IMG/VR virus record: IMGVR_UViG_3300042546_000525
Location: 1 to 45,627 of that record
Strand: one strand, 5' to 3'
Length of the DNA: 45,627 nt
Origin: a virus
The translations under genes were made by a program, and so were the position numbers. Below the pieces are notes generated by a model. That model was not told where the DNA came from. It did no database searches and was given only the letters and a program-made list of their open reading frames with translations. Of the stretch, positions 1-45,627 are shown in pieces (positions within the stretch are counted from its first letter, which is position 1; every line of letters begins with the position of its first letter).

Positions 1-127
1 GATGCTCGATCAGCACTTGGAGCATGTTCTTGCTCTGGTGCCCGAGATACTCGCAGTCGCGGTGCAGGGCGAACTCCCGGCCCCAAGCGGCGAGGCGCGT
101 CTCGACGTAGGCGCCGAAGGTGTTGAT
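1..127. repeat. Left copy of the 127-bp contig-end overlap
   Basis: These bases are identical to 45501-45627. The copy lies inside a single gene that reads uninterrupted across the join, so the window is a closed circle of 45,500 unique bases. A length of 127 matches a common assembler k-mer, so I read it as an assembly overlap and not a physical terminal repeat. Confidence 0.93.
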
Positions 128-136
128 TGCGGTCAT
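1..136 (-). CDS. 5' part of the 139-aa putative late regulator split by the circular join
   Basis: The ATG at 136-134 opens a frame that runs off base 1 and continues, through the identical end overlap, into 45500 down to 45217. Together the two parts give 139 aa. The start overlaps the stop of the upstream 49-aa gene (ATGA), so it is the last gene of the leftward early chain. No family is recognised. The full description is given under the right-hand part (45217-45627). Confidence 0.85.
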   Translation of the reverse strand, partial: MTAINTFGAYVETRLAAWGREFALHRDCEYLGHQSKNMLQVLIEH

Positions 137-282
137 AGGCGGCGTTCCTCGGGCAGTTGGGGCGGGTAGCAGAGTTCGGGGTGGTCGCACATGCGCTCGC
201 CGCAGCAGAGGAAGCAGTCACCGAGGCGAGGCTCGACGGGCTGCGGCTTGGGGGCGAATAGATCGGGCTGGTCAGGCTTCAT
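133..282 (-). CDS. Small cysteine-rich protein, 49 aa
   Basis: Unknown function. The product is short, proline-rich at its N-terminus, and has a cysteine cluster in the middle (CFLCC, then CDHPELC), which suggests a small zinc-binding fold. Its ATG lies 11 bases inside the 3' end of the Lar-like gene and its stop overlaps the next ATG, so it is translated as part of a tightly coupled chain. The coupling is the main support. Confidence 0.6.
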   Translation of the reverse strand: MKPDQPDLFAPKPQPVEPRLGDCFLCCGERMCDHPELCYPPQLPEERRL

Positions 283-544
283 GTCGCTTATTCCATGCCG
301 CCCAAGCGCGAGCCTCGGCGTCGGCTGCCCACTCTTCGGGGCCGGTGTTGTCGGGGTTGATAGGCGGCCGGCCGGGATACTGGATCGCCCGGCACGTTTG
401 AACCCGGACCTCTGGGCCGCGCGCCTCGCAATCACTGCACTGGACAGATCCCCATCGCGGCTCCTGCAGAACAAAAAGACCGTGTGCGCCGCAGAATGGG
501 CACTGCTTGTGCTGCTGCTTGTGCTGCTGCTTGTCAGGCTGCAC
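272..544 (-). CDS. Lar-like restriction alleviation protein
   Basis: 90 aa from a GTG start with a good Shine-Dalgarno (GGAGGG, 8 bases upstream). The pattern CPFCG, about 20 residues, VQCSDCEARGPE, then a C-terminal AWAAWNKR matches the Lar/restriction-alleviation zinc-finger family, in which two CxxC pairs bind zinc and the WN-R ending is typical. Lar of the Rac prophage modulates host type I restriction and modification. A short N-terminal repeat (KQQH twice) is unusual and comes from a tandem 15-base DNA repeat. It sits near two methyltransferase systems, which fits an anti-restriction role. The family call is from motif memory, not a search. Confidence 0.75.
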   Translation of the reverse strand: MQPDKQQHKQQHKQCPFCGAHGLFVLQEPRWGSVQCSDCEARGPEVRVQTCRAIQYPGRPPINPDNTGPEEWAADAEARAWAAWNKRHEA

Positions 545-1010
545 GGGTGATTCCCTCCGGCTGCAGGCCTGCGACGGTCACAGCGACGGCCAGCGCGGGC
601 CATGCGTGCGACTTGACGCCGTAGGTCGGGCCGGGCGCCGCTTTCGTGCCCGGCGGCCCCAGCAGGTCAATCAGGGCTTGCCGGATGTGGGGGTCTTTTG
701 CCGCGCCGCTGTTGCAGACGTGCTGCTTGACCGCCAGCCGAGTCACCAGCACCGCCGAGACTCCGCGCTCGGCGCAGGCCTCGACCATGCGGCCGATGTT
801 CACGCAGGTCTCGAACACCTCCGCGCCAACCGGGCGACCGTAGCTCGCGATCATCTCGATGGCGACCGTCGGCTGCGGTGTCTGCTGGCAAGCGCCGCGG
901 ATCATGGCCAGCATCGTTTGCAGGTCGCAGACGCCCGACTGCATCACGACACGACCGGACAGGACGGCCCATCCGCACTCAGTCGGGCCGGGGTCAATTG
1001 CGAGGATCAT
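534..1010 (-). CDS. RuvC-like Holliday junction resolvase / RNase H-fold nuclease
   Basis: 158 aa. The N-terminus MILAIDPGPTECGWAV carries the first catalytic aspartate (D6) in the hydrophobic strand typical of RuvC-like resolvases; a second acidic position (E52) lies in VAIEMIASYG, and the C-terminal SHAWPALAVAV helix with conserved upstream aspartates completes the fold. Phage members of this family resolve branched DNA before packaging or during recombination. The start overlaps the stop of the 58-aa membrane protein (ATGA) and the stop overlaps the Lar-like gene. It likely acts with the ERF/YqaJ/NinB recombination set. Confidence 0.8.
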   Translation of the reverse strand: MILAIDPGPTECGWAVLSGRVVMQSGVCDLQTMLAMIRGACQQTPQPTVAIEMIASYGRPVGAEVFETCVNIGRMVEACAERGVSAVLVTRLAVKQHVCNSGAAKDPHIRQALIDLLGPPGTKAAPGPTYGVKSHAWPALAVAVTVAGLQPEGITRAA

Positions 1011-1183
1011 GCTTCCTCCCGTTTCTTGGCCTTGTCGCCGTCATCAAGCCCAGCGCGGAGGAAGTAGGCCAAGACAAACCACCAAGCTGACCACCCGTGC
1101 GAGACCACCAAGTACGCGCACCCCGCGAGCAGCGCTAAGTTGTAGAACATGACCAGAATCGCAGACTGGATGTATTCGCTCAT
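1007..1183 (-). CDS. Small two-segment membrane protein, 58 aa
   Basis: No family is recognised. Two hydrophobic stretches (about residues 7-27 and 30-43) are separated by a short SHGWSAWW turn, and the tail is charged (GDKAKKREEA). This predicts a tiny hairpin membrane protein with a cytoplasmic C-terminus. The ATG overlaps the upstream stop (ATGA). A holin-like or host-membrane-modifying role is possible, but nothing ties it to lysis because it lies far from the lysis block. Confidence 0.65.
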   Translation of the reverse strand: MSEYIQSAILVMFYNLALLAGCAYLVVSHGWSAWWFVLAYFLRAGLDDGDKAKKREEA

Positions 1184-1551
1184 GCGGCCTCCGCTTGCTT
1201 GGCGCGCTCGATCACGCGCGGGCCTTGTGGGATGTGCCGGCAGCCCCAGCACCGCCAGCCCTCGCGGCCGGGGATCGACTCGGTAGCGGGGTCTTCGTTT
1301 GGATGCACCGCCCAAGCTTTGCAGTCGCTCGACATCGCGCGGAGCTGTGGCTTGGCCCCGCAGTCGCACGGCGGTCGCCGCGGCGGATTCGACAAGAGCC
1401 AATCCGTCACGCTGCGGCAATTCCGCGCGTGCTCGATCGGGCCGGACGGAAAGTCCGGCCTGTCGAAGCACAGCGGCCTTTCCCCTGCCCGCGCGCGCAT
1501 GGCGTTCTCGGGCTGCGTTGGGTACTGGATCGGCTGGCTGTAGATGCTCAC
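1180..1551 (-). CDS. Putative zinc-binding protein, 123 aa
   Basis: Function unknown. I chose the GTG at 1551 because it overlaps the methyltransferase stop as GTGA, a junction type used repeatedly in this genome; a GTG at 1560 is the alternative. The sequence has CDCG and CWGC pairs plus further cysteines, suggesting a zinc ribbon, and little predicted hydrophobicity. It follows the C5-methyltransferase and precedes the small membrane protein, all coupled. Confidence 0.65.
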   Translation of the reverse strand: MSIYSQPIQYPTQPENAMRARAGERPLCFDRPDFPSGPIEHARNCRSVTDWLLSNPPRRPPCDCGAKPQLRAMSSDCKAWAVHPNEDPATESIPGREGWRCWGCRHIPQGPRVIERAKQAEAA

Positions 1552-2699
1552 GGCCTGCACTCCATGTAGGCCGCAATCACTTCTGCCGCGACCTGCGGGA
1601 CGATTGCGTTTCCGTAGGCGCGCAGGCGTCCCACTCGGGCGGGAACCCCATGAGCCAGCAGACGAATGCCGGGTTCAACGCGCCGGGCTTTTCCGTCGTG
1701 GCCGATGATCCAGCCGGCGCCAGCCCAGGCACTGCCGCCGTCACCGCTGCCAAGTCCGGACCGTGCGAGCGCGCCGCCTCGCGTATCGCGCCCTCTGTCG
1801 AGCGCACTCCCTTGTCCGCAAGCGATGCCGTCGGCGTCGGCCAGCAGGCGACCTGCGCCTGCATCCGCAGATCCGTCAGGCTGACACCGCAGGCTCCGTT
1901 CAGCGCAGCCTTGCGTGCCAAGAAAGCCTCCGGCGATCCGCCCGGCTGGGCTACTGTCGGCGTCGCCCACAGCGCCGCCAACGCATGCGCCCGAATCGAC
2001 ACCAGCCCCGCCGAGTTGCCAGCCTCGTTGTTGCCGTTCTTCGCTGGCGCCAAGCTGGTCGGCGTGGCCCACAGCGCCGCCGCCACCTGCCTCGGCAACT
2101 GATCCACACGACTGCGACCGTCCTCGCGCTGCGTGGCTATGCCCGGCGTGTCCTTCCAGTCGCGGGCGCTGGCCGTCACCCACAGCGCCATCTCGCTCGG
2201 CGACGATCCAGAGACGATCTCGACGGTGCGGCCCATCGACGGCACAAGCCGGGATAACGGCCGCCCGGCCGGCGTAGTCGATGCCTTCCAGGTCAGCGAG
2301 CACTCCGTCGAGCCAATCCTTGCCAACCGCTGCCGCAACCTGCTCTCCCATCCAGACAGCGGGCCGCCTGGCACGTAGCAGGCGAAGCTGGTGGGGCCAC
2401 AGATGCCGGTCATCAGCGTGTCCTGCGCCTTTACCAGCGACGCTGAACGGCTGGCACGGGCACGATCCGGTCCACAGCTCGCGCTCTTCGGGCCAGCCGG
2501 CGAGCCGGGCAGCGAGCGCCCAGCCTCCGATGCCGGCGAAGAAGTGGCACTGTCGAAACCCGGTAAGGTCATCTGCTGCAACATCGGTGATGCTCCTTTC
2601 GTCTACCTCGCCGGCCGGCAGATGCCCGGCCGCGATCAGGTTTCGCAGCCACTGCGATGCGTAGGCGTCCCATTCGTTGTAGTAGTGCGCGCCGCTCAC
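1548..2699 (-). CDS. DNA (cytosine-5) methyltransferase (Dcm-like)
   Basis: 383 aa from a GTG that overlaps the previous stop (GTGA). Motif I FAGIGG (54-59), motif IV GSCPCQPFS with catalytic C82, a motif VI variant GEQV (normally ENV), motif VIII HRRDRLWIVA and motif X RLRAYGNAIVPQ are all present in order, so the enzyme should transfer a methyl group to C5 of cytosine. The likely role is protecting phage DNA from restriction. The target-recognition stretch between motifs VIII and X is unusually Gly/Ala/Asp-rich with recurring ADA-type segments (GHADQ, GDADSS, LADADG), because the same DNA encodes WATPT/WPTPT repeats in another frame (see 1577-2584). Confidence 0.9.
   Translation of the reverse strand: MSGAHYYNEWDAYASQWLRNLIAAGHLPAGEVDERSITDVAADDLTGFRQCHFFAGIGGWALAARLAGWPEERELWTGSCPCQPFSVAGKGAGHADDRHLWPHQLRLLRARRPAVWMGEQVAAAVGKDWLDGVLADLEGIDYAGRAAVIPACAVDGPHRRDRLWIVAERDGAVGDGQRPRLEGHAGHSHAARGRSQSCGSVAEAGGGGAVGHADQLGASEERQQRGWQLGGAGVDSGACVGGAVGDADSSPAGRIAGGFLGTQGCAERSLRCQPDGSADAGAGRLLADADGIACGQGSALDRGRDTRGGALARSGLGSGDGGSAWAGAGWIIGHDGKARRVEPGIRLLAHGVPARVGRLRAYGNAIVPQVAAEVIAAYMECRP
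1577..2584 (-). CDS. Second long reading frame inside the methyltransferase gene, 335 aa
   Basis: This frame lies wholly inside the C5-methyltransferase gene on the same strand but in a different phase. Its ATG is preceded by AAAGGAG with 8 bases of spacing, one of the best ribosome binding sites in the region. The protein has repeated LWATPT/WPTPTA segments, an ARDWKD element, CGPTSFA, and a C-terminal LNPAFVCWLMGFPPEWD followed by a basic tail. From memory, proteins of this style occur in many phages and are often loosely labelled as methylase-associated, but I cannot confirm by search. It could be a real dual-coded gene or a relic of a duplicated family. Function unknown. Confidence 0.55.
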   Translation of the reverse strand: MLQQMTLPGFDSATSSPASEAGRSLPGSPAGPKSASCGPDRARASRSASLVKAQDTLMTGICGPTSFACYVPGGPLSGWESRLRQRLARIGSTECSLTWKASTTPAGRPLSRLVPSMGRTVEIVSGSSPSEMALWVTASARDWKDTPGIATQREDGRSRVDQLPRQVAAALWATPTSLAPAKNGNNEAGNSAGLVSIRAHALAALWATPTVAQPGGSPEAFLARKAALNGACGVSLTDLRMQAQVACWPTPTASLADKGVRSTEGAIREAARSHGPDLAAVTAAVPGLAPAGSSATTEKPGALNPAFVCWLMGFPPEWDACAPTETQSSRRSRQK

Positions 2700-3019
2700 C
2701 GCTCCCCCTCCGCCCCAGGGCGCGGCTCGCCAAGCTTTTCGCACTCGCCGTCAACAATCGCCATTGCCTCGTTGTACAGCCGGATTGCTGCGTTGAACTC
2801 GGATTCATCGCCGCCGTTCTGGAGCACCCAGGCGAGGCGCTTGCAGGCTTTGAGCAGAGCCGGCGCCGCCACGACAAGATGCCCATTCGCCCGGTACTGC
2901 TCGCGCGTTACCCACGCCTGCCGGATTGTGCAAATCGGCGTGCCGTCCGCGGAGACAACGTCGCGCGTGCTGCCCGTGTCGTAGGACAGCGCCCATGGAC
3001 CCTCCGTGTGCCCGCTCAC
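2696..3019 (-). CDS. Conserved-looking phage protein, 107 aa
   Basis: The GTG start overlaps the upstream stop (GTGA). The protein begins SGHTEGPWALSYD and contains ANGHLVVAAPALLKACKRL followed by a helical acidic C-terminus. This layout (short beta-like N-terminus, then AxPxLLxAC) is common among small phage early proteins of unknown function. No catalytic motif is evident. It is coupled to the MazG-like gene upstream and the methyltransferase downstream. Confidence 0.7.
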   Translation of the reverse strand: MSGHTEGPWALSYDTGSTRDVVSADGTPICTIRQAWVTREQYRANGHLVVAAPALLKACKRLAWVLQNGGDESEFNAAIRLYNEAMAIVDGECEKLGEPRPGAEGER

Positions 3020-3450
3020 GGTTGCACCTCCGGGCGCGGCTCGCAGGCGACGCGGCCGAGGAGGTTTTGTCCGGCCGATGCCCAGCCAGTGTTCGCCAAG
3101 AAAGGCAGATTCACGATCCAACCGCCTGCCACTGGCTCCGGGTAGCCAGCAGACCATCGACAAAAGCCATCGTCGTCCTGCACCAGATGCGTCGCCTCAG
3201 CCGGCGCATTGGCCCAGCGAGCGAGGTAGGCGGCGCGGTCGGCGTCTTCCTTCTCCCGCATGATCCGCTCCCGTAGCCTGATCAGATACAGCAGCAGGTC
3301 GGATGCCTCTTCGATTGCATGCTGCAGCCAGTCGCCGGCCTGCAGGTCGGTGCGGTCGACCGTGGTTCCGTACTTCGCCAAGCCGACGCGCTCGCGCTCT
3401 GCCAGCAGGCGCTGGGCGGCCTGTACTGTGTCACTCGGGATCTTGCTCAA
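3016..3450 (-). CDS. MazG-like nucleotide pyrophosphohydrolase family protein
   Basis: 144 aa. The first 65 residues (ERVGLAKYGTTVDR, then WLQHAIEEASDLLLYLIRL) have the helical arrangement with E-E-x-x-D metal-binding positions seen in phage all-alpha NTP pyrophosphohydrolases. Such enzymes remove modified or excess nucleotides, or tune host alarmone signalling. The C-terminal half is aromatic- and glycine-rich and not recognised, so this may be a two-domain protein. It is coupled on both sides. The assignment rests on the motif only. Confidence 0.5.
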   Translation of the reverse strand: MSKIPSDTVQAAQRLLAERERVGLAKYGTTVDRTDLQAGDWLQHAIEEASDLLLYLIRLRERIMREKEDADRAAYLARWANAPAEATHLVQDDDGFCRWSAGYPEPVAGGWIVNLPFLANTGWASAGQNLLGRVACEPRPEVQP

Positions 3451-3695
3451 AGCTCACCTCCACAGTGAGGGCAGCAGGGTTTGGGTTTAGGGTGCTTGGG
3501 GCTGCGGTGTTCCCACGCTGGGCATCCGCCCTTTCCACTCCGGTACGGCTCGCGGTCTGTCAGACCTTCGGCGTGCAGGCGCCCGAGGACGTTGCTGCAG
3601 TAGCGTTCGCCGCGCCCGGTGAGCGCAGACAGTCGGATCGCGGTGAGCGCCCGGCCTTCGGCGAGCGCTGCGAGCGCGGCTTCGCGGGCGCTCAC
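3447..3695 (-). CDS. Winged-helix protein with C-terminal zinc ribbon, 82 aa
   Basis: The GTG start overlaps the preceding stop. Residues 1-55 (AALAALAEGRALTAIRLSALTG, then VLGRLHAEGLTDRE) read as a small winged helix-turn-helix of the type used to read double-stranded DNA, and the end CCPHCGGEL supplies a CxxC pair. It is likely a regulatory or replication-accessory DNA-binding protein. No specific family is named. Confidence 0.65.
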   Translation of the reverse strand: MSAREAALAALAEGRALTAIRLSALTGRGERYCSNVLGRLHAEGLTDREPYRSGKGGCPAWEHRSPKHPKPKPCCPHCGGEL

Positions 3696-3997
3696 GGCAC
3701 CACCTCCAGCACCATGACAGGCTCGACCCTGACGGCCCGGCCAGCAGGCGGGATCATCGGGCGCTCGCGGACCTTGCCCTGCTGAATCAGCCGGCTCATC
3801 GCGTCGGCAAAGGCCTTGCGCTCGACGGTGTTTGCCGTGGGCTTGATCAGCGCCAGGCACTCGCGGCGGGTGATGTGCCCCTCGGCGGCCTCGCGGCAGA
3901 TTGCTTCGGCTAGGCTGACGCGGCGCGCGTTGTCCTGCGCCAACATGCTTGCCATGCGTCGCAGGCGCGCGCGGTCTTGCTCCTTCATGGCCTTCAT
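3692..3997 (-). CDS. Basic helical protein, 101 aa
   Basis: Unknown function. The ATG at 3997 overlaps the upstream stop (ATGA); a second in-frame ATG lies at 3987. The N-terminal half is basic and helical (EQDRARLRRMASML), the middle (EGHITRRECLALI, then FADAMSRLIQQGKVRERPMIP) resembles a winged-helix DNA-binding domain. It sits between two other small DNA-binding-like genes, suggesting a regulatory cluster downstream of the replication genes. Confidence 0.65.
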   Translation of the reverse strand: MKAMKEQDRARLRRMASMLAQDNARRVSLAEAICREAAEGHITRRECLALIKPTANTVERKAFADAMSRLIQQGKVRERPMIPPAGRAVRVEPVMVLEVVP

Positions 3998-4182
3998 GCC
4001 GCACCCCGCATGAAGTACCGCACCGACCGCAACGCTGCCCATGTCAGGCCGGCGCCAGTCGCAAGCACCGCAGCGATCCTCCGGCGCGCGGCATCCATGC
4101 CAAGGCCAAGCCGGCAAGCGATGCGTCGCTCCGTGTAGTCCTTGCCTTCGATCTTCCACACCCTCAGCGGGTCCAGTCTCAT
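3994..4182 (-). CDS. Small helix-turn-helix-like protein, 62 aa
   Basis: Unknown. The sequence MRLDPLRVWKIEGKDYTERR is followed by two helices (ACRLGLGMDAARRRIAAVL) that could form a helix-turn-helix. It overlaps the NinB-like gene stop and the next start, so translation is coupled. Confidence 0.6.
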   Translation of the reverse strand: MRLDPLRVWKIEGKDYTERRIACRLGLGMDAARRRIAAVLATGAGLTWAALRSVRYFMRGAA

Positions 4183-4610
4183 CGGTTGTCTCCGGTCATT
4201 TCGTTGGGGCCGGGCACGTACACCCCGGCTGCTGCTGCCTGTCGGATCGCGAAGTCGGCGAACTGCCAGAACCGTGCAGTGTCCAGCACATCGCGCCGGC
4301 CGCCTTCGTCCGCGGTTGTGGTTCGGATCGGGCGACTGATCTGGCGCGCGCCCATGTCGATCTGCCGCCAGCCGAAGAACTCGCCGCACAGGTACTCGTG
4401 CCAGTCCTCGGACGTGTGCCCGAGCTCGCGGACGATGGTCGGCAGCACGCAGCCGAAGTAATACGCATTGGCGGCGCAGGACCGGGGTCGGCGGTACTGC
4501 TTGACCTCGATTCGCCAAGCCTTCGTGTCGGACAAGCCCTGCAGGAAGGCGACCGCGTTGGCGAGCACCAGGGCCCGGCCGGCGTCCTTGTGGAGGATGA
4601 ACTCGGCCAT
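4179..4610 (-). CDS. NinB-like recombination protein
   Basis: 143 aa. WRIEVKQYRRPRSCAANAYYFG corresponds to the K-x-R-S-x-x-x-N-x-x-(Y/W)-(Y/W) signature of phage NinB/Orf-type proteins, which bind single-stranded DNA and help RecFOR-like loading in recombination; the C-terminal FADFAIRQAAAAGVYVPGPNE ending is frequent in phage homologs. The start overlaps the helicase stop (TGATG). It belongs with the initiator and helicase in the leftward replication block. Family membership is inferred from the motif. Confidence 0.6.
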   Translation of the reverse strand: MAEFILHKDAGRALVLANAVAFLQGLSDTKAWRIEVKQYRRPRSCAANAYYFGCVLPTIVRELGHTSEDWHEYLCGEFFGWRQIDMGARQISRPIRTTTADEGGRRDVLDTARFWQFADFAIRQAAAAGVYVPGPNEMTGDNR

Positions 4611-5947
4611 CAGGCGGCCCTCGCCAGCTTCTTGCCGCCGACCTTGGGCGCCTCGCGCTCAGGCAACATCCCGTCCCAGTCATCGGCGCGCATCTGGTCG
4701 AAACGCTCGCGCAGATTGATCGTCATTCCAGACTTGCCACCGCGCTGCTTGGCAACGATCAGCTCAAGCAAGTGATCTCGCGGCTCGCCCTGCTGCCGGT
4801 AGTAGTCCTCGCGGTGCGCCAGCAGGATCACATCGGCGTCCTGCTCAATGTCACCGGACCCTCTCAGGTCGGCCATCGTCGGTCGCTTGTTGGTTCTGTC
4901 GGTGTTCGCGCGATTCAGCTGCGCCAGGCCGACCACGGGGACCTGTAGCCGCTTCGCCAAGCGCTTGAGTCCGGCACTGATCTCGCCCAGCTCGCTCACG
5001 TCGTTTTTTCGCGGCCGACCCATGATGTGGATGTGATCGACAACCACCATGCTAAGAGCCCTTCGCATGTGGGCTCTCTCGGCTCTGGCCTCGATCTGCT
5101 GCAGGGTGAGGCTCGGCTCTTCGTCAATCTCGACCGCCGTTTCCGTCAATCTGGGCACCACGGCAGCGACGCGATCGGCGTACAAATCTGCATCTTCAAA
5201 GACGCCGGCCGGCGACTGCAGGTACTCGTGATCGACGCGGCCAAGCTGAGCAATCGCGCGCTGCCACCATTCAGCGCGGCTCATTTCAAGGGAAAAGACA
5301 AGCGGATGCCCGCCTTGCAGTCCGTTGAACGTGGTGAGGTTCTCGCCGAAGACGCTCTTGCCCATGCCGGGCCGGCCAGCAATCACATAGAACCGACCCG
5401 GCTGCAGCCCCTTGGTGATGGCGTTGACTTCCGCCCATGGCGTGACAAGCCCGGTCACTTCCAGGCCGGCAGATGCACGCTGCATGAACTCCCGATGCCA
5501 TTCGCGCAAGCCTTCCTTCGCCGAGACAGGCCCGGCCCTTGAAGACGACGCGCAGACAGCGTTGATCTTTCCTTGCGCCCAGGTCGCAGCCGCTTCGGCG
5601 CCTTGCGAGTAGGCAATATCTCCCAGCTGCTGGCCGATTTCGCGCAGGCCACGGCATTTCGCTGCAGCGACAATCAGCTCGGCATGGCAAGCCGTGGATC
5701 CGAAGAAGTAGGCCCCCGCGGATAGCTCGATCACATCAGACGGATCGATTCCAACGGCCGCGGCCGTCTCCGCTATGGTCACCGGATCGATCTGCTCAGG
5801 CTTCAAGCTGAGGGCGTGCCCATACAGCGCGCCAAGCCACTTGTCTTCGAAATGCTCAGGCAACAGCCACCCGCGCACCTGCTCAAGGCGTTCCCGCGAC
5901 GTAATGCAGGCGCCCACAACCTCACGCTCGGCTGTCAGGCTGCTCAT
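4610..5947 (-). CDS. Replicative DNA helicase, DnaB family
   Basis: 445 aa, the usual length for DnaB. The N-terminal domain (about 1-130) begins SSLTAEREVVGACI, as in DnaB. The RecA-like domain has Walker A AGRPGMGKS (about 190-198), Walker B MVVVDHIH near 290, motif H4 RGSGDIEQDADVILLAHRE and the final AKQRGGKSGM segment that supplies the arginine finger. It forms a hexamer on the lagging strand and unwinds the fork. It lies directly after the initiator gene (4-base overlap), so the phage brings its own initiator-helicase pair and recruits host polymerase; no phage polymerase was found. Confidence 0.93.
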   Translation of the reverse strand: MSSLTAEREVVGACITSRERLEQVRGWLLPEHFEDKWLGALYGHALSLKPEQIDPVTIAETAAAVGIDPSDVIELSAGAYFFGSTACHAELIVAAAKCRGLREIGQQLGDIAYSQGAEAAATWAQGKINAVCASSSRAGPVSAKEGLREWHREFMQRASAGLEVTGLVTPWAEVNAITKGLQPGRFYVIAGRPGMGKSVFGENLTTFNGLQGGHPLVFSLEMSRAEWWQRAIAQLGRVDHEYLQSPAGVFEDADLYADRVAAVVPRLTETAVEIDEEPSLTLQQIEARAERAHMRRALSMVVVDHIHIMGRPRKNDVSELGEISAGLKRLAKRLQVPVVGLAQLNRANTDRTNKRPTMADLRGSGDIEQDADVILLAHREDYYRQQGEPRDHLLELIVAKQRGGKSGMTINLRERFDQMRADDWDGMLPEREAPKVGGKKLARAA

Positions 5948-6807
5948 GCCGCGGCCTCCGCGCGCTCGTAGATCGCGGTGATCGTGTCGGGTCGAGTCAG
6001 GTACTCGAAGCTCGGCGCCCAGTTCAAGTGCGCGCCGCTGCCGGCCTGCCGCCCGGACGCGAAGGGATCGCAGTTGACGATCTGCCAGTACGCGGTCCAG
6101 AACTCGCGGGTGATCGCCGGGCTGCCGAACTCGGCGGCGCAGATTTCGCGCACGACGCGGATCGACCGCCCGACCTGCTGCCTGCGCTTCTCGCGGTTGA
6201 CTGCCGAGACGTTCGGCACCCTGCCGCCATGAGCCACCGTGAAGGGCGCGGCGTTGAAGGTCTCGATCGCGTCCTCGGTGACAGCCGCCAGCCGTTCGGC
6301 GCGCTCGGCCTTGGCCTTGGCGATTTCGTCCGCGGGCTGGTCCGAAGGCGCAGCTTTCGGACATAGCTCTTGATCTTCTTCTTCTCTTCTCTTCTCTTCT
6401 CTGCTCCGCAATTTGTCCGCATCTTTTGCGGACATGTCGCGGACTTCCTGCGGAGACTTTGCGGACTCCCTGCGCTCGCGCTTGCCCTTCGTGTCCTCGG
6501 CGCGGCGCTTCGCACCCTTACCGTTGTGCTCAGAAAACTCAGGCATTACAAGGGCTTCGCCGTCGAAGCCAAGCCAGCCGACGGAAAGCATCGCGCCAGA
6601 AAGGCCAGGCCAGCCGATGATCTGGTCGAGCAGCTCCGGCGTGTAGCCGGTCAGCTTTCCGTCGGTGCAGTGCACATCAAAAACGCTCCACGCCGCATGC
6701 AGTCCGCCGATGACGCGGAATCTGTCCGCACCAGTTGCGGACACCATGCGGACAACCTTCGGATGCGTTTGCAGGTCGCAGCGCATCTTGATCCAGTCGT
6801 TTGCCAT
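5944..6807 (-). CDS. Replication initiator / helicase-loader-like protein, containing the candidate origin
   Basis: 287 aa. The N-terminal about 95 residues (NDWIKMRCDLQTHPKVVRM, then LDQIIGWPGL) form a winged-helix-type DNA-binding domain seen in phage replisome organisers. A long charged linker follows (EEKRREEE region), and the C-terminal domain ends HLNWAPSFEYLTR before a short helix, as in proteins that contact the helicase. The place just upstream of DnaB supports an O/DnaA-like role. The gene contains iteron-like repeats in DNA at 6415-6466 and 6724-6753, like lambda O containing ori. Confidence 0.8.
   Translation of the reverse strand: MANDWIKMRCDLQTHPKVVRMVSATGADRFRVIGGLHAAWSVFDVHCTDGKLTGYTPELLDQIIGWPGLSGAMLSVGWLGFDGEALVMPEFSEHNGKGAKRRAEDTKGKRERRESAKSPQEVRDMSAKDADKLRSREEKRREEEDQELCPKAAPSDQPADEIAKAKAERAERLAAVTEDAIETFNAAPFTVAHGGRVPNVSAVNREKRRQQVGRSIRVVREICAAEFGSPAITREFWTAYWQIVNCDPFASGRQAGSGAHLNWAPSFEYLTRPDTITAIYERAEAAA
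6374..6402. repeat. Pyrimidine tract with four CTTCT repeats
   Basis: A pure pyrimidine run of 29 bases on the plus strand includes (CTTCT)4 at 6381-6400. It ends 12 bases before the iteron array in the initiator gene. In the protein it encodes the charged EEKRREEE linker. Such a tract can unwind or form triplex DNA and may be the duplex-unwinding element of the origin, which is an inference. Confidence 0.5.
6415..6466. repeat. Iteron array A, candidate replication origin
   Basis: On the plus strand GTCCGCA (415-421 in this kilobase), then TGCGGAC at 6427, CGCGGAC at 6438, TGCGGAG at 6449 and TGCGGAC at 6460. The four direct copies start exactly every 11 bases, one helical turn, and the first forms a perfect dyad with the inverted copy across 5 bases. 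A period of 11 does not follow codons, so the repeats are selected as DNA and not as protein. The position inside the initiator gene matches lambda ori in gene O. Confidence 0.65.
6724..6753. repeat. Iteron array B, same architecture as array A
   Basis: GTCCGCA at 6724-6730, five bases, TGCGGAC at 6736-6742, four bases, TGCGGAC at 6747-6753. The dyad plus 11-base spacing copies the arrangement of array A about 310 bases away. A degenerate third copy (TTCGGAT) begins at 6758, again 11 bases on. It lies just inside the initiator gene start, so binding here could also repress the initiator. Confidence 0.6.
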
Positions 6808-6901
6808 GAACCTCACCTGTCACCCTGAAAACCAACACCGCCAACCTGCAGGGTCAGGCTGTCCCCCGGTCATGACTCCGGGGTGAGGCGGGTGGCGTCG
6901 C

Positions 6902-7054
6902 TCAGGCCGCGTGCAACAGCTCCTGCTGCACAGGCGGCCACCGGTCATGCAGCCGCAGCGCCAGGGCCGCGGCTTCGATCTCTTGTTGCGTGTGCTCGCG
7001 CTCGCAGTGGGCGAGGGCGGCGGCGATGCGCTGCAGGGTCTCGGCGCGCGTCAT
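6902..7054 (-). CDS. Small helical protein, 50 aa
   Basis: Too short to classify. It starts with ATG at 7054 overlapping the stop of the Ref-like gene (ATGA) and is predicted to be almost wholly helical (AETLQRIAAALAHCEREH). The 94 bases between its stop and the initiator start at 6807 hold only a weak GC dyad near 6865-6882 and no clear promoter. Confidence 0.55.
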   Translation of the reverse strand: MTRAETLQRIAAALAHCEREHTQQEIEAAALALRLHDRWPPVQQELLHAA

Positions 7055-7392
7055 GCCTCACCCCGCAGCATCTGTTCCTGCAGCTGCAGCAGCTCTTCGT
7101 CGGTGCCGTAGGCGGCGCGGAACGACTTGCTGCCGTCCATCAAGCTCGGGCCGTACTGAAACCGCATCTGCGACGGCGTGACGCCCGGCAGCGGGTGGCC
7201 GCGGTGATGCCAAAGGCAGAGCGCCACGCTCGCCTCGTGCCCGATCCGGCGCCCGCCAGACAGCAGGTGATGCGCATCGCATCCGATGGTCACCATGCCG
7301 CGCTGCCAGCACGCGACGCAGCGACCGGCCTTGATCTGGCCAAAGCGCTCGGCCTGTGCTGCGGTGATGCGCTCGCTGCTGCCCAGGCTCAT
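7051..7392 (-). CDS. Ref-like RecA-dependent nuclease family protein
   Basis: 113 aa. GRCVACWQRG, GCDAHHLLSGGRRIGHE, ALCLWHHRG and a YGPSLMDGSKSFRAAYG end follow the C-terminal HNH-like domain of phage P1 Ref, a nuclease that cuts DNA within RecA-made displacement loops. Cysteines and the HH pairs are the expected metal ligands. It overlaps the 75-aa gene (ATGA). It probably acts in recombination or in cutting host DNA. Family assignment is by motif recall. Confidence 0.72.
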   Translation of the reverse strand: MSLGSSERITAAQAERFGQIKAGRCVACWQRGMVTIGCDAHHLLSGGRRIGHEASVALCLWHHRGHPLPGVTPSQMRFQYGPSLMDGSKSFRAAYGTDEELLQLQEQMLRGEA

Positions 7393-7616
7393 GAAAGGCC
7401 CCGGCGCGCGAGCTCGGCGCGGATCGTGTGCATGCTGCGGGCGTAGCGCCATAGGTTCTGCACCGCCTGCCATATCGGGGGATAGTCGAGACTTCGGAAC
7501 CGCTTCAGTGCGATCGTCTGCTGCATGCCGGCAAACAGCGCGCGACCATCCATCGCGGCCAGCCGGTTAGTCATCACGGCCAGGTGGCGGAGCTCGTACT
7601 CACTCAGCGCTTGCAT
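7389..7616 (-). CDS. Helical protein of unknown function, 75 aa
   Basis: The chosen ATG at 7616 lies inside the end of the upstream 76-aa gene. The product is helical, with aromatic and basic residues (SLDYPPIWQAVQNLWRYAR). No family is recognised. It is a member of the coupled leftward early chain. Confidence 0.6.
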   Translation of the reverse strand: MQALSEYELRHLAVMTNRLAAMDGRALFAGMQQTIALKRFRSLDYPPIWQAVQNLWRYARSMHTIRAELARRGLS

Positions 7617-7830
7617 GGAGCCACCTGTACGCGCGGGACTGACGCGAGCCGCCGGCTGTCTTGACCTCGCCGGCAGCGACCCATCGGGCAATCAGCTTTC
7701 CGGCTTCGTTGTGCGCGCCGACGTCCACGCCGTTCTCGGCTAGCTCGCGCGCAAGGCCATCGGTGTCGAAGGCCCGCCGGGTCTTTGCCCAGTCACGGGC
7801 GTCGGCTATTTGAGCGGGGGAGAGGATCAT
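7600..7830 (-). CDS. Small winged-helix-like protein, 76 aa
   Basis: ATG at 7830 overlaps the regulator stop. The sequence FDTDGLARELAENGVDVGAH followed by a helix and a basic turn (KTAGGSRQSRAYRW) looks like a winged helix-turn-helix. As the second gene of the leftward operon it may be a second regulator. Function is not established. Confidence 0.6.
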   Translation of the reverse strand: MILSPAQIADARDWAKTRRAFDTDGLARELAENGVDVGAHNEAGKLIARWVAAGEVKTAGGSRQSRAYRWLHASAE

Positions 7831-8081
7831 GCGGCGCGAACTCGAACCTGATAGCCAGTCGCTGCTCCAGATTCGTCGCGCAGCCAATGGAGATCAGGTC
7901 GCAGCTCTTCGCAGCGTACGCCGGTCAGCCGCTCGATCGCGGGGCAGTGGTGCCCAGCGACAGGGCGCAAGCCGCTTGCCCACTGGTGGACCAACGGAGC
8001 AGTTACAGCAAGGGCAGAAGCTAGTGCCGATTTGCCGCCCATCGCTTCGACTGCTGCTTTGATTAGGGGGTTCGTGTTCAT
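7827..8081 (-). CDS. Cro/YdaS-like helix-turn-helix regulator
   Basis: 84 aa. The pattern KAAVEAMGGKSALASALAV, VHQWASGLRPV and HHCPAIERLTGVRCEELRPD is typical of the YdaS/Cro family of phage DNA-binding proteins: a helix-turn-helix (about residues 9-38) then a short dimerisation tail. It is the first gene of the leftward operon. Its own predicted promoter (8089-8117) holds a TAGCnnnGCTA operator between -35 and -10, so it probably represses itself, the facing rightward promoter and the promoter at 16038. The -10 ends 7 bases before ATG, so the mRNA may be leaderless. Confidence 0.85.
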   Translation of the reverse strand: MNTNPLIKAAVEAMGGKSALASALAVTAPLVHQWASGLRPVAGHHCPAIERLTGVRCEELRPDLHWLRDESGAATGYQVRVRAA

Positions 8082-8088
8082 GGTTGAC

Positions 8089-8117
8089 AGAATAGCACCG
8101 CTAACACGACAACGCAA
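8089..8117 (-). promoter_or_regulatory. Leftward early promoter
   Basis: On the minus strand TTGCGT (8117-8112), 17 bases, TATTCT (8094-8089). The operator TAGCACCGCTA sits between the two boxes and overlaps the -10. The next seven bases lead straight to the regulator ATG, so transcription should begin at or next to the start codon. The same -35, the same spacing and a near-identical -10 recur at 16038-16066. Confidence 0.6.
8093..8103. promoter_or_regulatory. Operator TAGCACCGCTA
   Basis: An 11-bp inverted repeat (TAGC, 3-base spacer, GCTA). It lies within the leftward promoter. Four further sites with the same arms are at 8181, 8205, 16027 and 16052. Confidence 0.7.
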
Positions 8118-8180
8118 GAGCCCTCGCAAGTTTTGCCAGCATGCCATCCGCCCACAGAAACATTTGTTCACCAAATATTT

Positions 8181-8191
8181 TAGCAGCGCTC
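8181..8191. promoter_or_regulatory. Operator half-degenerate copy TAGCAGCGCTC
   Basis: Matches the operator at 10 of its 11 positions (last base C in place of A). It abuts the -35 box of the rightward promoter, 24 bases from the next site at 8205. Confidence 0.6.
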
Positions 8192-8219
8192 TTGACTTTG
8201 ACGATAGCTCCGCTAACTT
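8192..8219 (+). promoter_or_regulatory. Rightward early promoter
   Basis: TTGACT (8192-8197), 16 bases, TAACTT (8214-8219). An operator lies in the spacer and overlaps the -10, another touches the -35, and an A/T-rich stretch (8160-8181) precedes it as a possible UP element. It would drive 8259 onward. A Shine-Dalgarno (GGGAGG) precedes the first ATG. Confidence 0.6.
8205..8215. promoter_or_regulatory. Operator TAGCTCCGCTA
   Basis: Perfect TAGC-N3-GCTA dyad within the rightward early promoter, overlapping its -10 region. A bound regulator would block RNA polymerase. Confidence 0.7.
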
Positions 8220-8258
8220 TGTCTCCACGCCGGCACCCCAGCCGCCAGGGAGGACACT

Positions 8259-8492
8259 ATGAACATCGCAGCATTCACGGCCCGCCACGTCGCAGAGGCC
8301 GAAGCACAGGCAGCCAGATACCGCGCCGAAGCGAGATCCGACCGCAAGAAGGCCGACGCGGCGCTGGGATTCGGCGACCGTGCTGGCTATGAGCGCTGGA
8401 TGCGGCAGGCTGCTCGCTGCGATCAGTGGGCAGCCGAGAGCGAGAAGACCGCCGACGACTTCCGGGCGATCAATGCCGAGGTGCTCGCGTGA
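8259..8492 (+). CDS. First rightward early protein, 77 aa
   Basis: Unknown. A highly charged helical protein (AEAQAARYRAEARSDRKKAD), with a strong Shine-Dalgarno GGGAGG 6 bases before ATG. Being the first gene after a strong controlled promoter, it is expected to be made early. Similar short Ala/Glu/Arg-rich proteins head early operons in other phages, with no agreed role. Confidence 0.7.
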   Translation: MNIAAFTARHVAEAEAQAARYRAEARSDRKKADAALGFGDRAGYERWMRQAARCDQWAAESEKTADDFRAINAEVLA

Positions 8493-8611
8493 ACCGCGCG
8501 CTTGACTTCCTCAACAAGCACGGCGACGGCTGGGCCGCGATTGCGGCGATGTGGGCGGTCGCTCTGGTGATCGCTGCCGCGCGGCTGGCTGGTGCTGGGG
8601 TGCTGGCATGA
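8489..8611 (+). CDS. Single-span membrane microprotein, 40 aa
   Basis: The GTG start overlaps the preceding stop (GTGA). An amphipathic N-terminus (NRALDFLNKHGDGW) is followed by one transmembrane helix (about 16-39, AAIAAMWAVALVIAAARLAG). Its stop overlaps the next ATG. Function unknown; an early membrane-acting role is inferred. Confidence 0.6.
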   Translation: MNRALDFLNKHGDGWAAIAAMWAVALVIAAARLAGAGVLA

Positions 8612-9111
8612 AGCGCCGCAGTTGGACCCACGCCGTGCGCTACAGCAGGCATCGCCTGCGGCTTGAACTTCGCAGCCTGCCGAGCTGCATGGACCCGGGC
8701 TGGTCACGTTGGCATGACCAGCAAGCGCAGCAGATCAACATCGCCCTGTGCCGCAACGCGGTCGAGTTGCTGGGCATGTACGCCGACTGCGGCGACATGA
8801 CCGAGGCGGAACGGAACATCAAGTGGCAGCGGCTTCGCCTGCGGCTCAAGGAAGCCGTCGCCGAGACAGCGCAGCGCCGCGAGCTGGCCAAGCTGCGCAC
8901 GCTGCCCGCCTACAAGTCGGCCGACATGCTCGGCAAGGCCCTGATGGCGATCAAGGCCGGGTTCGGCGGCATGCCTGCAAGCGAGGCTTGCGGCATGACG
9001 GCTCACGAACTGGAGCGCAGAATCGACCGCATAGCCCGCTGGGCCATCGGCCTTCAGCTGTTCAGCGTCGCCTGCTGGCTCGCCGTTCTTGTCCTGGAGT
9101 TCTGGCCATGA
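8608..9111 (+). CDS. Tail-anchored membrane protein, 167 aa
   Basis: The ATG at 8608 overlaps the previous stop. The first about 140 residues are basic and helical (HAVRYSRHRLRLELRSL, KWQRLRLRLKEAVAETAQRR), and a single hydrophobic helix near the C-terminus (AIGLQLFSVACWLAVLVLEF) would anchor it to the inner membrane facing the cytoplasm. No known family. It is flanked by two microproteins with membrane segments, all coupled, so they may form one membrane complex. Confidence 0.7.
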   Translation: MKRRSWTHAVRYSRHRLRLELRSLPSCMDPGWSRWHDQQAQQINIALCRNAVELLGMYADCGDMTEAERNIKWQRLRLRLKEAVAETAQRRELAKLRTLPAYKSADMLGKALMAIKAGFGGMPASEACGMTAHELERRIDRIARWAIGLQLFSVACWLAVLVLEFWP

Positions 9112-9239
9112 GCACCGAACCCGACCCCATCGAAGTGACGCGTGGCGTTCTCGCGCGCGCTTCGGTCTGCCTCTTTTTGTGGGGCGTCGCCCTTGGCTAC
9201 TCCGCACACGTGATCAAGGAGCGCATCGCATGTCTGTGA
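9108..9239 (+). CDS. Single-span membrane microprotein, 43 aa
   Basis: ATG overlaps the preceding stop (ATGA). A short acidic N-terminus is followed by a hydrophobic helix (ASVCLFLWGVALGYSAHV) and a basic end, consistent with one membrane span. Function unknown. Confidence 0.6.
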   Translation: MSTEPDPIEVTRGVLARASVCLFLWGVALGYSAHVIKERIACL

Positions 9240-9445
9240 TCCACATTCGAGACTTCGCGTCCGCCAAGGCAGCGCGCGAAGTTGTCCTCCTGCACTGCGC
9301 CCGTCATGGCATGGACGCTCAGCAGGCTCGTCGCCATCTCAGCGCAGCGACACGCGAGCTGATGCGCGGTGGCAGCTCCGGCATGGCCATCGTCCTCGGC
9401 AAGCAGGGCACCTTGGCGCGTGGCGCCATCGGCGGTGCGGCATGA
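9230..9445 (+). CDS. Small protein, 71 aa
   Basis: Starts 10 bases before the end of the upstream microprotein gene, behind AAGGAG. The sequence is mostly helical and basic (AREVVLLHCARHGMDAQQARRH) with a glycine-rich end. Not recognised. Confidence 0.6.
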   Translation: MSVIHIRDFASAKAAREVVLLHCARHGMDAQQARRHLSAATRELMRGGSSGMAIVLGKQGTLARGAIGGAA

Positions 9446-9549
9446 CCAACGCCGAGTTCCTGCTGGCCCTGATCCTGCTGTGCTTCGCGCCCTTCGTGGC
9501 CGTGACTGGCTGGCGATGCTATCGCCGGTGGCGGGGTGACAGCGAATGA
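9442..9549 (+). CDS. Single-span membrane microprotein, 35 aa
   Basis: An N-terminal hydrophobic helix (FLLALILLCFAPFVAVTGW) is followed by a strongly basic tail (RCYRRWRG). ATG and stop both overlap neighbours (ATGA), so it is translated with the helicase gene that follows. Topology should be N-out/C-in by the positive-inside rule. Confidence 0.6.
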   Translation: MTNAEFLLALILLCFAPFVAVTGWRCYRRWRGDSE

Positions 9550-10592
9550 GCTATGCCGATTTCGTCTCGCGCAAGCTGACGCGAGTCCCGCCGACTGGCC
9601 TTGCCGATACGCTCAGCGTTGCGCTGCCTGCCGGCCTGTTTGACTTCCAAGAGTGCCTTGTGCGTTGGGCGCTTGGCCGCGGTCGTGCCGCCATCTTCGC
9701 CGACACCGGCCTCGGCAAGAGCCGCATGCAGCTTTCATGGGCTCATGCAGTCCACGCCGCAACCGGCCATGACGTTCTGATCCTCGCGCCGCTGGCTGTC
9801 GCAGCTCAGACCGTGGAGGAAGGCCAGGCGATCGGCGTCACCGTGAAGCAGTGCAAGGACGGCGCGGAAGTCGAGCCGGGCATCACGATCACGAACTATG
9901 ACCGCCTGCATCGCTTCGATACCTCGCGCTTCGGTGCGGTGGTTCTCGATGAGTCGAGCGTCATCAAGCACCACACCAGCAAGACGCTGCAGATCCTGCT
10001 GGAAGCGTTCGCGCAGACCCCGTTCAAGCTGTGCGCGACGGCCACGCCGGCCCCGAACGACTGGACGGAACTCGGCACGCATGCGCAGTTCCTCGGCGTC
10101 TGCACTCAAGTCGAGATGCTTTCCGAGTATTTCGTCCACGACGGCGGCGAGACGCAGACATGGCGCCTCAAGGGCCACGCCCGAGAGCAGTTCTGGCGTT
10201 GGGTGGCGAGCTGGGCCGCGCTGGTCCGAAATCCGTCTGATCTTGGGTTCGACGGCGGCCGGTATGAGCTGCCCGCGCTCAGGGTCAGCCAGCACACGGT
10301 CAAAGATGACAGCCACGACTCAAGCGAGACGGGGATGCTCTTTGCCCTTGAGGCCAACACGCTGAGCGAGCGCCGAGACGCCCGCAAGCGCAGCTTGGCT
10401 AAGCGGGTCGAGGCATGCGCGGCGATGGTCAACGCAGACCAGCAGCCGTGGATCGTCTGGTGCGACCTGAACGCCGAGGGCGACGCGCTCAAGGCTGCCA
10501 CCCCGGGCGCTGTCGAGATCCGCGGAAGCGATGACGCCGACCTGAAAGAGCAGCGACTGATGACTTCGCGCACGGCCGCATCCGCGTGCTGA
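9546..10592 (+). CDS. SNF2-like helicase, N-terminal part, ended by a frameshift
   Basis: 348 aa. Walker A FADTGLGKS (51-59), motif II VVLDESS (132-138) and motif III TATPAPND are intact, so the first RecA-like lobe is complete. The natural continuation DFAHGRIRVLITKPS lies in the -1 frame: after ATG at 10560-10562 one G seems missing, and this frame reads about nine foreign codons to a stop. The rest of the enzyme is in 10586-10948. Rejoined, the protein would be about 467 aa. Phages often pair such a helicase with the DNA methyltransferase that follows. Confidence 0.8.
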   Translation: MSYADFVSRKLTRVPPTGLADTLSVALPAGLFDFQECLVRWALGRGRAAIFADTGLGKSRMQLSWAHAVHAATGHDVLILAPLAVAAQTVEEGQAIGVTVKQCKDGAEVEPGITITNYDRLHRFDTSRFGAVVLDESSVIKHHTSKTLQILLEAFAQTPFKLCATATPAPNDWTELGTHAQFLGVCTQVEMLSEYFVHDGGETQTWRLKGHAREQFWRWVASWAALVRNPSDLGFDGGRYELPALRVSQHTVKDDSHDSSETGMLFALEANTLSERRDARKRSLAKRVEACAAMVNADQQPWIVWCDLNAEGDALKAATPGAVEIRGSDDADLKEQRLMTSRTAASAC

Positions 10593-10948
10593 TCACGAAG
10601 CCCAGCATCGCCGGCTTCGGCCTGAACTGGCAGCACTGCGCCCGCATGGCTTTCGTGGGCGTGACCGATAGCTATGAGTCCTACTACCAGGCCGTCCGCC
10701 GCTGCTGGCGCTTCGGACAGCGGCGCGAGGTCGAGGTCCACATCTTCGCCAGCGACCTGGAGGGCGCAGTCGTGGCGAACCTGCAGCGCAAGGAAACCGA
10801 TGCGCTGGCTATGGCCGAAGCGCTCTCTGCCGAAACCCGCGGCGCGGTGATGGGAGCCGTCACCGGCAGCACCCGCATGACCAACACCTACCTGCCCAAG
10901 CGCAAAGCAGCGCTGCCGGCGTGGATCAAAACCGAGGAAGCAGCGTGA
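10586..10948 (+). CDS. SNF2-like helicase, C-terminal part
   Basis: The same enzyme as 9546-10592, continued in the -1 frame. It carries TKPSIAGFGLNW and the motif VI element YYQAVRRCWRFGQ, whose arginines complete the ATPase site; the first part alone would be inactive. A GTG at 10586 could start it separately, but there is no good ribosome binding site, so it is best read as the displaced end of the helicase. Homologous sequence begins at 10562 in this phase. No classic slippery heptamer is present at the switch. Confidence 0.75.
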   Translation: MLITKPSIAGFGLNWQHCARMAFVGVTDSYESYYQAVRRCWRFGQRREVEVHIFASDLEGAVVANLQRKETDALAMAEALSAETRGAVMGAVTGSTRMTNTYLPKRKAALPAWIKTEEAA

Positions 10949-11823
10949 TCGAAGTCATCAACCAAGCGTCTGGCGAGAACTGGGCGGCGTTCCATGGCGA
11001 TTGCGTCGAAGTGGTCTCCGGGCTGCCCGACCGGAGCGTCGACTACAGCATCTTCAGCCCGCCGTTCGCGAGTCTCTACACCTACAGCAATAGCCCGCGC
11101 GACATGGGGAATTGCCGCGATGATGCCGAGTTCTTCGCGCATTTCGATCATCTGGTGCGCGAGCTGGCGCGCGTCATCAAGCCCGGCCACAACGTCAGCT
11201 TTCACTGCATGCAGCTCCCGACCAGCAAGGAGCGCGACGGGTACATCGGGCTCAAGGATTTTCGCGGCGACCTGATCCGCGCGTTTCAGCGCCACGGCTT
11301 CATCTACGCAAGCGAGGTCTGCATCTGGAAAGACCCCGTGACCGCCATGCAGCGCACCAAGGCGCTCGGCCTGCTGCACAAGACCATTCGCACCAACGCC
11401 ACCATGAGCCGGCAGGGCATCGCCGACTACCTGGTCACGATGCGGACGCCGGGAGAAGTCGAGGATCGCGTCGCTCACGCCGACCTGCCAGTTGACGAGT
11501 GGCAGCGCCTCGCCAGCCCGGTCTGGATGGACATCAATCCGAACGACACCCTGCAATTCCGGAGCGCGCGCGAGCACGACGACGAGCGGCACATCAGCCT
11601 GCTGCAGCTCGAAGTGATCCGGCGCGGCGTCCGTCTCTGGACGAAGCCCGGAGACGTTGTGCTGTCGCCCTTCATGGGCATCGGGTCGGAGGGCTACGTC
11701 AGCCTGCAGATGGGCCGGCGCTTCGTCGGCGCCGAGCTGAAAACCAGCTACTTCGAGCAGGCCGCGCGGAACCTGCAGATGGCGACCTCGCAGGGGGATC
11801 TGCTCGGGGGCGCGGCTGCATGA
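10945..11823 (+). CDS. DNA methyltransferase (amino-group type)
   Basis: 292 aa from a GTG that overlaps the helicase stop (GTGA). The catalytic motif SPPF (38-41) comes before the S-adenosylmethionine motif region (VVLSPFMGIGSEG near 240), the beta-class order for N6-adenine or N4-cytosine enzymes. The end GRRFVGAELKTSYFEQA is the usual last motif. It likely protects phage DNA from host restriction enzymes; the target cannot be read. The paired helicase may help it reach the DNA. Confidence 0.88.
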   Translation: MIEVINQASGENWAAFHGDCVEVVSGLPDRSVDYSIFSPPFASLYTYSNSPRDMGNCRDDAEFFAHFDHLVRELARVIKPGHNVSFHCMQLPTSKERDGYIGLKDFRGDLIRAFQRHGFIYASEVCIWKDPVTAMQRTKALGLLHKTIRTNATMSRQGIADYLVTMRTPGEVEDRVAHADLPVDEWQRLASPVWMDINPNDTLQFRSAREHDDERHISLLQLEVIRRGVRLWTKPGDVVLSPFMGIGSEGYVSLQMGRRFVGAELKTSYFEQAARNLQMATSQGDLLGGAAA

Positions 11824-12071
11824 CCACTGTCTTCTACGCAGTCAAGAACGCGCAGGGCGAATACGCGCTTGCGTACCTGCTTCGTCCAGGTTCTAAGCCG
11901 CCAAGTGACTCTCTCTTGCTTGCGCCAGCCCGTCCCAGCTGGGTGTTACAAGAGATGGAAGTGCACGGCGATGCAATGGCCAAGTCGATCATCATGCGGC
12001 GAGAGTCTATGACGCCGCGAACTGTAGAGACTGCGATCAAGTGGCTTCATGCGCGACAGGTGGTCGAATGA
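11820..12071 (+). CDS. Small protein of unknown function, 83 aa
   Basis: ATG overlaps the methyltransferase stop. The start TTVFYAVKNAQGEYALAYLL reads as beta strands, and the end (TPRTVETAIKWLHARQ) as a helix. Base composition is a little richer in A/T than neighbours. Not recognised. Confidence 0.65.
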   Translation: MTTVFYAVKNAQGEYALAYLLRPGSKPPSDSLLLAPARPSWVLQEMEVHGDAMAKSIIMRRESMTPRTVETAIKWLHARQVVE

Positions 12072-12346
12072 CCGCCCTCGCCATGATCCCCCTCGCAGCC
12101 CTAGCGCTGGCCCTGCTGTGGCAGCCAGCCCGCCCCGAGCGCATCGGGTTTGTCGAGCGCACTGCGCGCGGTGTCGCGCCGATGGCGCCGCCGGAGAAGT
12201 GGCAGCGCAGGAACCGGTGGGCGGCACTGTACGGACGCTGCACGATCGAGCAGCAGCTGACCCCCGGCGCTTGGCCTTTCGTGCCGAGCGCGGTGCACGC
12301 CCTGCCGAAGTCCGCAATGTTCGATCCGCGGGAGCTGATCAGGTGA
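12068..12346 (+). CDS. Membrane-anchored protein, 92 aa
   Basis: An N-terminal hydrophobic helix (TALAMIPLAALALALLW) is followed by an Arg/Pro-rich soluble part. There is no lipobox, so a signal anchor is likely. ATG and stop overlap neighbouring genes. Unknown role. Confidence 0.65.
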   Translation: MTALAMIPLAALALALLWQPARPERIGFVERTARGVAPMAPPEKWQRRNRWAALYGRCTIEQQLTPGAWPFVPSAVHALPKSAMFDPRELIR

Positions 12347-12546
12347 AAGGGCGAGCCGAGTCTTGGGCGCACACCCCGTTCGCCTTGAACCGCGAGAAGG
12401 CACGAATGAGAAACCCCGGCGTCAACCTCGACATGCCAGTGCGCAGGACGGGCTATGCCCACTGCGAGGGCTGCCAGATCTACCGATACGCAGGGCAGAA
12501 GGTCAACAAAGGCTGGCGCTGCGCCAGCTGCAAGGAGAGCACATGA
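12343..12546 (+). CDS. Zinc-ribbon protein, 67 aa
   Basis: GTG start overlapping the previous stop (GTGA). The C-terminal half has two knuckles, CEGCQIYRYAG and CASC, spaced as in small zinc ribbons. Likely a nucleic-acid-binding or transcription-modulating early protein; the specific function is unknown. Confidence 0.65.
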   Translation: MKGRAESWAHTPFALNREKARMRNPGVNLDMPVRRTGYAHCEGCQIYRYAGQKVNKGWRCASCKEST

Positions 12547-12734
12547 ACACACGCACCATCCCGTGGCACCGAGAAGAGTTCGCCCACGTAGACGGCCATC
12601 CGTACGTCTACACGCAAGAGGGAGACAGCATGCTGATTAGATTCCCCGGGGGTGGCGCCGCAACGCCGCAGGAGCTGAAGCTGCAGGGCTGCGATGTTGT
12701 GATGCCCGAGACAGCGCGGGAGTGGCAGTCGTGA
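12543..12734 (+). CDS. Small protein, 63 aa
   Basis: ATG overlaps the preceding stop. Beta-rich, with HVDGHPYVYTQEGDSMLIRFPG, ending in a short helix. Not recognised. Confidence 0.6.
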   Translation: MNTRTIPWHREEFAHVDGHPYVYTQEGDSMLIRFPGGGAATPQELKLQGCDVVMPETAREWQS

Positions 12735-13858
12735 GCGAACTGACCACGATCGAACGCGCGAAGGCCGCGCTGAAATTCAACGAAACCCGTAGCCGGCTCG
12801 CCGAGCTCGCCGAGAAGTCGGCTCAGCTGGTGAGCATCACCAACCCGGCCGGATACCAGGAGGTCCACCGCGCCCGCATGGACCTGAAGAACACCCGCGT
12901 GGAGATCCAGCGCCGCGGAAAGGAGGCTCGCGAGGATGCGCAGGCGTTCTCGAAAGCGGTGATCGCCGCCGAGAAGGAGCTGGTCGGCGTGATCGAGCCG
13001 GAGGAATCCCGGCTTCAGGGCCTGCAGGACGCATGGGATGCGGCGCGCGAGGCCGAGCGTCAGGCGAAGATCGAGGCAGAGCGGAAGCGGGTGGAAGCTA
13101 TCCAGACGCGGGTGGCGGAGATTCGGATGGCGCCCGCTTCCTTCGGCGGGCTTTCGTCGGCGGCCCTGCGGAGCGAGCTTGCCGAACTTGAAGCCACAGT
13201 GATCGGCGAGGACTTCGCCGAGTTCCAGCCGGCGGCCGTAGCAGCAAAGGCCGAGGCCATCGCGACCACAAAGCAGATGATCGCCGTAGCCGAGCAGCGC
13301 GAAGAAGCGGAGCGCCAGCGCCAGCAGGAAGAAGCCGCCCGCGCCGAGGCCCTGCGCATCGAAGCCGAGAAGCTGGCAGCCGAGCGTGCGGAGCTGGAGC
13401 GCTTGCGCGCCGAACAGGCGGAGCGCGACCGGATCGAGCGTGAGGCTCGCGAGGCTGAGGCCGCGAAGGAACGCGCCGAAGTCGAACGCCAACGCGCAGA
13501 GCTGCGCGCCCAGCAGGAAGCCGCAGCCAAGGCCCAGGCCGAAGCGGAAGCCGCACAGCGGGCAGCGCAGGAAGCGCAGCGCAAGGCCGAAGAGGACGCC
13601 CGCCGGGCTGAGCTGGAACGGCAGCGCGAGGCGGAGCGCGTCGCCCGCGAGGCAGCGGAAGCCCAGGCCGAAGCCGCACGCCAGCAGGCCGCCGAAGCCG
13701 CAGCGGCACGCATCGCCGCCGAGATCGCAAGCGCCACCCTGCGCGAGGCAGCAGAGGAAGCCGTCGGCCTGCTCACTGAGCTGGGCGAAGGCGAGCACAC
13801 CACCACGCGCAAGCTGGCCGCCGCGCTGGCCCGGGACGACATGAAGGAGGCGGCGTGA
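12731..13858 (+). CDS. Long coiled-coil protein upstream of the recombination genes
   Basis: 375 aa from GTG at 12731 (GTGA overlap); GTG at 12722 is an alternative. Residues 1-100 are a helical head (TTIERAKAALKFNETRSRL), and about 185-345 form an uninterrupted Ala/Glu/Arg/Gln coiled coil. Proteins of this shape commonly precede ERF or RecT genes in phages and are thought to act with them, but no biochemical role is established to my knowledge. The compositional bias makes similarity searches risky. Confidence 0.75.
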   Translation: MSELTTIERAKAALKFNETRSRLAELAEKSAQLVSITNPAGYQEVHRARMDLKNTRVEIQRRGKEAREDAQAFSKAVIAAEKELVGVIEPEESRLQGLQDAWDAAREAERQAKIEAERKRVEAIQTRVAEIRMAPASFGGLSSAALRSELAELEATVIGEDFAEFQPAAVAAKAEAIATTKQMIAVAEQREEAERQRQQEEAARAEALRIEAEKLAAERAELERLRAEQAERDRIEREAREAEAAKERAEVERQRAELRAQQEAAAKAQAEAEAAQRAAQEAQRKAEEDARRAELERQREAERVAREAAEAQAEAARQQAAEAAAARIAAEIASATLREAAEEAVGLLTELGEGEHTTTRKLAAALARDDMKEAA

Positions 13859-14607
13859 GCGCGCTTGAAGTCATGCGGGACCAGCCCGCCAACCTGCCCA
13901 CGGCGGCAGCCACGCCGGCGCATCTGCTGCAGATCGCAGTAAGCCAGGGCGCCGACATGGACAAGCTCGAAAAGCTGATGCAGCTGCAAGAGCGCTGGGA
14001 GACGAACGAGGCGCGCAAGGCCTACGTCGCCGCGATGGCCGCGTTCAAGTCGGAGCCGGTGCGCGTGATGAAGACGAAGCAGGTGAACATCCCGGGCGCT
14101 GCACGATTCAGCCACGCCACGCTCGCCGATGTGGTCGACGCTGCGGTCGCCGGCATGGGTCAGCACGGCTTGTCGCACCGCTGGGACGTGACGCAGAGCG
14201 AAGGGCTGATCACCGTCGCCTGCATCGTCACCCACGAACTCGGGCACAGCGAGCGCACTGTCTTGCAGTCGCGCCCCGACGACAGCGGCAAGAAAAACCA
14301 GATCCAGCAGGTCGCCAGCGCCGTGACCTACCTGCAGCGCTACACGCTGATGGCTGCACTCGGCCTGGCCGCCAGCGACATGCAGGAAGATGACGGGCGC
14401 GGCTCAGGCCAGCAGGAAGCGACACTGACTGAGCAGCAGAAAGCCGTTCTGCAAGACCTGATCGAAGCGAACGGACGCGACCGCGCGAAGTTCTTGGAGT
14501 GGGCTAAGGTCGAGCGCATTTCAGATATCCCGCAAAGCTGGTTTGCCAGGTGCAAAGAAGTTCTATCGGCGAAGAAGCCCGGAGGCGTCAATGCTTCCGC
14601 CGCTTGA
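13855..14607 (+). CDS. erf: ERF family single-strand annealing protein
   Basis: 250 aa. The core TKQVNIPGAARFSHATLADV, then GKKNQIQQVASAVTYLQRY and LMAALGLA, matches the ERF signature of P22 Erf: a DNA-annealing protein that pairs complementary single strands. It overlaps the coiled-coil gene and the exonuclease gene, forming a two-component recombination system like lambda Red beta plus exo, used for repair, concatemer formation or replication-linked recombination. Confidence 0.9.
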   Translation: MSALEVMRDQPANLPTAAATPAHLLQIAVSQGADMDKLEKLMQLQERWETNEARKAYVAAMAAFKSEPVRVMKTKQVNIPGAARFSHATLADVVDAAVAGMGQHGLSHRWDVTQSEGLITVACIVTHELGHSERTVLQSRPDDSGKKNQIQQVASAVTYLQRYTLMAALGLAASDMQEDDGRGSGQQEATLTEQQKAVLQDLIEANGRDRAKFLEWAKVERISDIPQSWFARCKEVLSAKKPGGVNASAA

Positions 14608-15217
14608 GGTCTTCCACTGCGAGCAGGGCACGCCTGAATGGTTCGAGGCGCGCCGCAACATCGTGACCGCCAGCAAGTTCGCGACGGTCATGGCCAAGGG
14701 GCTCGGCGGAGGCGAGTCGGTGACGCGCCGCAAGTACCTGCTGACGCTGGCCGGCGAAGCCATCACCGGCGAGGTTGCCGACAAGTGGGAGGGCAACCGC
14801 CACACGGAGCGCGGCAAGCTGCTGGAGCCCGAGGCGCGCGACGCATACGCATTGATCGCTGGCGTTGATCCCGAGCAGATCGGGTTCATGCGGCGCGGCG
14901 GGGCCGGCGCGAGCCCGGATGCGCTGATCGGCACGGATGGCCTGCTGGAGATCAAGACCAAGCTCCCGTACCTGCAGATCGAGTGCCTGGAGGCCGACCG
15001 CCTCCCGCCGAAGCACGTCGCCCAGGTGCAGGGGCAGCTCTGGATCAGCGGCCGGCAGTGGTGCGACTTCGTGAGCTACTGGCCGGGCCTGCCGATCTTC
15101 ATCAAGCGTGTGCACCGGGACGAGGAATACATCGCCGGCCTGTCCGTCGCGGTCAATGATTTCATCGCCGAGCTTTCGGCCATCGTCAACAAATACACAC
15201 AGAGGGAAGCGGCATGA
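14591..15217 (+). CDS. YqaJ/lambda-exonuclease family nuclease
   Basis: 208 aa; the ATG at 14591 lies within the end of erf. GTPEWFEARRNIVTASKFATV and then an acidic GASPDALIG followed by LLEIKTKLP give the PD-(D/E)xK catalytic set (Asp, Glu, Lys) of the YqaJ family, and QVQGQLWISG is the usual next helix. It should digest 5' strands processively to make 3' overhangs for the ERF protein. Confidence 0.9.
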   Translation: MLPPLEVFHCEQGTPEWFEARRNIVTASKFATVMAKGLGGGESVTRRKYLLTLAGEAITGEVADKWEGNRHTERGKLLEPEARDAYALIAGVDPEQIGFMRRGGAGASPDALIGTDGLLEIKTKLPYLQIECLEADRLPPKHVAQVQGQLWISGRQWCDFVSYWPGLPIFIKRVHRDEEYIAGLSVAVNDFIAELSAIVNKYTQREAA

Positions 15218-15636
15218 ACAACTGGAACATCGCCGGCCGCGTCGGCCGCGACGCCGAGCTGCGCCGCACCAGCGGAGACACCGCAGTCCTGAACTTCCCC
15301 GTGGCCTTGGATCAACGGCGCAACGGCGAGAAGCAGACGCTTTGGGTCGACGTCGCAGTGTGGGGTAAGCGTGGCGAGGCGCTGGCGCAGTACGTCACGA
15401 AGGGAACGGTGATTAGCGTTTCGGGCGAGGCCGGTGCCAAGTCCGGCAAGGACGGCGCCGTCTACATGAAGCTCGACGTTGGGATGAGTGGCAATGTCAC
15501 CCTGCTGGGAGGAGGCCAGCAGCAGGACCGCAGCGAACGCCCAGACCGCCAAGCGCAGCGCGCGGAGACGATGCAGCGCATGCGAGCACAGAGCGCACCG
15601 CCCGCGAGCGAGGTCGAAGATGACATCCCATTCTGA
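15214..15636 (+). CDS. ssb: Single-stranded DNA-binding protein
   Basis: 140 aa. A standard OB-fold (NWNIAGRVGRDAELRRT, TLWVDVAVWGKRGEALAQY, KGTVISVSG) is followed by a flexible Gln/Arg-rich linker and an acidic tip ending DDIPF, which recruits host partner proteins. It coats single-stranded DNA and works with the ERF and exonuclease products directly upstream. Confidence 0.95.
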   Translation: MNNWNIAGRVGRDAELRRTSGDTAVLNFPVALDQRRNGEKQTLWVDVAVWGKRGEALAQYVTKGTVISVSGEAGAKSGKDGAVYMKLDVGMSGNVTLLGGGQQQDRSERPDRQAQRAETMQRMRAQSAPPASEVEDDIPF

Positions 15637-15880
15637 GCGCATCCCTCTCACCGCCGACAGCATGGACGCAGCCTTCCGCGCGGCCGTCCTGAGGCAAGAC
15701 CTCGACAAGCTGCTGGCCCAACACGGCGCCCAGATCGTCCTCGGCTGGCACGGTGCGCACGCGAAGCTGCAGATCCAGTTCTCGGACGTGCACGGGCTCG
15801 CGGTGACGATCTGCCAGGTCCGCCGCGGCGGTCGCATCCGCTATCTGACGGAGGCCGAAGAGTGCAGCAGCAAGAGCTGA
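15620..15880 (+). CDS. Small protein, 86 aa
   Basis: Starts 17 bases before the end of ssb. An N-terminal helical part (DAAFRAAVLRQDLDKLLAQH) is followed by beta-like segments (IVLGWHGAHAKLQIQFSD). No family is recognised. Confidence 0.65.
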   Translation: MTSHSERIPLTADSMDAAFRAAVLRQDLDKLLAQHGAQIVLGWHGAHAKLQIQFSDVHGLAVTICQVRRGGRIRYLTEAEECSSKS

Positions 15881-16029
15881 GCATGCCGGATGCGGAGATG
15901 GCGAAGCTGTACCGCGTGCAGGCCGAGACAGCCCTGCGAGACCCGTTCTGGCCGCAGTCTGAGCGCGAGCGGCGCGCGGACTACTACAGGCAGAAGGCCG
16001 AGCGGATCGAGCGCGGCGAAAATCTGTAG
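15862..16029 (+). CDS. Small helical protein, 55 aa
   Basis: GTG at 15862 sits 19 bases inside the previous gene. Residues AKLYRVQAETALRDPFWPQS, then a basic helix. Its stop codon TAG is also the first three bases of an operator (16027-16037), so the promoter that follows begins exactly at the end of this gene. Confidence 0.6.
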   Translation: MQQQELSMPDAEMAKLYRVQAETALRDPFWPQSERERRADYYRQKAERIERGENL

Positions 16030-16037
16030 CGTTGCTA
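16027..16037. promoter_or_regulatory. Operator TAGCGTTGCTA
   Basis: TAGC-N3-GCTA dyad 25 bases from a second copy at 16052, flanking the -35 of a predicted rightward promoter. Surrounding bases are also alike (TGTAGCGnTGCTATTG in both). Confidence 0.7.
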
Positions 16038-16066
16038 TTGCGTTCGGAATGTAGCGCTGCTATTGT
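16038..16066 (+). promoter_or_regulatory. Second rightward promoter
   Basis: TTGCGT (16038-16043), 17 bases, TATTGT (16061-16066). The same -35, spacing and operator placement occur in the leftward promoter at 8089-8117. It would drive 16179 onward with a leader of about 105 bases. Confidence 0.6.
16052..16062. promoter_or_regulatory. Operator TAGCGCTGCTA
   Basis: Perfect TAGC-N3-GCTA dyad in the spacer of the promoter, overlapping its -10. With the copy at 16027 it forms a two-site operator. Confidence 0.7.
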
Positions 16067-16178
16067 TTGAGCCGTGGTGAATGCGCAGTGGCGATGCGGG
16101 ACAGTTCGGCTCAGTAGAGCCATCACAGGCCACGGCCCCCATTGAACGGCGGGCAACGAGCTAACCACGGAGGCATTT

Positions 16179-16463
16179 GTGAACTGGAACAAAATTGAGG
16201 TAAAGCCGACGAGCTGGCGTAAGCGGCTTGAAGCGTGGACGGCGCGCACGGAAAAGCCGCACGCCGTCATGTGCCCGGACAGTCACCCCGCGATTTACGT
16301 AGTAGACAAATGCTCAAGAGGCTGGGCGGCTTCTTATGGCTACCTTTCGCATGCGATTGGCGGCCACAAGACAGAGTTCACCCGGACCGACATTATCGCA
16401 GTGTGCGAGACGCCGGAACTTGCAATGCATGCGTGCGAACAGCATCACGCCGCCGCGCCCTAG
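16179..16463 (+). CDS. Small protein, 94 aa
   Basis: Starts with GTG preceded by ACGGAGG, spaced 6 bases. First gene after the promoter at 16038. Beta-rich centre (PAIYVVDKCSRGWAASYGYL) and a helical end with Cys and His (ELAMHACEQHH). Unknown function. The coding stretch is less GC-biased than its neighbours. Confidence 0.7.
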   Translation: MNWNKIEVKPTSWRKRLEAWTARTEKPHAVMCPDSHPAIYVVDKCSRGWAASYGYLSHAIGGHKTEFTRTDIIAVCETPELAMHACEQHHAAAP

Positions 16464-16472
16464 CCAGGCGCG

Positions 16473-16733
16473 GCACTCTCCGGCCTGCGCCTTGGCGCGC
16501 TGGGCGATCCCGGCGCGAAACCCTGCAGGTGCCAGGGCGCAGGCCGGAGGGTGCAGCACATTGAGAGAGCCGCCCCGCGAGGCGCTGAGCGGGGGCACAT
16601 CCGAACAAACCCGTGTTCCTGCCGATCGCATAGCGCTGTGCGTCGGCAGAACGGGGCGGCTCTCTGAGGGTGTTGCACGCGGGGGCGACCCGCAGGCCGA
16701 AGTGGGATGCAGGGAGGCGCGCCACGTCCCTGC
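16473..16733 (+). ncRNA. Candidate structured non-coding RNA
   Basis: The 350 bases between 16463 and 16817 hold no convincing gene but many inverted repeats. A perfect 14-bp stem (478-491 with 536-549) extends to 19 bp with one wobble. A second long hairpin pairs 551-559 with 670-678 (one wobble) and 564-577 with 652-665 (14 bp perfect), enclosing a 7+4 bp hairpin at 619-649. Two smaller hairpins follow (679-693 and 709-733). The arms at 550-554 are shared by the first two stems, so two folds compete. All positions are given as offsets from 16000. Function unknown. Confidence 0.55.
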
Positions 16734-16816
16734 AGCCGCAGCCAGACCTAGACCCGAGAGGCTCACTGCCATGCCGGACTCGCACCCGGCCCCTCACCAA
16801 TCAACAGGAGACACGC

Positions 16817-17095
16817 ATGACCACGACAAACTACGGCAGCATTCACCCGATGGTGATGAAGGCGGCGCGGGCGATGGCTGAGCACGAAGCGAAGTTGCAA
16901 GGAAGGATGTTTTACGCGCAGAGCTTCATCGCCCAAGCCCGCGCCGCTCTCACCGAATGCGGTGCGCTGGATTGTTTGGAGGCGTTGGAGACGTTCGTTT
17001 GGCCACATCAAGATGGGTGCAACCTGGCTGAAACTGAGCGTCAGGAGAAGGGCCGCGCAGCCATCGCCAAGGTCTACGGGAGCGCGCCAGAATGA
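16817..17095 (+). CDS. Small protein, 92 aa
   Basis: ATG at 16817 is preceded by CAGGAG. Helical (VMKAARAMAEHEAKLQ, FIAQARAALTECG) with the ending EKGRAAIAKVYG. It follows the structured RNA element and may be controlled by it. Not recognised. Confidence 0.65.
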   Translation: MTTTNYGSIHPMVMKAARAMAEHEAKLQGRMFYAQSFIAQARAALTECGALDCLEALETFVWPHQDGCNLAETERQEKGRAAIAKVYGSAPE

Positions 17096-17283
17096 GCAAG
17101 ATTTCACCAACGACACATTGCGTTGCCGACCTGCTAAATGCTCTTGGCTGGCGTTCTGACATGGACGCCCAGCGCACTAATCTAGACGAAGCAATCAGGG
17201 ATGGTCGTTTGTTAAAAGCGTTGTTCTCTGGAGAGGCTGCGCTTCGGGATTTCATTGATGATGGAGCGCGCCAGAATGAATGA
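17092..17283 (+). CDS. Small helical protein, 63 aa
   Basis: ATG overlaps the preceding stop (ATGA). Mostly helical and acidic (ADLLNALGWRSDMDAQRTNL). Lower GC than the surroundings. Unknown. Confidence 0.6.
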   Translation: MSKISPTTHCVADLLNALGWRSDMDAQRTNLDEAIRDGRLLKALFSGEAALRDFIDDGARQNE

Positions 17284-17440
17284 AGAGCAGATAATTCAGA
17301 TGCTTCGCGAACGGTTGCGGATTCGCATTAGGGCATCAACGCAGTATACAGGGGGAGTGGATGGCGGGCCGCTTTACTCAGACTGCACGACTGTTGAGCT
17401 TCTCCTTGACGACGAAGTAATCAGCGAGGATTCGCTATGA
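17276..17440 (+). CDS. Small protein, 54 aa
   Basis: I chose the ATG at 17276, eight bases inside the end of the 63-aa gene, over an earlier in-frame ATG at 17255 because it gives the short overlap usual here. Sequence NEEQIIQMLRERLRIRIRAS then an acidic end. Unknown. Confidence 0.55.
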   Translation: MNEEQIIQMLRERLRIRIRASTQYTGGVDGGPLYSDCTTVELLLDDEVISEDSL

Positions 17441-18576
17441 CTGACACCAACGCGGGGCCGGTGTTGCCGGTGATTAAAAACCCACACTCTCCGGAACTAG
17501 GCCGTAATTTTACGAGTTTGGAGCTACGGAACATCGCAGAATACGGCCGCCAGTGCGCCGAGCATGTGGCGGGTCCGCTGCGGGAGCGGGTCGCGGAGCT
17601 GGAGGCGCAGAACAAGCTGCTGTCCGACGATCTGGACGCGAACGAAGCAGAGCGCGACCGCCTCCGCGCCGAGAACGCCCGATTGATCGAAGACCGCGCG
17701 CGGTTCCCGGATCGGCCCGACGACATTGGGAACATGATTGGCGCGCATATAGGGAACCTCAAAGCCAAGGCCGATGCAACAGAGGACGCGTACCGCCGAG
17801 TCAAGCTATCCCTTGACGTGTCGCGCGCCGAGAACGAGGCGCTGCGGGCTGCGATAGACCGTGCCGAAACCAGCTATTCAGGGCTGCTGCGCGGAGACGA
17901 CAAGCTCCCGACTGGCACTACTGAATACACGCGCGGCTGGGGCGATTGCCTGCGCTCCATCGACGCCGCCCGCGCGGCGAGGGGAGGGGTGAGCGTGGTC
18001 CGTCATGGAAGGTTTGCAGACCTGTGGCGCGGCGACGGATGGATGATCGCCGCCGGTGACTGGCTGCTGGCGATCCGCTGGCGCTGGCGATTCGCGTTCG
18101 TGCGGCCGGCGGGATTGGGCCGACTACTTGCTGCCGCGGTGAGCCTCGATCAGCGCCCGCGCTATGCAGGCCGTGGCACTTGGCGCGTAGCCGCTGGCCT
18201 GCAGGATGTCGAGGGCTTCGGCAGCGTCCGGAGGCAGTATCACGCCCACCTGCCGGCCCTGCTCTCGCTCAAGCCTGCGCGCCCTGCTGGCGGCGGCGCG
18301 CTCCGACGGCGTGGCGGGGCGCTTGGCCCCGCTGACTGTGGGGCTCATCCGAAGTCACCGCTGGGCTCAACATCCTGCCATGCGCCGGTGGCATTCATGT
18401 CGAGCGCATCGCGGTGCAGCTTCTTAGCGACACGGACAACAACGCCGCCGTTGTCCTTGATACCGACAAACAGATCAGTCCCCTGGAAAGTCTGGCCGCG
18501 CGATGCCGCTGCCTTGGCGCCGGCCAGCGTCTTTGCTGCCGTCTCGATCCAGCGCCCGCCGATGCCTTCCGCGTAG
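17437..18576 (+). CDS. Coiled-coil protein with a doubtful C-terminus
   Basis: The first about 190 codons look real: ATGA overlap at the start, then a coiled coil (LRERVAELEAQNKLLSDDL, ERDRLRAENARLI) and TEYTRGWGDCLRSIDAARAA, a common end in small phage proteins. The frame stays open to 18576 (379 aa), but past about 18124 it is antisense to two good minus-strand genes, and its composition there looks like a shadow. A second gene could start at the GTG near 17991. The true 3' end is uncertain. Confidence 0.5.
   Translation: MTDTNAGPVLPVIKNPHSPELGRNFTSLELRNIAEYGRQCAEHVAGPLRERVAELEAQNKLLSDDLDANEAERDRLRAENARLIEDRARFPDRPDDIGNMIGAHIGNLKAKADATEDAYRRVKLSLDVSRAENEALRAAIDRAETSYSGLLRGDDKLPTGTTEYTRGWGDCLRSIDAARAARGGVSVVRHGRFADLWRGDGWMIAAGDWLLAIRWRWRFAFVRPAGLGRLLAAAVSLDQRPRYAGRGTWRVAAGLQDVEGFGSVRRQYHAHLPALLSLKPARPAGGGALRRRGGALGPADCGAHPKSPLGSTSCHAPVAFMSSASRCSFLATRTTTPPLSLIPTNRSVPWKVWPRDAAALAPASVFAAVSIQRPPMPSA
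18124..18348 (-). CDS. Ribbon-helix-helix DNA-binding protein
   Basis: 74 aa. A basic N-terminal tail is followed by GRQVGVILPPDAAEALDILQ, the beta strand plus helix of a CopG/Arc-type ribbon-helix-helix domain, and SATACIARALIEAHR as the second helix. Such dimers bind short direct or inverted repeats; a CGTTAAC repeat pair lies upstream at 18643-18657. It overlaps the previous stop and is the last leftward gene, facing the end of the rightward operon. Confidence 0.75.
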   Translation of the reverse strand: MSPTVSGAKRPATPSERAAASRARRLEREQGRQVGVILPPDAAEALDILQASGYAPSATACIARALIEAHRGSK

Positions 18577-18593
18577 TAGTAGGTGGTGCTCAT
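18345..18593 (-). CDS. Small protein, 82 aa
   Basis: Beta-alpha style sequence (STTYYYAEGIGGRWIETA, FQGTDLFVGIKDNGG). Unknown. It begins 52 bases after a CGTTAAC repeat pair and is followed by the ribbon-helix-helix gene, so the two may form their own small unit rather than belong to the tail operon. Shine-Dalgarno GGGAGA precedes the ATG. Confidence 0.7.
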   Translation of the reverse strand: MSTTYYYAEGIGGRWIETAAKTLAGAKAAASRGQTFQGTDLFVGIKDNGGVVVRVAKKLHRDALDMNATGAWQDVEPSGDFG

Positions 18594-18642
18594 GTCCGTC
18601 TCCCGTAGTGCCAGCCGTTGCTGGCGTGGGGATAGACTCTCA

Positions 18643-18657
18643 CGTTAACTCGTTAAC
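18643..18657. promoter_or_regulatory. Candidate operator, CGTTAAC repeated
   Basis: CGTTAAC at 18643-18649 and again at 18651-18657 (period 8); GTTAAC is itself palindromic. It lies in the 91-base gap upstream of the 82-aa and ribbon-helix-helix genes. Consistent with an Arc/CopG-type site. A matching sigma-70 promoter is not clear. Confidence 0.45.
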
Positions 18658-18684
18658 ATCAACACCCGCAGCGATTGATTGTTC

Positions 18685-18819
18685 CTATCGAATCCCGATC
18701 AACCGCTTGGCCGCCTCGCGCAGCTTCCGGCACCGCTCGCATGGCGGCTTGGCTGGGGCCGGCGCCGCGGACTTTGGCGGCCGGGGTCGCTCCGCCTTTG
18801 GCCTGGCGAACCGAATCAC
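18685..18819 (-). CDS. Small basic protein, 44 aa
   Basis: GTG overlaps the upstream stop (GTGA). Lys/Pro-rich N-terminus and CERCRKLREAAKRLIGIR at the end; the CxxC pair may bind zinc. Last member of the coupled tail block. Unknown. Confidence 0.5.
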   Translation of the reverse strand: MIRFARPKAERPRPPKSAAPAPAKPPCERCRKLREAAKRLIGIR

Positions 18820-19142
18820 TCCACCACCTCGACGCTGGTCACCGGCACGTCGAACACCGCGCCATCGCAGGCCCGGGTCAGTTCCCAGCTGCCGGGGCTC
18901 TCGCTCTGGTCGCAGTACGGCGGCTCGGCGGTGTAGCCCTCGGGCACGGGCGTCAGCAGGGACCAGCAGATCTCTTCGCCGGTAATTACGCCACGCACCG
19001 ACACGCCGCTAGGCGGATCCGCCACGCCGGCGCAGTCGCCGGCCGGGGTCTCGCGCGGCGGGCGCACGGCTGGCGGCAGGATGATGGTTTGGGAGAATCC
19101 GCCAGATGTCGAGATGGGGCGCAGCCGGAAGCGACGCGTCAT
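18816..19142 (-). CDS. Tail-associated protein, 108 aa
   Basis: Proline- and cysteine-containing beta-type sequence (GEEICWSLLTPVPEGY, DGAVFDVPVTSVEVVE). Overlaps the hub-like gene. By position it is likely a minor tail-tip component, but no family is recognised. Confidence 0.6.
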   Translation of the reverse strand: MTRRFRLRPISTSGGFSQTIILPPAVRPPRETPAGDCAGVADPPSGVSVRGVITGEEICWSLLTPVPEGYTAEPPYCDQSESPGSWELTRACDGAVFDVPVTSVEVVE

Positions 19143-20392
19143 ATCGTGACCTCTTGGGCAAACTCTCGCCCGTCGGCGGTGCGCACCTGGATCACATGCA
19201 CGCCCGGCGGCATGGCGCTGGCCGGGAAGCTCACGCGGCCGGCGCCGTCGGTCTGGCGGGTGATGTTGTCATTCAGGCGGCACGCCGCGCCCACGATCGG
19301 CCGGCCGTCAGCCTCGCGCAGGGTGAGCACGCGCTCGCTGCCGATGGTCTCGATCACGACGGATTCGTACTGCTGCACGTCCAGGGCCGCAGACTGGCTG
19401 ACCAGCCGCACGGCGGGCACGTCGCCCACGGGCAACTCGAACCGCACGCGGGTGCTGCCGTCCTGCGCGTCGAGCTCGCGGCCCAGCACCACGGCCGATG
19501 CCTGCACCGGCAAGGTCGGATGATCCAGCGCCACGACATCGCCGATGCGCAGCACGCGCTCGATTGCTGCGGTGCCGACAGACCACGATGGCCGGGCCCG
19601 CTGGCGCAGCGCGCGGCTGGCGACGGCGATGGCGACGCGGGGCGAGGCCAGCCACGGCGCATCCTCGACACGCTCGCGCCGGCCGTAGGCGGCCACGCTG
19701 TCGGGGGCCTCGACGCGGACCGATGCGCGGGGCTGGCCATCCTCGGCCGCGAACCGCAGCGTCAGGTCATTGGCGAGGGCGTCCTGCTGCAGGGCCGCGT
19801 CGATCTCCACCTCGGCGCCAATGCGCCAGCCGCCGGTCGGTGCGTCGTCCGGCCATAGGAAAGCGCGCCCGTCGCTGAACACTGCGCCGATGCTGGCGCA
19901 CAGGCTGCGCACCACAGCGCGCAGGGTCTCGGGCCGCTCCAGGCTGCCGCCGACCTCAAGGCCCGCCGCAGCGCAGGCGCCGCGGAAGTCCGACAGGTCA
20001 ATCGCGGGGCGCCCGGCGATGCTGGTCAGGATGTCGGCCAGCACATCGGCCGGGTTGACCATCAGGCCACCCGCGGCCAGCTTGCCGCGACCGCGCGCCA
20101 CCAGGTCCGCACCCTCTTCCACGGGCTGGGTGAACTCCACGAAAGCGACCGCGCGCCCGGTGGCGTCCGTGCCGTTGCGGTGCTGCCAATTGCCTACGGC
20201 CTGGCCGCCGATCAGCACTGCGTCGATCCCCGCGACAGCGTGGTCAGCCCAGACGAACACGCGCCGGTCCTCGCTGTACTGCAGCAGGCGGCCGCCGGTC
20301 TGGCCGTAGCGGTGCGGGATCGCCACGGGCTCGCGGAAGCCCGGCCAGACGGCCGTGGTGCGCAGCGGCAAGGGCGCGGAGAGCGGGGTCAT
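19139..20392 (-). CDS. Tail tip/hub-like protein with C-terminal Ig-like domain
   Basis: 417 aa. The body has alternating beta strands and the LADILTSIAGRPAIDLSDFR segment seen in phage tail hub and attachment proteins, and the last about 90 residues (LREADGRPIVGAACRLNDN, GRVSFPA, HVIQVRTADG) look like a bacterial Ig/Cna-B-like fold often used for cell-surface binding. It sits after the 1185-aa tail protein. Predicted part of the tail tip that contacts the host. Confidence 0.6.
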   Translation of the reverse strand: MTPLSAPLPLRTTAVWPGFREPVAIPHRYGQTGGRLLQYSEDRRVFVWADHAVAGIDAVLIGGQAVGNWQHRNGTDATGRAVAFVEFTQPVEEGADLVARGRGKLAAGGLMVNPADVLADILTSIAGRPAIDLSDFRGACAAAGLEVGGSLERPETLRAVVRSLCASIGAVFSDGRAFLWPDDAPTGGWRIGAEVEIDAALQQDALANDLTLRFAAEDGQPRASVRVEAPDSVAAYGRRERVEDAPWLASPRVAIAVASRALRQRARPSWSVGTAAIERVLRIGDVVALDHPTLPVQASAVVLGRELDAQDGSTRVRFELPVGDVPAVRLVSQSAALDVQQYESVVIETIGSERVLTLREADGRPIVGAACRLNDNITRQTDGAGRVSFPASAMPPGVHVIQVRTADGREFAQEVTI

Positions 20393-20715
20393 GATTCCAC
20401 CGTGACCGTGGCCGAGCCGCGGCCGAGCCGGATCTCGGCGACGATGCCGGAGAACACCTGCCCGGCCGGCGTCATCAGCCGCGCGCGCGCCCCCACAGGC
20501 GGGCGCCGCGCCAGCAAGGCCGAGGCCTCGCCGCTTGAGTTGTCCAGCTCCAAGGTGATGTTCGGATCCTCACCGTCGATGTCCGCGCGCAGGGCGCCGA
20601 CACGCTGCAGAATGGCGTGGCGCGAGGCCTGCGGGTCCATGTGCTGCAGAGCGGCGATGTCGGCATAGAACTGGCGCACAGGGTTGCCCTCGAGCACGAA
20701 CCAGACGGGCGTCAT
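20389..20715 (-). CDS. Tail protein, 108 aa
   Basis: Unknown. The middle is acidic (RADIDGEDPNITLELDN) and the end is beta-rich with GQVFSGIVAEIRL. This resembles a small OB-like domain often found in tail hubs. Coupled on both sides (4-base overlaps). Confidence 0.6.
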   Translation of the reverse strand: MTPVWFVLEGNPVRQFYADIAALQHMDPQASRHAILQRVGALRADIDGEDPNITLELDNSSGEASALLARRPPVGARARLMTPAGQVFSGIVAEIRLGRGSATVTVES

Positions 20716-23700
20716 GCCGCGGCCTCAAGGTCGACGGAGACCGTCAGCCGGCGCGCATTGATGTCGGTTGGCTGGTGGGTGAACAGGTCCTCGACCTCGA
20801 TCGGGTCATCCGGCACGCGGACGATTGCCGCTTCGGTGTCGCTGATCAGGATCCCAATCAGGCGCCGATCCTGTTCGCAGGCCCAGCCGAGGGCGTCCAC
20901 AAGGTCATCCACCGCAGCCTGCGTCAGCGCCTCGTGCCGCACCGTGCCGCCGCTGGCCAGCCGCCGGCCGATGCCGGGCAGCTGGTAGCGCCGGACCAGC
21001 GCGCCGAGCTCGGGGCGGCCGGTCGGGATCGAAGGCTGCAGCGCATCGCCCAACCACAGCCAGCGGATCGATCCGCCGCGGTTGATGACCAGCCGGTACG
21101 CGGTATGCGGTGACGTGATGGGCAGCCAGATGTGCCGCTTCGCCCAAGTAACCGACTGGCTGCTGGCGACAGTCGCGAATGCGTCGTTACTCGACTGCAG
21201 CGTGATGGTCGCGTCGGCAGGGATGGTGTGGTCGGCAACCAGCATCCCGTCGACCGCGCCCGCGGCGGGCGTGATCGTGATCGACGTGCTGCCGGTCCAG
21301 CTCAGTGCGTCGTCTGTCGGCTGCAGCGCGCGGGCCGGGCCGTTGATGGCTTCGGCCAGGAATGACCAGCGGTCGCCGGCCACCCAACTCGGCGCAACGC
21401 CCGGGTTGAACACGGCAGACAGCCCGGCCGTGAGCGCGACGGTGCCGGCTGCATTGATCGGCGAAGACCACGCGCCGCCGTTCAGCCGCCACTGCGCGCG
21501 CGCGGCCTCCACGCGGAAGGTGTAGCGGTCGCCGAGCGCAAATGGCACCGCGCCCAGCCCGATGGCGAAGCTGAGCCCCGCGTCGCTGTAGCCGCCCGGC
21601 GCCGTGGTGCTGAGCGCGTAGTCGTCCAGCCGCCCGGCCACGCTGCCGATCACGCTCCAAGTGAGCGTGTCTGTGCCGTCCTGCCCGCCCGACAGCGCGA
21701 CCGGCTCGGCGCGGTTGATCTGCAGGACGAACTCATCGCCCTGCTGGTAGGTCGCCCGCGGCACGCCGGCCAGGTCAATCGTGATCGAGAGCCGGTCGCC
21801 GTCCTGCAGCTGCTCGCAGGGGATGGCCACGCCGATTCCGAATTCCTGCGTCGAAACAGGGACGCGCCGGCCCGTCTCATCCTGAGCGAGCCGTGCGCTG
21901 TGGTAGTAGTAGCCGGGCTGGATGGGAAGAAGGTCGTGTGTTGTGCACTCGAACCATGCCTCCCCGCCGCGATCTCTCCAGATGCGGTTGCCGACCAACC
22001 CGGCGTCATCAAAATTTGGATCGATGCCTGCGGCTGCGAGCACCTTGTTCATCGCGGCCTGATAGCGCTGCAGGTCCGTGTCGAAACTGCCAACGTCCGC
22101 TCCGCGATTGCGGAACAGGGCCTGCCAAACCACCGTGCCATCCGTCACCGGCACGCCCACATCCTGCGGCCACACGGGCTCGCTTGTGCCAGAGGTTCCG
22201 CCCGTTGTGGCCCTGTAGGCAAAGCCGTTGTACGGGCGAACAATGGCGCCCTGCGCGTAGACAGTGCCGGAAGTCCAGTAGGCGCCCTTGTCGCGCCAGA
22301 CGAAATCGCCGTCCGCAACTGTGCCGCCGTTGGTGGGCCACGTCGGTTCCGTGGACCCCTGCGCCGGGGTGATATCGGTGAACGACTCCACGCGATAGTA
22401 GCGCCCGTTGCGGACCGTGGGCACGCAAAGAGCGCCGAGCGTGTCGCTGCCAAGCAGGGGCGAGGCCCAAGGCTGCGCGGCGATCTCGCCCGTCGAGTTC
22501 AGTCGGCCGGCGATCCGCCCCGCGTCCTCGCGGAACTGCTCGAACTCGGCATCCCACATCGCCCACACAGTCCGGCCGATGTTGGTCCACGTACCCGTGC
22601 CGTCGACCACGGTTGCGCCGTCGCCTGTTGGCCACGTCGGTTCCGTCGCCCCCGTCGTCCCGCCGCTGTACGCATACCGATAGCCGTTGCGTGCCGTCGG
22701 CTCGCGCACGCTGTCGGCAGACACAGCCACCGCTGCCGCCCACACGGGCCATTGCGGCGTCCCGCCACTCACACGGGTGAGCGTGCGGCTCAGCAACGCT
22801 GCGACAGCGTTTGCCCAGGCTGCGTCAGGGCCACCGCTGACAAACGGCGTGGCGTTGCTCCGGATGTGTTCGGCGACGTAGTTGGCGAGGCGCTGAACGC
22901 GGATGATCCGCGATGCCTCAGACATGGTGGTTGCTCCTTCGGGGAGTGCGATCCCCAGCAAGTCGGGGTCAGGGCCGCCCTCGATTTCGGCTTCGGTCTC
23001 GCAGGGGCACGGGTCGGGCCGCGTGCGCCACTCGAATTCATAGGTGGTCGCCTTGGCCAGCCGGCCGACCAGCGCATCCTCGACGCACAGCGTCGGGCGC
23101 TCGGCGGCGTTGCTGCGCTGCGCGTCCAGGATCGCGGTGATCGAGCTGGTCGTGGGGATGATCGGGCTCGGAACCAGCGGGATGGTGAAGCCGTAGGCGC
23201 CCGAGCTGTACATGGCATTCGTGATCGCGTCCTGCAGCCGGCCCGACACCTGCCCGCGTACGGTCCACCGCTCGCGGCCGGACTCGCTGGCGTCGGTGCA
23301 GCGGATGGTCAGGGTTTCGGTCGGCGCCGCCGGGCCCACGGTCACGGGGAACTCAGCGTCGCGCACGTACTCCGTGCCGTCCGCCTCGCGGCTCGCGGCG
23401 TAGCTCTGGGTGTAGACGGACAGGTCGGTAATGCCCTGCCCGCCCGGCCGGAAGTCCGCCACGATGGCGCCGTCCACGCGCACGAGGTCCGAGCCGTCGC
23501 GGATCGCGGAGAGCGCGTCGAACAGGGTCACGATGCCGGTGAAGGTCTCCACGTCCACCTGGTCCGTGATCGTGATGGTGCGGCTGCCTGAGACAGCCTT
23601 GATGGTCGCGCCAGCGGGCACGGTGCGCACCGGCGCCGGCGTGAAGCTGTAGACCCAGCGGCCGGCACTGTAGCGCTTGAACGGCCGGTAGACCTGCGGG

Positions 23701-24269
23701 TCTATCCCGAATCGGATGCGCGGCGCGTTCTGCGGGATCGTGCCGTCGGGGTTGATCGCCACGGCGCCAAAGTTCCATTGGTCGCCCACGTATTCGTTCT
23801 GGCCCTCGCGCAATTCCTCCTGCAGCGCAAAGTCGGTCGGTGCGTTCGTCAGACCGCTGCTGTCCACGCTGACGGTGATAGCGTTGCCGCTGATGCCGGC
23901 ATCCTTGGCAACCAGCACGGCCGACTGAAACGGCGCCTGCGCGGCGCGCGTCTCCACACCCAGGTTCTCCAGCGTCACCACGAACGTCTGCGCGTCGACA
24001 CTGTTGGATGCCGCCAGCCCGCTGATCTGCCCGCTACCCACACCCACGAACTCGGGCGCGCTGACGCGGCGCGTGGTGCCGCCAGCGTCCAGGATCTCTA
24101 CGTCTATCGCGGCATCCGCGCTACCGGTGTAAGCGCCGGCCAGCGACACCGCGCCGCCGCCGGCCTTGGGTGCGGAGTCGGTGCGCGTGATGGCAGTGCT
24201 CGGCACGATGTTGGTGGCAGTCACGGTGCCGGTGCGGGCCAGGTTGTCGCGGTTGGGCAGGTAGCGCAT
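20712..24269 (-). CDS. Large tail protein with three repeated wall-binding-like motifs
   Basis: 1185 aa, beginning 2 bases after the tape measure stop. The N-terminal half is beta-rich (ITRTDSAPKAGGGAVSLAGA, TITITDQVDVETF). The middle has three repeats of the form G-x-Y-x(12-18)-EP-x-WP-x(5-9)-DG-x(4)-W, a pattern common in phage tail proteins that may bind carbohydrate. The C-terminal third has further beta domains. Its position between tape measure and tip proteins suggests a central fibre or distal-tail role. It is unlike lambda gpJ, so the receptor contact may differ. Confidence 0.65.
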   Translation of the reverse strand: MRYLPNRDNLARTGTVTATNIVPSTAITRTDSAPKAGGGAVSLAGAYTGSADAAIDVEILDAGGTTRRVSAPEFVGVGSGQISGLAASNSVDAQTFVVTLENLGVETRAAQAPFQSAVLVAKDAGISGNAITVSVDSSGLTNAPTDFALQEELREGQNEYVGDQWNFGAVAINPDGTIPQNAPRIRFGIDPQVYRPFKRYSAGRWVYSFTPAPVRTVPAGATIKAVSGSRTITITDQVDVETFTGIVTLFDALSAIRDGSDLVRVDGAIVADFRPGGQGITDLSVYTQSYAASREADGTEYVRDAEFPVTVGPAAPTETLTIRCTDASESGRERWTVRGQVSGRLQDAITNAMYSSGAYGFTIPLVPSPIIPTTSSITAILDAQRSNAAERPTLCVEDALVGRLAKATTYEFEWRTRPDPCPCETEAEIEGGPDPDLLGIALPEGATTMSEASRIIRVQRLANYVAEHIRSNATPFVSGGPDAAWANAVAALLSRTLTRVSGGTPQWPVWAAAVAVSADSVREPTARNGYRYAYSGGTTGATEPTWPTGDGATVVDGTGTWTNIGRTVWAMWDAEFEQFREDAGRIAGRLNSTGEIAAQPWASPLLGSDTLGALCVPTVRNGRYYRVESFTDITPAQGSTEPTWPTNGGTVADGDFVWRDKGAYWTSGTVYAQGAIVRPYNGFAYRATTGGTSGTSEPVWPQDVGVPVTDGTVVWQALFRNRGADVGSFDTDLQRYQAAMNKVLAAAGIDPNFDDAGLVGNRIWRDRGGEAWFECTTHDLLPIQPGYYYHSARLAQDETGRRVPVSTQEFGIGVAIPCEQLQDGDRLSITIDLAGVPRATYQQGDEFVLQINRAEPVALSGGQDGTDTLTWSVIGSVAGRLDDYALSTTAPGGYSDAGLSFAIGLGAVPFALGDRYTFRVEAARAQWRLNGGAWSSPINAAGTVALTAGLSAVFNPGVAPSWVAGDRWSFLAEAINGPARALQPTDDALSWTGSTSITITPAAGAVDGMLVADHTIPADATITLQSSNDAFATVASSQSVTWAKRHIWLPITSPHTAYRLVINRGGSIRWLWLGDALQPSIPTGRPELGALVRRYQLPGIGRRLASGGTVRHEALTQAAVDDLVDALGWACEQDRRLIGILISDTEAAIVRVPDDPIEVEDLFTHQPTDINARRLTVSVDLEAAA

Positions 24270-24271
24270 GG

Positions 24272-27200
24272 TTAGAGGACAGTCCTTCCGGTAGCGCCGC
24301 GGCGCTGCAGTTGTTCAAGCGCGCGCAGGAAAAGGCGCGCATTCTCTTCCGGGTCGGTCACGCCGGTGATGTTGATCACGGGCGCGAAGCCGCCAGCCAC
24401 CGGGGCATTGGGTGCAGCAGTCGGCGCGAGCCCAGCACCAGCAGACCCGCCGCCATCGCGCCGCCTGCGGTCATCGTCCACGCGCCGGTTGGAGTCGATC
24501 TGCTCGCGTTCCTTGGCGCGGATCTCGGCGAGGTCGGCCTCGAAGTTGGCCCGCGCCAGCTGCCGCGCTTGCGCTGCCTGCGCTGCGGCGGACGCGCCGC
24601 CCTGACGCTCAAGATCGGCGATGCGCTGAAGCTGGTCCTCGTACTGGCGGCGTCGTATGGCCTCTTCGTCGCCGGCCCTGCGGTCGGCTTCGTCCTGCAG
24701 CTGGCGGTTCAGGTCCGACAGCTCGCTGCTTGCCTGCCTGGTTTCGTCGGCGAGGCGCGCCATTTCCTCGCGCGTGCGCTTGACGCGCGCTTCGGTGTCG
24801 CCGATCTGGAGCTTCAGCTCTTCGGCGGCGCGCGCGGCATTGCCGGCGCGGTCGGCGATCAGCTGCATGATGTCGGCGGTGCTGCGGCCCGTGGTGTTGA
24901 CCACGCCGAGCTCGCCGCGCAGGCGGTCAAAGGCTTCGACCGCGGCAGGGCCAAGCTTCTGCACTTCCTCGCGAGCGTTGCGCGTGACATCAATCAGCCC
25001 AAGCAGCGCGTTGGATACGCCAAGCTCCACCTCTTCGCCGGCCTGCTGCCCCTGCTGCCCGATGTCGTCAACAGCGGCGGCTGTCTCCTTGGCCTGCAGG
25101 GCGGCGTCTTTGAGCACCGGCGTGAGCGAGTTGATGCCGGCCGCGGCGCGCTTGCCGCCATCCTCGCCGGCTTCACCCAAGCCGCCCAGCTCGCTCGTCA
25201 GTCCTTCGATGCGCCCGGACGTGCCGGCAATCTCGGCCTGGAGTCCAGCAAGTTGCTGCTGCAGCGCGGCCACGGGCTCGCCATTTGACAGCCCGCGCTG
25301 GATGGCCAGCGCCAGCTGTCCGGCCTCGCTTTCGAGACCAGCGCGCGCCGCCTGCAGTGAGGCGATCAGGTCGCGCGCAGCACGGCGACCTGCTTCGCCT
25401 AGGCCATCAAGTGCGCCCTGAGCTTCCAGTGCGCCGCTGGTGATGTCAGCAGCGCGAGCGCCAGCGGCGGACAGGGCGGCTCCAAGCTGGGCAGCGCTGA
25501 CCTTGCCAGCGGCGAAGGCCGAGCGCAGCGCGTCCTCAAGGGCCTGCACCTCGCCGGTGGTCTGCGCCTTGTTCAGGGCGGCCGAGAAGGCTGCGCCGAT
25601 TGCCTGTGCCGAGGCGTTTCCGCTGCTGGCAATCGCCCGGAAGCTGCCGATGATCTCCTGGCCCTGCTTCGTGATCTTGACGCCGGCGGCCTCGACGTTG
25701 ACGCCCAGCCGGCGATAGCTCTCGGCCAGCGTCGCGTCGAGGATCTGCGAGGCAGCGCCCGCACCTTCGCCGGCTGCGTCGAACGCGAACTGAGCGGCCT
25801 GCTGAAAGCGCAGCAGTTCACCGCCCGAAAGGTTCTGGAGTTCGTTGGCCAAGCCGTCGCGGATGGCGACGCCTGCCGCTGCGCTGCTGCTGGCGGCCCG
25901 ATCGATCGCGAGTGCAATTTCGCCAAGGCGCGACGCGCTGTTGTCGAAGTCGATCCCGTCGAACGCGCCAGACAGCGCCTCGCCAAGCTCCTTGCTGTCA
26001 GATGCTGCAGATCGGAGGTCCGACGCCAGCTGGGCCACCGCAGGCGAATCTGCTGCAGTTGCAACAGTCGCGATGCTGTCGGCCGCTCCAATCGCTGCGC
26101 TGTCCAGGTTCGCGAAACCTAGGCGCACCTCGTCAAGCTTGGAAAACAGGCCGCTCAGCTCCTCGCGCTGCTCGGCCGTCAGTTTCGTGCTGCGCTGCTG
26201 CGCTATAAGTTCTTCGGCGCGCCCGCGGAGGAATGCGTTCAGCCCTTCCAGCGAAGCGCGGTAGGCTTCGCGCTGCTGCTCACCAAGTTGCTGCACCTCA
26301 GAGGCGGTCTTGAGGGCGACGCTTCCGAAGTTCGCGAACTTGGATGCAGCTTCCGCGCCGGCCTGCCCGATTGCTTCCACGTCGACGGCAAGCCGAACCG
26401 TTGACTGCGCTGCCTCATCCACGGAAAGGCGATATCGGGTCAGCGGCTCATTGAGCGCTGTGCCGATCTCGAAACCGACAGCTGCAGCACCAAGCACAGC
26501 GAACGCGCGCGAAAGGGCTGCCATCGACCCTGTCAGCCGCGTTGTAGCCGCCGTCGCACCGTTCGCTGCCGTTGTGAACACGCCAACGCCAGCACCAGCA
26601 CCAGCAGCGGCCGGGCCGATTGCGCGCAGGCTCCCCAGCAGCAGAACCAGCGCCGCGCGGCTCTGCGCGATGGCGATGGCCAGCGGGGTGATGACAGCTG
26701 CCAGCGCGGTGATCCCAGCGATGCCGGCGCGGATGCTGGTCGGCAACTGGTTGAACAGGTTGATGATGTCGGTGAAGCCTTCCAACAGCGGGGTCAGCGC
26801 TGTGACAGCCTGCCCGAAGCTGATTCGAAGGTCGCCTACTGCCGCCTGGAAGCGAGCGAACGCCTGTTCTGGCGTTTCCTGCAGCTTGGCGAAGGCTTCG
26901 GCCGTGCGGCCGGCGCCCTGCTCCATGTCGCTTAGCGCCTTGGCGAAGGCGTCGGCCTGGTTGCCGGTCAGCGCCAGCACGCCCTGCAGGCCTTCGACTC
27001 GACCGAACAGCGTGGCCAGCGTGGTCTCGTTGCCTTGTGCGGCCTCCGACACCCCAAGCAAGAACTGCTGCAGGCCCTGCGAGCGGAGCGCCGCGACATC
27101 GAACTGGATGCCCAGCTCTTCGGCGGCACGCTTGGCCTCGGCCGTGGGCTTGACCACGGCGGTGATGGCGCTCTGAATCTGCGTGAAGGCCTGGCCGGTG

Positions 27201-28651
27201 TCGAGTCCGCCAGCAGTGAGCGCGCCGACGGCGCCGGTAAGCTGCTCGATCGACACACCGACCGAAGCCGCCAGCGGCGCGACGCCGCCGATGCTGTTGC
27301 TCAGCTCTTCAATCGTGGTGTTGCCGGCAGCCGCTGCGACGAAAAACGCATCGCTGACGCGCGTGGCGTCCTCTGCGGCGAGGCCATAGGCGTTCAGCGT
27401 GGCGACAAGACCAGATGCCGCAGTTTCGGTGTTGGCCAGGCCGCCGATAGCGAGCTGGTTGGCGACCCGCAGCACCTCCAGGGCCTGCGTGGTGTCGTTG
27501 ACACCCGCCGCAATGATCTCGTACAGGGCCGCCGCGTTGCGGCTGGCGTCGCCGCCGAACTCGCGCGTGAGTGCGCGCACGCTCTCGCCAAGCGCCGACA
27601 GATCGGCCTGCGGGGCGATGGTGCTGATCGCGGCGAGGCTGCGCTGGAACTGGCTCGCGGCGGTGGCCGCCGTGCTCAGCGTGCGCGTGACCGCGAACAG
27701 GCTCGCGCCGGCGGCGATCAGGCTGCCCTGCACCTGCTGCAGCGATGCGCCGAGGCTGCCGTACTCCGACCGCAGCTCTCGGGTGCGCTCGATCAGCCTT
27801 GACTGCGCCTGTGCGAGCTCGCGAGTCGATAGCGTCCCGCTGTTGCGCAGCGTCTCGTAGGCGGTGCGAACGCGCTGGATCTCGGCCGTGATGTCGCCGA
27901 AGCCGCGCCGGCCCAAGGCCTCGTTCGCGTCTGCCAGCTGCTCAGCGCTGACGGCCGCCGCGCGGTTGGCGGTGACCTGCCGAGACACACTGCCGGCCAA
28001 GGCATCGAGCGCCGCGCGGGACTGCGTTGCTCGGGCTTGCAGCTCTGCCTGTGCGGCGGTGTAGCTCTTGCTTGCGACGCCGGCCTGCTCAAGCTCGCTG
28101 CGGAGCTGCTGAATCGGTGTGCGCAGACGGTCCTGTTGCGCGGCCAGCTTGCTGACGGTTCCGCGCGACTTCTCCAGCTCGGCGTCATAGCGGCGCTGTG
28201 CCGCCTCGGCCTCGCGCAGTTCGGCGGTGAGTCGCTGGATTTCAACACGGGCCTCGGCGCTGGCGCGCTGGCGCTGCTCTTCGCTCAGCTCGCCACTCTT
28301 GGCCGCAGCAGCAAGCTGCAGCAGCCCTTGCTCTTGGTCGGCGATTGATGCCCGCAGCGCGGCCTGACTCGCCGCCGACGACTTGCTTGCGGCATCGAGC
28401 TGCACCGTCGCTGCCTGCGCCTGGCGAAGGCTCTGCTGCAATCCGATGTACTGCTGGCCCAGCTCGCGCAAGCGGGCGAGCGACTGCTGTAGCCCCGTTG
28501 TGTTCGCGAGCGCGTCGGTCAGCTGCGACAGCTCTGCCGCAGAGTCCTGGCCTTGCGCGCCGAGCTGGTCAATCTGCGTGCGCAGGTCGCGCAGGTTGCT
28601 GATTCCCTCGACTTCGAATTGCAGTCGCAGGGTTTCGTCGCGAGTTGCCAT
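24272..28651 (-). CDS. Tape measure protein
   Basis: 1459 aa, the largest gene. The N-terminal about 300 residues are coiled coil (QLQAR/ELREAEAAQRRYD type), then a TP901-type core (about 310-650: TREFGGDASRNAAALYEIIA, NSIGGVAPLAASVGVSIEQL), a hydrophobic stretch around 680-740 (AGITALAAVITPLAIAIAQS) that may cross the membrane during DNA entry, and more coiled coil. It sets tail length and is expelled ahead of DNA. At about 0.15 nm per residue a tail near 220 nm is inferred unless cleaved. TGATG overlap with the Z-like gene. Confidence 0.92.
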   Translation of the reverse strand: MATRDETLRLQFEVEGISNLRDLRTQIDQLGAQGQDSAAELSQLTDALANTTGLQQSLARLRELGQQYIGLQQSLRQAQAATVQLDAASKSSAASQAALRASIADQEQGLLQLAAAAKSGELSEEQRQRASAEARVEIQRLTAELREAEAAQRRYDAELEKSRGTVSKLAAQQDRLRTPIQQLRSELEQAGVASKSYTAAQAELQARATQSRAALDALAGSVSRQVTANRAAAVSAEQLADANEALGRRGFGDITAEIQRVRTAYETLRNSGTLSTRELAQAQSRLIERTRELRSEYGSLGASLQQVQGSLIAAGASLFAVTRTLSTAATAASQFQRSLAAISTIAPQADLSALGESVRALTREFGGDASRNAAALYEIIAAGVNDTTQALEVLRVANQLAIGGLANTETAASGLVATLNAYGLAAEDATRVSDAFFVAAAAGNTTIEELSNSIGGVAPLAASVGVSIEQLTGAVGALTAGGLDTGQAFTQIQSAITAVVKPTAEAKRAAEELGIQFDVAALRSQGLQQFLLGVSEAAQGNETTLATLFGRVEGLQGVLALTGNQADAFAKALSDMEQGAGRTAEAFAKLQETPEQAFARFQAAVGDLRISFGQAVTALTPLLEGFTDIINLFNQLPTSIRAGIAGITALAAVITPLAIAIAQSRAALVLLLGSLRAIGPAAAGAGAGVGVFTTAANGATAATTRLTGSMAALSRAFAVLGAAAVGFEIGTALNEPLTRYRLSVDEAAQSTVRLAVDVEAIGQAGAEAASKFANFGSVALKTASEVQQLGEQQREAYRASLEGLNAFLRGRAEELIAQQRSTKLTAEQREELSGLFSKLDEVRLGFANLDSAAIGAADSIATVATAADSPAVAQLASDLRSAASDSKELGEALSGAFDGIDFDNSASRLGEIALAIDRAASSSAAAGVAIRDGLANELQNLSGGELLRFQQAAQFAFDAAGEGAGAASQILDATLAESYRRLGVNVEAAGVKITKQGQEIIGSFRAIASSGNASAQAIGAAFSAALNKAQTTGEVQALEDALRSAFAAGKVSAAQLGAALSAAGARAADITSGALEAQGALDGLGEAGRRAARDLIASLQAARAGLESEAGQLALAIQRGLSNGEPVAALQQQLAGLQAEIAGTSGRIEGLTSELGGLGEAGEDGGKRAAAGINSLTPVLKDAALQAKETAAAVDDIGQQGQQAGEEVELGVSNALLGLIDVTRNAREEVQKLGPAAVEAFDRLRGELGVVNTTGRSTADIMQLIADRAGNAARAAEELKLQIGDTEARVKRTREEMARLADETRQASSELSDLNRQLQDEADRRAGDEEAIRRRQYEDQLQRIADLERQGGASAAAQAAQARQLARANFEADLAEIRAKEREQIDSNRRVDDDRRRRDGGGSAGAGLAPTAAPNAPVAGGFAPVINITGVTDPEENARLFLRALEQLQRRGATGRTVL

Positions 28652-29205
28652 CAGCGCAGGAGCCTGTCAAGTTCGGAGGAGAGGGTGTTCTGTGCGAGTT
28701 CGGCCAGTTCGTCGCCGATTTCTTGCTGCGCCAACTGCTGCGCCACAGACGGGCCGTAGACGCCTTTCAGCGGGTAGCGACCGACGCGCGGGCCGTCGCT
28801 GTACTCGCTGCCGCCCTGGCGCTTTCGCTCAAGGCCTACGCGGTTCCCGTTCGCGCCGTTGCGGATGAAGGCGCCGGGCCTGACCTCGCGCTTGCCGCCC
28901 TTGCGGATCTGCACTTCGGCGCCGTCGCGGCGAGGGTTCCACCGGGCGCCGTAGCTCACGATGTTCACGCCCTTTCCGCTGGCGGTCAGCTCGACCGCAT
29001 CGGCGGTGACGCGAGAGCGCAGACCGTCGAGGATGCGGAAGGCGGGAAGGTTGAACTCGGCCTGCAGGCTGCGCCGCGCCTCGGGCTTGATGCGCCGGCC
29101 AACGGTCGACTTCGCCCGCTGCACGGCCACCTCGCCCTTTTCGCCAAGATCGCGCGCGCGCTCGACCAGCCGCTGCAGTCCGCGGCTGTCGAGCACGGTC
29201 GGCAT
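28651..29205 (-). CDS. Tail completion protein, lambda gpZ-like
   Basis: 184 aa (lambda gpZ is 192). Begins with a helical TVLDSRGLQRLVERARDLGE, followed by TVGRRIKPEARRSLQAEFNL, then mostly beta and a YPLKGVYGPSVAQQLA element typical of the Minor_tail_Z family. Acts at tail completion near the head-tail joint. It lies between the chaperone-like gene and the tape measure, unlike lambda, where Z precedes U and V. Confidence 0.75.
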   Translation of the reverse strand: MPTVLDSRGLQRLVERARDLGEKGEVAVQRAKSTVGRRIKPEARRSLQAEFNLPAFRILDGLRSRVTADAVELTASGKGVNIVSYGARWNPRRDGAEVQIRKGGKREVRPGAFIRNGANGNRVGLERKRQGGSEYSDGPRVGRYPLKGVYGPSVAQQLAQQEIGDELAELAQNTLSSELDRLLR

Positions 29206-29207
29206 GG

Positions 29208-29573
29208 TCAGTCGGCCTTGTGCGCCAGCGCGGAGACGATCATCTCCGAGGTCTGCTGCAGCGCCTGGATCTCGGGCACGACTTTCTCCGCGAGATACGG
29301 CGCGGTCTGGATCGTGGCCAGTTCCATGATCTGCCGGGTCGCGCTCAGCAGTTCATGCAGCATCAGGCTGCCGGCGTCGAGACCGTAGGCCTTGCACAGT
29401 CGGCTTGCTGCTGCCAGCGCGTTGCTGCTGGCCAGAGCGAGCTTGTTCTCGCCGGCGCTCTGGATGCACTCCCATAGCGTCATCAGGGCGAAAGCGCGAT
29501 CGGTGGTGAGCGCGCCGAACGGGTATTCGTTGCCGCCGACCACGATGGCCGCGGGCTTGTTGGTCTTGCTCAT
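29208..29573 (-). CDS. Tail assembly chaperone-like protein (gpG position)
   Basis: 121 aa, all-helical. It lies after the tail tube gene and upstream of the tape measure, the usual place of the tail chaperone. Most siphophages make a longer form by frameshifting; here the next gene (Z-like) starts 2 bases after the stop, so no G-T extension is apparent. Assignment is by place and helicity. Confidence 0.6.
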   Translation of the reverse strand: MSKTNKPAAIVVGGNEYPFGALTTDRAFALMTLWECIQSAGENKLALASSNALAAASRLCKAYGLDAGSLMLHELLSATRQIMELATIQTAPYLAEKVVPEIQALQQTSEMIVSALAHKAD

Positions 29574-29592
29574 GGAGTCTCCGCAGAGAGAG

Positions 29593-29621
29593 GCCCCGGC
29601 GCCTTGCTACAGCGCCGGGGC
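29593..29621 (-). terminator. Hairpin after the tail tube gene
   Basis: A 10-bp perfect GC stem (29593-29602 with 29612-29621) with a 9-base loop lies between the tail tube stop (29629) and the chaperone start (29573). On the leftward transcript it comes upstream of the tube gene's ORF start only for the next gene... it lies in the gap of 55 bases. The following T tract is weak, so it may attenuate or protect the message rather than stop it fully. Confidence 0.45.
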
Positions 29622-29628
29622 TTGTGGC

Positions 29629-30426
29629 TTAGGAGCCGATGCGACGGCCGTCGATGATGATCTGCGGCGTGCCGCTGTCGCGCTCGTTGATGCCAACCGC
29701 CAGCGTGAAGCTGGCCAGCTCGTCCTCGGTGATCAGCGGCAGCTCGCCCGACGGGCTCAGGCTGGCGGACGCGATGTAGAGGTCACGGTTCGGGCCCGCG
29801 GCGTTGTCGGAGATGAAGCGGATGGCGCCGGTCTGCGAGCCGCTGCCGCCCGACGAAACGCGCGTGATCGTGCCGGCGGTTGGGGTGTAGTCCACATGCA
29901 CGATCGTGCCGTTGGCGATGGCGCCGCCGCGGATGATGTAGATGCGGGCCTTCGCGGCGTCGAGACGATAGTCGGTGTTGAGGACGTAGGTCGTGGTGCC
30001 GGCGACGTTGGTCACCACCACGCTGGTCACGTCCTGCACGCCCATCGGGTTCCCGCTGGTCGCGCCGAGCTGATACTCGCGATCCTGATTGACGGTGATG
30101 GCTTCGTTGGTCACCGGCGTGGCGGTCTGCGTGACGGTCGAGACGGTGCCGCCGAGGAAGAGCGCGAGGTTCTGAGCGCTCACGTCGTCGCAGGTGATCT
30201 CGGCGTTGAAGTTGACCGACAGCGTGACGGTCAAGTCCTTCTTGCGCAGGCCGCCGGTGCTGGAGAAGTGCTCGAACTGCTCCGACTCGATGTTCAGCGA
30301 GAAGCCAGGGCAGTTGCCTAGGAAGCGCTCGCCCGTCTTGTTGCCGTTGTTGTCGAACAGGTCGACGAAGAGTTCACCGCGGCCGAAGACGTAGGTGTTT
30401 GCGAAGTTGGTGCCGGCGATGGGCAT
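29629..30426 (-). CDS. Major tail (tube) protein
   Basis: 265 aa; I chose ATG at 30426 (MPIAGTNFANTYVFGRGELF) with AGAGGA 6 bases upstream. The sequence FVDLFDNNGNKTGERFLGNC, EHFSSTGGLRKKDLTVTLSV and a beta-rich C-terminus are characteristic of phage tail tube proteins. It forms stacked hexamers around the tape measure. Both sides of the gene carry hairpins (30447 and 29593), which is frequent for highly made structural messages. Confidence 0.85.
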   Translation of the reverse strand: MPIAGTNFANTYVFGRGELFVDLFDNNGNKTGERFLGNCPGFSLNIESEQFEHFSSTGGLRKKDLTVTLSVNFNAEITCDDVSAQNLALFLGGTVSTVTQTATPVTNEAITVNQDREYQLGATSGNPMGVQDVTSVVVTNVAGTTTYVLNTDYRLDAAKARIYIIRGGAIANGTIVHVDYTPTAGTITRVSSGGSGSQTGAIRFISDNAAGPNRDLYIASASLSPSGELPLITEDELASFTLAVGINERDSGTPQIIIDGRRIGS

Positions 30427-30446
30427 GGTGCTGTCCTCTGAAATGC

Positions 30447-30472
30447 GAAAGGCCCGCCATGGCGGGCCTTTC
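30447..30472. terminator. Perfect palindrome upstream of the tail tube gene
   Basis: GAAAGGCCCGCC-AT-GGCGGGCCTTTC: a 12-base perfect arm on each side, in the gap between the 64-aa gene stop (30494) and the tube start (30426). It is symmetrical, so it folds on both strands; the leftward run after the stem (TTTCGCATTTC) is moderately T-rich. Possible partial terminator or mRNA-stabilising hairpin. Confidence 0.5.
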
Positions 30473-30493
30473 AGGGGTGGAGTGGTTCGCGGC

Positions 30494-30688
30494 TCAGCGC
30501 CGCTTGCGCGGCCTCGGGCTCGGCTCCGGGCTTTCGCCCGGGTCCGTCGGCGGGTCTGCGATCTGGCCGGCGCCGAGGTCGCGCAGGCGAATCGCCTGTC
30601 CCTCCGGCAGATCGATGCGGTCGCCGGGGGCGTACTGCACGCCGGCATTGATCCAGTTGCGCGAGAACTCAAAAGCGACTGCGGACAT
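30494..30688 (-). CDS. Small structural-region protein, 64 aa
   Basis: ATG at 30688 with AAGGAG, 7 bases away. The core NAGVQYAPGDRIDLPEGQAIRL then a Pro/Arg-rich tail resembles the 54-aa protein at 34497-34661 (GDILAPGVYELPDGVA). Overlaps the upstream gene by 20 bases. Such small proteins sit beside capsid and tail tube genes in many phages; role unknown. Confidence 0.65.
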   Translation of the reverse strand: MSAVAFEFSRNWINAGVQYAPGDRIDLPEGQAIRLRDLGAGQIADPPTDPGESPEPSPRPRKRR

Positions 30689-31166
30689 GGGCAGGCTCCT
30701 TGCCGTAGGGGTTGCCGATGCCCTCGGCATAGCTCACCCGGATGGCGACGCGCACGATCTCGGCCTGACCGCCGTCGAGGCGCGCGGTGCTGATGGTCGA
30801 CTCCATCTGCATGCTGCCGATGTCGCCGGCCTCGTCGGATAGGCGCGCGTTCGGCTCGCTGAAGATGGCGCGCTTGATGTCAGCCTTGATCAGCTCCATC
30901 GCCTCGCCCGTCGTCTCATCGTCCGACGGCACATAGCCCTCGACGTCGACGCGCAGATCCGTCAGCGCCTTGTTTGCGCTCGGCTCGTTGCGGAAGTCCT
31001 CGGCCTGCGCCCAGACCACGACAGCTGGCAGCTCGACCTGATCTAGGGAGCGGCGCGCACGGAACACCTGCCGCCCTGCGTCCGTGTGGAACTCGTCGAC
31101 CGCGCGGATGCGGCGCAGTCGACACACGATCTCGCGCAGGGCGCGTTCTGAGAGGGGGAGGATCAT
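30669..31166 (-). CDS. Tail terminator/completion-like protein
   Basis: 165 aa. ERALREIVCRLRRIRAV, then LDQVELPAVVVWAQAEDFRN and IRVSYAEGIGNPYGKEP have the helix-strand layout of gpU-like tail completion proteins, which cap the tail and join it to the head. Position between the FII-like gene region and the tube gene fits. No exact family is proven. Confidence 0.55.
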   Translation of the reverse strand: MILPLSERALREIVCRLRRIRAVDEFHTDAGRQVFRARRSLDQVELPAVVVWAQAEDFRNEPSANKALTDLRVDVEGYVPSDDETTGEAMELIKADIKRAIFSEPNARLSDEAGDIGSMQMESTISTARLDGGQAEIVRVAIRVSYAEGIGNPYGKEPAHVRSRF

Positions 31167-33703
31167 CGGACGATCTGTGCGCCGTGGAAGATTGCAAACC
31201 AGTCTATTGTGGTGGCCGTCAACCCAGTCACTTGGACTACAGGCGCACCGCGCGTCGTGTCGGCCAAAATCGTGATGGCGACGCCAGCCAGCGCAGCGGC
31301 AGTGAAAGTGTAGTCTGGGTTCTGCACGTTAATTACGGTCGAGGCTGCATTTGATCCACGAGACATCACAAGACTAATCCGTGTGTAGACTACATTAGCG
31401 CCCTGACGGCCAGTGACTTCCACTGTCCCAGCCCAGCACGAGTTGTTCGGCATCACGAGGATGTTAGTCGCGGAAGCTGCTGCGCGGTCGGCGGTAAGCA
31501 CCAGCGGCGTGTTGTTCGTGGTGCTGCCTTGCGCGGTAATGCCGATGACTTGGTTATCGCCCTGCGAAGAACGGCGAGCGCCGGACCATGCCCATGCTGT
31601 GAACAAACCCCGAGTATTCGCCTCAGCTCCTCCAGGAATCCAAGATGAGACGCCGCTGGCTAGGTTCGTTGATCCGCCGCCGACAAACGCTCGCAGTGCT
31701 GTGGCTTGATTAGAAACCCCGCAGACTACTGCTGACTGACTTCCAGATGCAGTGTTAGAAACTCCGGCCAAAACGCCACTACTAGTGCCTGATGCCGTAT
31801 TACCTTGTCCTCCGCATACGACAGCTTGACTGCCAGATGCGACGTTGCTAATCCCACAAAAAACGGCAGAAGCGAGTTCGCTTGCAGTGTTGCCTGTTCC
31901 TGCAAAAATACCCGAGTCTTGTCCGCTTGCCACTTGCGTTGCAGCAGACCTCGATGTTTGGAAATCCTTAGCTCGACCTCCGCGCTTGTTGCCACCCGTA
32001 GTGGTGCTGTCTGGCACTTGTAGCAGGAATGCCCCGGATGTGCCTTTGAAACTGACAGCAACGTCAACGTTAGTGGCTGCGTTGTTTGCCAGTAACTGGA
32101 CAACCGGAATCGTCGCATTCGGCGCGGTGGTGTTAACAGACTCGGTGAAGTGGGTAAGACCACCGCCGCCCGTGGCGCTAATCACGCCCGCAGTGATGTC
32201 AATGCCGGACCCCGCAGTGAGAGCGTCCTGCTTTGCGCTTGGTGCAATGGCGTGCCATCCCTGCAGGTTCGCCGAAAGGTTCAGCGTTGCGCCGGAGAAT
32301 GACAGACCAGTCCCCGGCGTGATTGTGTCCTGCTTGCTGCTGGGTGCCAGCGCGTGCCAGCCGAGCAGGTTCTCGCTCAGGTCGATCGTGCCGGCGCCCC
32401 AGACGAAGCCAGTGCCCAGCTCGATGGTCTGCCCGCTGCCGAGCGAGTCGACGAACTCGCTGGTTCCGAAAAGCCTCTGCTCCTGCAGGTTTCGGATCTG
32501 CGACACCGGCAGGCCGGGAATGTCCGTCGCGGTCAGCGCCCGGAAGGTCGGCGCAGCATCGGCGCCCGTGGTCGGCCCGGCCCAAACCGCGTTGGCCGCC
32601 TGCGCGGCGAGCGTCGCAGTGATCGTGCCGGCAGCCGTCACCGGCGATCCCGACAGGCTGAAGATGCCGGGCAGCGACAGGGCCACGCTCGTGACCGTTC
32701 CGTTGCCGGTGCCTGCGCCCAGGGCCGCGCGCGCAGCCTCCGCCGTGGTCGCGCCGGTGCCGCCGTTGCCGATGCCCAGCGTGCCGCTCAGCGTCAGCGT
32801 GCCGGACGTGGTGACGGGGCCGCCGGAGAAGGTCAGGCCCGTGCTGCCGCCAGAGGCCTGCACGCTGGTGACTGTGCCGGATCCGCCGCCGCCCGTGCCG
32901 CTGGCGCTGATCGTGACCGTGCGCGATGCGCCGATGCCCGAGTAGGTCAGCGTGATGTTGGCGCCAGCGACCAGCATCGCCTCGACCTGGCCACGCGCAA
33001 GCGCGTTGGTGTAGACCGTAGCGCCCGGCGAGATGCCGTCGAGCTTGGCCTTGTCCTCCACCGACATGACGCCGGCCGCCGCAGTGGTGGCGATCGGCAG
33101 CGTCGCAGACGCGCCGGTGCTGCTGGTGACGGTGCGCGCGTTGCCAGTGCCGCCGATGCCGAGGTTGGTGCCGACGTTGACTTGAGCGCCGGCAGCGATG
33201 CTGTCGAGCTTGTTCTTGTCGGCTGCCGACATGAAGCCAGCAGAGCCGCCGGGGCCGCCGACAGCGACCGCGTGCAGCGTGCCGCCAGCCTGCGAGCCAT
33301 GGGCGTGCGTGTGATCCTGTCGTGCCGCGCGGTCGGACGTGCCGGCCTGCGAGGAAGCCCCCACTGCAGGCGGCGCGCTGCTCAGCAGGATGTTGTCGAG
33401 CTTCGCCTTGTCGCCAGCGGACATGCTGCCCGGCTGCGTCGGCGTCGCCGGAGTGATCCCGACAACCGGGTTGACGCCGCCTGTGCTGGTGATCGGCGCG
33501 GTTGCGGTCACGGAGTTGACCAGCGACGGCGCATCGCCGGGGTTCAGCCATTCGGTGTCGTAGTCGTCATCCGAACGCTTGCCAAGGATCTGGCCCTGCA
33601 AGCCGCCGGGGATGACGCCTTGGCCGCGCTCTCCGCGGAGGCCGCGCGCGACCACGCGAGTCACGAACTCCTGCGCCTGCACGATGATGCGGGGAGTGCT
33701 CAC
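31163..33703 (-). CDS. Tail fibre / receptor-binding protein with YadA-head-like repeats
   Basis: 846 aa. N-terminal GLRGERGQGVIPGGLQGQIL is a short Gly-rich segment; then repeats of SAGDKAKLDNI/SAADKNKLDSI/SVEDKAKLDGI type typical of phage fibre shafts; Gly/Ser/Thr-rich stretches; and near 580-680 head-like repeats (GNTASELASAVFCGISNVASG and related) as in trimeric adhesins. A beta-rich C-terminal tip follows. It should form a trimeric fibre binding the cell surface. Placement between connector and tail genes is unusual, and the C-terminal third is visibly more A/T-rich, a sign of module exchange. Confidence 0.78.
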   Translation of the reverse strand: MSTPRIIVQAQEFVTRVVARGLRGERGQGVIPGGLQGQILGKRSDDDYDTEWLNPGDAPSLVNSVTATAPITSTGGVNPVVGITPATPTQPGSMSAGDKAKLDNILLSSAPPAVGASSQAGTSDRAARQDHTHAHGSQAGGTLHAVAVGGPGGSAGFMSAADKNKLDSIAAGAQVNVGTNLGIGGTGNARTVTSSTGASATLPIATTAAAGVMSVEDKAKLDGISPGATVYTNALARGQVEAMLVAGANITLTYSGIGASRTVTISASGTGGGGSGTVTSVQASGGSTGLTFSGGPVTTSGTLTLSGTLGIGNGGTGATTAEAARAALGAGTGNGTVTSVALSLPGIFSLSGSPVTAAGTITATLAAQAANAVWAGPTTGADAAPTFRALTATDIPGLPVSQIRNLQEQRLFGTSEFVDSLGSGQTIELGTGFVWGAGTIDLSENLLGWHALAPSSKQDTITPGTGLSFSGATLNLSANLQGWHAIAPSAKQDALTAGSGIDITAGVISATGGGGLTHFTESVNTTAPNATIPVVQLLANNAATNVDVAVSFKGTSGAFLLQVPDSTTTGGNKRGGRAKDFQTSRSAATQVASGQDSGIFAGTGNTASELASAVFCGISNVASGSQAVVCGGQGNTASGTSSGVLAGVSNTASGSQSAVVCGVSNQATALRAFVGGGSTNLASGVSSWIPGGAEANTRGLFTAWAWSGARRSSQGDNQVIGITAQGSTTNNTPLVLTADRAAASATNILVMPNNSCWAGTVEVTGRQGANVVYTRISLVMSRGSNAASTVINVQNPDYTFTAAALAGVAITILADTTRGAPVVQVTGLTATTIDWFAIFHGAQIVR

Positions 33704-34101
33704 GGGCTGCTGACCTCAAGGGCGCGGACGGTGACAGTGGCGTCGACGATCGTGCGGCTGGTACCGGCGACGTCGAGCGGATCGAACACGCGGATGGCGA
33801 GGTTCACGTCCCACTTGGCCGAGCCGCCAGGCGGCGCCAGCGCGAGGGTCTGCGTCGCATCGGCCAGCAGAGCGATCGTGTGCGCGCCTTCCGGGCCAGC
33901 GGTGGTCAGGCCGGCGCCTTCGGTGAGGGTCAGCAGGACGGCGTTGCTGTCCTTGCGGCGGAACTCCGCGCGCGACTGCAGGCCGTTCAGCGGCACGGGG
34001 TCGCCCGCGTCAGCGGCCTGGCCCTGCGCCGGCGGCATCTGGTACTCCAAGATCAGCGGCAGCGCATCGCCTGCGCGCGCGAACACGGGATCACAGCTCA
34101 T
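33700..34101 (-). CDS. Structural-module protein, 133 aa
   Basis: Beta-rich (AGDALPLILEYQM, LQSRAEFRRKDSNAVLLTLT, WDVNLAIRVF). The layout recalls the N-terminal fold used in phage fibre-attachment proteins. It is coupled to the FII-like gene upstream and the fibre downstream, so it may link the fibre to the virion. No family is confirmed. Confidence 0.55.
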   Translation of the reverse strand: MSCDPVFARAGDALPLILEYQMPPAQGQAADAGDPVPLNGLQSRAEFRRKDSNAVLLTLTEGAGLTTAGPEGAHTIALLADATQTLALAPPGGSAKWDVNLAIRVFDPLDVAGTSRTIVDATVTVRALEVSSP

Positions 34102-34433
34102 GCGCTCACCTGCGGCACAACCAGCACAGAGAAACGGGATTCGTCGGACGCCTGCACGGCGCCGGAGACGCGATAGGTAGCCGCGCCGAGGTCGATCAGG
34201 TCGCCTTGGATCGGACGCGGCAGGGATTCGGTGCGGATCAGGTCCACCACGATCTGGTCGCTGGTGACCTGCCCGTTATCGTTCACGAACTGCACGCCGC
34301 GACGGACGAAGCAGCGGACGTCAGGCACAGCCGCGCCCACCTTCGGGCGGAACGTGCACACGTCGCCGAGGCCGGAGCGCGCAGCAACGCGGTGGATCCG
34401 CGCATCCATCGCGGCCAGTCGGGGATTTGTCAT
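34098..34433 (-). CDS. Head-tail joining protein, lambda gpFII-like
   Basis: 111 aa (FII is 117). DVRCFVRRGVQFVNDNGQVT, then VVDLIRTESLPRPIQGDLID and TYRVSGAVQASDES match the layout of FII-type joining proteins: a beta-barrel module with an R-G-D-(L/T) segment. It joins the neck to the tail. Comes after the capsid and its 54-aa companion. Confidence 0.7.
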   Translation of the reverse strand: MTNPRLAAMDARIHRVAARSGLGDVCTFRPKVGAAVPDVRCFVRRGVQFVNDNGQVTSDQIVVDLIRTESLPRPIQGDLIDLGAATYRVSGAVQASDESRFSVLVVPQVSA

Positions 34434-34446
34434 CGGGGCTCCAGAA

Positions 34447-34480
34447 AGGACTCGGCCCGCGCGAGGCGGGCCGGAGTCCT
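34447..34480 (-). terminator. Hairpin after the capsid-region genes
   Basis: A 14-bp GC-rich stem with one bulge (34447-34460 with 34466-34480) and a 5-base loop lies between the 54-aa gene and the FII-like gene. The leftward 3' side continues TTTCTGG, a weak U tract. Probably attenuates transcription from capsid into connector genes or stabilises the capsid mRNA 3' end. Confidence 0.45.
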
Positions 34481-34496
34481 GGTGCTGCGTGGATGG

Positions 34497-34661
34497 TCAG
34501 TCCTTGCCTTTGGGCTTCTCGGCCTTGGGCTCTTCCACGGCTTCGGCGACGCCTGCGGCGGTGAGGCCGCGCGCGACGCCATCGGGAAGCTCGTAGACGC
34601 CAGGCGCGAGGATGTCGCCGTTGGCCTCGTAGATAATTGCGGTCAGGGTGCGGATCTTCAT
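34497..34661 (-). CDS. Small protein after the capsid gene, 54 aa
   Basis: ATG overlaps the capsid stop (TGATG). KIRTLTAIIYEANGDILAPG then YELPDGVARGL and a Glu/Lys tail. A likely paralog of the 64-aa protein at 30494-30688. In lambda the FI gene occupies this place, but similarity is not evident. Unknown. Confidence 0.65.
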   Translation of the reverse strand: MKIRTLTAIIYEANGDILAPGVYELPDGVARGLTAAGVAEAVEEPKAEKPKGKD

Positions 34662-35683
34662 CAGCGCACCGTCGCGCAGAAGCTAGCGTTGACGCGGTAC
34701 GGCACAACCAGCGGCGCCGACTGCATCAGCAGGATGCGGGCCGAGGGATCGTGCTGCGTCCACGACTTCGAGAAGAACTCCAGAGGCTGCAGGCCCGCTT
34801 CCTCGTCGCGGATGGCGCCATGGTGCTGCACGCCGTCCAGATCCTCACTGACCAGAAGGACGGTGTTCGCGGGGAGGATCGGAACCTCGGTGCCGGCGTC
34901 GTTGACGAACCAGTCACTGTAGACCCAGAACCGCAGCTGGCCGATGCCGCCCTGATAGCTCAGGCCCGACGCGGAGAAGCGAACCAGCGAAACGGCCTCT
35001 TCGGTCGCCGACAGCGGGCGGGTGTTCAGGAACTTCTCGACCTGCGCATCCGCACGGAACAGCCGCCATGCGGCCACGTCCATGATCACATCGCGGATGG
35101 TCGCGCCCGAGTTCTGCAGAACGGTGAGGGTCCAATCCTCGATGTTCTCCAGCGGCTTGACACCCGATTCGCCCCAGCGTGCGGAAAGCGTGAGCGTAAC
35201 CGTGTGGTTGGCGTTGCGGCCGAAATCGACCTCAACCGTCGGGTACCCGTCGCCAGAGATGACGCACTTGCCGGTTCGCAGCACTTCCGCGGCCATGACC
35301 TCCTTGCGGCGCGCCAGCATGTCGAGCTGGTCAGCCAAGGCCTGCGCAAGATTGGCCTGCTGTCGATTGATCGGCGCGAGGTTGCCGCCGATGGTTTCGC
35401 CCATGCGGCGCTTCAGGGCCTTGTTCGGGTCCAGAACGCGCTTGTCCTTGATGTAGGCCGGGCGGAACAGGCGCGAGACATAGCCCTCGTCGGACACGAA
35501 ACGCCCCTCGCGCAGAGGCGAGACGAACGGCGCAATGCGGCGCTTCTTGTTCTCGACGTCGAAGTAGATGGTTTCATCATCCGAGGTTTCGACGATGGGG
35601 AAGAAGGCAGAAAGCAGCGCGGTCTGAGGACGGATAAGCGTCTCGACGGTGCGCTGCAGAGTTGCGGTGGTGAACATGTCCAT
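34661..35683 (-). CDS. Major capsid protein, lambda gpE family
   Basis: 340 aa (lambda gpE is 341). The N-terminus MDMFTTATLQRTVETLIRP, IYFDVENKKRRIAPFVSPL, GRFVSDEGYVSRLFRPAYIK and LRTGKCVISGDGYPTVEVDF are characteristic of the E-type HK97-fold shell protein. AGGAG lies 8 bases upstream. Comes directly after the gpD-like gene, as in lambda. Confidence 0.95.
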   Translation of the reverse strand: MDMFTTATLQRTVETLIRPQTALLSAFFPIVETSDDETIYFDVENKKRRIAPFVSPLREGRFVSDEGYVSRLFRPAYIKDKRVLDPNKALKRRMGETIGGNLAPINRQQANLAQALADQLDMLARRKEVMAAEVLRTGKCVISGDGYPTVEVDFGRNANHTVTLTLSARWGESGVKPLENIEDWTLTVLQNSGATIRDVIMDVAAWRLFRADAQVEKFLNTRPLSATEEAVSLVRFSASGLSYQGGIGQLRFWVYSDWFVNDAGTEVPILPANTVLLVSEDLDGVQHHGAIRDEEAGLQPLEFFSKSWTQHDPSARILLMQSAPLVVPYRVNASFCATVR

Positions 35684-35695
35684 GGTGCGGGCTCC

Positions 35696-36082
35696 TTAGC
35701 GCGCGACGCCGTTGGTGAGGAAGATGCCGAGGCCGCGCATGCCCTCGCGGATGGTGGCGACGGTGTGGCTGGCGCCCAGCGTCAGAGCGTTCTCGTTGAA
35801 GTCGCCCGACTCGTAGACGATCGCCTCGGCGGTCGCGCCGGTGGTGGTGATCGACTCGGCCGCAATGAAGCGCGGGGTCTGGCTGCCGTCGCTCGCCGCG
35901 GACAGCGACACGATGACGTTGCCGCCGCTGGTGATCTGGCCCAGGACGTGGCCGCGGACGATGGTCTGGCTCGTGCCGATGGTGACCTTGCGGGCACGGA
36001 CGGGCATGTCGCCGGCGATCAGGTGGTCAGGGTTGTAGGCGCCCTCGGTGGCGAGGGCGGCGCGGGTCTGATACTCGCTCAT
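35696..36082 (-). CDS. Head decoration protein, lambda gpD-like
   Basis: 128 aa (gpD is 110). TRAALATEGAYNPDHLIAGD, then TSQTIVRGHVLGQI and GDFNENALTLG are the typical HDPD-family beta-tulip segments. Trimer that stabilises the expanded shell. GGAG 9 bases upstream. Confidence 0.88.
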   Translation of the reverse strand: MSEYQTRAALATEGAYNPDHLIAGDMPVRARKVTIGTSQTIVRGHVLGQITSGGNVIVSLSAASDGSQTPRFIAAESITTTGATAEAIVYESGDFNENALTLGASHTVATIREGMRGLGIFLTNGVAR

Positions 36083-36088
36083 GGGGTC

Positions 36089-36523
36089 TTACTCCTTGGC
36101 CAGGCCGAGTGCAACGGCGGTGGCGATCAGTGAACTGGCGGGGTCGCCATCGGTGTTTCCGCCGTGGGCGGCGGGCTTCGGGGAATCGGCGCGGATGCCG
36201 CGCATGGTCACGCCGCGGTCCTTCTGCGCCTTCAGCATCGCCAGCGCGAAGTCGCCCGGCTGCGTGCCGTCGGCGACGGCCTGCTGCAGCTCGGCATCGA
36301 ACCCTTCCTCCTGCATGCCCAGCAGGGCGGTCAGGCGCGAGCGCTCGGCGGCGGTGGCCTCGGCCTTGGCGGCCGCAATCTGCTCTGCGCTGGCGTCGAT
36401 GGTTTCGACGGCGGAAGCAGCAGCGGGCTGCTCGATCTCGATCTGGTCGGCGGTGTAGCCCGCCTCCAGCGCGAGGCGAAGGTCATCGGTGTTGGAGACC
36501 GTGACCGTGGACTTGTTGCCCAT
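36089..36523 (-). CDS. Nested scaffold protein (Nu3-like), internal start in the protease gene
   Basis: In-frame ATG at 36523 with GAGGA 8 bases upstream would give 144 aa identical to the protease C-terminus: acidic helical (ADQIEIEQPAAAS, AKAEATAAERSRL), as expected of a scaffold. Lambda makes Nu3 in the same way from within gene C. Evidence is the ribosome site and the lambda parallel; not proved. Confidence 0.6.
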   Translation of the reverse strand: MGNKSTVTVSNTDDLRLALEAGYTADQIEIEQPAAASAVETIDASAEQIAAAKAEATAAERSRLTALLGMQEEGFDAELQQAVADGTQPGDFALAMLKAQKDRGVTMRGIRADSPKPAAHGGNTDGDPASSLIATAVALGLAKE

Positions 36524-37363
36524 GGTGGTTGTCCTCGTGGTAGGGCTTGCAGTGCCGGCAAGCTCGGCGATCACGGTCTCAAGAGAACCGAGGCGGTCGG
36601 CCATTCCTGCTGCAACAGCGGAGGCGCCGACCAGCACTCCCCCGCCGCCAAAGTCGGCGATCACGGTTTCAGCCGTGACGCCGCGGTTCCGCGCGACTGC
36701 GCCGACGAACACATCCGCCATCGCGTCGACGATCGACTGCACCTGCGCGCGGCCGGCTTCGGTCGCCGGGTCGCTGCGCTTGTTCGGGCTCTGGCTGCTG
36801 ACGATCTCCAAACGCCGCGCGCCGTTGCGCTCGTCGCGCTCGCGCGTGTCCGTGTAGGACATGACGACGCCGATCGATCCGACGATGGCAGTCGGATCCA
36901 TGACGATCTCGCCGGCAGCAGAAGCCAGCCAGTAGGCCGCGCTTGCGCCGGCGCCCTCGACATAGGCCACGATCGGCTTCGTGCCGCGCGCCTGGTAAAT
37001 CGCCTCGGCCAGTTCATTGATTCCGGTCGCCTCGCCGCCCGGGCTGTTGATCTCCAGCACGACGCCGCGGACGTAGGGATTCTCGATCGCAGCCTGAAAG
37101 TCGCGGGCGATCACGCCGGTGGCGGTGGCGCCGGAGATCTCGGTGAACAGATTGGCGTAGCGAAACACCGGCCCGGTGATCGGGATCACGGCCACGCCAT
37201 CGCGCATCTGCACGGTGCGGGTGTTGTCCAGCGGGCGGCCGAGGCGCATCGAGACGGCCTCTGGGTCGCCCATGCGATCAGCGACCTGCAGGATCGTTTC
37301 GAGCGATTCCTGTTGGATCATCCACGGCCGCCCGGCCGCCACGTCAAACGCTCGAATCGTCAT
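36089..37363 (-). CDS. Capsid maturation protease, S49 family, fused to scaffold
   Basis: 424 aa (lambda gpC is 439). VVLEINSPGGEATG, then GAGASAAYWLAS carries the catalytic serine (S141), and SSQSPNKRSDP the general-base lysine (K195), the Ser-Lys dyad of SppA/ClpP-like S49 proteases. The C-terminal third is the scaffold part (see nested start at 36523). It processes the prohead. It overlaps the portal gene stop. Confidence 0.92.
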   Translation of the reverse strand: MTIRAFDVAAGRPWMIQQESLETILQVADRMGDPEAVSMRLGRPLDNTRTVQMRDGVAVIPITGPVFRYANLFTEISGATATGVIARDFQAAIENPYVRGVVLEINSPGGEATGINELAEAIYQARGTKPIVAYVEGAGASAAYWLASAAGEIVMDPTAIVGSIGVVMSYTDTRERDERNGARRLEIVSSQSPNKRSDPATEAGRAQVQSIVDAMADVFVGAVARNRGVTAETVIADFGGGGVLVGASAVAAGMADRLGSLETVIAELAGTASPTTRTTTMGNKSTVTVSNTDDLRLALEAGYTADQIEIEQPAAASAVETIDASAEQIAAAKAEATAAERSRLTALLGMQEEGFDAELQQAVADGTQPGDFALAMLKAQKDRGVTMRGIRADSPKPAAHGGNTDGDPASSLIATAVALGLAKE

Positions 37364-38912
37364 CGTCTTCGTCCTCGGGGTCGGGCCGCTCCACGCGCGC
37401 CACTGGCTGCGCTTGGCCTTGTGCCGCCCATGTGCCGTCTGCCTTGCGGCGATTGACCTCTTCGAGGCGCTGCTCGTAGACGTCTTCCCAGTCCTCGCCG
37501 GTCATCTGCGCCGTCTCGACCGCCTCATTGCTGACGCCGATCTCGATGCGCGTCTTGGCGGCGCGGGCTTCCTTCTCTTCGTCCATCGATCCGCGGCTCG
37601 GGCCGATCCAAAGCGCGCGCGAGTAGGCGATGCGGCGCATCGGGTCGGCATAGCCCGGCAGAGTCAGCCGGCCGCTTGCGACTTCGAGATCCAGCCACAG
37701 CGCGTAGATCGGCTGGCAGAACTGCTGCGCCAGAACCCACCGGCGCATGGTGTAGAAGCGCCAGGCCTGCAGCATCGCGGCGCGTGCGGCGCTGTAGCTG
37801 CTCTGGTAGTGCAGCAGCAGCTCGTCGACCGGAAGCTCCAGCGCGGCGCCGATCTGCTTCGTCACCGCCATGAAGAACGGGTCGAACTGCGCATTGGGCC
37901 GCGACGGGTTGGCCATGTTGGCCTTCTCGCCCGGCGCCAGATCCACCACGGCGCCCTCGCCGACGCGGAAAGCGCCGTCATCGGCGAACGGGATCGGGTT
38001 GCCGTTTTCATCCAGCTGCTCGCGGTCGCGCTCGATGAAGAAGGTCATCATCGCGGACAGCACGGCGGCCATCAGCTCCGCGCCACCATAGCGGCTGATT
38101 TGCACCAGCGGCTCAAGGATCGGCGCGAGGTACGGCGCACCGCGGACCTGGCCGGGGCGCTCCTTGTCGTTCCAGACGTGCAGCACGCGCCGGCGTCCCG
38201 TCTCGGCGCCAAAGAACGGGTAGAACTCCCACGACGCGATGCGCGTCATGGTGCGGACCTCGCCCGGGTGCTGGCTTCGCACCCAGCAGCCCACCGGCAC
38301 GCCGCCATCCATCGCGATGCCGTCGATCATGTTCTCGGTGTCGGCGCCGTCGCGAGGGTTGCTCACGCGGTCGGCCTCGACCAGTTGCACTTTCAGTTCG
38401 CTGGTGTTGCCCGGTCGGTCCTGCAGCGGCGTCAGCGCGAACACGTCGCCGGATGCCATGGCTGACAGCAGGGCCAAGCCCTGCAGCCCGTAGAAGTCGC
38501 TGGTGGCCTCCCAGTCGCACGACTGCGGGGACTCTGCCCACGCGCGGAAGCGCTGGCGCAGGCTGCGATTCAGCGCCTTGGCGGCATCGGCTGACAGGCC
38601 CAGCACGTCGGCATCCACAGCAGGCCGGCACATCAGACCGGTGCCGACGATGTTGGTGCGGCTGCGCGTCATCGCCGCGCGGGCCAGCGGGTGATTCCGC
38701 ATCGCATCGCGCGAGCGAGCGCGCAGCGTCATCTGCTCCCACGCCGGCAGGTCGCTCGCAGCACTGCCCAGCAGCGGCGTGTAGGCCTGCATCGAGCGCA
38801 GCACATGCGACGCGCCGCGGTAGGCCGTCTCCGGCCGCTCAGGCGGGCTCAAGCTGGCTGCCGGCGCCAGGAACTCGCCCCAGCTTGCCGGCATGGTTTC
38901 GGACAGGCGCAT
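37344..38912 (-). CDS. Portal protein, lambda gpB family
   Basis: 522 aa (gpB is 533). AYRGASHVLRSMQAYTPLLG, RARSRDAMRNHPLARAAMTR, GDVFALTPLQDRPGN and LPVDELLLHYQSSYSAARAA are standard for lambda-type portals; the C-terminus is acidic. It makes the 12-subunit ring where DNA enters. It overlaps the W-like gene by one base and the protease gene by 20. Confidence 0.95.
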   Translation of the reverse strand: MRLSETMPASWGEFLAPAASLSPPERPETAYRGASHVLRSMQAYTPLLGSAASDLPAWEQMTLRARSRDAMRNHPLARAAMTRSRTNIVGTGLMCRPAVDADVLGLSADAAKALNRSLRQRFRAWAESPQSCDWEATSDFYGLQGLALLSAMASGDVFALTPLQDRPGNTSELKVQLVEADRVSNPRDGADTENMIDGIAMDGGVPVGCWVRSQHPGEVRTMTRIASWEFYPFFGAETGRRRVLHVWNDKERPGQVRGAPYLAPILEPLVQISRYGGAELMAAVLSAMMTFFIERDREQLDENGNPIPFADDGAFRVGEGAVVDLAPGEKANMANPSRPNAQFDPFFMAVTKQIGAALELPVDELLLHYQSSYSAARAAMLQAWRFYTMRRWVLAQQFCQPIYALWLDLEVASGRLTLPGYADPMRRIAYSRALWIGPSRGSMDEEKEARAAKTRIEIGVSNEAVETAQMTGEDWEDVYEQRLEEVNRRKADGTWAAQGQAQPVARVERPDPEDEDDDDSSV

Positions 38913-39130
38913 CAGTAGGGCACCGCGTAGATGATCCGCGAGCGGCCACGCCCGGCGCGCGCGTTGGCCTGAGCCGCCACCTGCGCCGTGTAGTCGCGCT
39001 CCAGAGCGCGCAGCTCGCCCAGGTCGGCGAGGGTGATCATGCGGCCCTCATAGCGGACGGATTGCCCGCCTTCCAGCACGGCGTCGATCGCCGCCTGCAC
39101 GGCAGCCAGTCGGGAACGGTAGTCGGTCAT
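38912..39130 (-). CDS. Head-tail connector, lambda gpW-like
   Basis: 72 aa (lambda gpW is 68). YRSRLAAVQAAIDAVLEGGQ, SVRYEGRMITLADLGELRA and the Gly-Arg-rich end match gpW. The ATG overlaps the terminase stop (ATGA). It closes the portal after packaging. Confidence 0.9.
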   Translation of the reverse strand: MTDYRSRLAAVQAAIDAVLEGGQSVRYEGRMITLADLGELRALERDYTAQVAAQANARAGRGRSRIIYAVPY

Positions 39131-41217
39131 AGCTGCACTCCTGCCGTTCGGTTGCCGCGTCGGATGACGCGGGGCGGTTGCGGTGCTTCGTCGGCGTCCT
39201 TGCGGACTTCCGGGTTTTCGTCTTGCGACTTGGCCCACGCCGGCGGCGCGGTCCAGTTGATCTTGTCGGCGCCAAGGTGGAGCCATGCCGCCTCGCCGTA
39301 GACGGAGAGGTCCAGCGTTTCGTTGTGCTTCCGCCCCATCGCGACCCAGCCCTTGGCCGTGCGCGTCTCGGCGGTCAGCTCGTCCAGCATCGAAGCCGGC
39401 GCCCAGTCGGGGACGTGCAGATAGCCGGGGCCTGGCTCTTCGCGCCGAAGGTCCGCGGCCAGCACGTCCTTGAGCGCGTCGGTGTTCAGCATCAGAACCG
39501 GCACGTCGCCGGCGCTGCCGCTGTTCCGATCCTTGCGCGCCCGAGTGTCCGGGTACGCTTCGTGCACGCGCGGCGCGTTGGCGCTGCTGCCGCCCTTGAC
39601 CAGCCGGAGGCGATGCCCCAAGCCGGCGCGCTTCAGCTCGCGCCAGAACTCATAGGCCCGCGCCGTCACACCCGCGTCGCCATCCTTGCCGCCCTTTCCT
39701 CCTGAGTCGCAAAGCACCACGCGGATCGGCATCGTCCGCCCGCTGCCGTCCGCCAGTGGATACCGGCGCTCGATCACCTTCGGAATCAGCCGGCGCCAGT
39801 CCTCGACGTAGGCGCTCGGGTCCATCGGCAGCGGCTCGCCGTCCTGCTCGCGCTCGCTCGTGCGCAGGCGGAAGCGATCGATCCACCACTTTTCGCGCTG
39901 CGGACCCCAGCCGGTGACCAGCACCTCAAAGCCCGCGCGCTTGCCGGCCTGAACGTCCACCTGCGCCGTCAGGAAGCGCACACCGCGGGGCACGAAGCCC
40001 TGCGCCGACTCTTCCGCCCTGCCCTGCAGCTCGTGGCCGTCCCGCTTGGCGTTCGCCGCCGGCGGCAGGAATGGCATGGCCTGGTCGACGTTGACGGCCG
40101 ACTTCAGCGGCTTAGTCTCGCCGGTAGTGGCGTACTGCTTCAGCGCTTGCAGATAGCCCTCGATCAACGAGGACCACGACTGCCAGCCAGCTGCTACGCC
40201 CCCAAGCCAGAAGCTGGCAATGCGCGATCGCTTCGCCTCGCCGGTGATAGATCCGTCCGGCCACATCCTTTGCCCCTGCGCTACCCAGCGCGCAGCAGCA
40301 ACCATCCGATCCTTCCACTTCGCGTCGATCTGGCATCCGCAGCTAGGACAACACGCCTTCGCGTATCGGTCCGCCATCGTCAGTGGGTCTTCGTGCAAGA
40401 CGCGATCTTTCAGCTCTTCGAAGTCCGGGAGCGCGAACACGCCAAGCCCCGGAAGCGCAGCAAACGGCTCTTTGCACTCCGGGCACGGCCAGTACAGCAG
40501 CCGTCTGTCTCCGCGGTTGTAGAGTGCCGCGATACCGTCCGCCGGCGGCGCTTCGTGAGGATGCGACGGGCGCCACTTCGGGTCTGCGTAGTCCCGCGCC
40601 GGGCTTGATTCGACAATGCAGATGCCAGAGGACATATAGGTCTGCGTGCGCTTCAGAGCCAGCTTGAACGCTTCATCAAGGCCCATGTCCCCGGTGAAGT
40701 TGTCCACATCCGTCATCAGCATCCGCCGGATGTCCTTCCCGCTCAGCTCGCCCAAGCTTGGGTAGCCGAAGCGAAGAGACATCCCGGACCGGAACATCTT
40801 CAGCTCGATGTTGTTGTCGTTGGCTCTGGGCGAAAGCCTTTTTGCGAGCTCCGGACTTCCCTCGATCGATGGGCCGATTCTTGTCCTGCTGAAGTCACCC
40901 GCCTGCTTCTGCGATGTCTGCACGATCATGCAGTGCGCAGGATCATCCACGATCGTGTAGGCCAACACTCCGTCGATCAGCGCTTGCGTCTTCCCCGAAC
41001 GCGCCGGCCCCATGAAGACGATAGCTTCGAACAGGCGCGAACGCGCCAGGTTCATGGGCTCCACCATGTACGGAGCCTCGTCAGCCTTCCAGTTTCCAGA
41101 GACCCCGGACGGGTTGACGATCTTGAGGTTCTTGGCGGCGGACTCGGCGACGGTTGTCTTTCGCGGCGGCCTGATCAGCTCGATCACGTCTCCGGCAATT
41201 TCTGCGGCGCTAGTCAT
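39127..41217 (-). CDS. Terminase large subunit, lambda gpA family
   Basis: 696 aa (gpA is 641). Walker A-like MGPARSGKT (69-77), Walker B MLMTDVDNF near 166, then the nuclease half starting LTAQVDVQAGKRAGFEVLV and VLCDSGGKGGKDGDA. It powers DNA translocation and cuts at the packaging site, implying cos-type or a related mechanism as in lambda-like phages. It overlaps the small subunit gene by 8 bases. Confidence 0.95.
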   Translation of the reverse strand: MTSAAEIAGDVIELIRPPRKTTVAESAAKNLKIVNPSGVSGNWKADEAPYMVEPMNLARSRLFEAIVFMGPARSGKTQALIDGVLAYTIVDDPAHCMIVQTSQKQAGDFSRTRIGPSIEGSPELAKRLSPRANDNNIELKMFRSGMSLRFGYPSLGELSGKDIRRMLMTDVDNFTGDMGLDEAFKLALKRTQTYMSSGICIVESSPARDYADPKWRPSHPHEAPPADGIAALYNRGDRRLLYWPCPECKEPFAALPGLGVFALPDFEELKDRVLHEDPLTMADRYAKACCPSCGCQIDAKWKDRMVAAARWVAQGQRMWPDGSITGEAKRSRIASFWLGGVAAGWQSWSSLIEGYLQALKQYATTGETKPLKSAVNVDQAMPFLPPAANAKRDGHELQGRAEESAQGFVPRGVRFLTAQVDVQAGKRAGFEVLVTGWGPQREKWWIDRFRLRTSEREQDGEPLPMDPSAYVEDWRRLIPKVIERRYPLADGSGRTMPIRVVLCDSGGKGGKDGDAGVTARAYEFWRELKRAGLGHRLRLVKGGSSANAPRVHEAYPDTRARKDRNSGSAGDVPVLMLNTDALKDVLAADLRREEPGPGYLHVPDWAPASMLDELTAETRTAKGWVAMGRKHNETLDLSVYGEAAWLHLGADKINWTAPPAWAKSQDENPEVRKDADEAPQPPRVIRRGNRTAGVQL

Positions 41218-41722
41218 CCGAACTGCTATCCCGCTTCATCCTTTCGACTTCGCTCCGGAGGGTCGCGTAGAGCGCCTCCCGGTCTTCGTCGAGCATGCTG
41301 GACAGGCGGTCCACATGCTCAGGCAGCAAGCCGGCTTTCTTCTCCATCCGGTCGGGCAGTGTCATGTAGGTCTGCACCACCGCGCTGACGACGGCCGCCA
41401 TGACCTGCTCGACCTCGCCAGCGTCAACGCTGCGCCGCTCCAACAGGTCCAGCTGCCGCTGTTTGATCGCGGTCGCCACCCTCGATTCTTCCGCCCGCTG
41501 CAGCGCCAGGATGTCCGAGGCCCGAGCCGAGCCTTCCGCCTCGCGAAGCAACACCACGTCTCGCCATCGATAGACAGGGTATCCCTGGCGCTCTCCGGCG
41601 GGCTGGATTGCCAAGTCCGCGATGCGGCGGGCAACGGTTTCGCGAGCTAGGCCAAGCTCATCGGAGACTCTGGAAATGCTGACCAGCGCAGTTCGGCTGG
41701 CTGCGCTGACTACGTCTCCCAT
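41210..41722 (-). CDS. Terminase small subunit, Nu1-like
   Basis: 170 aa with ATG at 41722; a TTG at 41761 could extend it by 13 residues. VSISRVSDELGLARETVARR is a winged-helix reader of packaging DNA, followed by YPVYRWRDVVLLREAEG and a coiled coil that binds the large subunit. It should recognise the cos region just upstream (41723-41904). Confidence 0.85.
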   Translation of the reverse strand: MGDVVSAASRTALVSISRVSDELGLARETVARRIADLAIQPAGERQGYPVYRWRDVVLLREAEGSARASDILALQRAEESRVATAIKQRQLDLLERRSVDAGEVEQVMAAVVSAVVQTYMTLPDRMEKKAGLLPEHVDRLSSMLDEDREALYATLRSEVERMKRDSSSDD

Positions 41723-41904
41723 GACTTCAGATGAAACCCTGTTGAAATCCTTTAAAAACAAGAGCTTATTCCAAGGTGCATCTGGCGCCTTAGAGGTTCG
41801 AAAAACTGCCGACTTCCGCGCGCGAGCCCCGCGGAGCCCTTGCCGGGGGTCTGGAGGGACCCGCGTTCAGCTTGCCTTCACAGAATCGAAGCCGCTGGAC
41901 TCGC
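41723..41904. other. Gap upstream of terminase; candidate cos region
   Basis: The 182-base gap between the lysis and packaging genes holds no gene. It contains GC-rich dyads (GGGTC-TGGAG-GGACCC near 41852-41867, and a CGCGCGCG-type stretch near 41816) then an A/T-rich part (41745-41765). In lambda the cos site lies right before Nu1, so this is the first place to seek the packaging cut. No cut site is visible in the sequence itself. Confidence 0.3.
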
Positions 41905-42243
41905 TCACTGCCCGCACTCCGTCGTGACACCGCACACGATGCCGACCTCTTCCATGCGCTCGATGCAGCGCAGGCATGACGCTCGGGCCGCATCGCACTG
42001 CTCGGCCAGTTCGCGCAGGGGCGCGATGACTTGCTCTGGTAGCGAGTCCCATGTTCTCGGTGCGATGGGGTCGCCTTCCCACTGCGGCCACTCGGCAGGC
42101 AGGCAGGACGCCTTGCACTGAGCCGTGCAGCTCACGGCCATGGGGCCGAGGTCAGGCGGGCGGATGGCCTCGCGCTTGCAGCCGGTGAGAAGGATTCCCA
42201 CTGCCAGCAATCCCATTCCTAGCCTATTTCCTCTCCTATTCAC
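41905..42243 (-). CDS. Outer-membrane spanin lipoprotein (Rz1-like)
   Basis: 112 aa. The N-terminus RRGNRLGMGLLAVGILLTGC has a lipobox (LLTGC), so the mature protein is a lipoprotein. Its ATG overlaps the inner spanin stop by 8 bases, the usual arrangement of spanin genes. Cysteine-rich C-terminus and, unlike lambda Rz1, not clearly proline-rich throughout. It likely disrupts the outer membrane with the Rz-like protein. Confidence 0.75.
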   Translation of the reverse strand: MNRRGNRLGMGLLAVGILLTGCKREAIRPPDLGPMAVSCTAQCKASCLPAEWPQWEGDPIAPRTWDSLPEQVIAPLRELAEQCDAARASCLRCIERMEEVGIVCGVTTECGQ

Positions 42244-42637
42244 GCCCGCTCACCAGCGCGTTGACCGCATCCATCCGCTCCTGCCCAGGCGCGCACTCGG
42301 GCGCAGGCAGCGCGTTGATCCTGTCGCGGTAGACCACGCGGGCCACACGGGCGCGCTCGGCGATCTCTCGCATGTCCTGCAACAGTGCCGACTGATCCAG
42401 CTCGGCCATGCTCACAAGGCGCCCGAGCTGGTCAGCGCGCTCGGCCAGGGCTTCTGCCCTGCCGCGCTGCACTGCGGTTGCGATCTCACCTTCCGCCTTC
42501 TCTTGCGCGGCGCCGAGCTTCAGCAGCAGCCATGCGTTCGCGCTCAAGCTCAGCAGCAGGGTCGAGCCCAGCACGCCCGCTGTGATCCATGCAGCGCGCG
42601 CCGTCCCATCCCCAGACAGGAATGCAAGGATGCTCAC
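42236..42637 (-). CDS. Inner-membrane spanin (Rz-like)
   Basis: 133 aa from GTG with GGAG upstream. Residues 15-40 (AWITAGVLGSTLLLSLSANA) are a signal anchor, followed by a coiled coil (AQEKAEGEIATAVQRGRAEA), the normal plan of Rz. Part of the two-component spanin with the next gene. Its 5' end overlaps the 72-aa Cys-rich frame. Confidence 0.75.
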   Translation of the reverse strand: MSILAFLSGDGTARAAWITAGVLGSTLLLSLSANAWLLLKLGAAQEKAEGEIATAVQRGRAEALAERADQLGRLVSMAELDQSALLQDMREIAERARVARVVYRDRINALPAPECAPGQERMDAVNALVSGRE

Positions 42638-42704
42638 TTGTCTGTCTCCCGCACTTGTAGCGATCGGGCTGCCAGTGCGTGCAGGTTGCGCATGTGAAGG
42701 TCAC
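42486..42704 (-). CDS. Cysteine-rich small protein overlapping the spanin gene
   Basis: 72 aa. GTG follows the lipoprotein stop directly. Cysteines at CATCTHW, YKCG, HPC and ARC suggest a zinc knuckle, then a basic helical tail. It overlaps the Rz-like start by 152 bases in another frame. The ordered Cys spacing makes it likely real, but the overlap leaves doubt. Confidence 0.5.
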   Translation of the reverse strand: MTFTCATCTHWQPDRYKCGRQTSEHPCIPVWGWDGARCMDHSGRAGLDPAAELERERMAAAEARRRAREGGR

Positions 42705-43535
42705 TCACTCTTCCGGCTCAGGATCAGGCGGGTTAACCGTCTGACAGTCCATGCCTGTGCATCGGTTGCCGCGGTTGCCAACGTCGTTCAACTCGAACGG
42801 GCCGGGCGAGTCCAGTCTGTTGCCGTTGCCGTAGTCCGTGCGGTCGCGGCCGATGGTGTCGCGGCGGGTGTCGTTGCCCGTGCGCCAGTCGCCTTGATAC
42901 TGGTCACCGCCGATCTGGTCGCGGCCGGCAATGGTCTGCGTGCCTGATACTTGGTCACCGCCGACGATGGTCTGCGTGCCGCTGATCAGGTCGCCTTCGA
43001 CGTGAGTGCCAGGCGCTTGCAGGGCGAAGGCATTCGCGATGCCAAGGGTCATGCCTGCATAGGTTTCATCCCTGCGCGCGTCTCGCTCTGCGCCGATGCG
43101 TGCAATTTCGACATTGTTGCGGCCGCCTTCGACCATTCCCCAGATCTGGCCAAGAGGGTGCAATCCGCCTGAGACGTTGGCGAAAGCCTCCGACCAGTGC
43201 ACCTTGCGGGGCGGCGGGGCGATCTGAGATCGGTTGCCACCGCCCTGCATGGTGAGGCCGGCAATGGCCTTCACCGAAATCACGCAGGCAGTGTCGCCGT
43301 TGCAGGCCGCGGCGTCGGCAAGCGCCTGCTCAGCGACCGCGCGTTGCTGCTCTACTCGGTTGTGCGCTTCGATGTAGGCGCTGTAGTTCGCATCCGGCGT
43401 GCTCGCACAGCCAGCCAGGGCCAGCAGGGCCAGGGGGATCAGGTTGTGCGCTTCGATGTAGGCGCTGTAGTTCGCATCCGGCGTGCTCGCACAGCCAGCC
43501 AGGGCCAGCAGGGCCAGGGGGATCAGGTAGCGCAT
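42705..43535 (-). CDS. Putative lipoprotein with a duplicated signal region and DQ/GTQTI repeats
   Basis: 276 aa from ATG at 43535. RYLIPLALLALAGC is a lipoprotein signal; the same 28 residues (LIPLALLALAGC through the AHN end) then come a second time, from an exact 84-bp tandem duplication. The middle has GTQTI(V/A)G(G/R)DQ(V/I) repeats, likely a beta-solenoid-like stretch, and the end is acidic. It lies between the endolysin and spanins, so it may be an outer-membrane lysis or envelope protein. No family known. Confidence 0.7.
   Translation of the reverse strand: MRYLIPLALLALAGCASTPDANYSAYIEAHNLIPLALLALAGCASTPDANYSAYIEAHNRVEQQRAVAEQALADAAACNGDTACVISVKAIAGLTMQGGGNRSQIAPPPRKVHWSEAFANVSGGLHPLGQIWGMVEGGRNNVEIARIGAERDARRDETYAGMTLGIANAFALQAPGTHVEGDLISGTQTIVGGDQVSGTQTIAGRDQIGGDQYQGDWRTGNDTRRDTIGRDRTDYGNGNRLDSPGPFELNDVGNRGNRCTGMDCQTVNPPDPEPEE
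43358..43525. repeat. Exact 84-bp tandem duplication
   Basis: Two perfect copies, 43358-43441 and 43442-43525, with three matching bases continuing beyond. The length is a multiple of three so the reading frame is kept. It duplicates the signal peptide, the lipobox and 16 following residues. Confidence 0.9.
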
Positions 43536-43546
43536 GTGGCCTCCAG

Positions 43547-44062
43547 TTAGCCCGGTACGGGCGTTTGACCCAAGCACAGAGCGCGCGCGTGCTCGCGGCG
43601 CGTCACGATGCCTCGGCAGTTGTTGCTCGGGTCGCGGCAGTCTCGCCCGCCCACAAAGACCCAGCGGCGGAACTGCTCGCAGTAAACCGCGGGCGGCTCG
43701 CCGCTGTTGATCTGGCGCACCATCGTGCTGCTGCAGACGGCTTGCTCGCCGACGTTGTATCCAAGATCGACCAGCGATACCGCCACGTTGACCGGCACCG
43801 GCCGATGCAGGCAGCGCTCGATGCGCGACCACGACAGCTCGACGCGGCGGCCGAGCATCTGCATGCACTGCTCGCGCGTGAAGGTTTGGCCCATGCGGAT
43901 ATGCGAACCGGTCTCGCCGACGCATGCAGTGGGCACACGCTCGCCCCATACGGGGTCAGCGTAGGTGCTCAGTACAAGCCCCTCTTGCGTCACAAGCAGA
44001 GCGGATGCGCCGAGAATGACGGCAGCCGCGCCGCCGCCTATGACTTTCGTTGTGCCTTTCAC
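43547..44062 (-). CDS. Lysozyme-type endolysin (GH24) with a SAR-like N-terminus
   Basis: 171 aa from the GTG at 44062 (GTGA overlap); GTG at 44089 is an alternative. Residues 6-25 (VIGGGAAAVILGASALLVT) are a Gly/Ala-rich weakly hydrophobic segment as in signal-arrest-release endolysins. The catalytic set is E27 in QEGLVLSTYAD, D36 and T45 (RVPTACVG), the T4-lysozyme E-8-D-x-T pattern with a longer D-T gap. It cleaves peptidoglycan. Next to TM proteins and spanins in the lysis block. Confidence 0.88.
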   Translation of the reverse strand: MKGTTKVIGGGAAAVILGASALLVTQEGLVLSTYADPVWGERVPTACVGETGSHIRMGQTFTREQCMQMLGRRVELSWSRIERCLHRPVPVNVAVSLVDLGYNVGEQAVCSSTMVRQINSGEPPAVYCEQFRRWVFVGGRDCRDPSNNCRGIVTRREHARALCLGQTPVPG

Positions 44063-44337
44063 AGCAGGCCCAAGCGTTTGCGCAGCCACAGCGAGAACGG
44101 CAGCCGCGCGGCCGGTGCCACGTCCTCGGGATTGTTGGCAGCACGATCAAGCGCAACGGCGATCTGGTCTTCGGTGAACAGCAGCGGGCGAACGGTGCCG
44201 CCGTCGTCCAAGTGCGCGAGGTAGTAGCTGCTGCCGCTGCCGAACTTGCGCTCGGTGTTCGCCTGGCGCTCGCTCGCATAAATGCGGGAGTTCACCGGCG
44301 GCGGGGTGATGATGATGATCGGGCGCTTGCTGGTCAT
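44059..44337 (-). CDS. Lysis-region protein, 92 aa
   Basis: Soluble. The N-terminus PIIIITPPPVNSRIYASERQ is proline-rich and the end SLWLRKRLGLL is basic. Lies between a holin-like gene and the endolysin, coupled by ATGA and GTGA. Unknown. Confidence 0.6.
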   Translation of the reverse strand: MTSKRPIIIITPPPVNSRIYASERQANTERKFGSGSSYYLAHLDDGGTVRPLLFTEDQIAVALDRAANNPEDVAPAARLPFSLWLRKRLGLL

Positions 44338-44621
44338 TCGTCAGCCTTTGGCCGCAAGTGCGGCGCCTGCATGTAGATCGCCGCGAGGTAGTCGTTCAGC
44401 GCTTTGACCTCGGCCCGCAGTTCGCGGATCTCCGCGTCGCGTCGGCTCGCCTCTTCGCGGGACAGGAAAGCCCCGACGATGGCAAGCGCGCAGACGATGG
44501 CCAACGCAGTGGTGCACAGCCAGACCCCAACGCCGCCGGCGTTGATCTGGACTGTCGTTGTGTTTGTGCCCCGCAGCGCTTTCAGCAGGCTGGCAAGGTC
44601 CTCATGGCGGTCAGTCGGCAC
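44334..44621 (-). CDS. Holin-like membrane protein, 95 aa
   Basis: A single transmembrane segment (about 31-52, VGVWLCTTALAIVCALAIVG) sits between a polar N-terminus and a coiled coil (REEASRRDAEIRELRAEVKA). Size and place upstream of the endolysin suit a holin or pinholin partner. It overlaps the preceding gene by 11 bases. Confidence 0.55.
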   Translation of the reverse strand: MPTDRHEDLASLLKALRGTNTTTVQINAGGVGVWLCTTALAIVCALAIVGAFLSREEASRRDAEIRELRAEVKALNDYLAAIYMQAPHLRPKADE

Positions 44622-44934
44622 GCGGCTTGAGCCGTGCGTTGACGCGCTTGTAGTCAGTGACGTTCAGGCCCTCGCGATCGGCAAGGATCGTGACGGCCTG
44701 CTTGAAGGGCTCCAAGTCCTGCTCAAGCTCGTGGAAAAGGTCGGCGATGAAGGATCGAAGATCGCGCATCTCCTTCTCGAACCTTGGCTCTTGGACTGCC
44801 TTGTCCTCTTGCCGCTGGATCCGAAGCTCCAGGCCGTGGATTCGCTTTTGCGCCTTGAGCACCCAGATGGCGACAGTGACGCCGCCAGAAGCTGCGCCGG
44901 AAACAACAGCGAATGCCAGCGTGAGGTAATCCAT
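44611..44934 (-). CDS. Holin-like / membrane-anchored coiled-coil protein, 107 aa
   Basis: One N-terminal hydrophobic helix (YLTLAFAVVSGAASGGVTVA) then a long helical region (HELEQDLEPFKQ). Resembles small phage anchors placed first in lysis operons. It is the first gene after the late promoter and hairpin terminator. Holin versus antiholin cannot be told from the sequence. Confidence 0.55.
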   Translation of the reverse strand: MDYLTLAFAVVSGAASGGVTVAIWVLKAQKRIHGLELRIQRQEDKAVQEPRFEKEMRDLRSFIADLFHELEQDLEPFKQAVTILADREGLNVTDYKRVNARLKPRAD

Positions 44935-45127
44935 GGGCGATCTCGAATGTTTGCCGGGTCACGCAGGTGGAGACTTAGGCCGACTGCAGAGGAATACGGG
45001 ACAGCAGTCGAAACCAGTCCGCAGACGCGGGAGGCCCGCGCCCCGGCTGCCGGGGTTGTCCGTGAAGTCGGCCCGCACTCGCCGGCCAGCGGGTGGCGCT
45101 TTGTGCGCCATGGCTGCAGAAACGAAA

Positions 45128-45151
45128 AAGCCCCGCCGGATGGCGGGGCTT
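45128..45151 (-). terminator. Intrinsic terminator in the late leader
   Basis: A 10-bp stem AAGCCCCGCC / GGCGGGGCTT with loop GGAT (45128-45137 and 45142-45151); the leftward transcript then runs into a T tract (45129-45125). This is the clearest terminator in the window. It lies about 60 bases after the predicted late start, as tR' follows pR' in lambda. Confidence 0.8.
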
Positions 45152-45191
45152 CTTGGGATTGATTCACCGGCAATTCCGCCAGCGTGCCGCA

Positions 45192-45220
45192 ATTTCAACA
45201 CCCGACGGCTGCCACGTCAA
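45192..45220 (-). promoter_or_regulatory. Candidate late promoter (pR'-like)
   Basis: On the minus strand TTGACG (45220-45215), 17 bases, TGAAAT (45197-45192). It overlaps the end of the 139-aa gene. The transcript would begin near 45186, meet a terminator by 45125, and need antitermination to reach the lysis genes at 44934. Further GC-rich hairpins (45026-45040, 45041-45055) follow. Confidence 0.5.
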
Positions 45221-45627
45221 GCGGGCCGCGCCAGCGCCATGAACTGCCCTTCGATGTGCGCGAATCCGATGTCGTGCAGCGCCCGATACTGCGCGCGGGA
45301 GATCTTGTGCCCGATCAGCTCGCATGCCGTCTCCAGCCGCTCGACCTGCACCCGACCGCGGCCCGCGTACCATGCCCGCAGGACGTTGGCCGCCTTGGCC
45401 CGGGTGATGCCCAGCTCGCTGATCATGACCTCGACCTGAAACGCCTCTTGGTCGACTTCCAGCGGCTTGTAGCCGGTCGGCCGCGGCGGCATCTCCCCGT
45501 GATGCTCGATCAGCACTTGGAGCATGTTCTTGCTCTGGTGCCCGAGATACTCGCAGTCGCGGTGCAGGGCGAACTCCCGGCCCCAAGCGGCGAGGCGCGT
45601 CTCGACGTAGGCGCCGAAGGTGTTGAT
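45217..45627 (-). CDS. Putative late regulator (Q-position protein), 139 aa across the join
   Basis: Reads from ATG at 136 through the join to 45217; 137 of 139 codons lie here. The middle region QVEVMISELGITRAKAANVL looks like a helix-turn-helix, then AWYAGRGRVQVERLETACEL. No named family. The gene is last in the early leftward chain and is directly followed by a promoter and terminator that lead into lysis genes, which is the place of antiterminator Q in lambda. Function is inferred from position. Confidence 0.7.
   Translation of the reverse strand: MNTFGAYVETRLAAWGREFALHRDCEYLGHQSKNMLQVLIEHHGEMPPRPTGYKPLEVDQEAFQVEVMISELGITRAKAANVLRAWYAGRGRVQVERLETACELIGHKISRAQYRALHDIGFAHIEGQFMALARPA
45501..45627. 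repeat. Right copy of the 127-bp end overlap
   Basis: Identical to 1-127; marks closure of the circle (see the left copy). Confidence 0.93.

Follow-up and report, generated by a model that had tools for sequence, protein, structure and literature searches.

The locus considered here raises the question of whether a viral replication initiator gene carries its own origin of replication, and what the two sets of repeats within this gene might do. The window, i.e. the whole analyzed stretch of 45,627 nucleotides, contains the following features (gene bp are counted from the start codon, 0-based):

4610..5947, minus strand: gene for a phage DnaB-type replicative helicase (Pfam DnaB_C, E = 2e-63; PHROG 19)
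5944..6807, minus strand: replication initiator gene, 287 aa, ATG at 6807, assigned by PHROG profile matches
6374..6402, minus strand: purine tract of AAGAG repeats on the coding strand (pyrimidine on the plus strand), gene bp 405-433, encoding REEKRREEE
6404..6466, no strand assigned: array 2, the putative origin array, six 7-bp half-sites, gene bp 341-403
6404(-), 6415(-), 6427(+), 6438(+), 6449(+), 6460(+): half-sites of array 2
6415..6433, no strand assigned: core 7-5-7 dyad of array 2, GTCCGCA-TCTTT-TGCGGAC, with the half-site spacing of the lambda iteron
6724..6753, no strand assigned: array 1, half-sites GTCCGCA at 6724(-) and TGCGGAC at 6736(+) and 6747(+), dyad at 6724-6742
6702..6708, minus strand: outlying half-site of array 1, GGCGGAC (GTCCGCC on the plus strand), in register at 22 bp (2 x 11)

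In a profile search the initiator product matched PHROG 2509 (replication initiation protein, E = 4.3e-57, residues 1-175). It also matched PHROG 9474, again a replication initiation protein, and its C-terminal part resembles PHROG 345, which is O-like. The protein consists of an N-terminal domain (aa 1-115), a linker, for which array 2 and the purine tract code, and a variable C-terminal domain. Residues 1-132 are ~60% identical to homologs of epsilon15, BUCT711 and phiPSA1 (tblastn). The predicted model of the N-terminal domain had a mean pLDDT of 81 and was similar to a predicted phage primosomal protein 1 and to replisome organizers. Winged-helix regulators were among the matches when the PDB was searched with this model, none of them significant. 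A Pfam search with the product gave no accepted model, a sequence search against solved structures gave no match, and no relative was found when genome contigs were searched with this single protein.

The helicase gene lies directly downstream of the initiator gene. Just upstream, on the minus strand at 7051-7473, a gene matching Pfam RecA_dep_nuc (Ref-like, E = 1e-19) is located. The identical initiator (287 aa, 100%) is present on two more short viral contigs (L001 and L002) from different metagenomes. Xanthomonas phage Rb1 (L030) has another N-terminal domain (DUF1376), but shares the C-terminal domain with residues 176-280 of the initiator (52% identity), and its gene contains CGGGTT-type repeats of its own at bp ~348-406, some of them at 11-bp steps. 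This is a domain swap, perhaps with a further intragenic origin.

Both arrays use one 7-bp half-site, GTCCGCA/TGCGGAC. On the plus strand array 2 reads CTCCGCA at 6404, GTCCGCA at 6415, TGCGGAC at 6427, CGCGGAC at 6438, TGCGGAG at 6449 and TGCGGAC at 6460, with steps of 11, 12, 11, 11 and 11 bp. Each array has one dyad, and the remaining sites are direct half-sites at 11 bp. In the initial annotation, four TGCGGAC repeats at 6427, 6438, 6449 and 6460 had been described, preceded by one inverted copy that forms a dyad with a 5-base loop. The positions and the dyad were confirmed, but the copies at 6438 and 6449 differ at one base each, and two copies instead of one are inverted, giving six half-sites in total. 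The adjoining pyrimidine tract was located at 6374-6402, abutting array 2. The second set at 6724-6753 had been described as having the same design. It does contain the dyad and the tandem repeats, but no purine, pyrimidine or AT-rich tract adjoins it, so that half of the design is present. Array 1 corresponds to gene bp 54-83 (codons 19-28), and the residues encoded there fall mostly in a predicted helix (residues 16-25) of the N-terminal domain model. From dyad to dyad the arrays are ~309 bp apart.

The repeats are confirmed and lie far above chance expectation. The perfect sequence GTCCGCAN5TGCGGAC occurs exactly twice in the whole window, at 6415-6433 and 6724-6742, and chains of at least three half-sites at 11- or 12-bp steps are found in the window only at 6404 (six sites) and 6724 (three sites). 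When the window was shuffled with a first-order Markov model, a three-site chain appeared in 6 of 300 shuffles and two such chains in none of the 300. In synonymous-codon shuffles, in which the protein was kept, the longest chain had four sites (6/200) compared to the six observed. A count of the most frequent 7-mer across the initiator gene gave no discrimination, as CGCGGAC is frequent in any case under the GC-rich codon usage. For array 1, shuffling synonymous codons within the first 240 bp is a weak test, since the motif is already contained in the codon pool; counting each gene's own half-site in relatives at the gene start versus after the tract is cleaner.

Repeats within a coding sequence, together with the tract, might be by-products of conserved peptides (VRxxSAxxAD and REEKRREE), and indeed the peptide string V-R..S-A..A-D recurs at both arrays. 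That the 11-bp period cannot come from codons had already been claimed. The 11-bp step shifts the frame between successive copies, and the six-site chain was absent from all 200 synonymous shuffles. The tract, moreover, is translated in different frames, and synonymous sites are conserved, which makes constraint at the protein level an extremely unlikely explanation. Synonymous sites were compared among 36 representatives with <90% DNA identity, based on codon agreement between pairs of genes and on the codon usage of each gene, uncorrected for phylogeny. In this comparison, which the initial annotation had proposed as a check, conservation was strong at the arrays and the tract (2-4x expectation). 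Agreement reached 3.8x expectation at codons 19-24 and 3.5x at codons 22-27 in array 1, and 2.2-3.2x at codons 118-141, in array 2 (codons 118-132) and the tract; over most of the remaining gene it was 1.0-1.3x. A lesser peak at codons 31-39 is due to the outlying in-register half-site, which is retained by many relatives at gene bp 99. Between the arrays, codons 82-102 (~6502-6564) showed 1.4-1.9x synonymous conservation, with no repeat to account for it.

The 5-bp period and the purine content of the tract both exceed the demands of the encoded protein (P < 0.001 and 0.002, respectively), and codon identity at codons 136-144 is 0.94-0.99 versus 0.37-0.39 expected. The AAGAG unit with its 5-bp period is present in 32 of 38 genes, in nearly all of these with P < 0.001 given the encoded protein. 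Between genes this DNA is read in differing frames (REEKRREE, LEKRREEK, PEKRREEK), and variants such as TAGAG/AAGAG retain the period. This indicates that selection acts on the tract at the level of the DNA. The unit has 40% GC in a genome of 65% GC, and the tract is probably the unwinding element. Since the purines are on the non-template strand, a transcript of this part would be purine-rich and might hybridize stably with the template; that such a hybrid aids opening is a guess. The purine 23-mer was also found in an unrelated gene family, with a product starting MYKIKNWEKFNLYNP (L164, L181, L192, L196 and L241). At these five loci no iterons are present just upstream, and therefore the tract alone is no proof of an origin.

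The layout of the gene is shared with many phages. GTCCGCA at both places and the tract are kept in epsilon15, SPN1S, PAT1, BUCT711, phiPSA1 and many IMG/VR contigs, and the layout recurs with other half-sites (GTAACGC, GTGACGC, GTCCCGA, GTCCGGC and others) in homologs at 30-45% identity. A scan with the 23-base tract alone, in which neither iteron nor protein information was used, gave 80 loci. The majority belong to this initiator family, and at least eight half-site alphabets are represented; GTCACGC, GTAGACG, GTCCGAC and GTCCCCT were added in this way. When 50 non-redundant upstream segments were compared motif-free, an 11-bp shift brought 4.0 of 6 positions of the last two half-sites into agreement, compared to a median of 1.5 at other shifts, and inverted copies were found at 22-24 and 33-35 bp. 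In array 2 of relatives, 86 of 87 dyads have a 5-bp spacer. Two further counts, a 5-bp spacer in 170 of 177 dyads and a distance of 12 bp from dyad end to tract in 70 of 85, are strongly influenced by close relatives.

In 24 of 28 non-redundant genes, the gene's own half-site occurs at least twice within 50 bp in the initial 260 bp, compared to 1 of 26 for the 260 bp that follow the tract. In the GTCCGCA and GTCCGAC types array 1 is positioned at bp ~54-110, in other types at ~98-180. The double array had been described as not known from another phage. This could not be upheld, as it is widespread and occurs in epsilon15, SPN1S, BUCT711 and phiPSA1 and, with other letters, in most of the superfamily; comparison of these sequences places it as common among related phages and not particular to this one. 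Homologs that keep the protein and lose the repeats would speak against an origin here. The geometry of array 2 is retained almost everywhere among the homologs, but array 1 was missing in L004, L005, L018 and L021, which keep array 2 and the tract. Array 1 is therefore not essential for origins of this kind. The similar N-terminal domains of L018 and L021 (NLWDDPR) go with GTCCGCA and GTAACGC, respectively, both without array 1, and form a natural pair to study a change of specificity. The distance between the arrays varies across relatives and no helical phasing was seen, which gives no indication of a short loop in tight phase.

These observations also bear on the possibility that both arrays fire, giving two origins in one gene. 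The half-sites and the dyad geometry are identical in both arrays. However, array 1 lacks an adjoining purine or AT-rich tract, and lineages with array 2 and the tract can be without array 1. For want of an unwinding tract, firing of array 1 as a second origin was set aside and is considered very improbable.

An origin within the initiator gene has been known since lambda. In lambda, O dimers bind 19-bp inverted repeats in gene O and open the adjacent region, helped by transcription (PMC5043065). The locus resembles the ori of lambda, and of the Stx phages P27 and 933W, in that the candidate origin lies in the initiator gene, with array 2 at gene bp 341-403. The 7-5-7 dyad of 19 bp, with half-sites 12 bp apart (6415-6433 and 6724-6742), matches lambda as well. 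A purine-rich stretch, in lambda the opening region and here the putative one, follows the iterons on the coding strand, and a gene downstream encodes the helicase here and a helicase-loading protein in lambda. In contrast, lambda has four dyads in a row at steps of 20-24 bp, whereas each array here has one dyad plus direct half-sites at 11 bp. The opening region in lambda is 40 bp long and A+T-rich, its putative counterpart here is a 5-bp AAGAG repeat, and lambda O has no second array near its 5' end.

The iteron plasmids P1, F, RK2 and R6K have helix-phased direct repeats beside an opening region (PMC5043065). The direct repeats of array 2 are likewise in helical phase, at 11-bp steps, but the iterons of plasmids are typically located outside rep and bind monomers, whereas these lie inside the gene and include a dyad. 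The Salmonella phage epsilon15 and its relatives (Uetakevirus) and the Pseudomonas phage phiPSA1 share the N-terminal domain (~60%), the half-site, both arrays and the tract; they differ by four half-sites in array 2 instead of six and by another C-terminal domain. No description of the origin of these phages was found in the literature searched, which was covered in part. In origins with DnaA boxes and a DnaA-trio, an array of sites likewise stands at a constant distance from a strand-asymmetric repeat of short period, but there the period is 3 bp instead of 5, and the initiator here is not DnaA. The Rac gene ydaU of E. coli K-12 (oriJ) was considered as a mapped case and rejected, as the N-terminal domain of YdaU is of another type (DUF1376); a location of oriJ to the base was not found in the literature searched.

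The proposal of an origin inside the initiator gene is thus supported by the initiator family, the adjoining helicase gene, the iterons with their tract and the synonymous conservation. Cumulative GC skew, suggested as a check, lent no support to this position: its minimum is a broad plateau at ~7-12 kb, which is uninformative because it coincides with a switch in gene direction. The arrays might instead be operators of the initiator, acting in autorepression, or of a phage repressor, with the true origin elsewhere. Array 1 begins 54 bp into the gene, a plausible position for a roadblock, and initiators of iteron plasmids are known to often repress their own genes. However, array 2 abuts a purine tract of 5-bp period at a fixed distance, as at lambda ori, which an operator does not need, and the annotated epsilon15 repressor site TTACCAAAAGGGTAA (locus L015, 2728-2744) is unrelated to GTCCGCA. 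Operators alone are therefore regarded as improbable. With good confidence, based on sequence comparison, array 2 is read as an intragenic origin of the lambda type that has plasmid-like phased direct repeats, and array 1 as an additional binding site for the initiator.

The two arrays and their geometry, the conservation of the DNA, the agreement of half-sites between both arrays in several alphabets and the constant distance to the tract are observed; binding of the initiator, melting of the tract, the start of replication and the role of array 1 are inferred. The initiator gene would be a self-contained replicon cassette, in which the winged-helix-like N-terminal domain of the product would bind the GTCCGCA half-sites. 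The core dyad of array 2 and its direct half-sites, one helical turn apart, would load initiator molecules in phase as far as the border of the tract. The tract would then melt, with transcription of the gene assisting, and provide the entry site for the phage DnaB helicase. Array 1, within the DNA coding for the DNA-binding domain, would be a second initiator-binding site without an unwinding element and is thus unlikely to be a second origin. Initiator bound at array 1 may block transcription of its own gene and the helicase operon as a roadblock, or may pair with array 2; the chances that array 1 is a regulatory site of either sort are about even.

In the literature searched, which was covered in part, no description was found of the hybrid array, the 5-bp tract, the second array or interchangeable letters with fixed geometry. 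There is an even chance that these phages represent an undescribed, large class of phage origins. In this class one gene would combine the initiator, a 5-bp-period purine unwinding tract that dictates a part of the protein sequence, and two half-site arrays with lineage-specific but gene-matched letters, array 1 being a conserved control site that couples initiator level to firing. The questions of what the second array does, and why the 5-bp purine period persists although it forces REEKRREE, become testable. The initiator domains with their differing half-sites form a natural set from which rules of DNA recognition could be derived. The sequence rule, consisting of a half-site dyad, steps of 11-12 bp, a fixed distance to the AAGAG tract and the gene's own half-site again near the gene start, gives a base-level position of the probable origin for many temperate phages with apparently unmapped origins, the classical epsilon15 included.

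Follow-up and report, generated by a model that had tools for sequence, protein, structure and literature searches.

An operator dyad shared by three promoters of a phage genome and probably read by its YdaS-type Cro

We analyzed a lambda-like phage genome of 45,627 nucleotides (IMG/VR virus record IMGVR_UViG_3300042546_000525; this whole stretch is called the window) and found one operator type at its PR-like promoter, its PL-like promoter and a third promoter further down the rightward arm. The sites, their spacing, the promoter geometry, the gene positions and the association of this operator with YdaS genes across phages were established. On this evidence, TAGCnnnGCTA is probably the OR/OL operator of the phage, read by its YdaS-type Cro (7827-8081), which would run the early network. 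The relevant features are listed below, with the promoters read from the sequence and the operators scored with a 17-column site matrix built from 166 sites of other phages only.

1-127, direct terminal repeat of 127 bp; other copy at 45501-45627
7827-8081, minus strand, 84-aa Cro-like regulator of the YdaS type; heads the leftward early (PR-like) operon
8089-8117, minus strand, PR-like promoter TTGCGT-17-TATTCT; -35 at 8117-8112, -10 at 8094-8089
8093-8103, no strand, operator TAGCACCGCTA in the PR spacer; 16.3 bits
8181-8191, no strand, operator TAGCAGCGCTC, one mismatch, directly before the PL -35; 17.2 bits
8192-8219, plus strand, PL-like promoter TTGACT-16-TAACTT; -35 at 8192-8197, -10 at 8214-8219
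8205-8215, no strand, operator TAGCTCCGCTA in the PL spacer; 13.1 bits
8259-8492, plus strand, 77-aa gene without a family, the first in the rightward early arm
13855-14607, rightward arm, Erf-like gene
14543-15217, rightward arm, YqaJ exonuclease gene
15214-15636, rightward arm, SSB gene
15862-16029, plus strand, 55-aa ORF upstream of the distal promoter; the TAG of the 16027 operator serves as its stop codon
16027-16037, no strand, distal operator TAGCGTTGCTA directly before the -35; top score of the genome, 22.4 bits
16038-16066, plus strand, distal promoter TTGCGT-17-TATTGT; -35 at 16038-16043, -10 at 16061-16066
16052-16062, no strand, distal operator TAGCGCTGCTA in the distal promoter spacer; 21.3 bits
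16179-16463, plus strand, distal unit protein of 94 aa, starting at a GTG after GGAGG

In all three promoters, the spacer is occupied by a dyad that reaches into the -10, and at the PL-like and distal promoters a second dyad abuts the -35, giving dyad-to-dyad distances of 24 and 25 bp, respectively. Reading the sequence bore out an earlier note's claim that the leftward promoter and the one at 16038 share TTGCGT-17-TATT(C/G)T with the dyad in the spacer. The PR-like -10 ends 7 nt before the regulator ATG, and a leaderless mRNA is predicted for the regulator. A generic sigma-70 scan listed none of the three promoters; between 7800 and 19200 it gave a single match (1.3 expected), the leftward TCGTCA-16-TAAAAT at 8204-8177, with the 8181 dyad in its spacer.

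Exact copies of the motif, TAGCNNNGCTA, occur four times in the whole 45.6-kb genome (8093, 8205, 16027 and 16052), all at these promoters, as does the 8181 dyad with its one mismatch to TAGCnnnGCTA. The earlier note had placed the near-perfect copies only at predicted promoters among the places it checked; this holds for the exact copies, but a genome-wide one-mismatch scan gave six further copies, of which only 8181 is promoter located and five (1127, 9511, 10391, 21910 and 28188) lie elsewhere, and the total of 10 shows no excess over chance (6.9 ± 2.5; at least 10 in 12 of 100 shuffles). Dinucleotide shuffles had a mean of 0.099 exact copies, and neither four copies nor two exact dyads less than 30 bp apart arose in any of 1,000. 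When the genome was scanned with the matrix, the five promoter dyads were the top five sites and there was no sixth above 8 bits. Shuffled genomes (n = 60) averaged 2.7 sites above 8 bits with a best score of 20.0 bits, so by score alone only the distal pair beats every shuffle; the 8093, 8181 and 8205 dyads stand out through promoter clustering, not score. The shuffles and the matrix scan together ruled out a chance origin of the motif. Our literature search matched neither the exact string TAGCnnnGCTA nor a description of such an operator, and we do not claim the motif as unpublished. Cro helices and OR half-sites were reportedly the subject of work by Hall, Lefevre and Cordes in 2005.

The same arrangement recurs in other phages. 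A tandem operator-promoter pattern matched 106 stretches in viral contigs, and a YdaS-family gene above the Pfam cutoff was present in 41 of 47 longer pattern-selected records versus 4 of 44 controls, although near-duplicates among the selected records make 41 of 47 an overstatement of independent cases. At an E value of ≤0.001, the counts were 45/47 and 16/44; both comparisons leave out the window row. In 38 of those 41 records, the YdaS domain was preceded by an exact site at a distance of at most 100 bp. An earlier profile count, covering 80 of the 106 stretches, had placed a YdaS-profile match within 200 bp of 27 of 83 sites and within 2 kb of 63 of 83, but that profile also recruits CI-like proteins and we prefer the Pfam count. 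The helix comparison, the reciprocal test and the distal-pair scan drew on all 106 stretches. In the first of these, position 7 of the recognition helix was Gln in 69 of 73 operator-adjacent proteins versus 11 of 31 proteins without the operator. In phages chosen only by the DNA pattern, the operator is thus closely followed by a YdaS-type gene, which lends comparative support to the earlier proposal that the YdaS-like regulator is the likely binder. TAGCnnnGCTA appears to serve as OR/OL operator in a widespread class of phages with a YdaS-type Cro.

The reciprocal test set a boundary on this class. Similarity to the regulator gave 35 loci, from which we left out three already known, all of which do carry sites (L007 and L008, which are the same phage, and L108, with one-mismatch copies). 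Two of the 32 new loci were too near a contig end, and among the remaining 30 protein-found YdaS relatives none had an upstream matrix score of at least 12 (random windows, 3/1,500); several of these operator-less relatives share the Gln at position 7 of the helix. Similarity to YdaS is by itself no predictor of TAGCnnnGCTA, and our claim is therefore limited to the recognition-helix class. In the phage Cy-LDV1 (L005), the regulator is 58% identical and three one-mismatch copies lie in the same gap, while in L006 and L010 it is 36% identical and a different dyad, CCTACGnnnCGTAGG, is paired at the same places.

The regulator itself has the recognition helix VTAPLVHQW and matched the Pfam family YdaS_toxin (PF15943) at 1.5e-18 (66.8 bits against a cutoff of 30) and P22_Cro at 1.5e-4. 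It lies on the same strand as the downstream replication genes and heads that arm, divergent to the other. As expected of a YdaS-type Cro, dyads lie in its own promoter and in PL. The searches turned up no cI and no integrase, so the sole known reader of the sites in this phage would be the YdaS-like protein.

The terminal repeat indicates that the genome is probably complete, and its ends probably join into a circle of 45,500 bp; contig L008 spans the junction. The integrase and repressor profiles PF00589, PF01381, PF00717 and PF00239 had no match in the genome, whereas PF00589 scored above the cutoff in L006 and L010. Searching by tblastn with the cI-like, integrase and xis proteins of L006 gave no match, and 170 ORFs from both strands outside the structural region had no repressor or integrase family in Pfam. 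These ORFs (103 + 67) were at least 60 aa long and lay inside 1-8300, 8200-19600 or 40900-45627 (180, less ten scanned earlier, the regulator's ORF included), leaving out the structural region at 19.6-40.9 kb and ORFs that crossed a limit. Pfam also gave one weak winged-helix match in the genome (HTH_24, 8.5e-4), which tempers this result. PF01381 and PF00717 likewise failed to detect the cI-like gene in L006, so profile-based tests for cI are imperfect, and the apparent absence of cI rests on the tblastn search, on the scanned ORFs and on an OR-OL interval too short for a gene. The PR-side and PL-side sites are 112 bp apart, a spacing shared by L007 (99.4%) and L008 (99.99%).

These data bear on the leading alternative, that the sites are retained for a CI-type repressor, either an unrecognized phage gene or that of a same-immunity resident prophage, with Cro reading only part of them. 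Many phages with the TAGCnnnGCTA operator do have a CI-type repressor gene between two site clusters: S24 repressors were found in 20 of 50 records searched, 17 of them between two exact-site clusters, and the distal sites are the top scorers for a matrix trained on phages of this kind. The L006 gene that escaped both profiles speaks for a repressor going unrecognized. In the accessible parts of the reports, the Cro proteins of phi-KO2 and PY54 bound only one operator (PMC4997575, PMC4488713), that of phi-KO2 being OR3 while CB reads all sites; such single-operator binding by some Cro proteins counts against the regulator reading all five sites. Against a retained CI system stand the tblastn result, the 170 ORFs without a repressor family, the self-closing genome and a 112-bp interval with no room for a gene. 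We consider this alternative unlikely, and reading of the sites by Cro remains the preferred explanation.

The distal promoter is PL-like and carries the two top-scoring operators 7.8 kb from the PR/PL region. It precedes the 94-aa protein, which had no match in Pfam, PHROG or a phage tblastn search. None of the 41 other YdaS records had an exact pair as distant as that of the window, a long exact distal pattern matched no stretch, and pairs with at most one mismatch, a spacing of 24 to 25 bp and a distance of over 5 kb to the pattern match occurred at 0 of 106 loci (1.0 Mb). That the pair arose by chance, or is a relic PL duplicate without promoter activity, would fit its presence in only two of six distinct holders of the 55-aa ORF (the window and L014; absent in L005, L006, L010 and L249). 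This ORF is conserved in relatives both with and without the distal promoter, and L108 likewise lacks the pair at the corresponding place. However, two exact dyads within 30 bp never arose in the shuffles, and L014 has the pair with one mismatch per dyad, 25-bp spacing and TTGCGT-17-TACAGT before a different small gene; its dyads and hexamers are little changed, while the intervening bases and the downstream gene differ. We regard a chance or relic pair as improbable, and the distal promoter appears to be a PL-type cassette that was added in front of small accessory genes.

Other readings of the distal unit were rejected. A lambda CII-type promoter has TTGC-N6-TTGC across the -35, and by eye the distal promoter reads TTGC-N2-TTGC. 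Visual inspection had suggested tRNA-like elements close to the distal unit in relatives, but ARAGORN detected none in the window, L005, L006, L010, L014 or L249. The leader of the distal unit does not exceed shuffles in stability (z = 0.49), and Rfam at gathering scores had no match in the window. As to the host, the exonuclease matched only nine loci in genome contigs, 50 to 57% identical, all under titles of rhizobia-type genera or Rhizobiales bacterium (one Brucella species).

It is very unlikely that the YdaS-like protein, though no other regulator was found to have sites at both arms, is the sole lysogeny repressor of a phage that persists without integration, given its cro position on the replication-gene strand behind an operator that would shut its own gene off, the failure to find an integrase or serine recombinase, and the absence of any partition family from the scans run against Pfam and PHROG.

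For the network run by Cro, we infer binding, repression and an order of filling as follows. Early PR transcription would yield Cro, which would then occupy the PR spacer dyad and repress its own synthesis. Cro would also occupy the PL pair and, 7.8 kb along the PL arm, the distal pair, covering both the -35 and the -10; as its level rose, all three early units would be shut off. The distal pair would be occupied first because it is the best matrix match. Since a cI-type gene and an integrase were not found, the network most likely represents a lytic-only remnant run by Cro alone. More tentatively, a lambda-like lineage may have dropped cI and integrase but kept and extended its operators, leaving Cro alone to time all early transcription. 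A portable PL-like promoter with two strong operators, inserted in the recombination arm, would then place exchangeable small genes, such as that for 94 aa in the window and an unrelated one in L014, under this control and would at the same time expose them to the CI of co-resident prophages of the same operator class.

These results suggest that a large class of YdaS-type Cro proteins, which still carry the toxin name in Pfam, follows a simple operator code in which TAGCnnnGCTA goes together with a Gln close to the recognition helix end. The window, a probably complete natural genome with Cro as the predicted reader and no recognizable CI, would permit a direct test of Cro autorepression and operator hierarchy in a phage probably unable to lysogenize, and of promoter cassettes that place accessory genes under an immunity network.

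Among known systems, the nearest solved sequences to the 84-aa regulator are the prophage Cro 3bd1 (E = 2.6e-5) and XPH1, 5w8y (E = 5e-6), which we take to be of Xylella origin; the match is in protein sequence and spans only about residues 7 to 65. In the lambda OR/OL switch, the same operators serve PR and PL and Cro represses itself, as we propose here. Lambda differs in that its bistable CI/Cro switch has cI between OR and OL, where we found a 112-bp gap and no cI homologue, and in its integrase, for which PF00589 and PF00239 had no match in the window; the window also has a third operator-bearing promoter. Cluster A mycobacteriophage stoperators also place repressor sites beyond the immunity region, but they number 20 to 30, are asymmetric and transcription oriented, and come without evidence of a Cro analogue in the accessible part of the source (PMC6550527); the window has five symmetric dyads at three promoters. 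The Rac prophage RacR/YdaS system, as far as the available text goes, has short dyad repeats between the repressor gene and ydaS, with a different dyad (GCCTAA/TTAGGC) and a RacR repressor that is present and essential (PMC5700373). For CP-933P PaaR2/YdaS of E. coli O157:H7, the portion of the report at hand gives another operator sequence and a CI equivalent, PaaR2, and describes no third promoter beyond PR, PRM and PL (PMC8630535). In that same portion, CP-933P resembles the window in having a YdaS-type Cro before the PR operon and regularly spaced dyads over PR and PL, and its YdaS gives a footprint on the PR/PRM region and represses PR, PRM and PL in reporters (PMC8630535).

Exact copies of the operator dyad TAGCNNNGCTA occurred only at 8093, 8205, 16027, and 16052 when we scanned the whole window; the copy at 8181 has one mismatch, and five further one-mismatch copies are scattered in the window. 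Chance predicted 0.099 exact copies per shuffle, and none of 1,000 shuffles contained four copies or an exact pair within 30 bp. Exact copies are thus far above chance, and these results confirm the earlier note's claim of five near-perfect dyads at three promoters. In the whole-genome one-mismatch scan suggested there, the exact copies are confined to promoters, and the total with up to one mismatch (10, versus 6.9 ± 2.5 by chance) is not above chance. A site matrix trained on 166 sites, all from other phages, placed exactly five window sites above 8 bits (8093, 8181, 8205, 16027, and 16052). Sixty shuffles averaged 2.7 sites above 8 bits, with a best score of 20.0, and the distal pair alone (22.4 and 21.3 bits) beat all 60 by score. 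The features concerned are as follows.

7827 to 8081, minus strand: 84-aa YdaS-type Cro-like regulator
Gap between the early arms, 177 bp: contains PR and PL
8089 to 8117, leftward: early promoter PR
8192 to 8219, rightward: early promoter PL
16038 to 16066: distal promoter

PR has a single dyad within its spacer, while PL has one dyad ahead of the −35 and a second inside the spacer. The distal promoter is laid out like PL, with a dyad ahead of the −35 and another in the spacer, 25 bp apart. A simple, generic promoter scan listed none of the three; its only hit in 7800 to 19200 was a leftward TCGTCA-16-TAAAAT at 8204 to 8177, with an extended −10 and the 8181 dyad in its spacer; this could be a second leftward promoter.

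The window (66.8% GC, one IMG/VR record) most likely closes to a genome of 45,500 bp, because both ends carry a 127-bp direct repeat and the contig L008, 99.99% identical to the window over 8.5 kb, spans the end junction. From the maps of the annotated relatives Cy-LDV1 (BK059895; L005) and Cr-LKS3 (OM373202; L006), which run in the opposite orientation, and from family scans, the 84-aa regulator heads an arm with a replication initiator and DnaB helicase, and the arm from 8259 onwards carries Erf-like, YqaJ exonuclease, and SSB genes. Judged by gene order, the regulator occupies the place of cro. Pfam matches to Lar, a protein of restriction alleviation (2.2e-7), and to a C5 cytosine methylase (1.1e-15) suggest that the leftward or late arm encodes anti-restriction functions. 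A 379-aa ORF (17437 to 18576) matches two separate stretches of the relative L010 and is not a recognizable integrase; it may not be a single gene. Both BK059895 and OM373202 are recorded as Cylindrospermopsis (cyanobacterial) phages. Cylindrospermopsis GC lies far below the 67% of Cy-LDV1, so the host assignment may be worth checking.

A loose pattern of the tandem operator layout found 106 stretches in viral contigs. We examined the 47 records of about 23 kb or more among 80 listed loci, with the longer Erf/YqaJ relatives (44 records) as controls. YdaS_toxin was over the cut-off in 41 of the 47 records (window row left out) versus 4 of 44 controls, and at E ≤ 0.001 in 45/47 versus 16/44; some pattern-selected records are near-duplicates, so independent cases are fewer than counted. 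Of these 41 records, 38 had an exact site no more than 100 bp ahead of the YdaS domain, and 37 had a further exact site 675 to 6,824 bp upstream of it. Among 50 records searched for S24 repressors, 20 had one over the cut-off; the window, Cy-LDV1, and Cr-LKS3 were in the set and had none. In our own comparison, the repressor sat between two clusters of exact sites in 17 of the 20. The Cy-LDV1 regulator is 58% identical to the window's, and one-mismatch TAGCNNNGCTA copies are kept in the corresponding gap. The association of 41/47 versus 4/44 supports the proposal that the YdaS-like regulator acts at the three promoters. On sequence evidence, the regulator at 7827 to 8081 is supported, not proven, as the reader of the TAGCNNNGCTA sites.

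Of 73 proteins encoded next to the operator, 69 have Gln at position 7 of the recognition helix, versus 11 of 31 others; the sets include CI-like proteins and related sequences. The Cr-LKS3 and L010 regulators are 36% identical to the window's, with His replacing Gln, and these phages carry CCTACGnnnCGTAGG pairs, in which some copies deviate by as many as two mismatches, at the places of the window dyads; at ≤1 mismatch, CCTACGnnnCGTAGG occurs nowhere else in the whole Cr-LKS3 record or in 20.8 kb of L010. In these relatives, which have a cI-like gene, the pairs are 25 to 26 bp apart at both early promoters (L006:32185-33048 and L010:3970-4834). Thirty other YdaS relatives, identified through protein similarity, lack a TAGCNNNGCTA-type operator, which counts against a simple rule. 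In a closer look at 24 of these, position 7 is Glu or Asp in many, which also have a TAGGC-type dyad pair; in some it is Gln, and there we could find no repeated dyad. TAGGC-type pairs 24 bp apart lie upstream of the YdaS gene in the Glu/Asp loci L208, L209, L210, L212, L215, L217, L220, L224, L226, and L233. A Glu/Asp helix with this dyad is a possible second entry in an operator code.

The window genome gave no match to PF00589, PF01381, PF00717, or PF00239, and tblastn at 1e-3 with the Cr-LKS3 cI-like, integrase, and excisionase proteins gave no hit. No repressor or integrase family appeared when 170 ORFs from outside the structural region were scanned with Pfam; there was one weak winged-helix match. 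PF01381 and PF00717 are weak tests, because both also missed the cI-like gene of Cr-LKS3. An integrase is over the cut-off in Cr-LKS3 and L010, and that of Cy-LDV1 (L005:23658-24056) is a short remnant below the Pfam cut-off; Cy-LDV1 is apparently intermediate between the integrase-bearing relatives and the window. In Cy-LDV1 and the partial contig L108, OR and OL are closely set with no cI gene between. In the window, the PR and PL sites lie 112 bp apart, and two near-identical contigs have this spacing too. We infer that the window phage belongs to a lytic-only branch retaining Cro and its operators.

Upstream of the distal promoter are SSB and a 55-aa ORF; downstream of it is a 94-aa ORF, for which a search found no relatives. 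Six distinct phages hold the 55-aa ORF (the window, L014, Cy-LDV1, Cr-LKS3, L010, and L249), and the operator pair is present in two, the window and L014. The L014 pair has one mismatch in each dyad. L014 retains the TTGCGT hexamer, a spacer of 17 bp, and dyads 25 bp apart, but its intervening bases and downstream gene are different; the distal promoter therefore resembles a promoter cassette whose cargo can be exchanged. Among 41 other records with the operator, none had an exact pair over 7 kb away from YdaS, and three had a single far site. With ≤1 mismatch allowed per dyad, no pair lay over 5 kb from the pattern hit in any of the 106 loci, each covering up to 15 kb. Behind the distal unit, 16464 to 16780 is GC-rich and apparently noncoding, and by eye it has blocks in common with the matching region of Cy-LDV1, Cr-LKS3, L010, and L249; Rfam gave no match for the window, and the relatives showed no tRNA.

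The window PR −10 ends 7 nt ahead of the regulator's ATG. Read by eye, the start codon follows the PR −10 by 6 to 8 nt in 17 of 18 YdaS- or Cro-like ORFs, a count restricted to ORFs whose start lies no more than 20 nt from the −10. This distance leads to the prediction that leaderless cro mRNAs characterize the class with this operator. Loci with the short distance include window 8079-8094, L100, L108, L109, L115, L118, L124, L125, L128, L132, and others. We propose that PR, PL, and the distal promoter would all fire early after infection. Cro, probably translated from leaderless mRNA, would then build up and turn off all three, the distal promoter first if affinity follows matrix scores.

For CP-933P, a YdaS protein is reported to repress PR, PRM, and PL (PMC8630535). 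What would be new is YdaS-type repression in this phage and at a third promoter as well. The phi-KO2 and PY54 Cro proteins are reported to bind a single site (PMC4997575, PMC4488713), a reason for caution. The window phage carries a lambda-type Cro/operator system that has no detectable CI and adds a third operator-bearing promoter.
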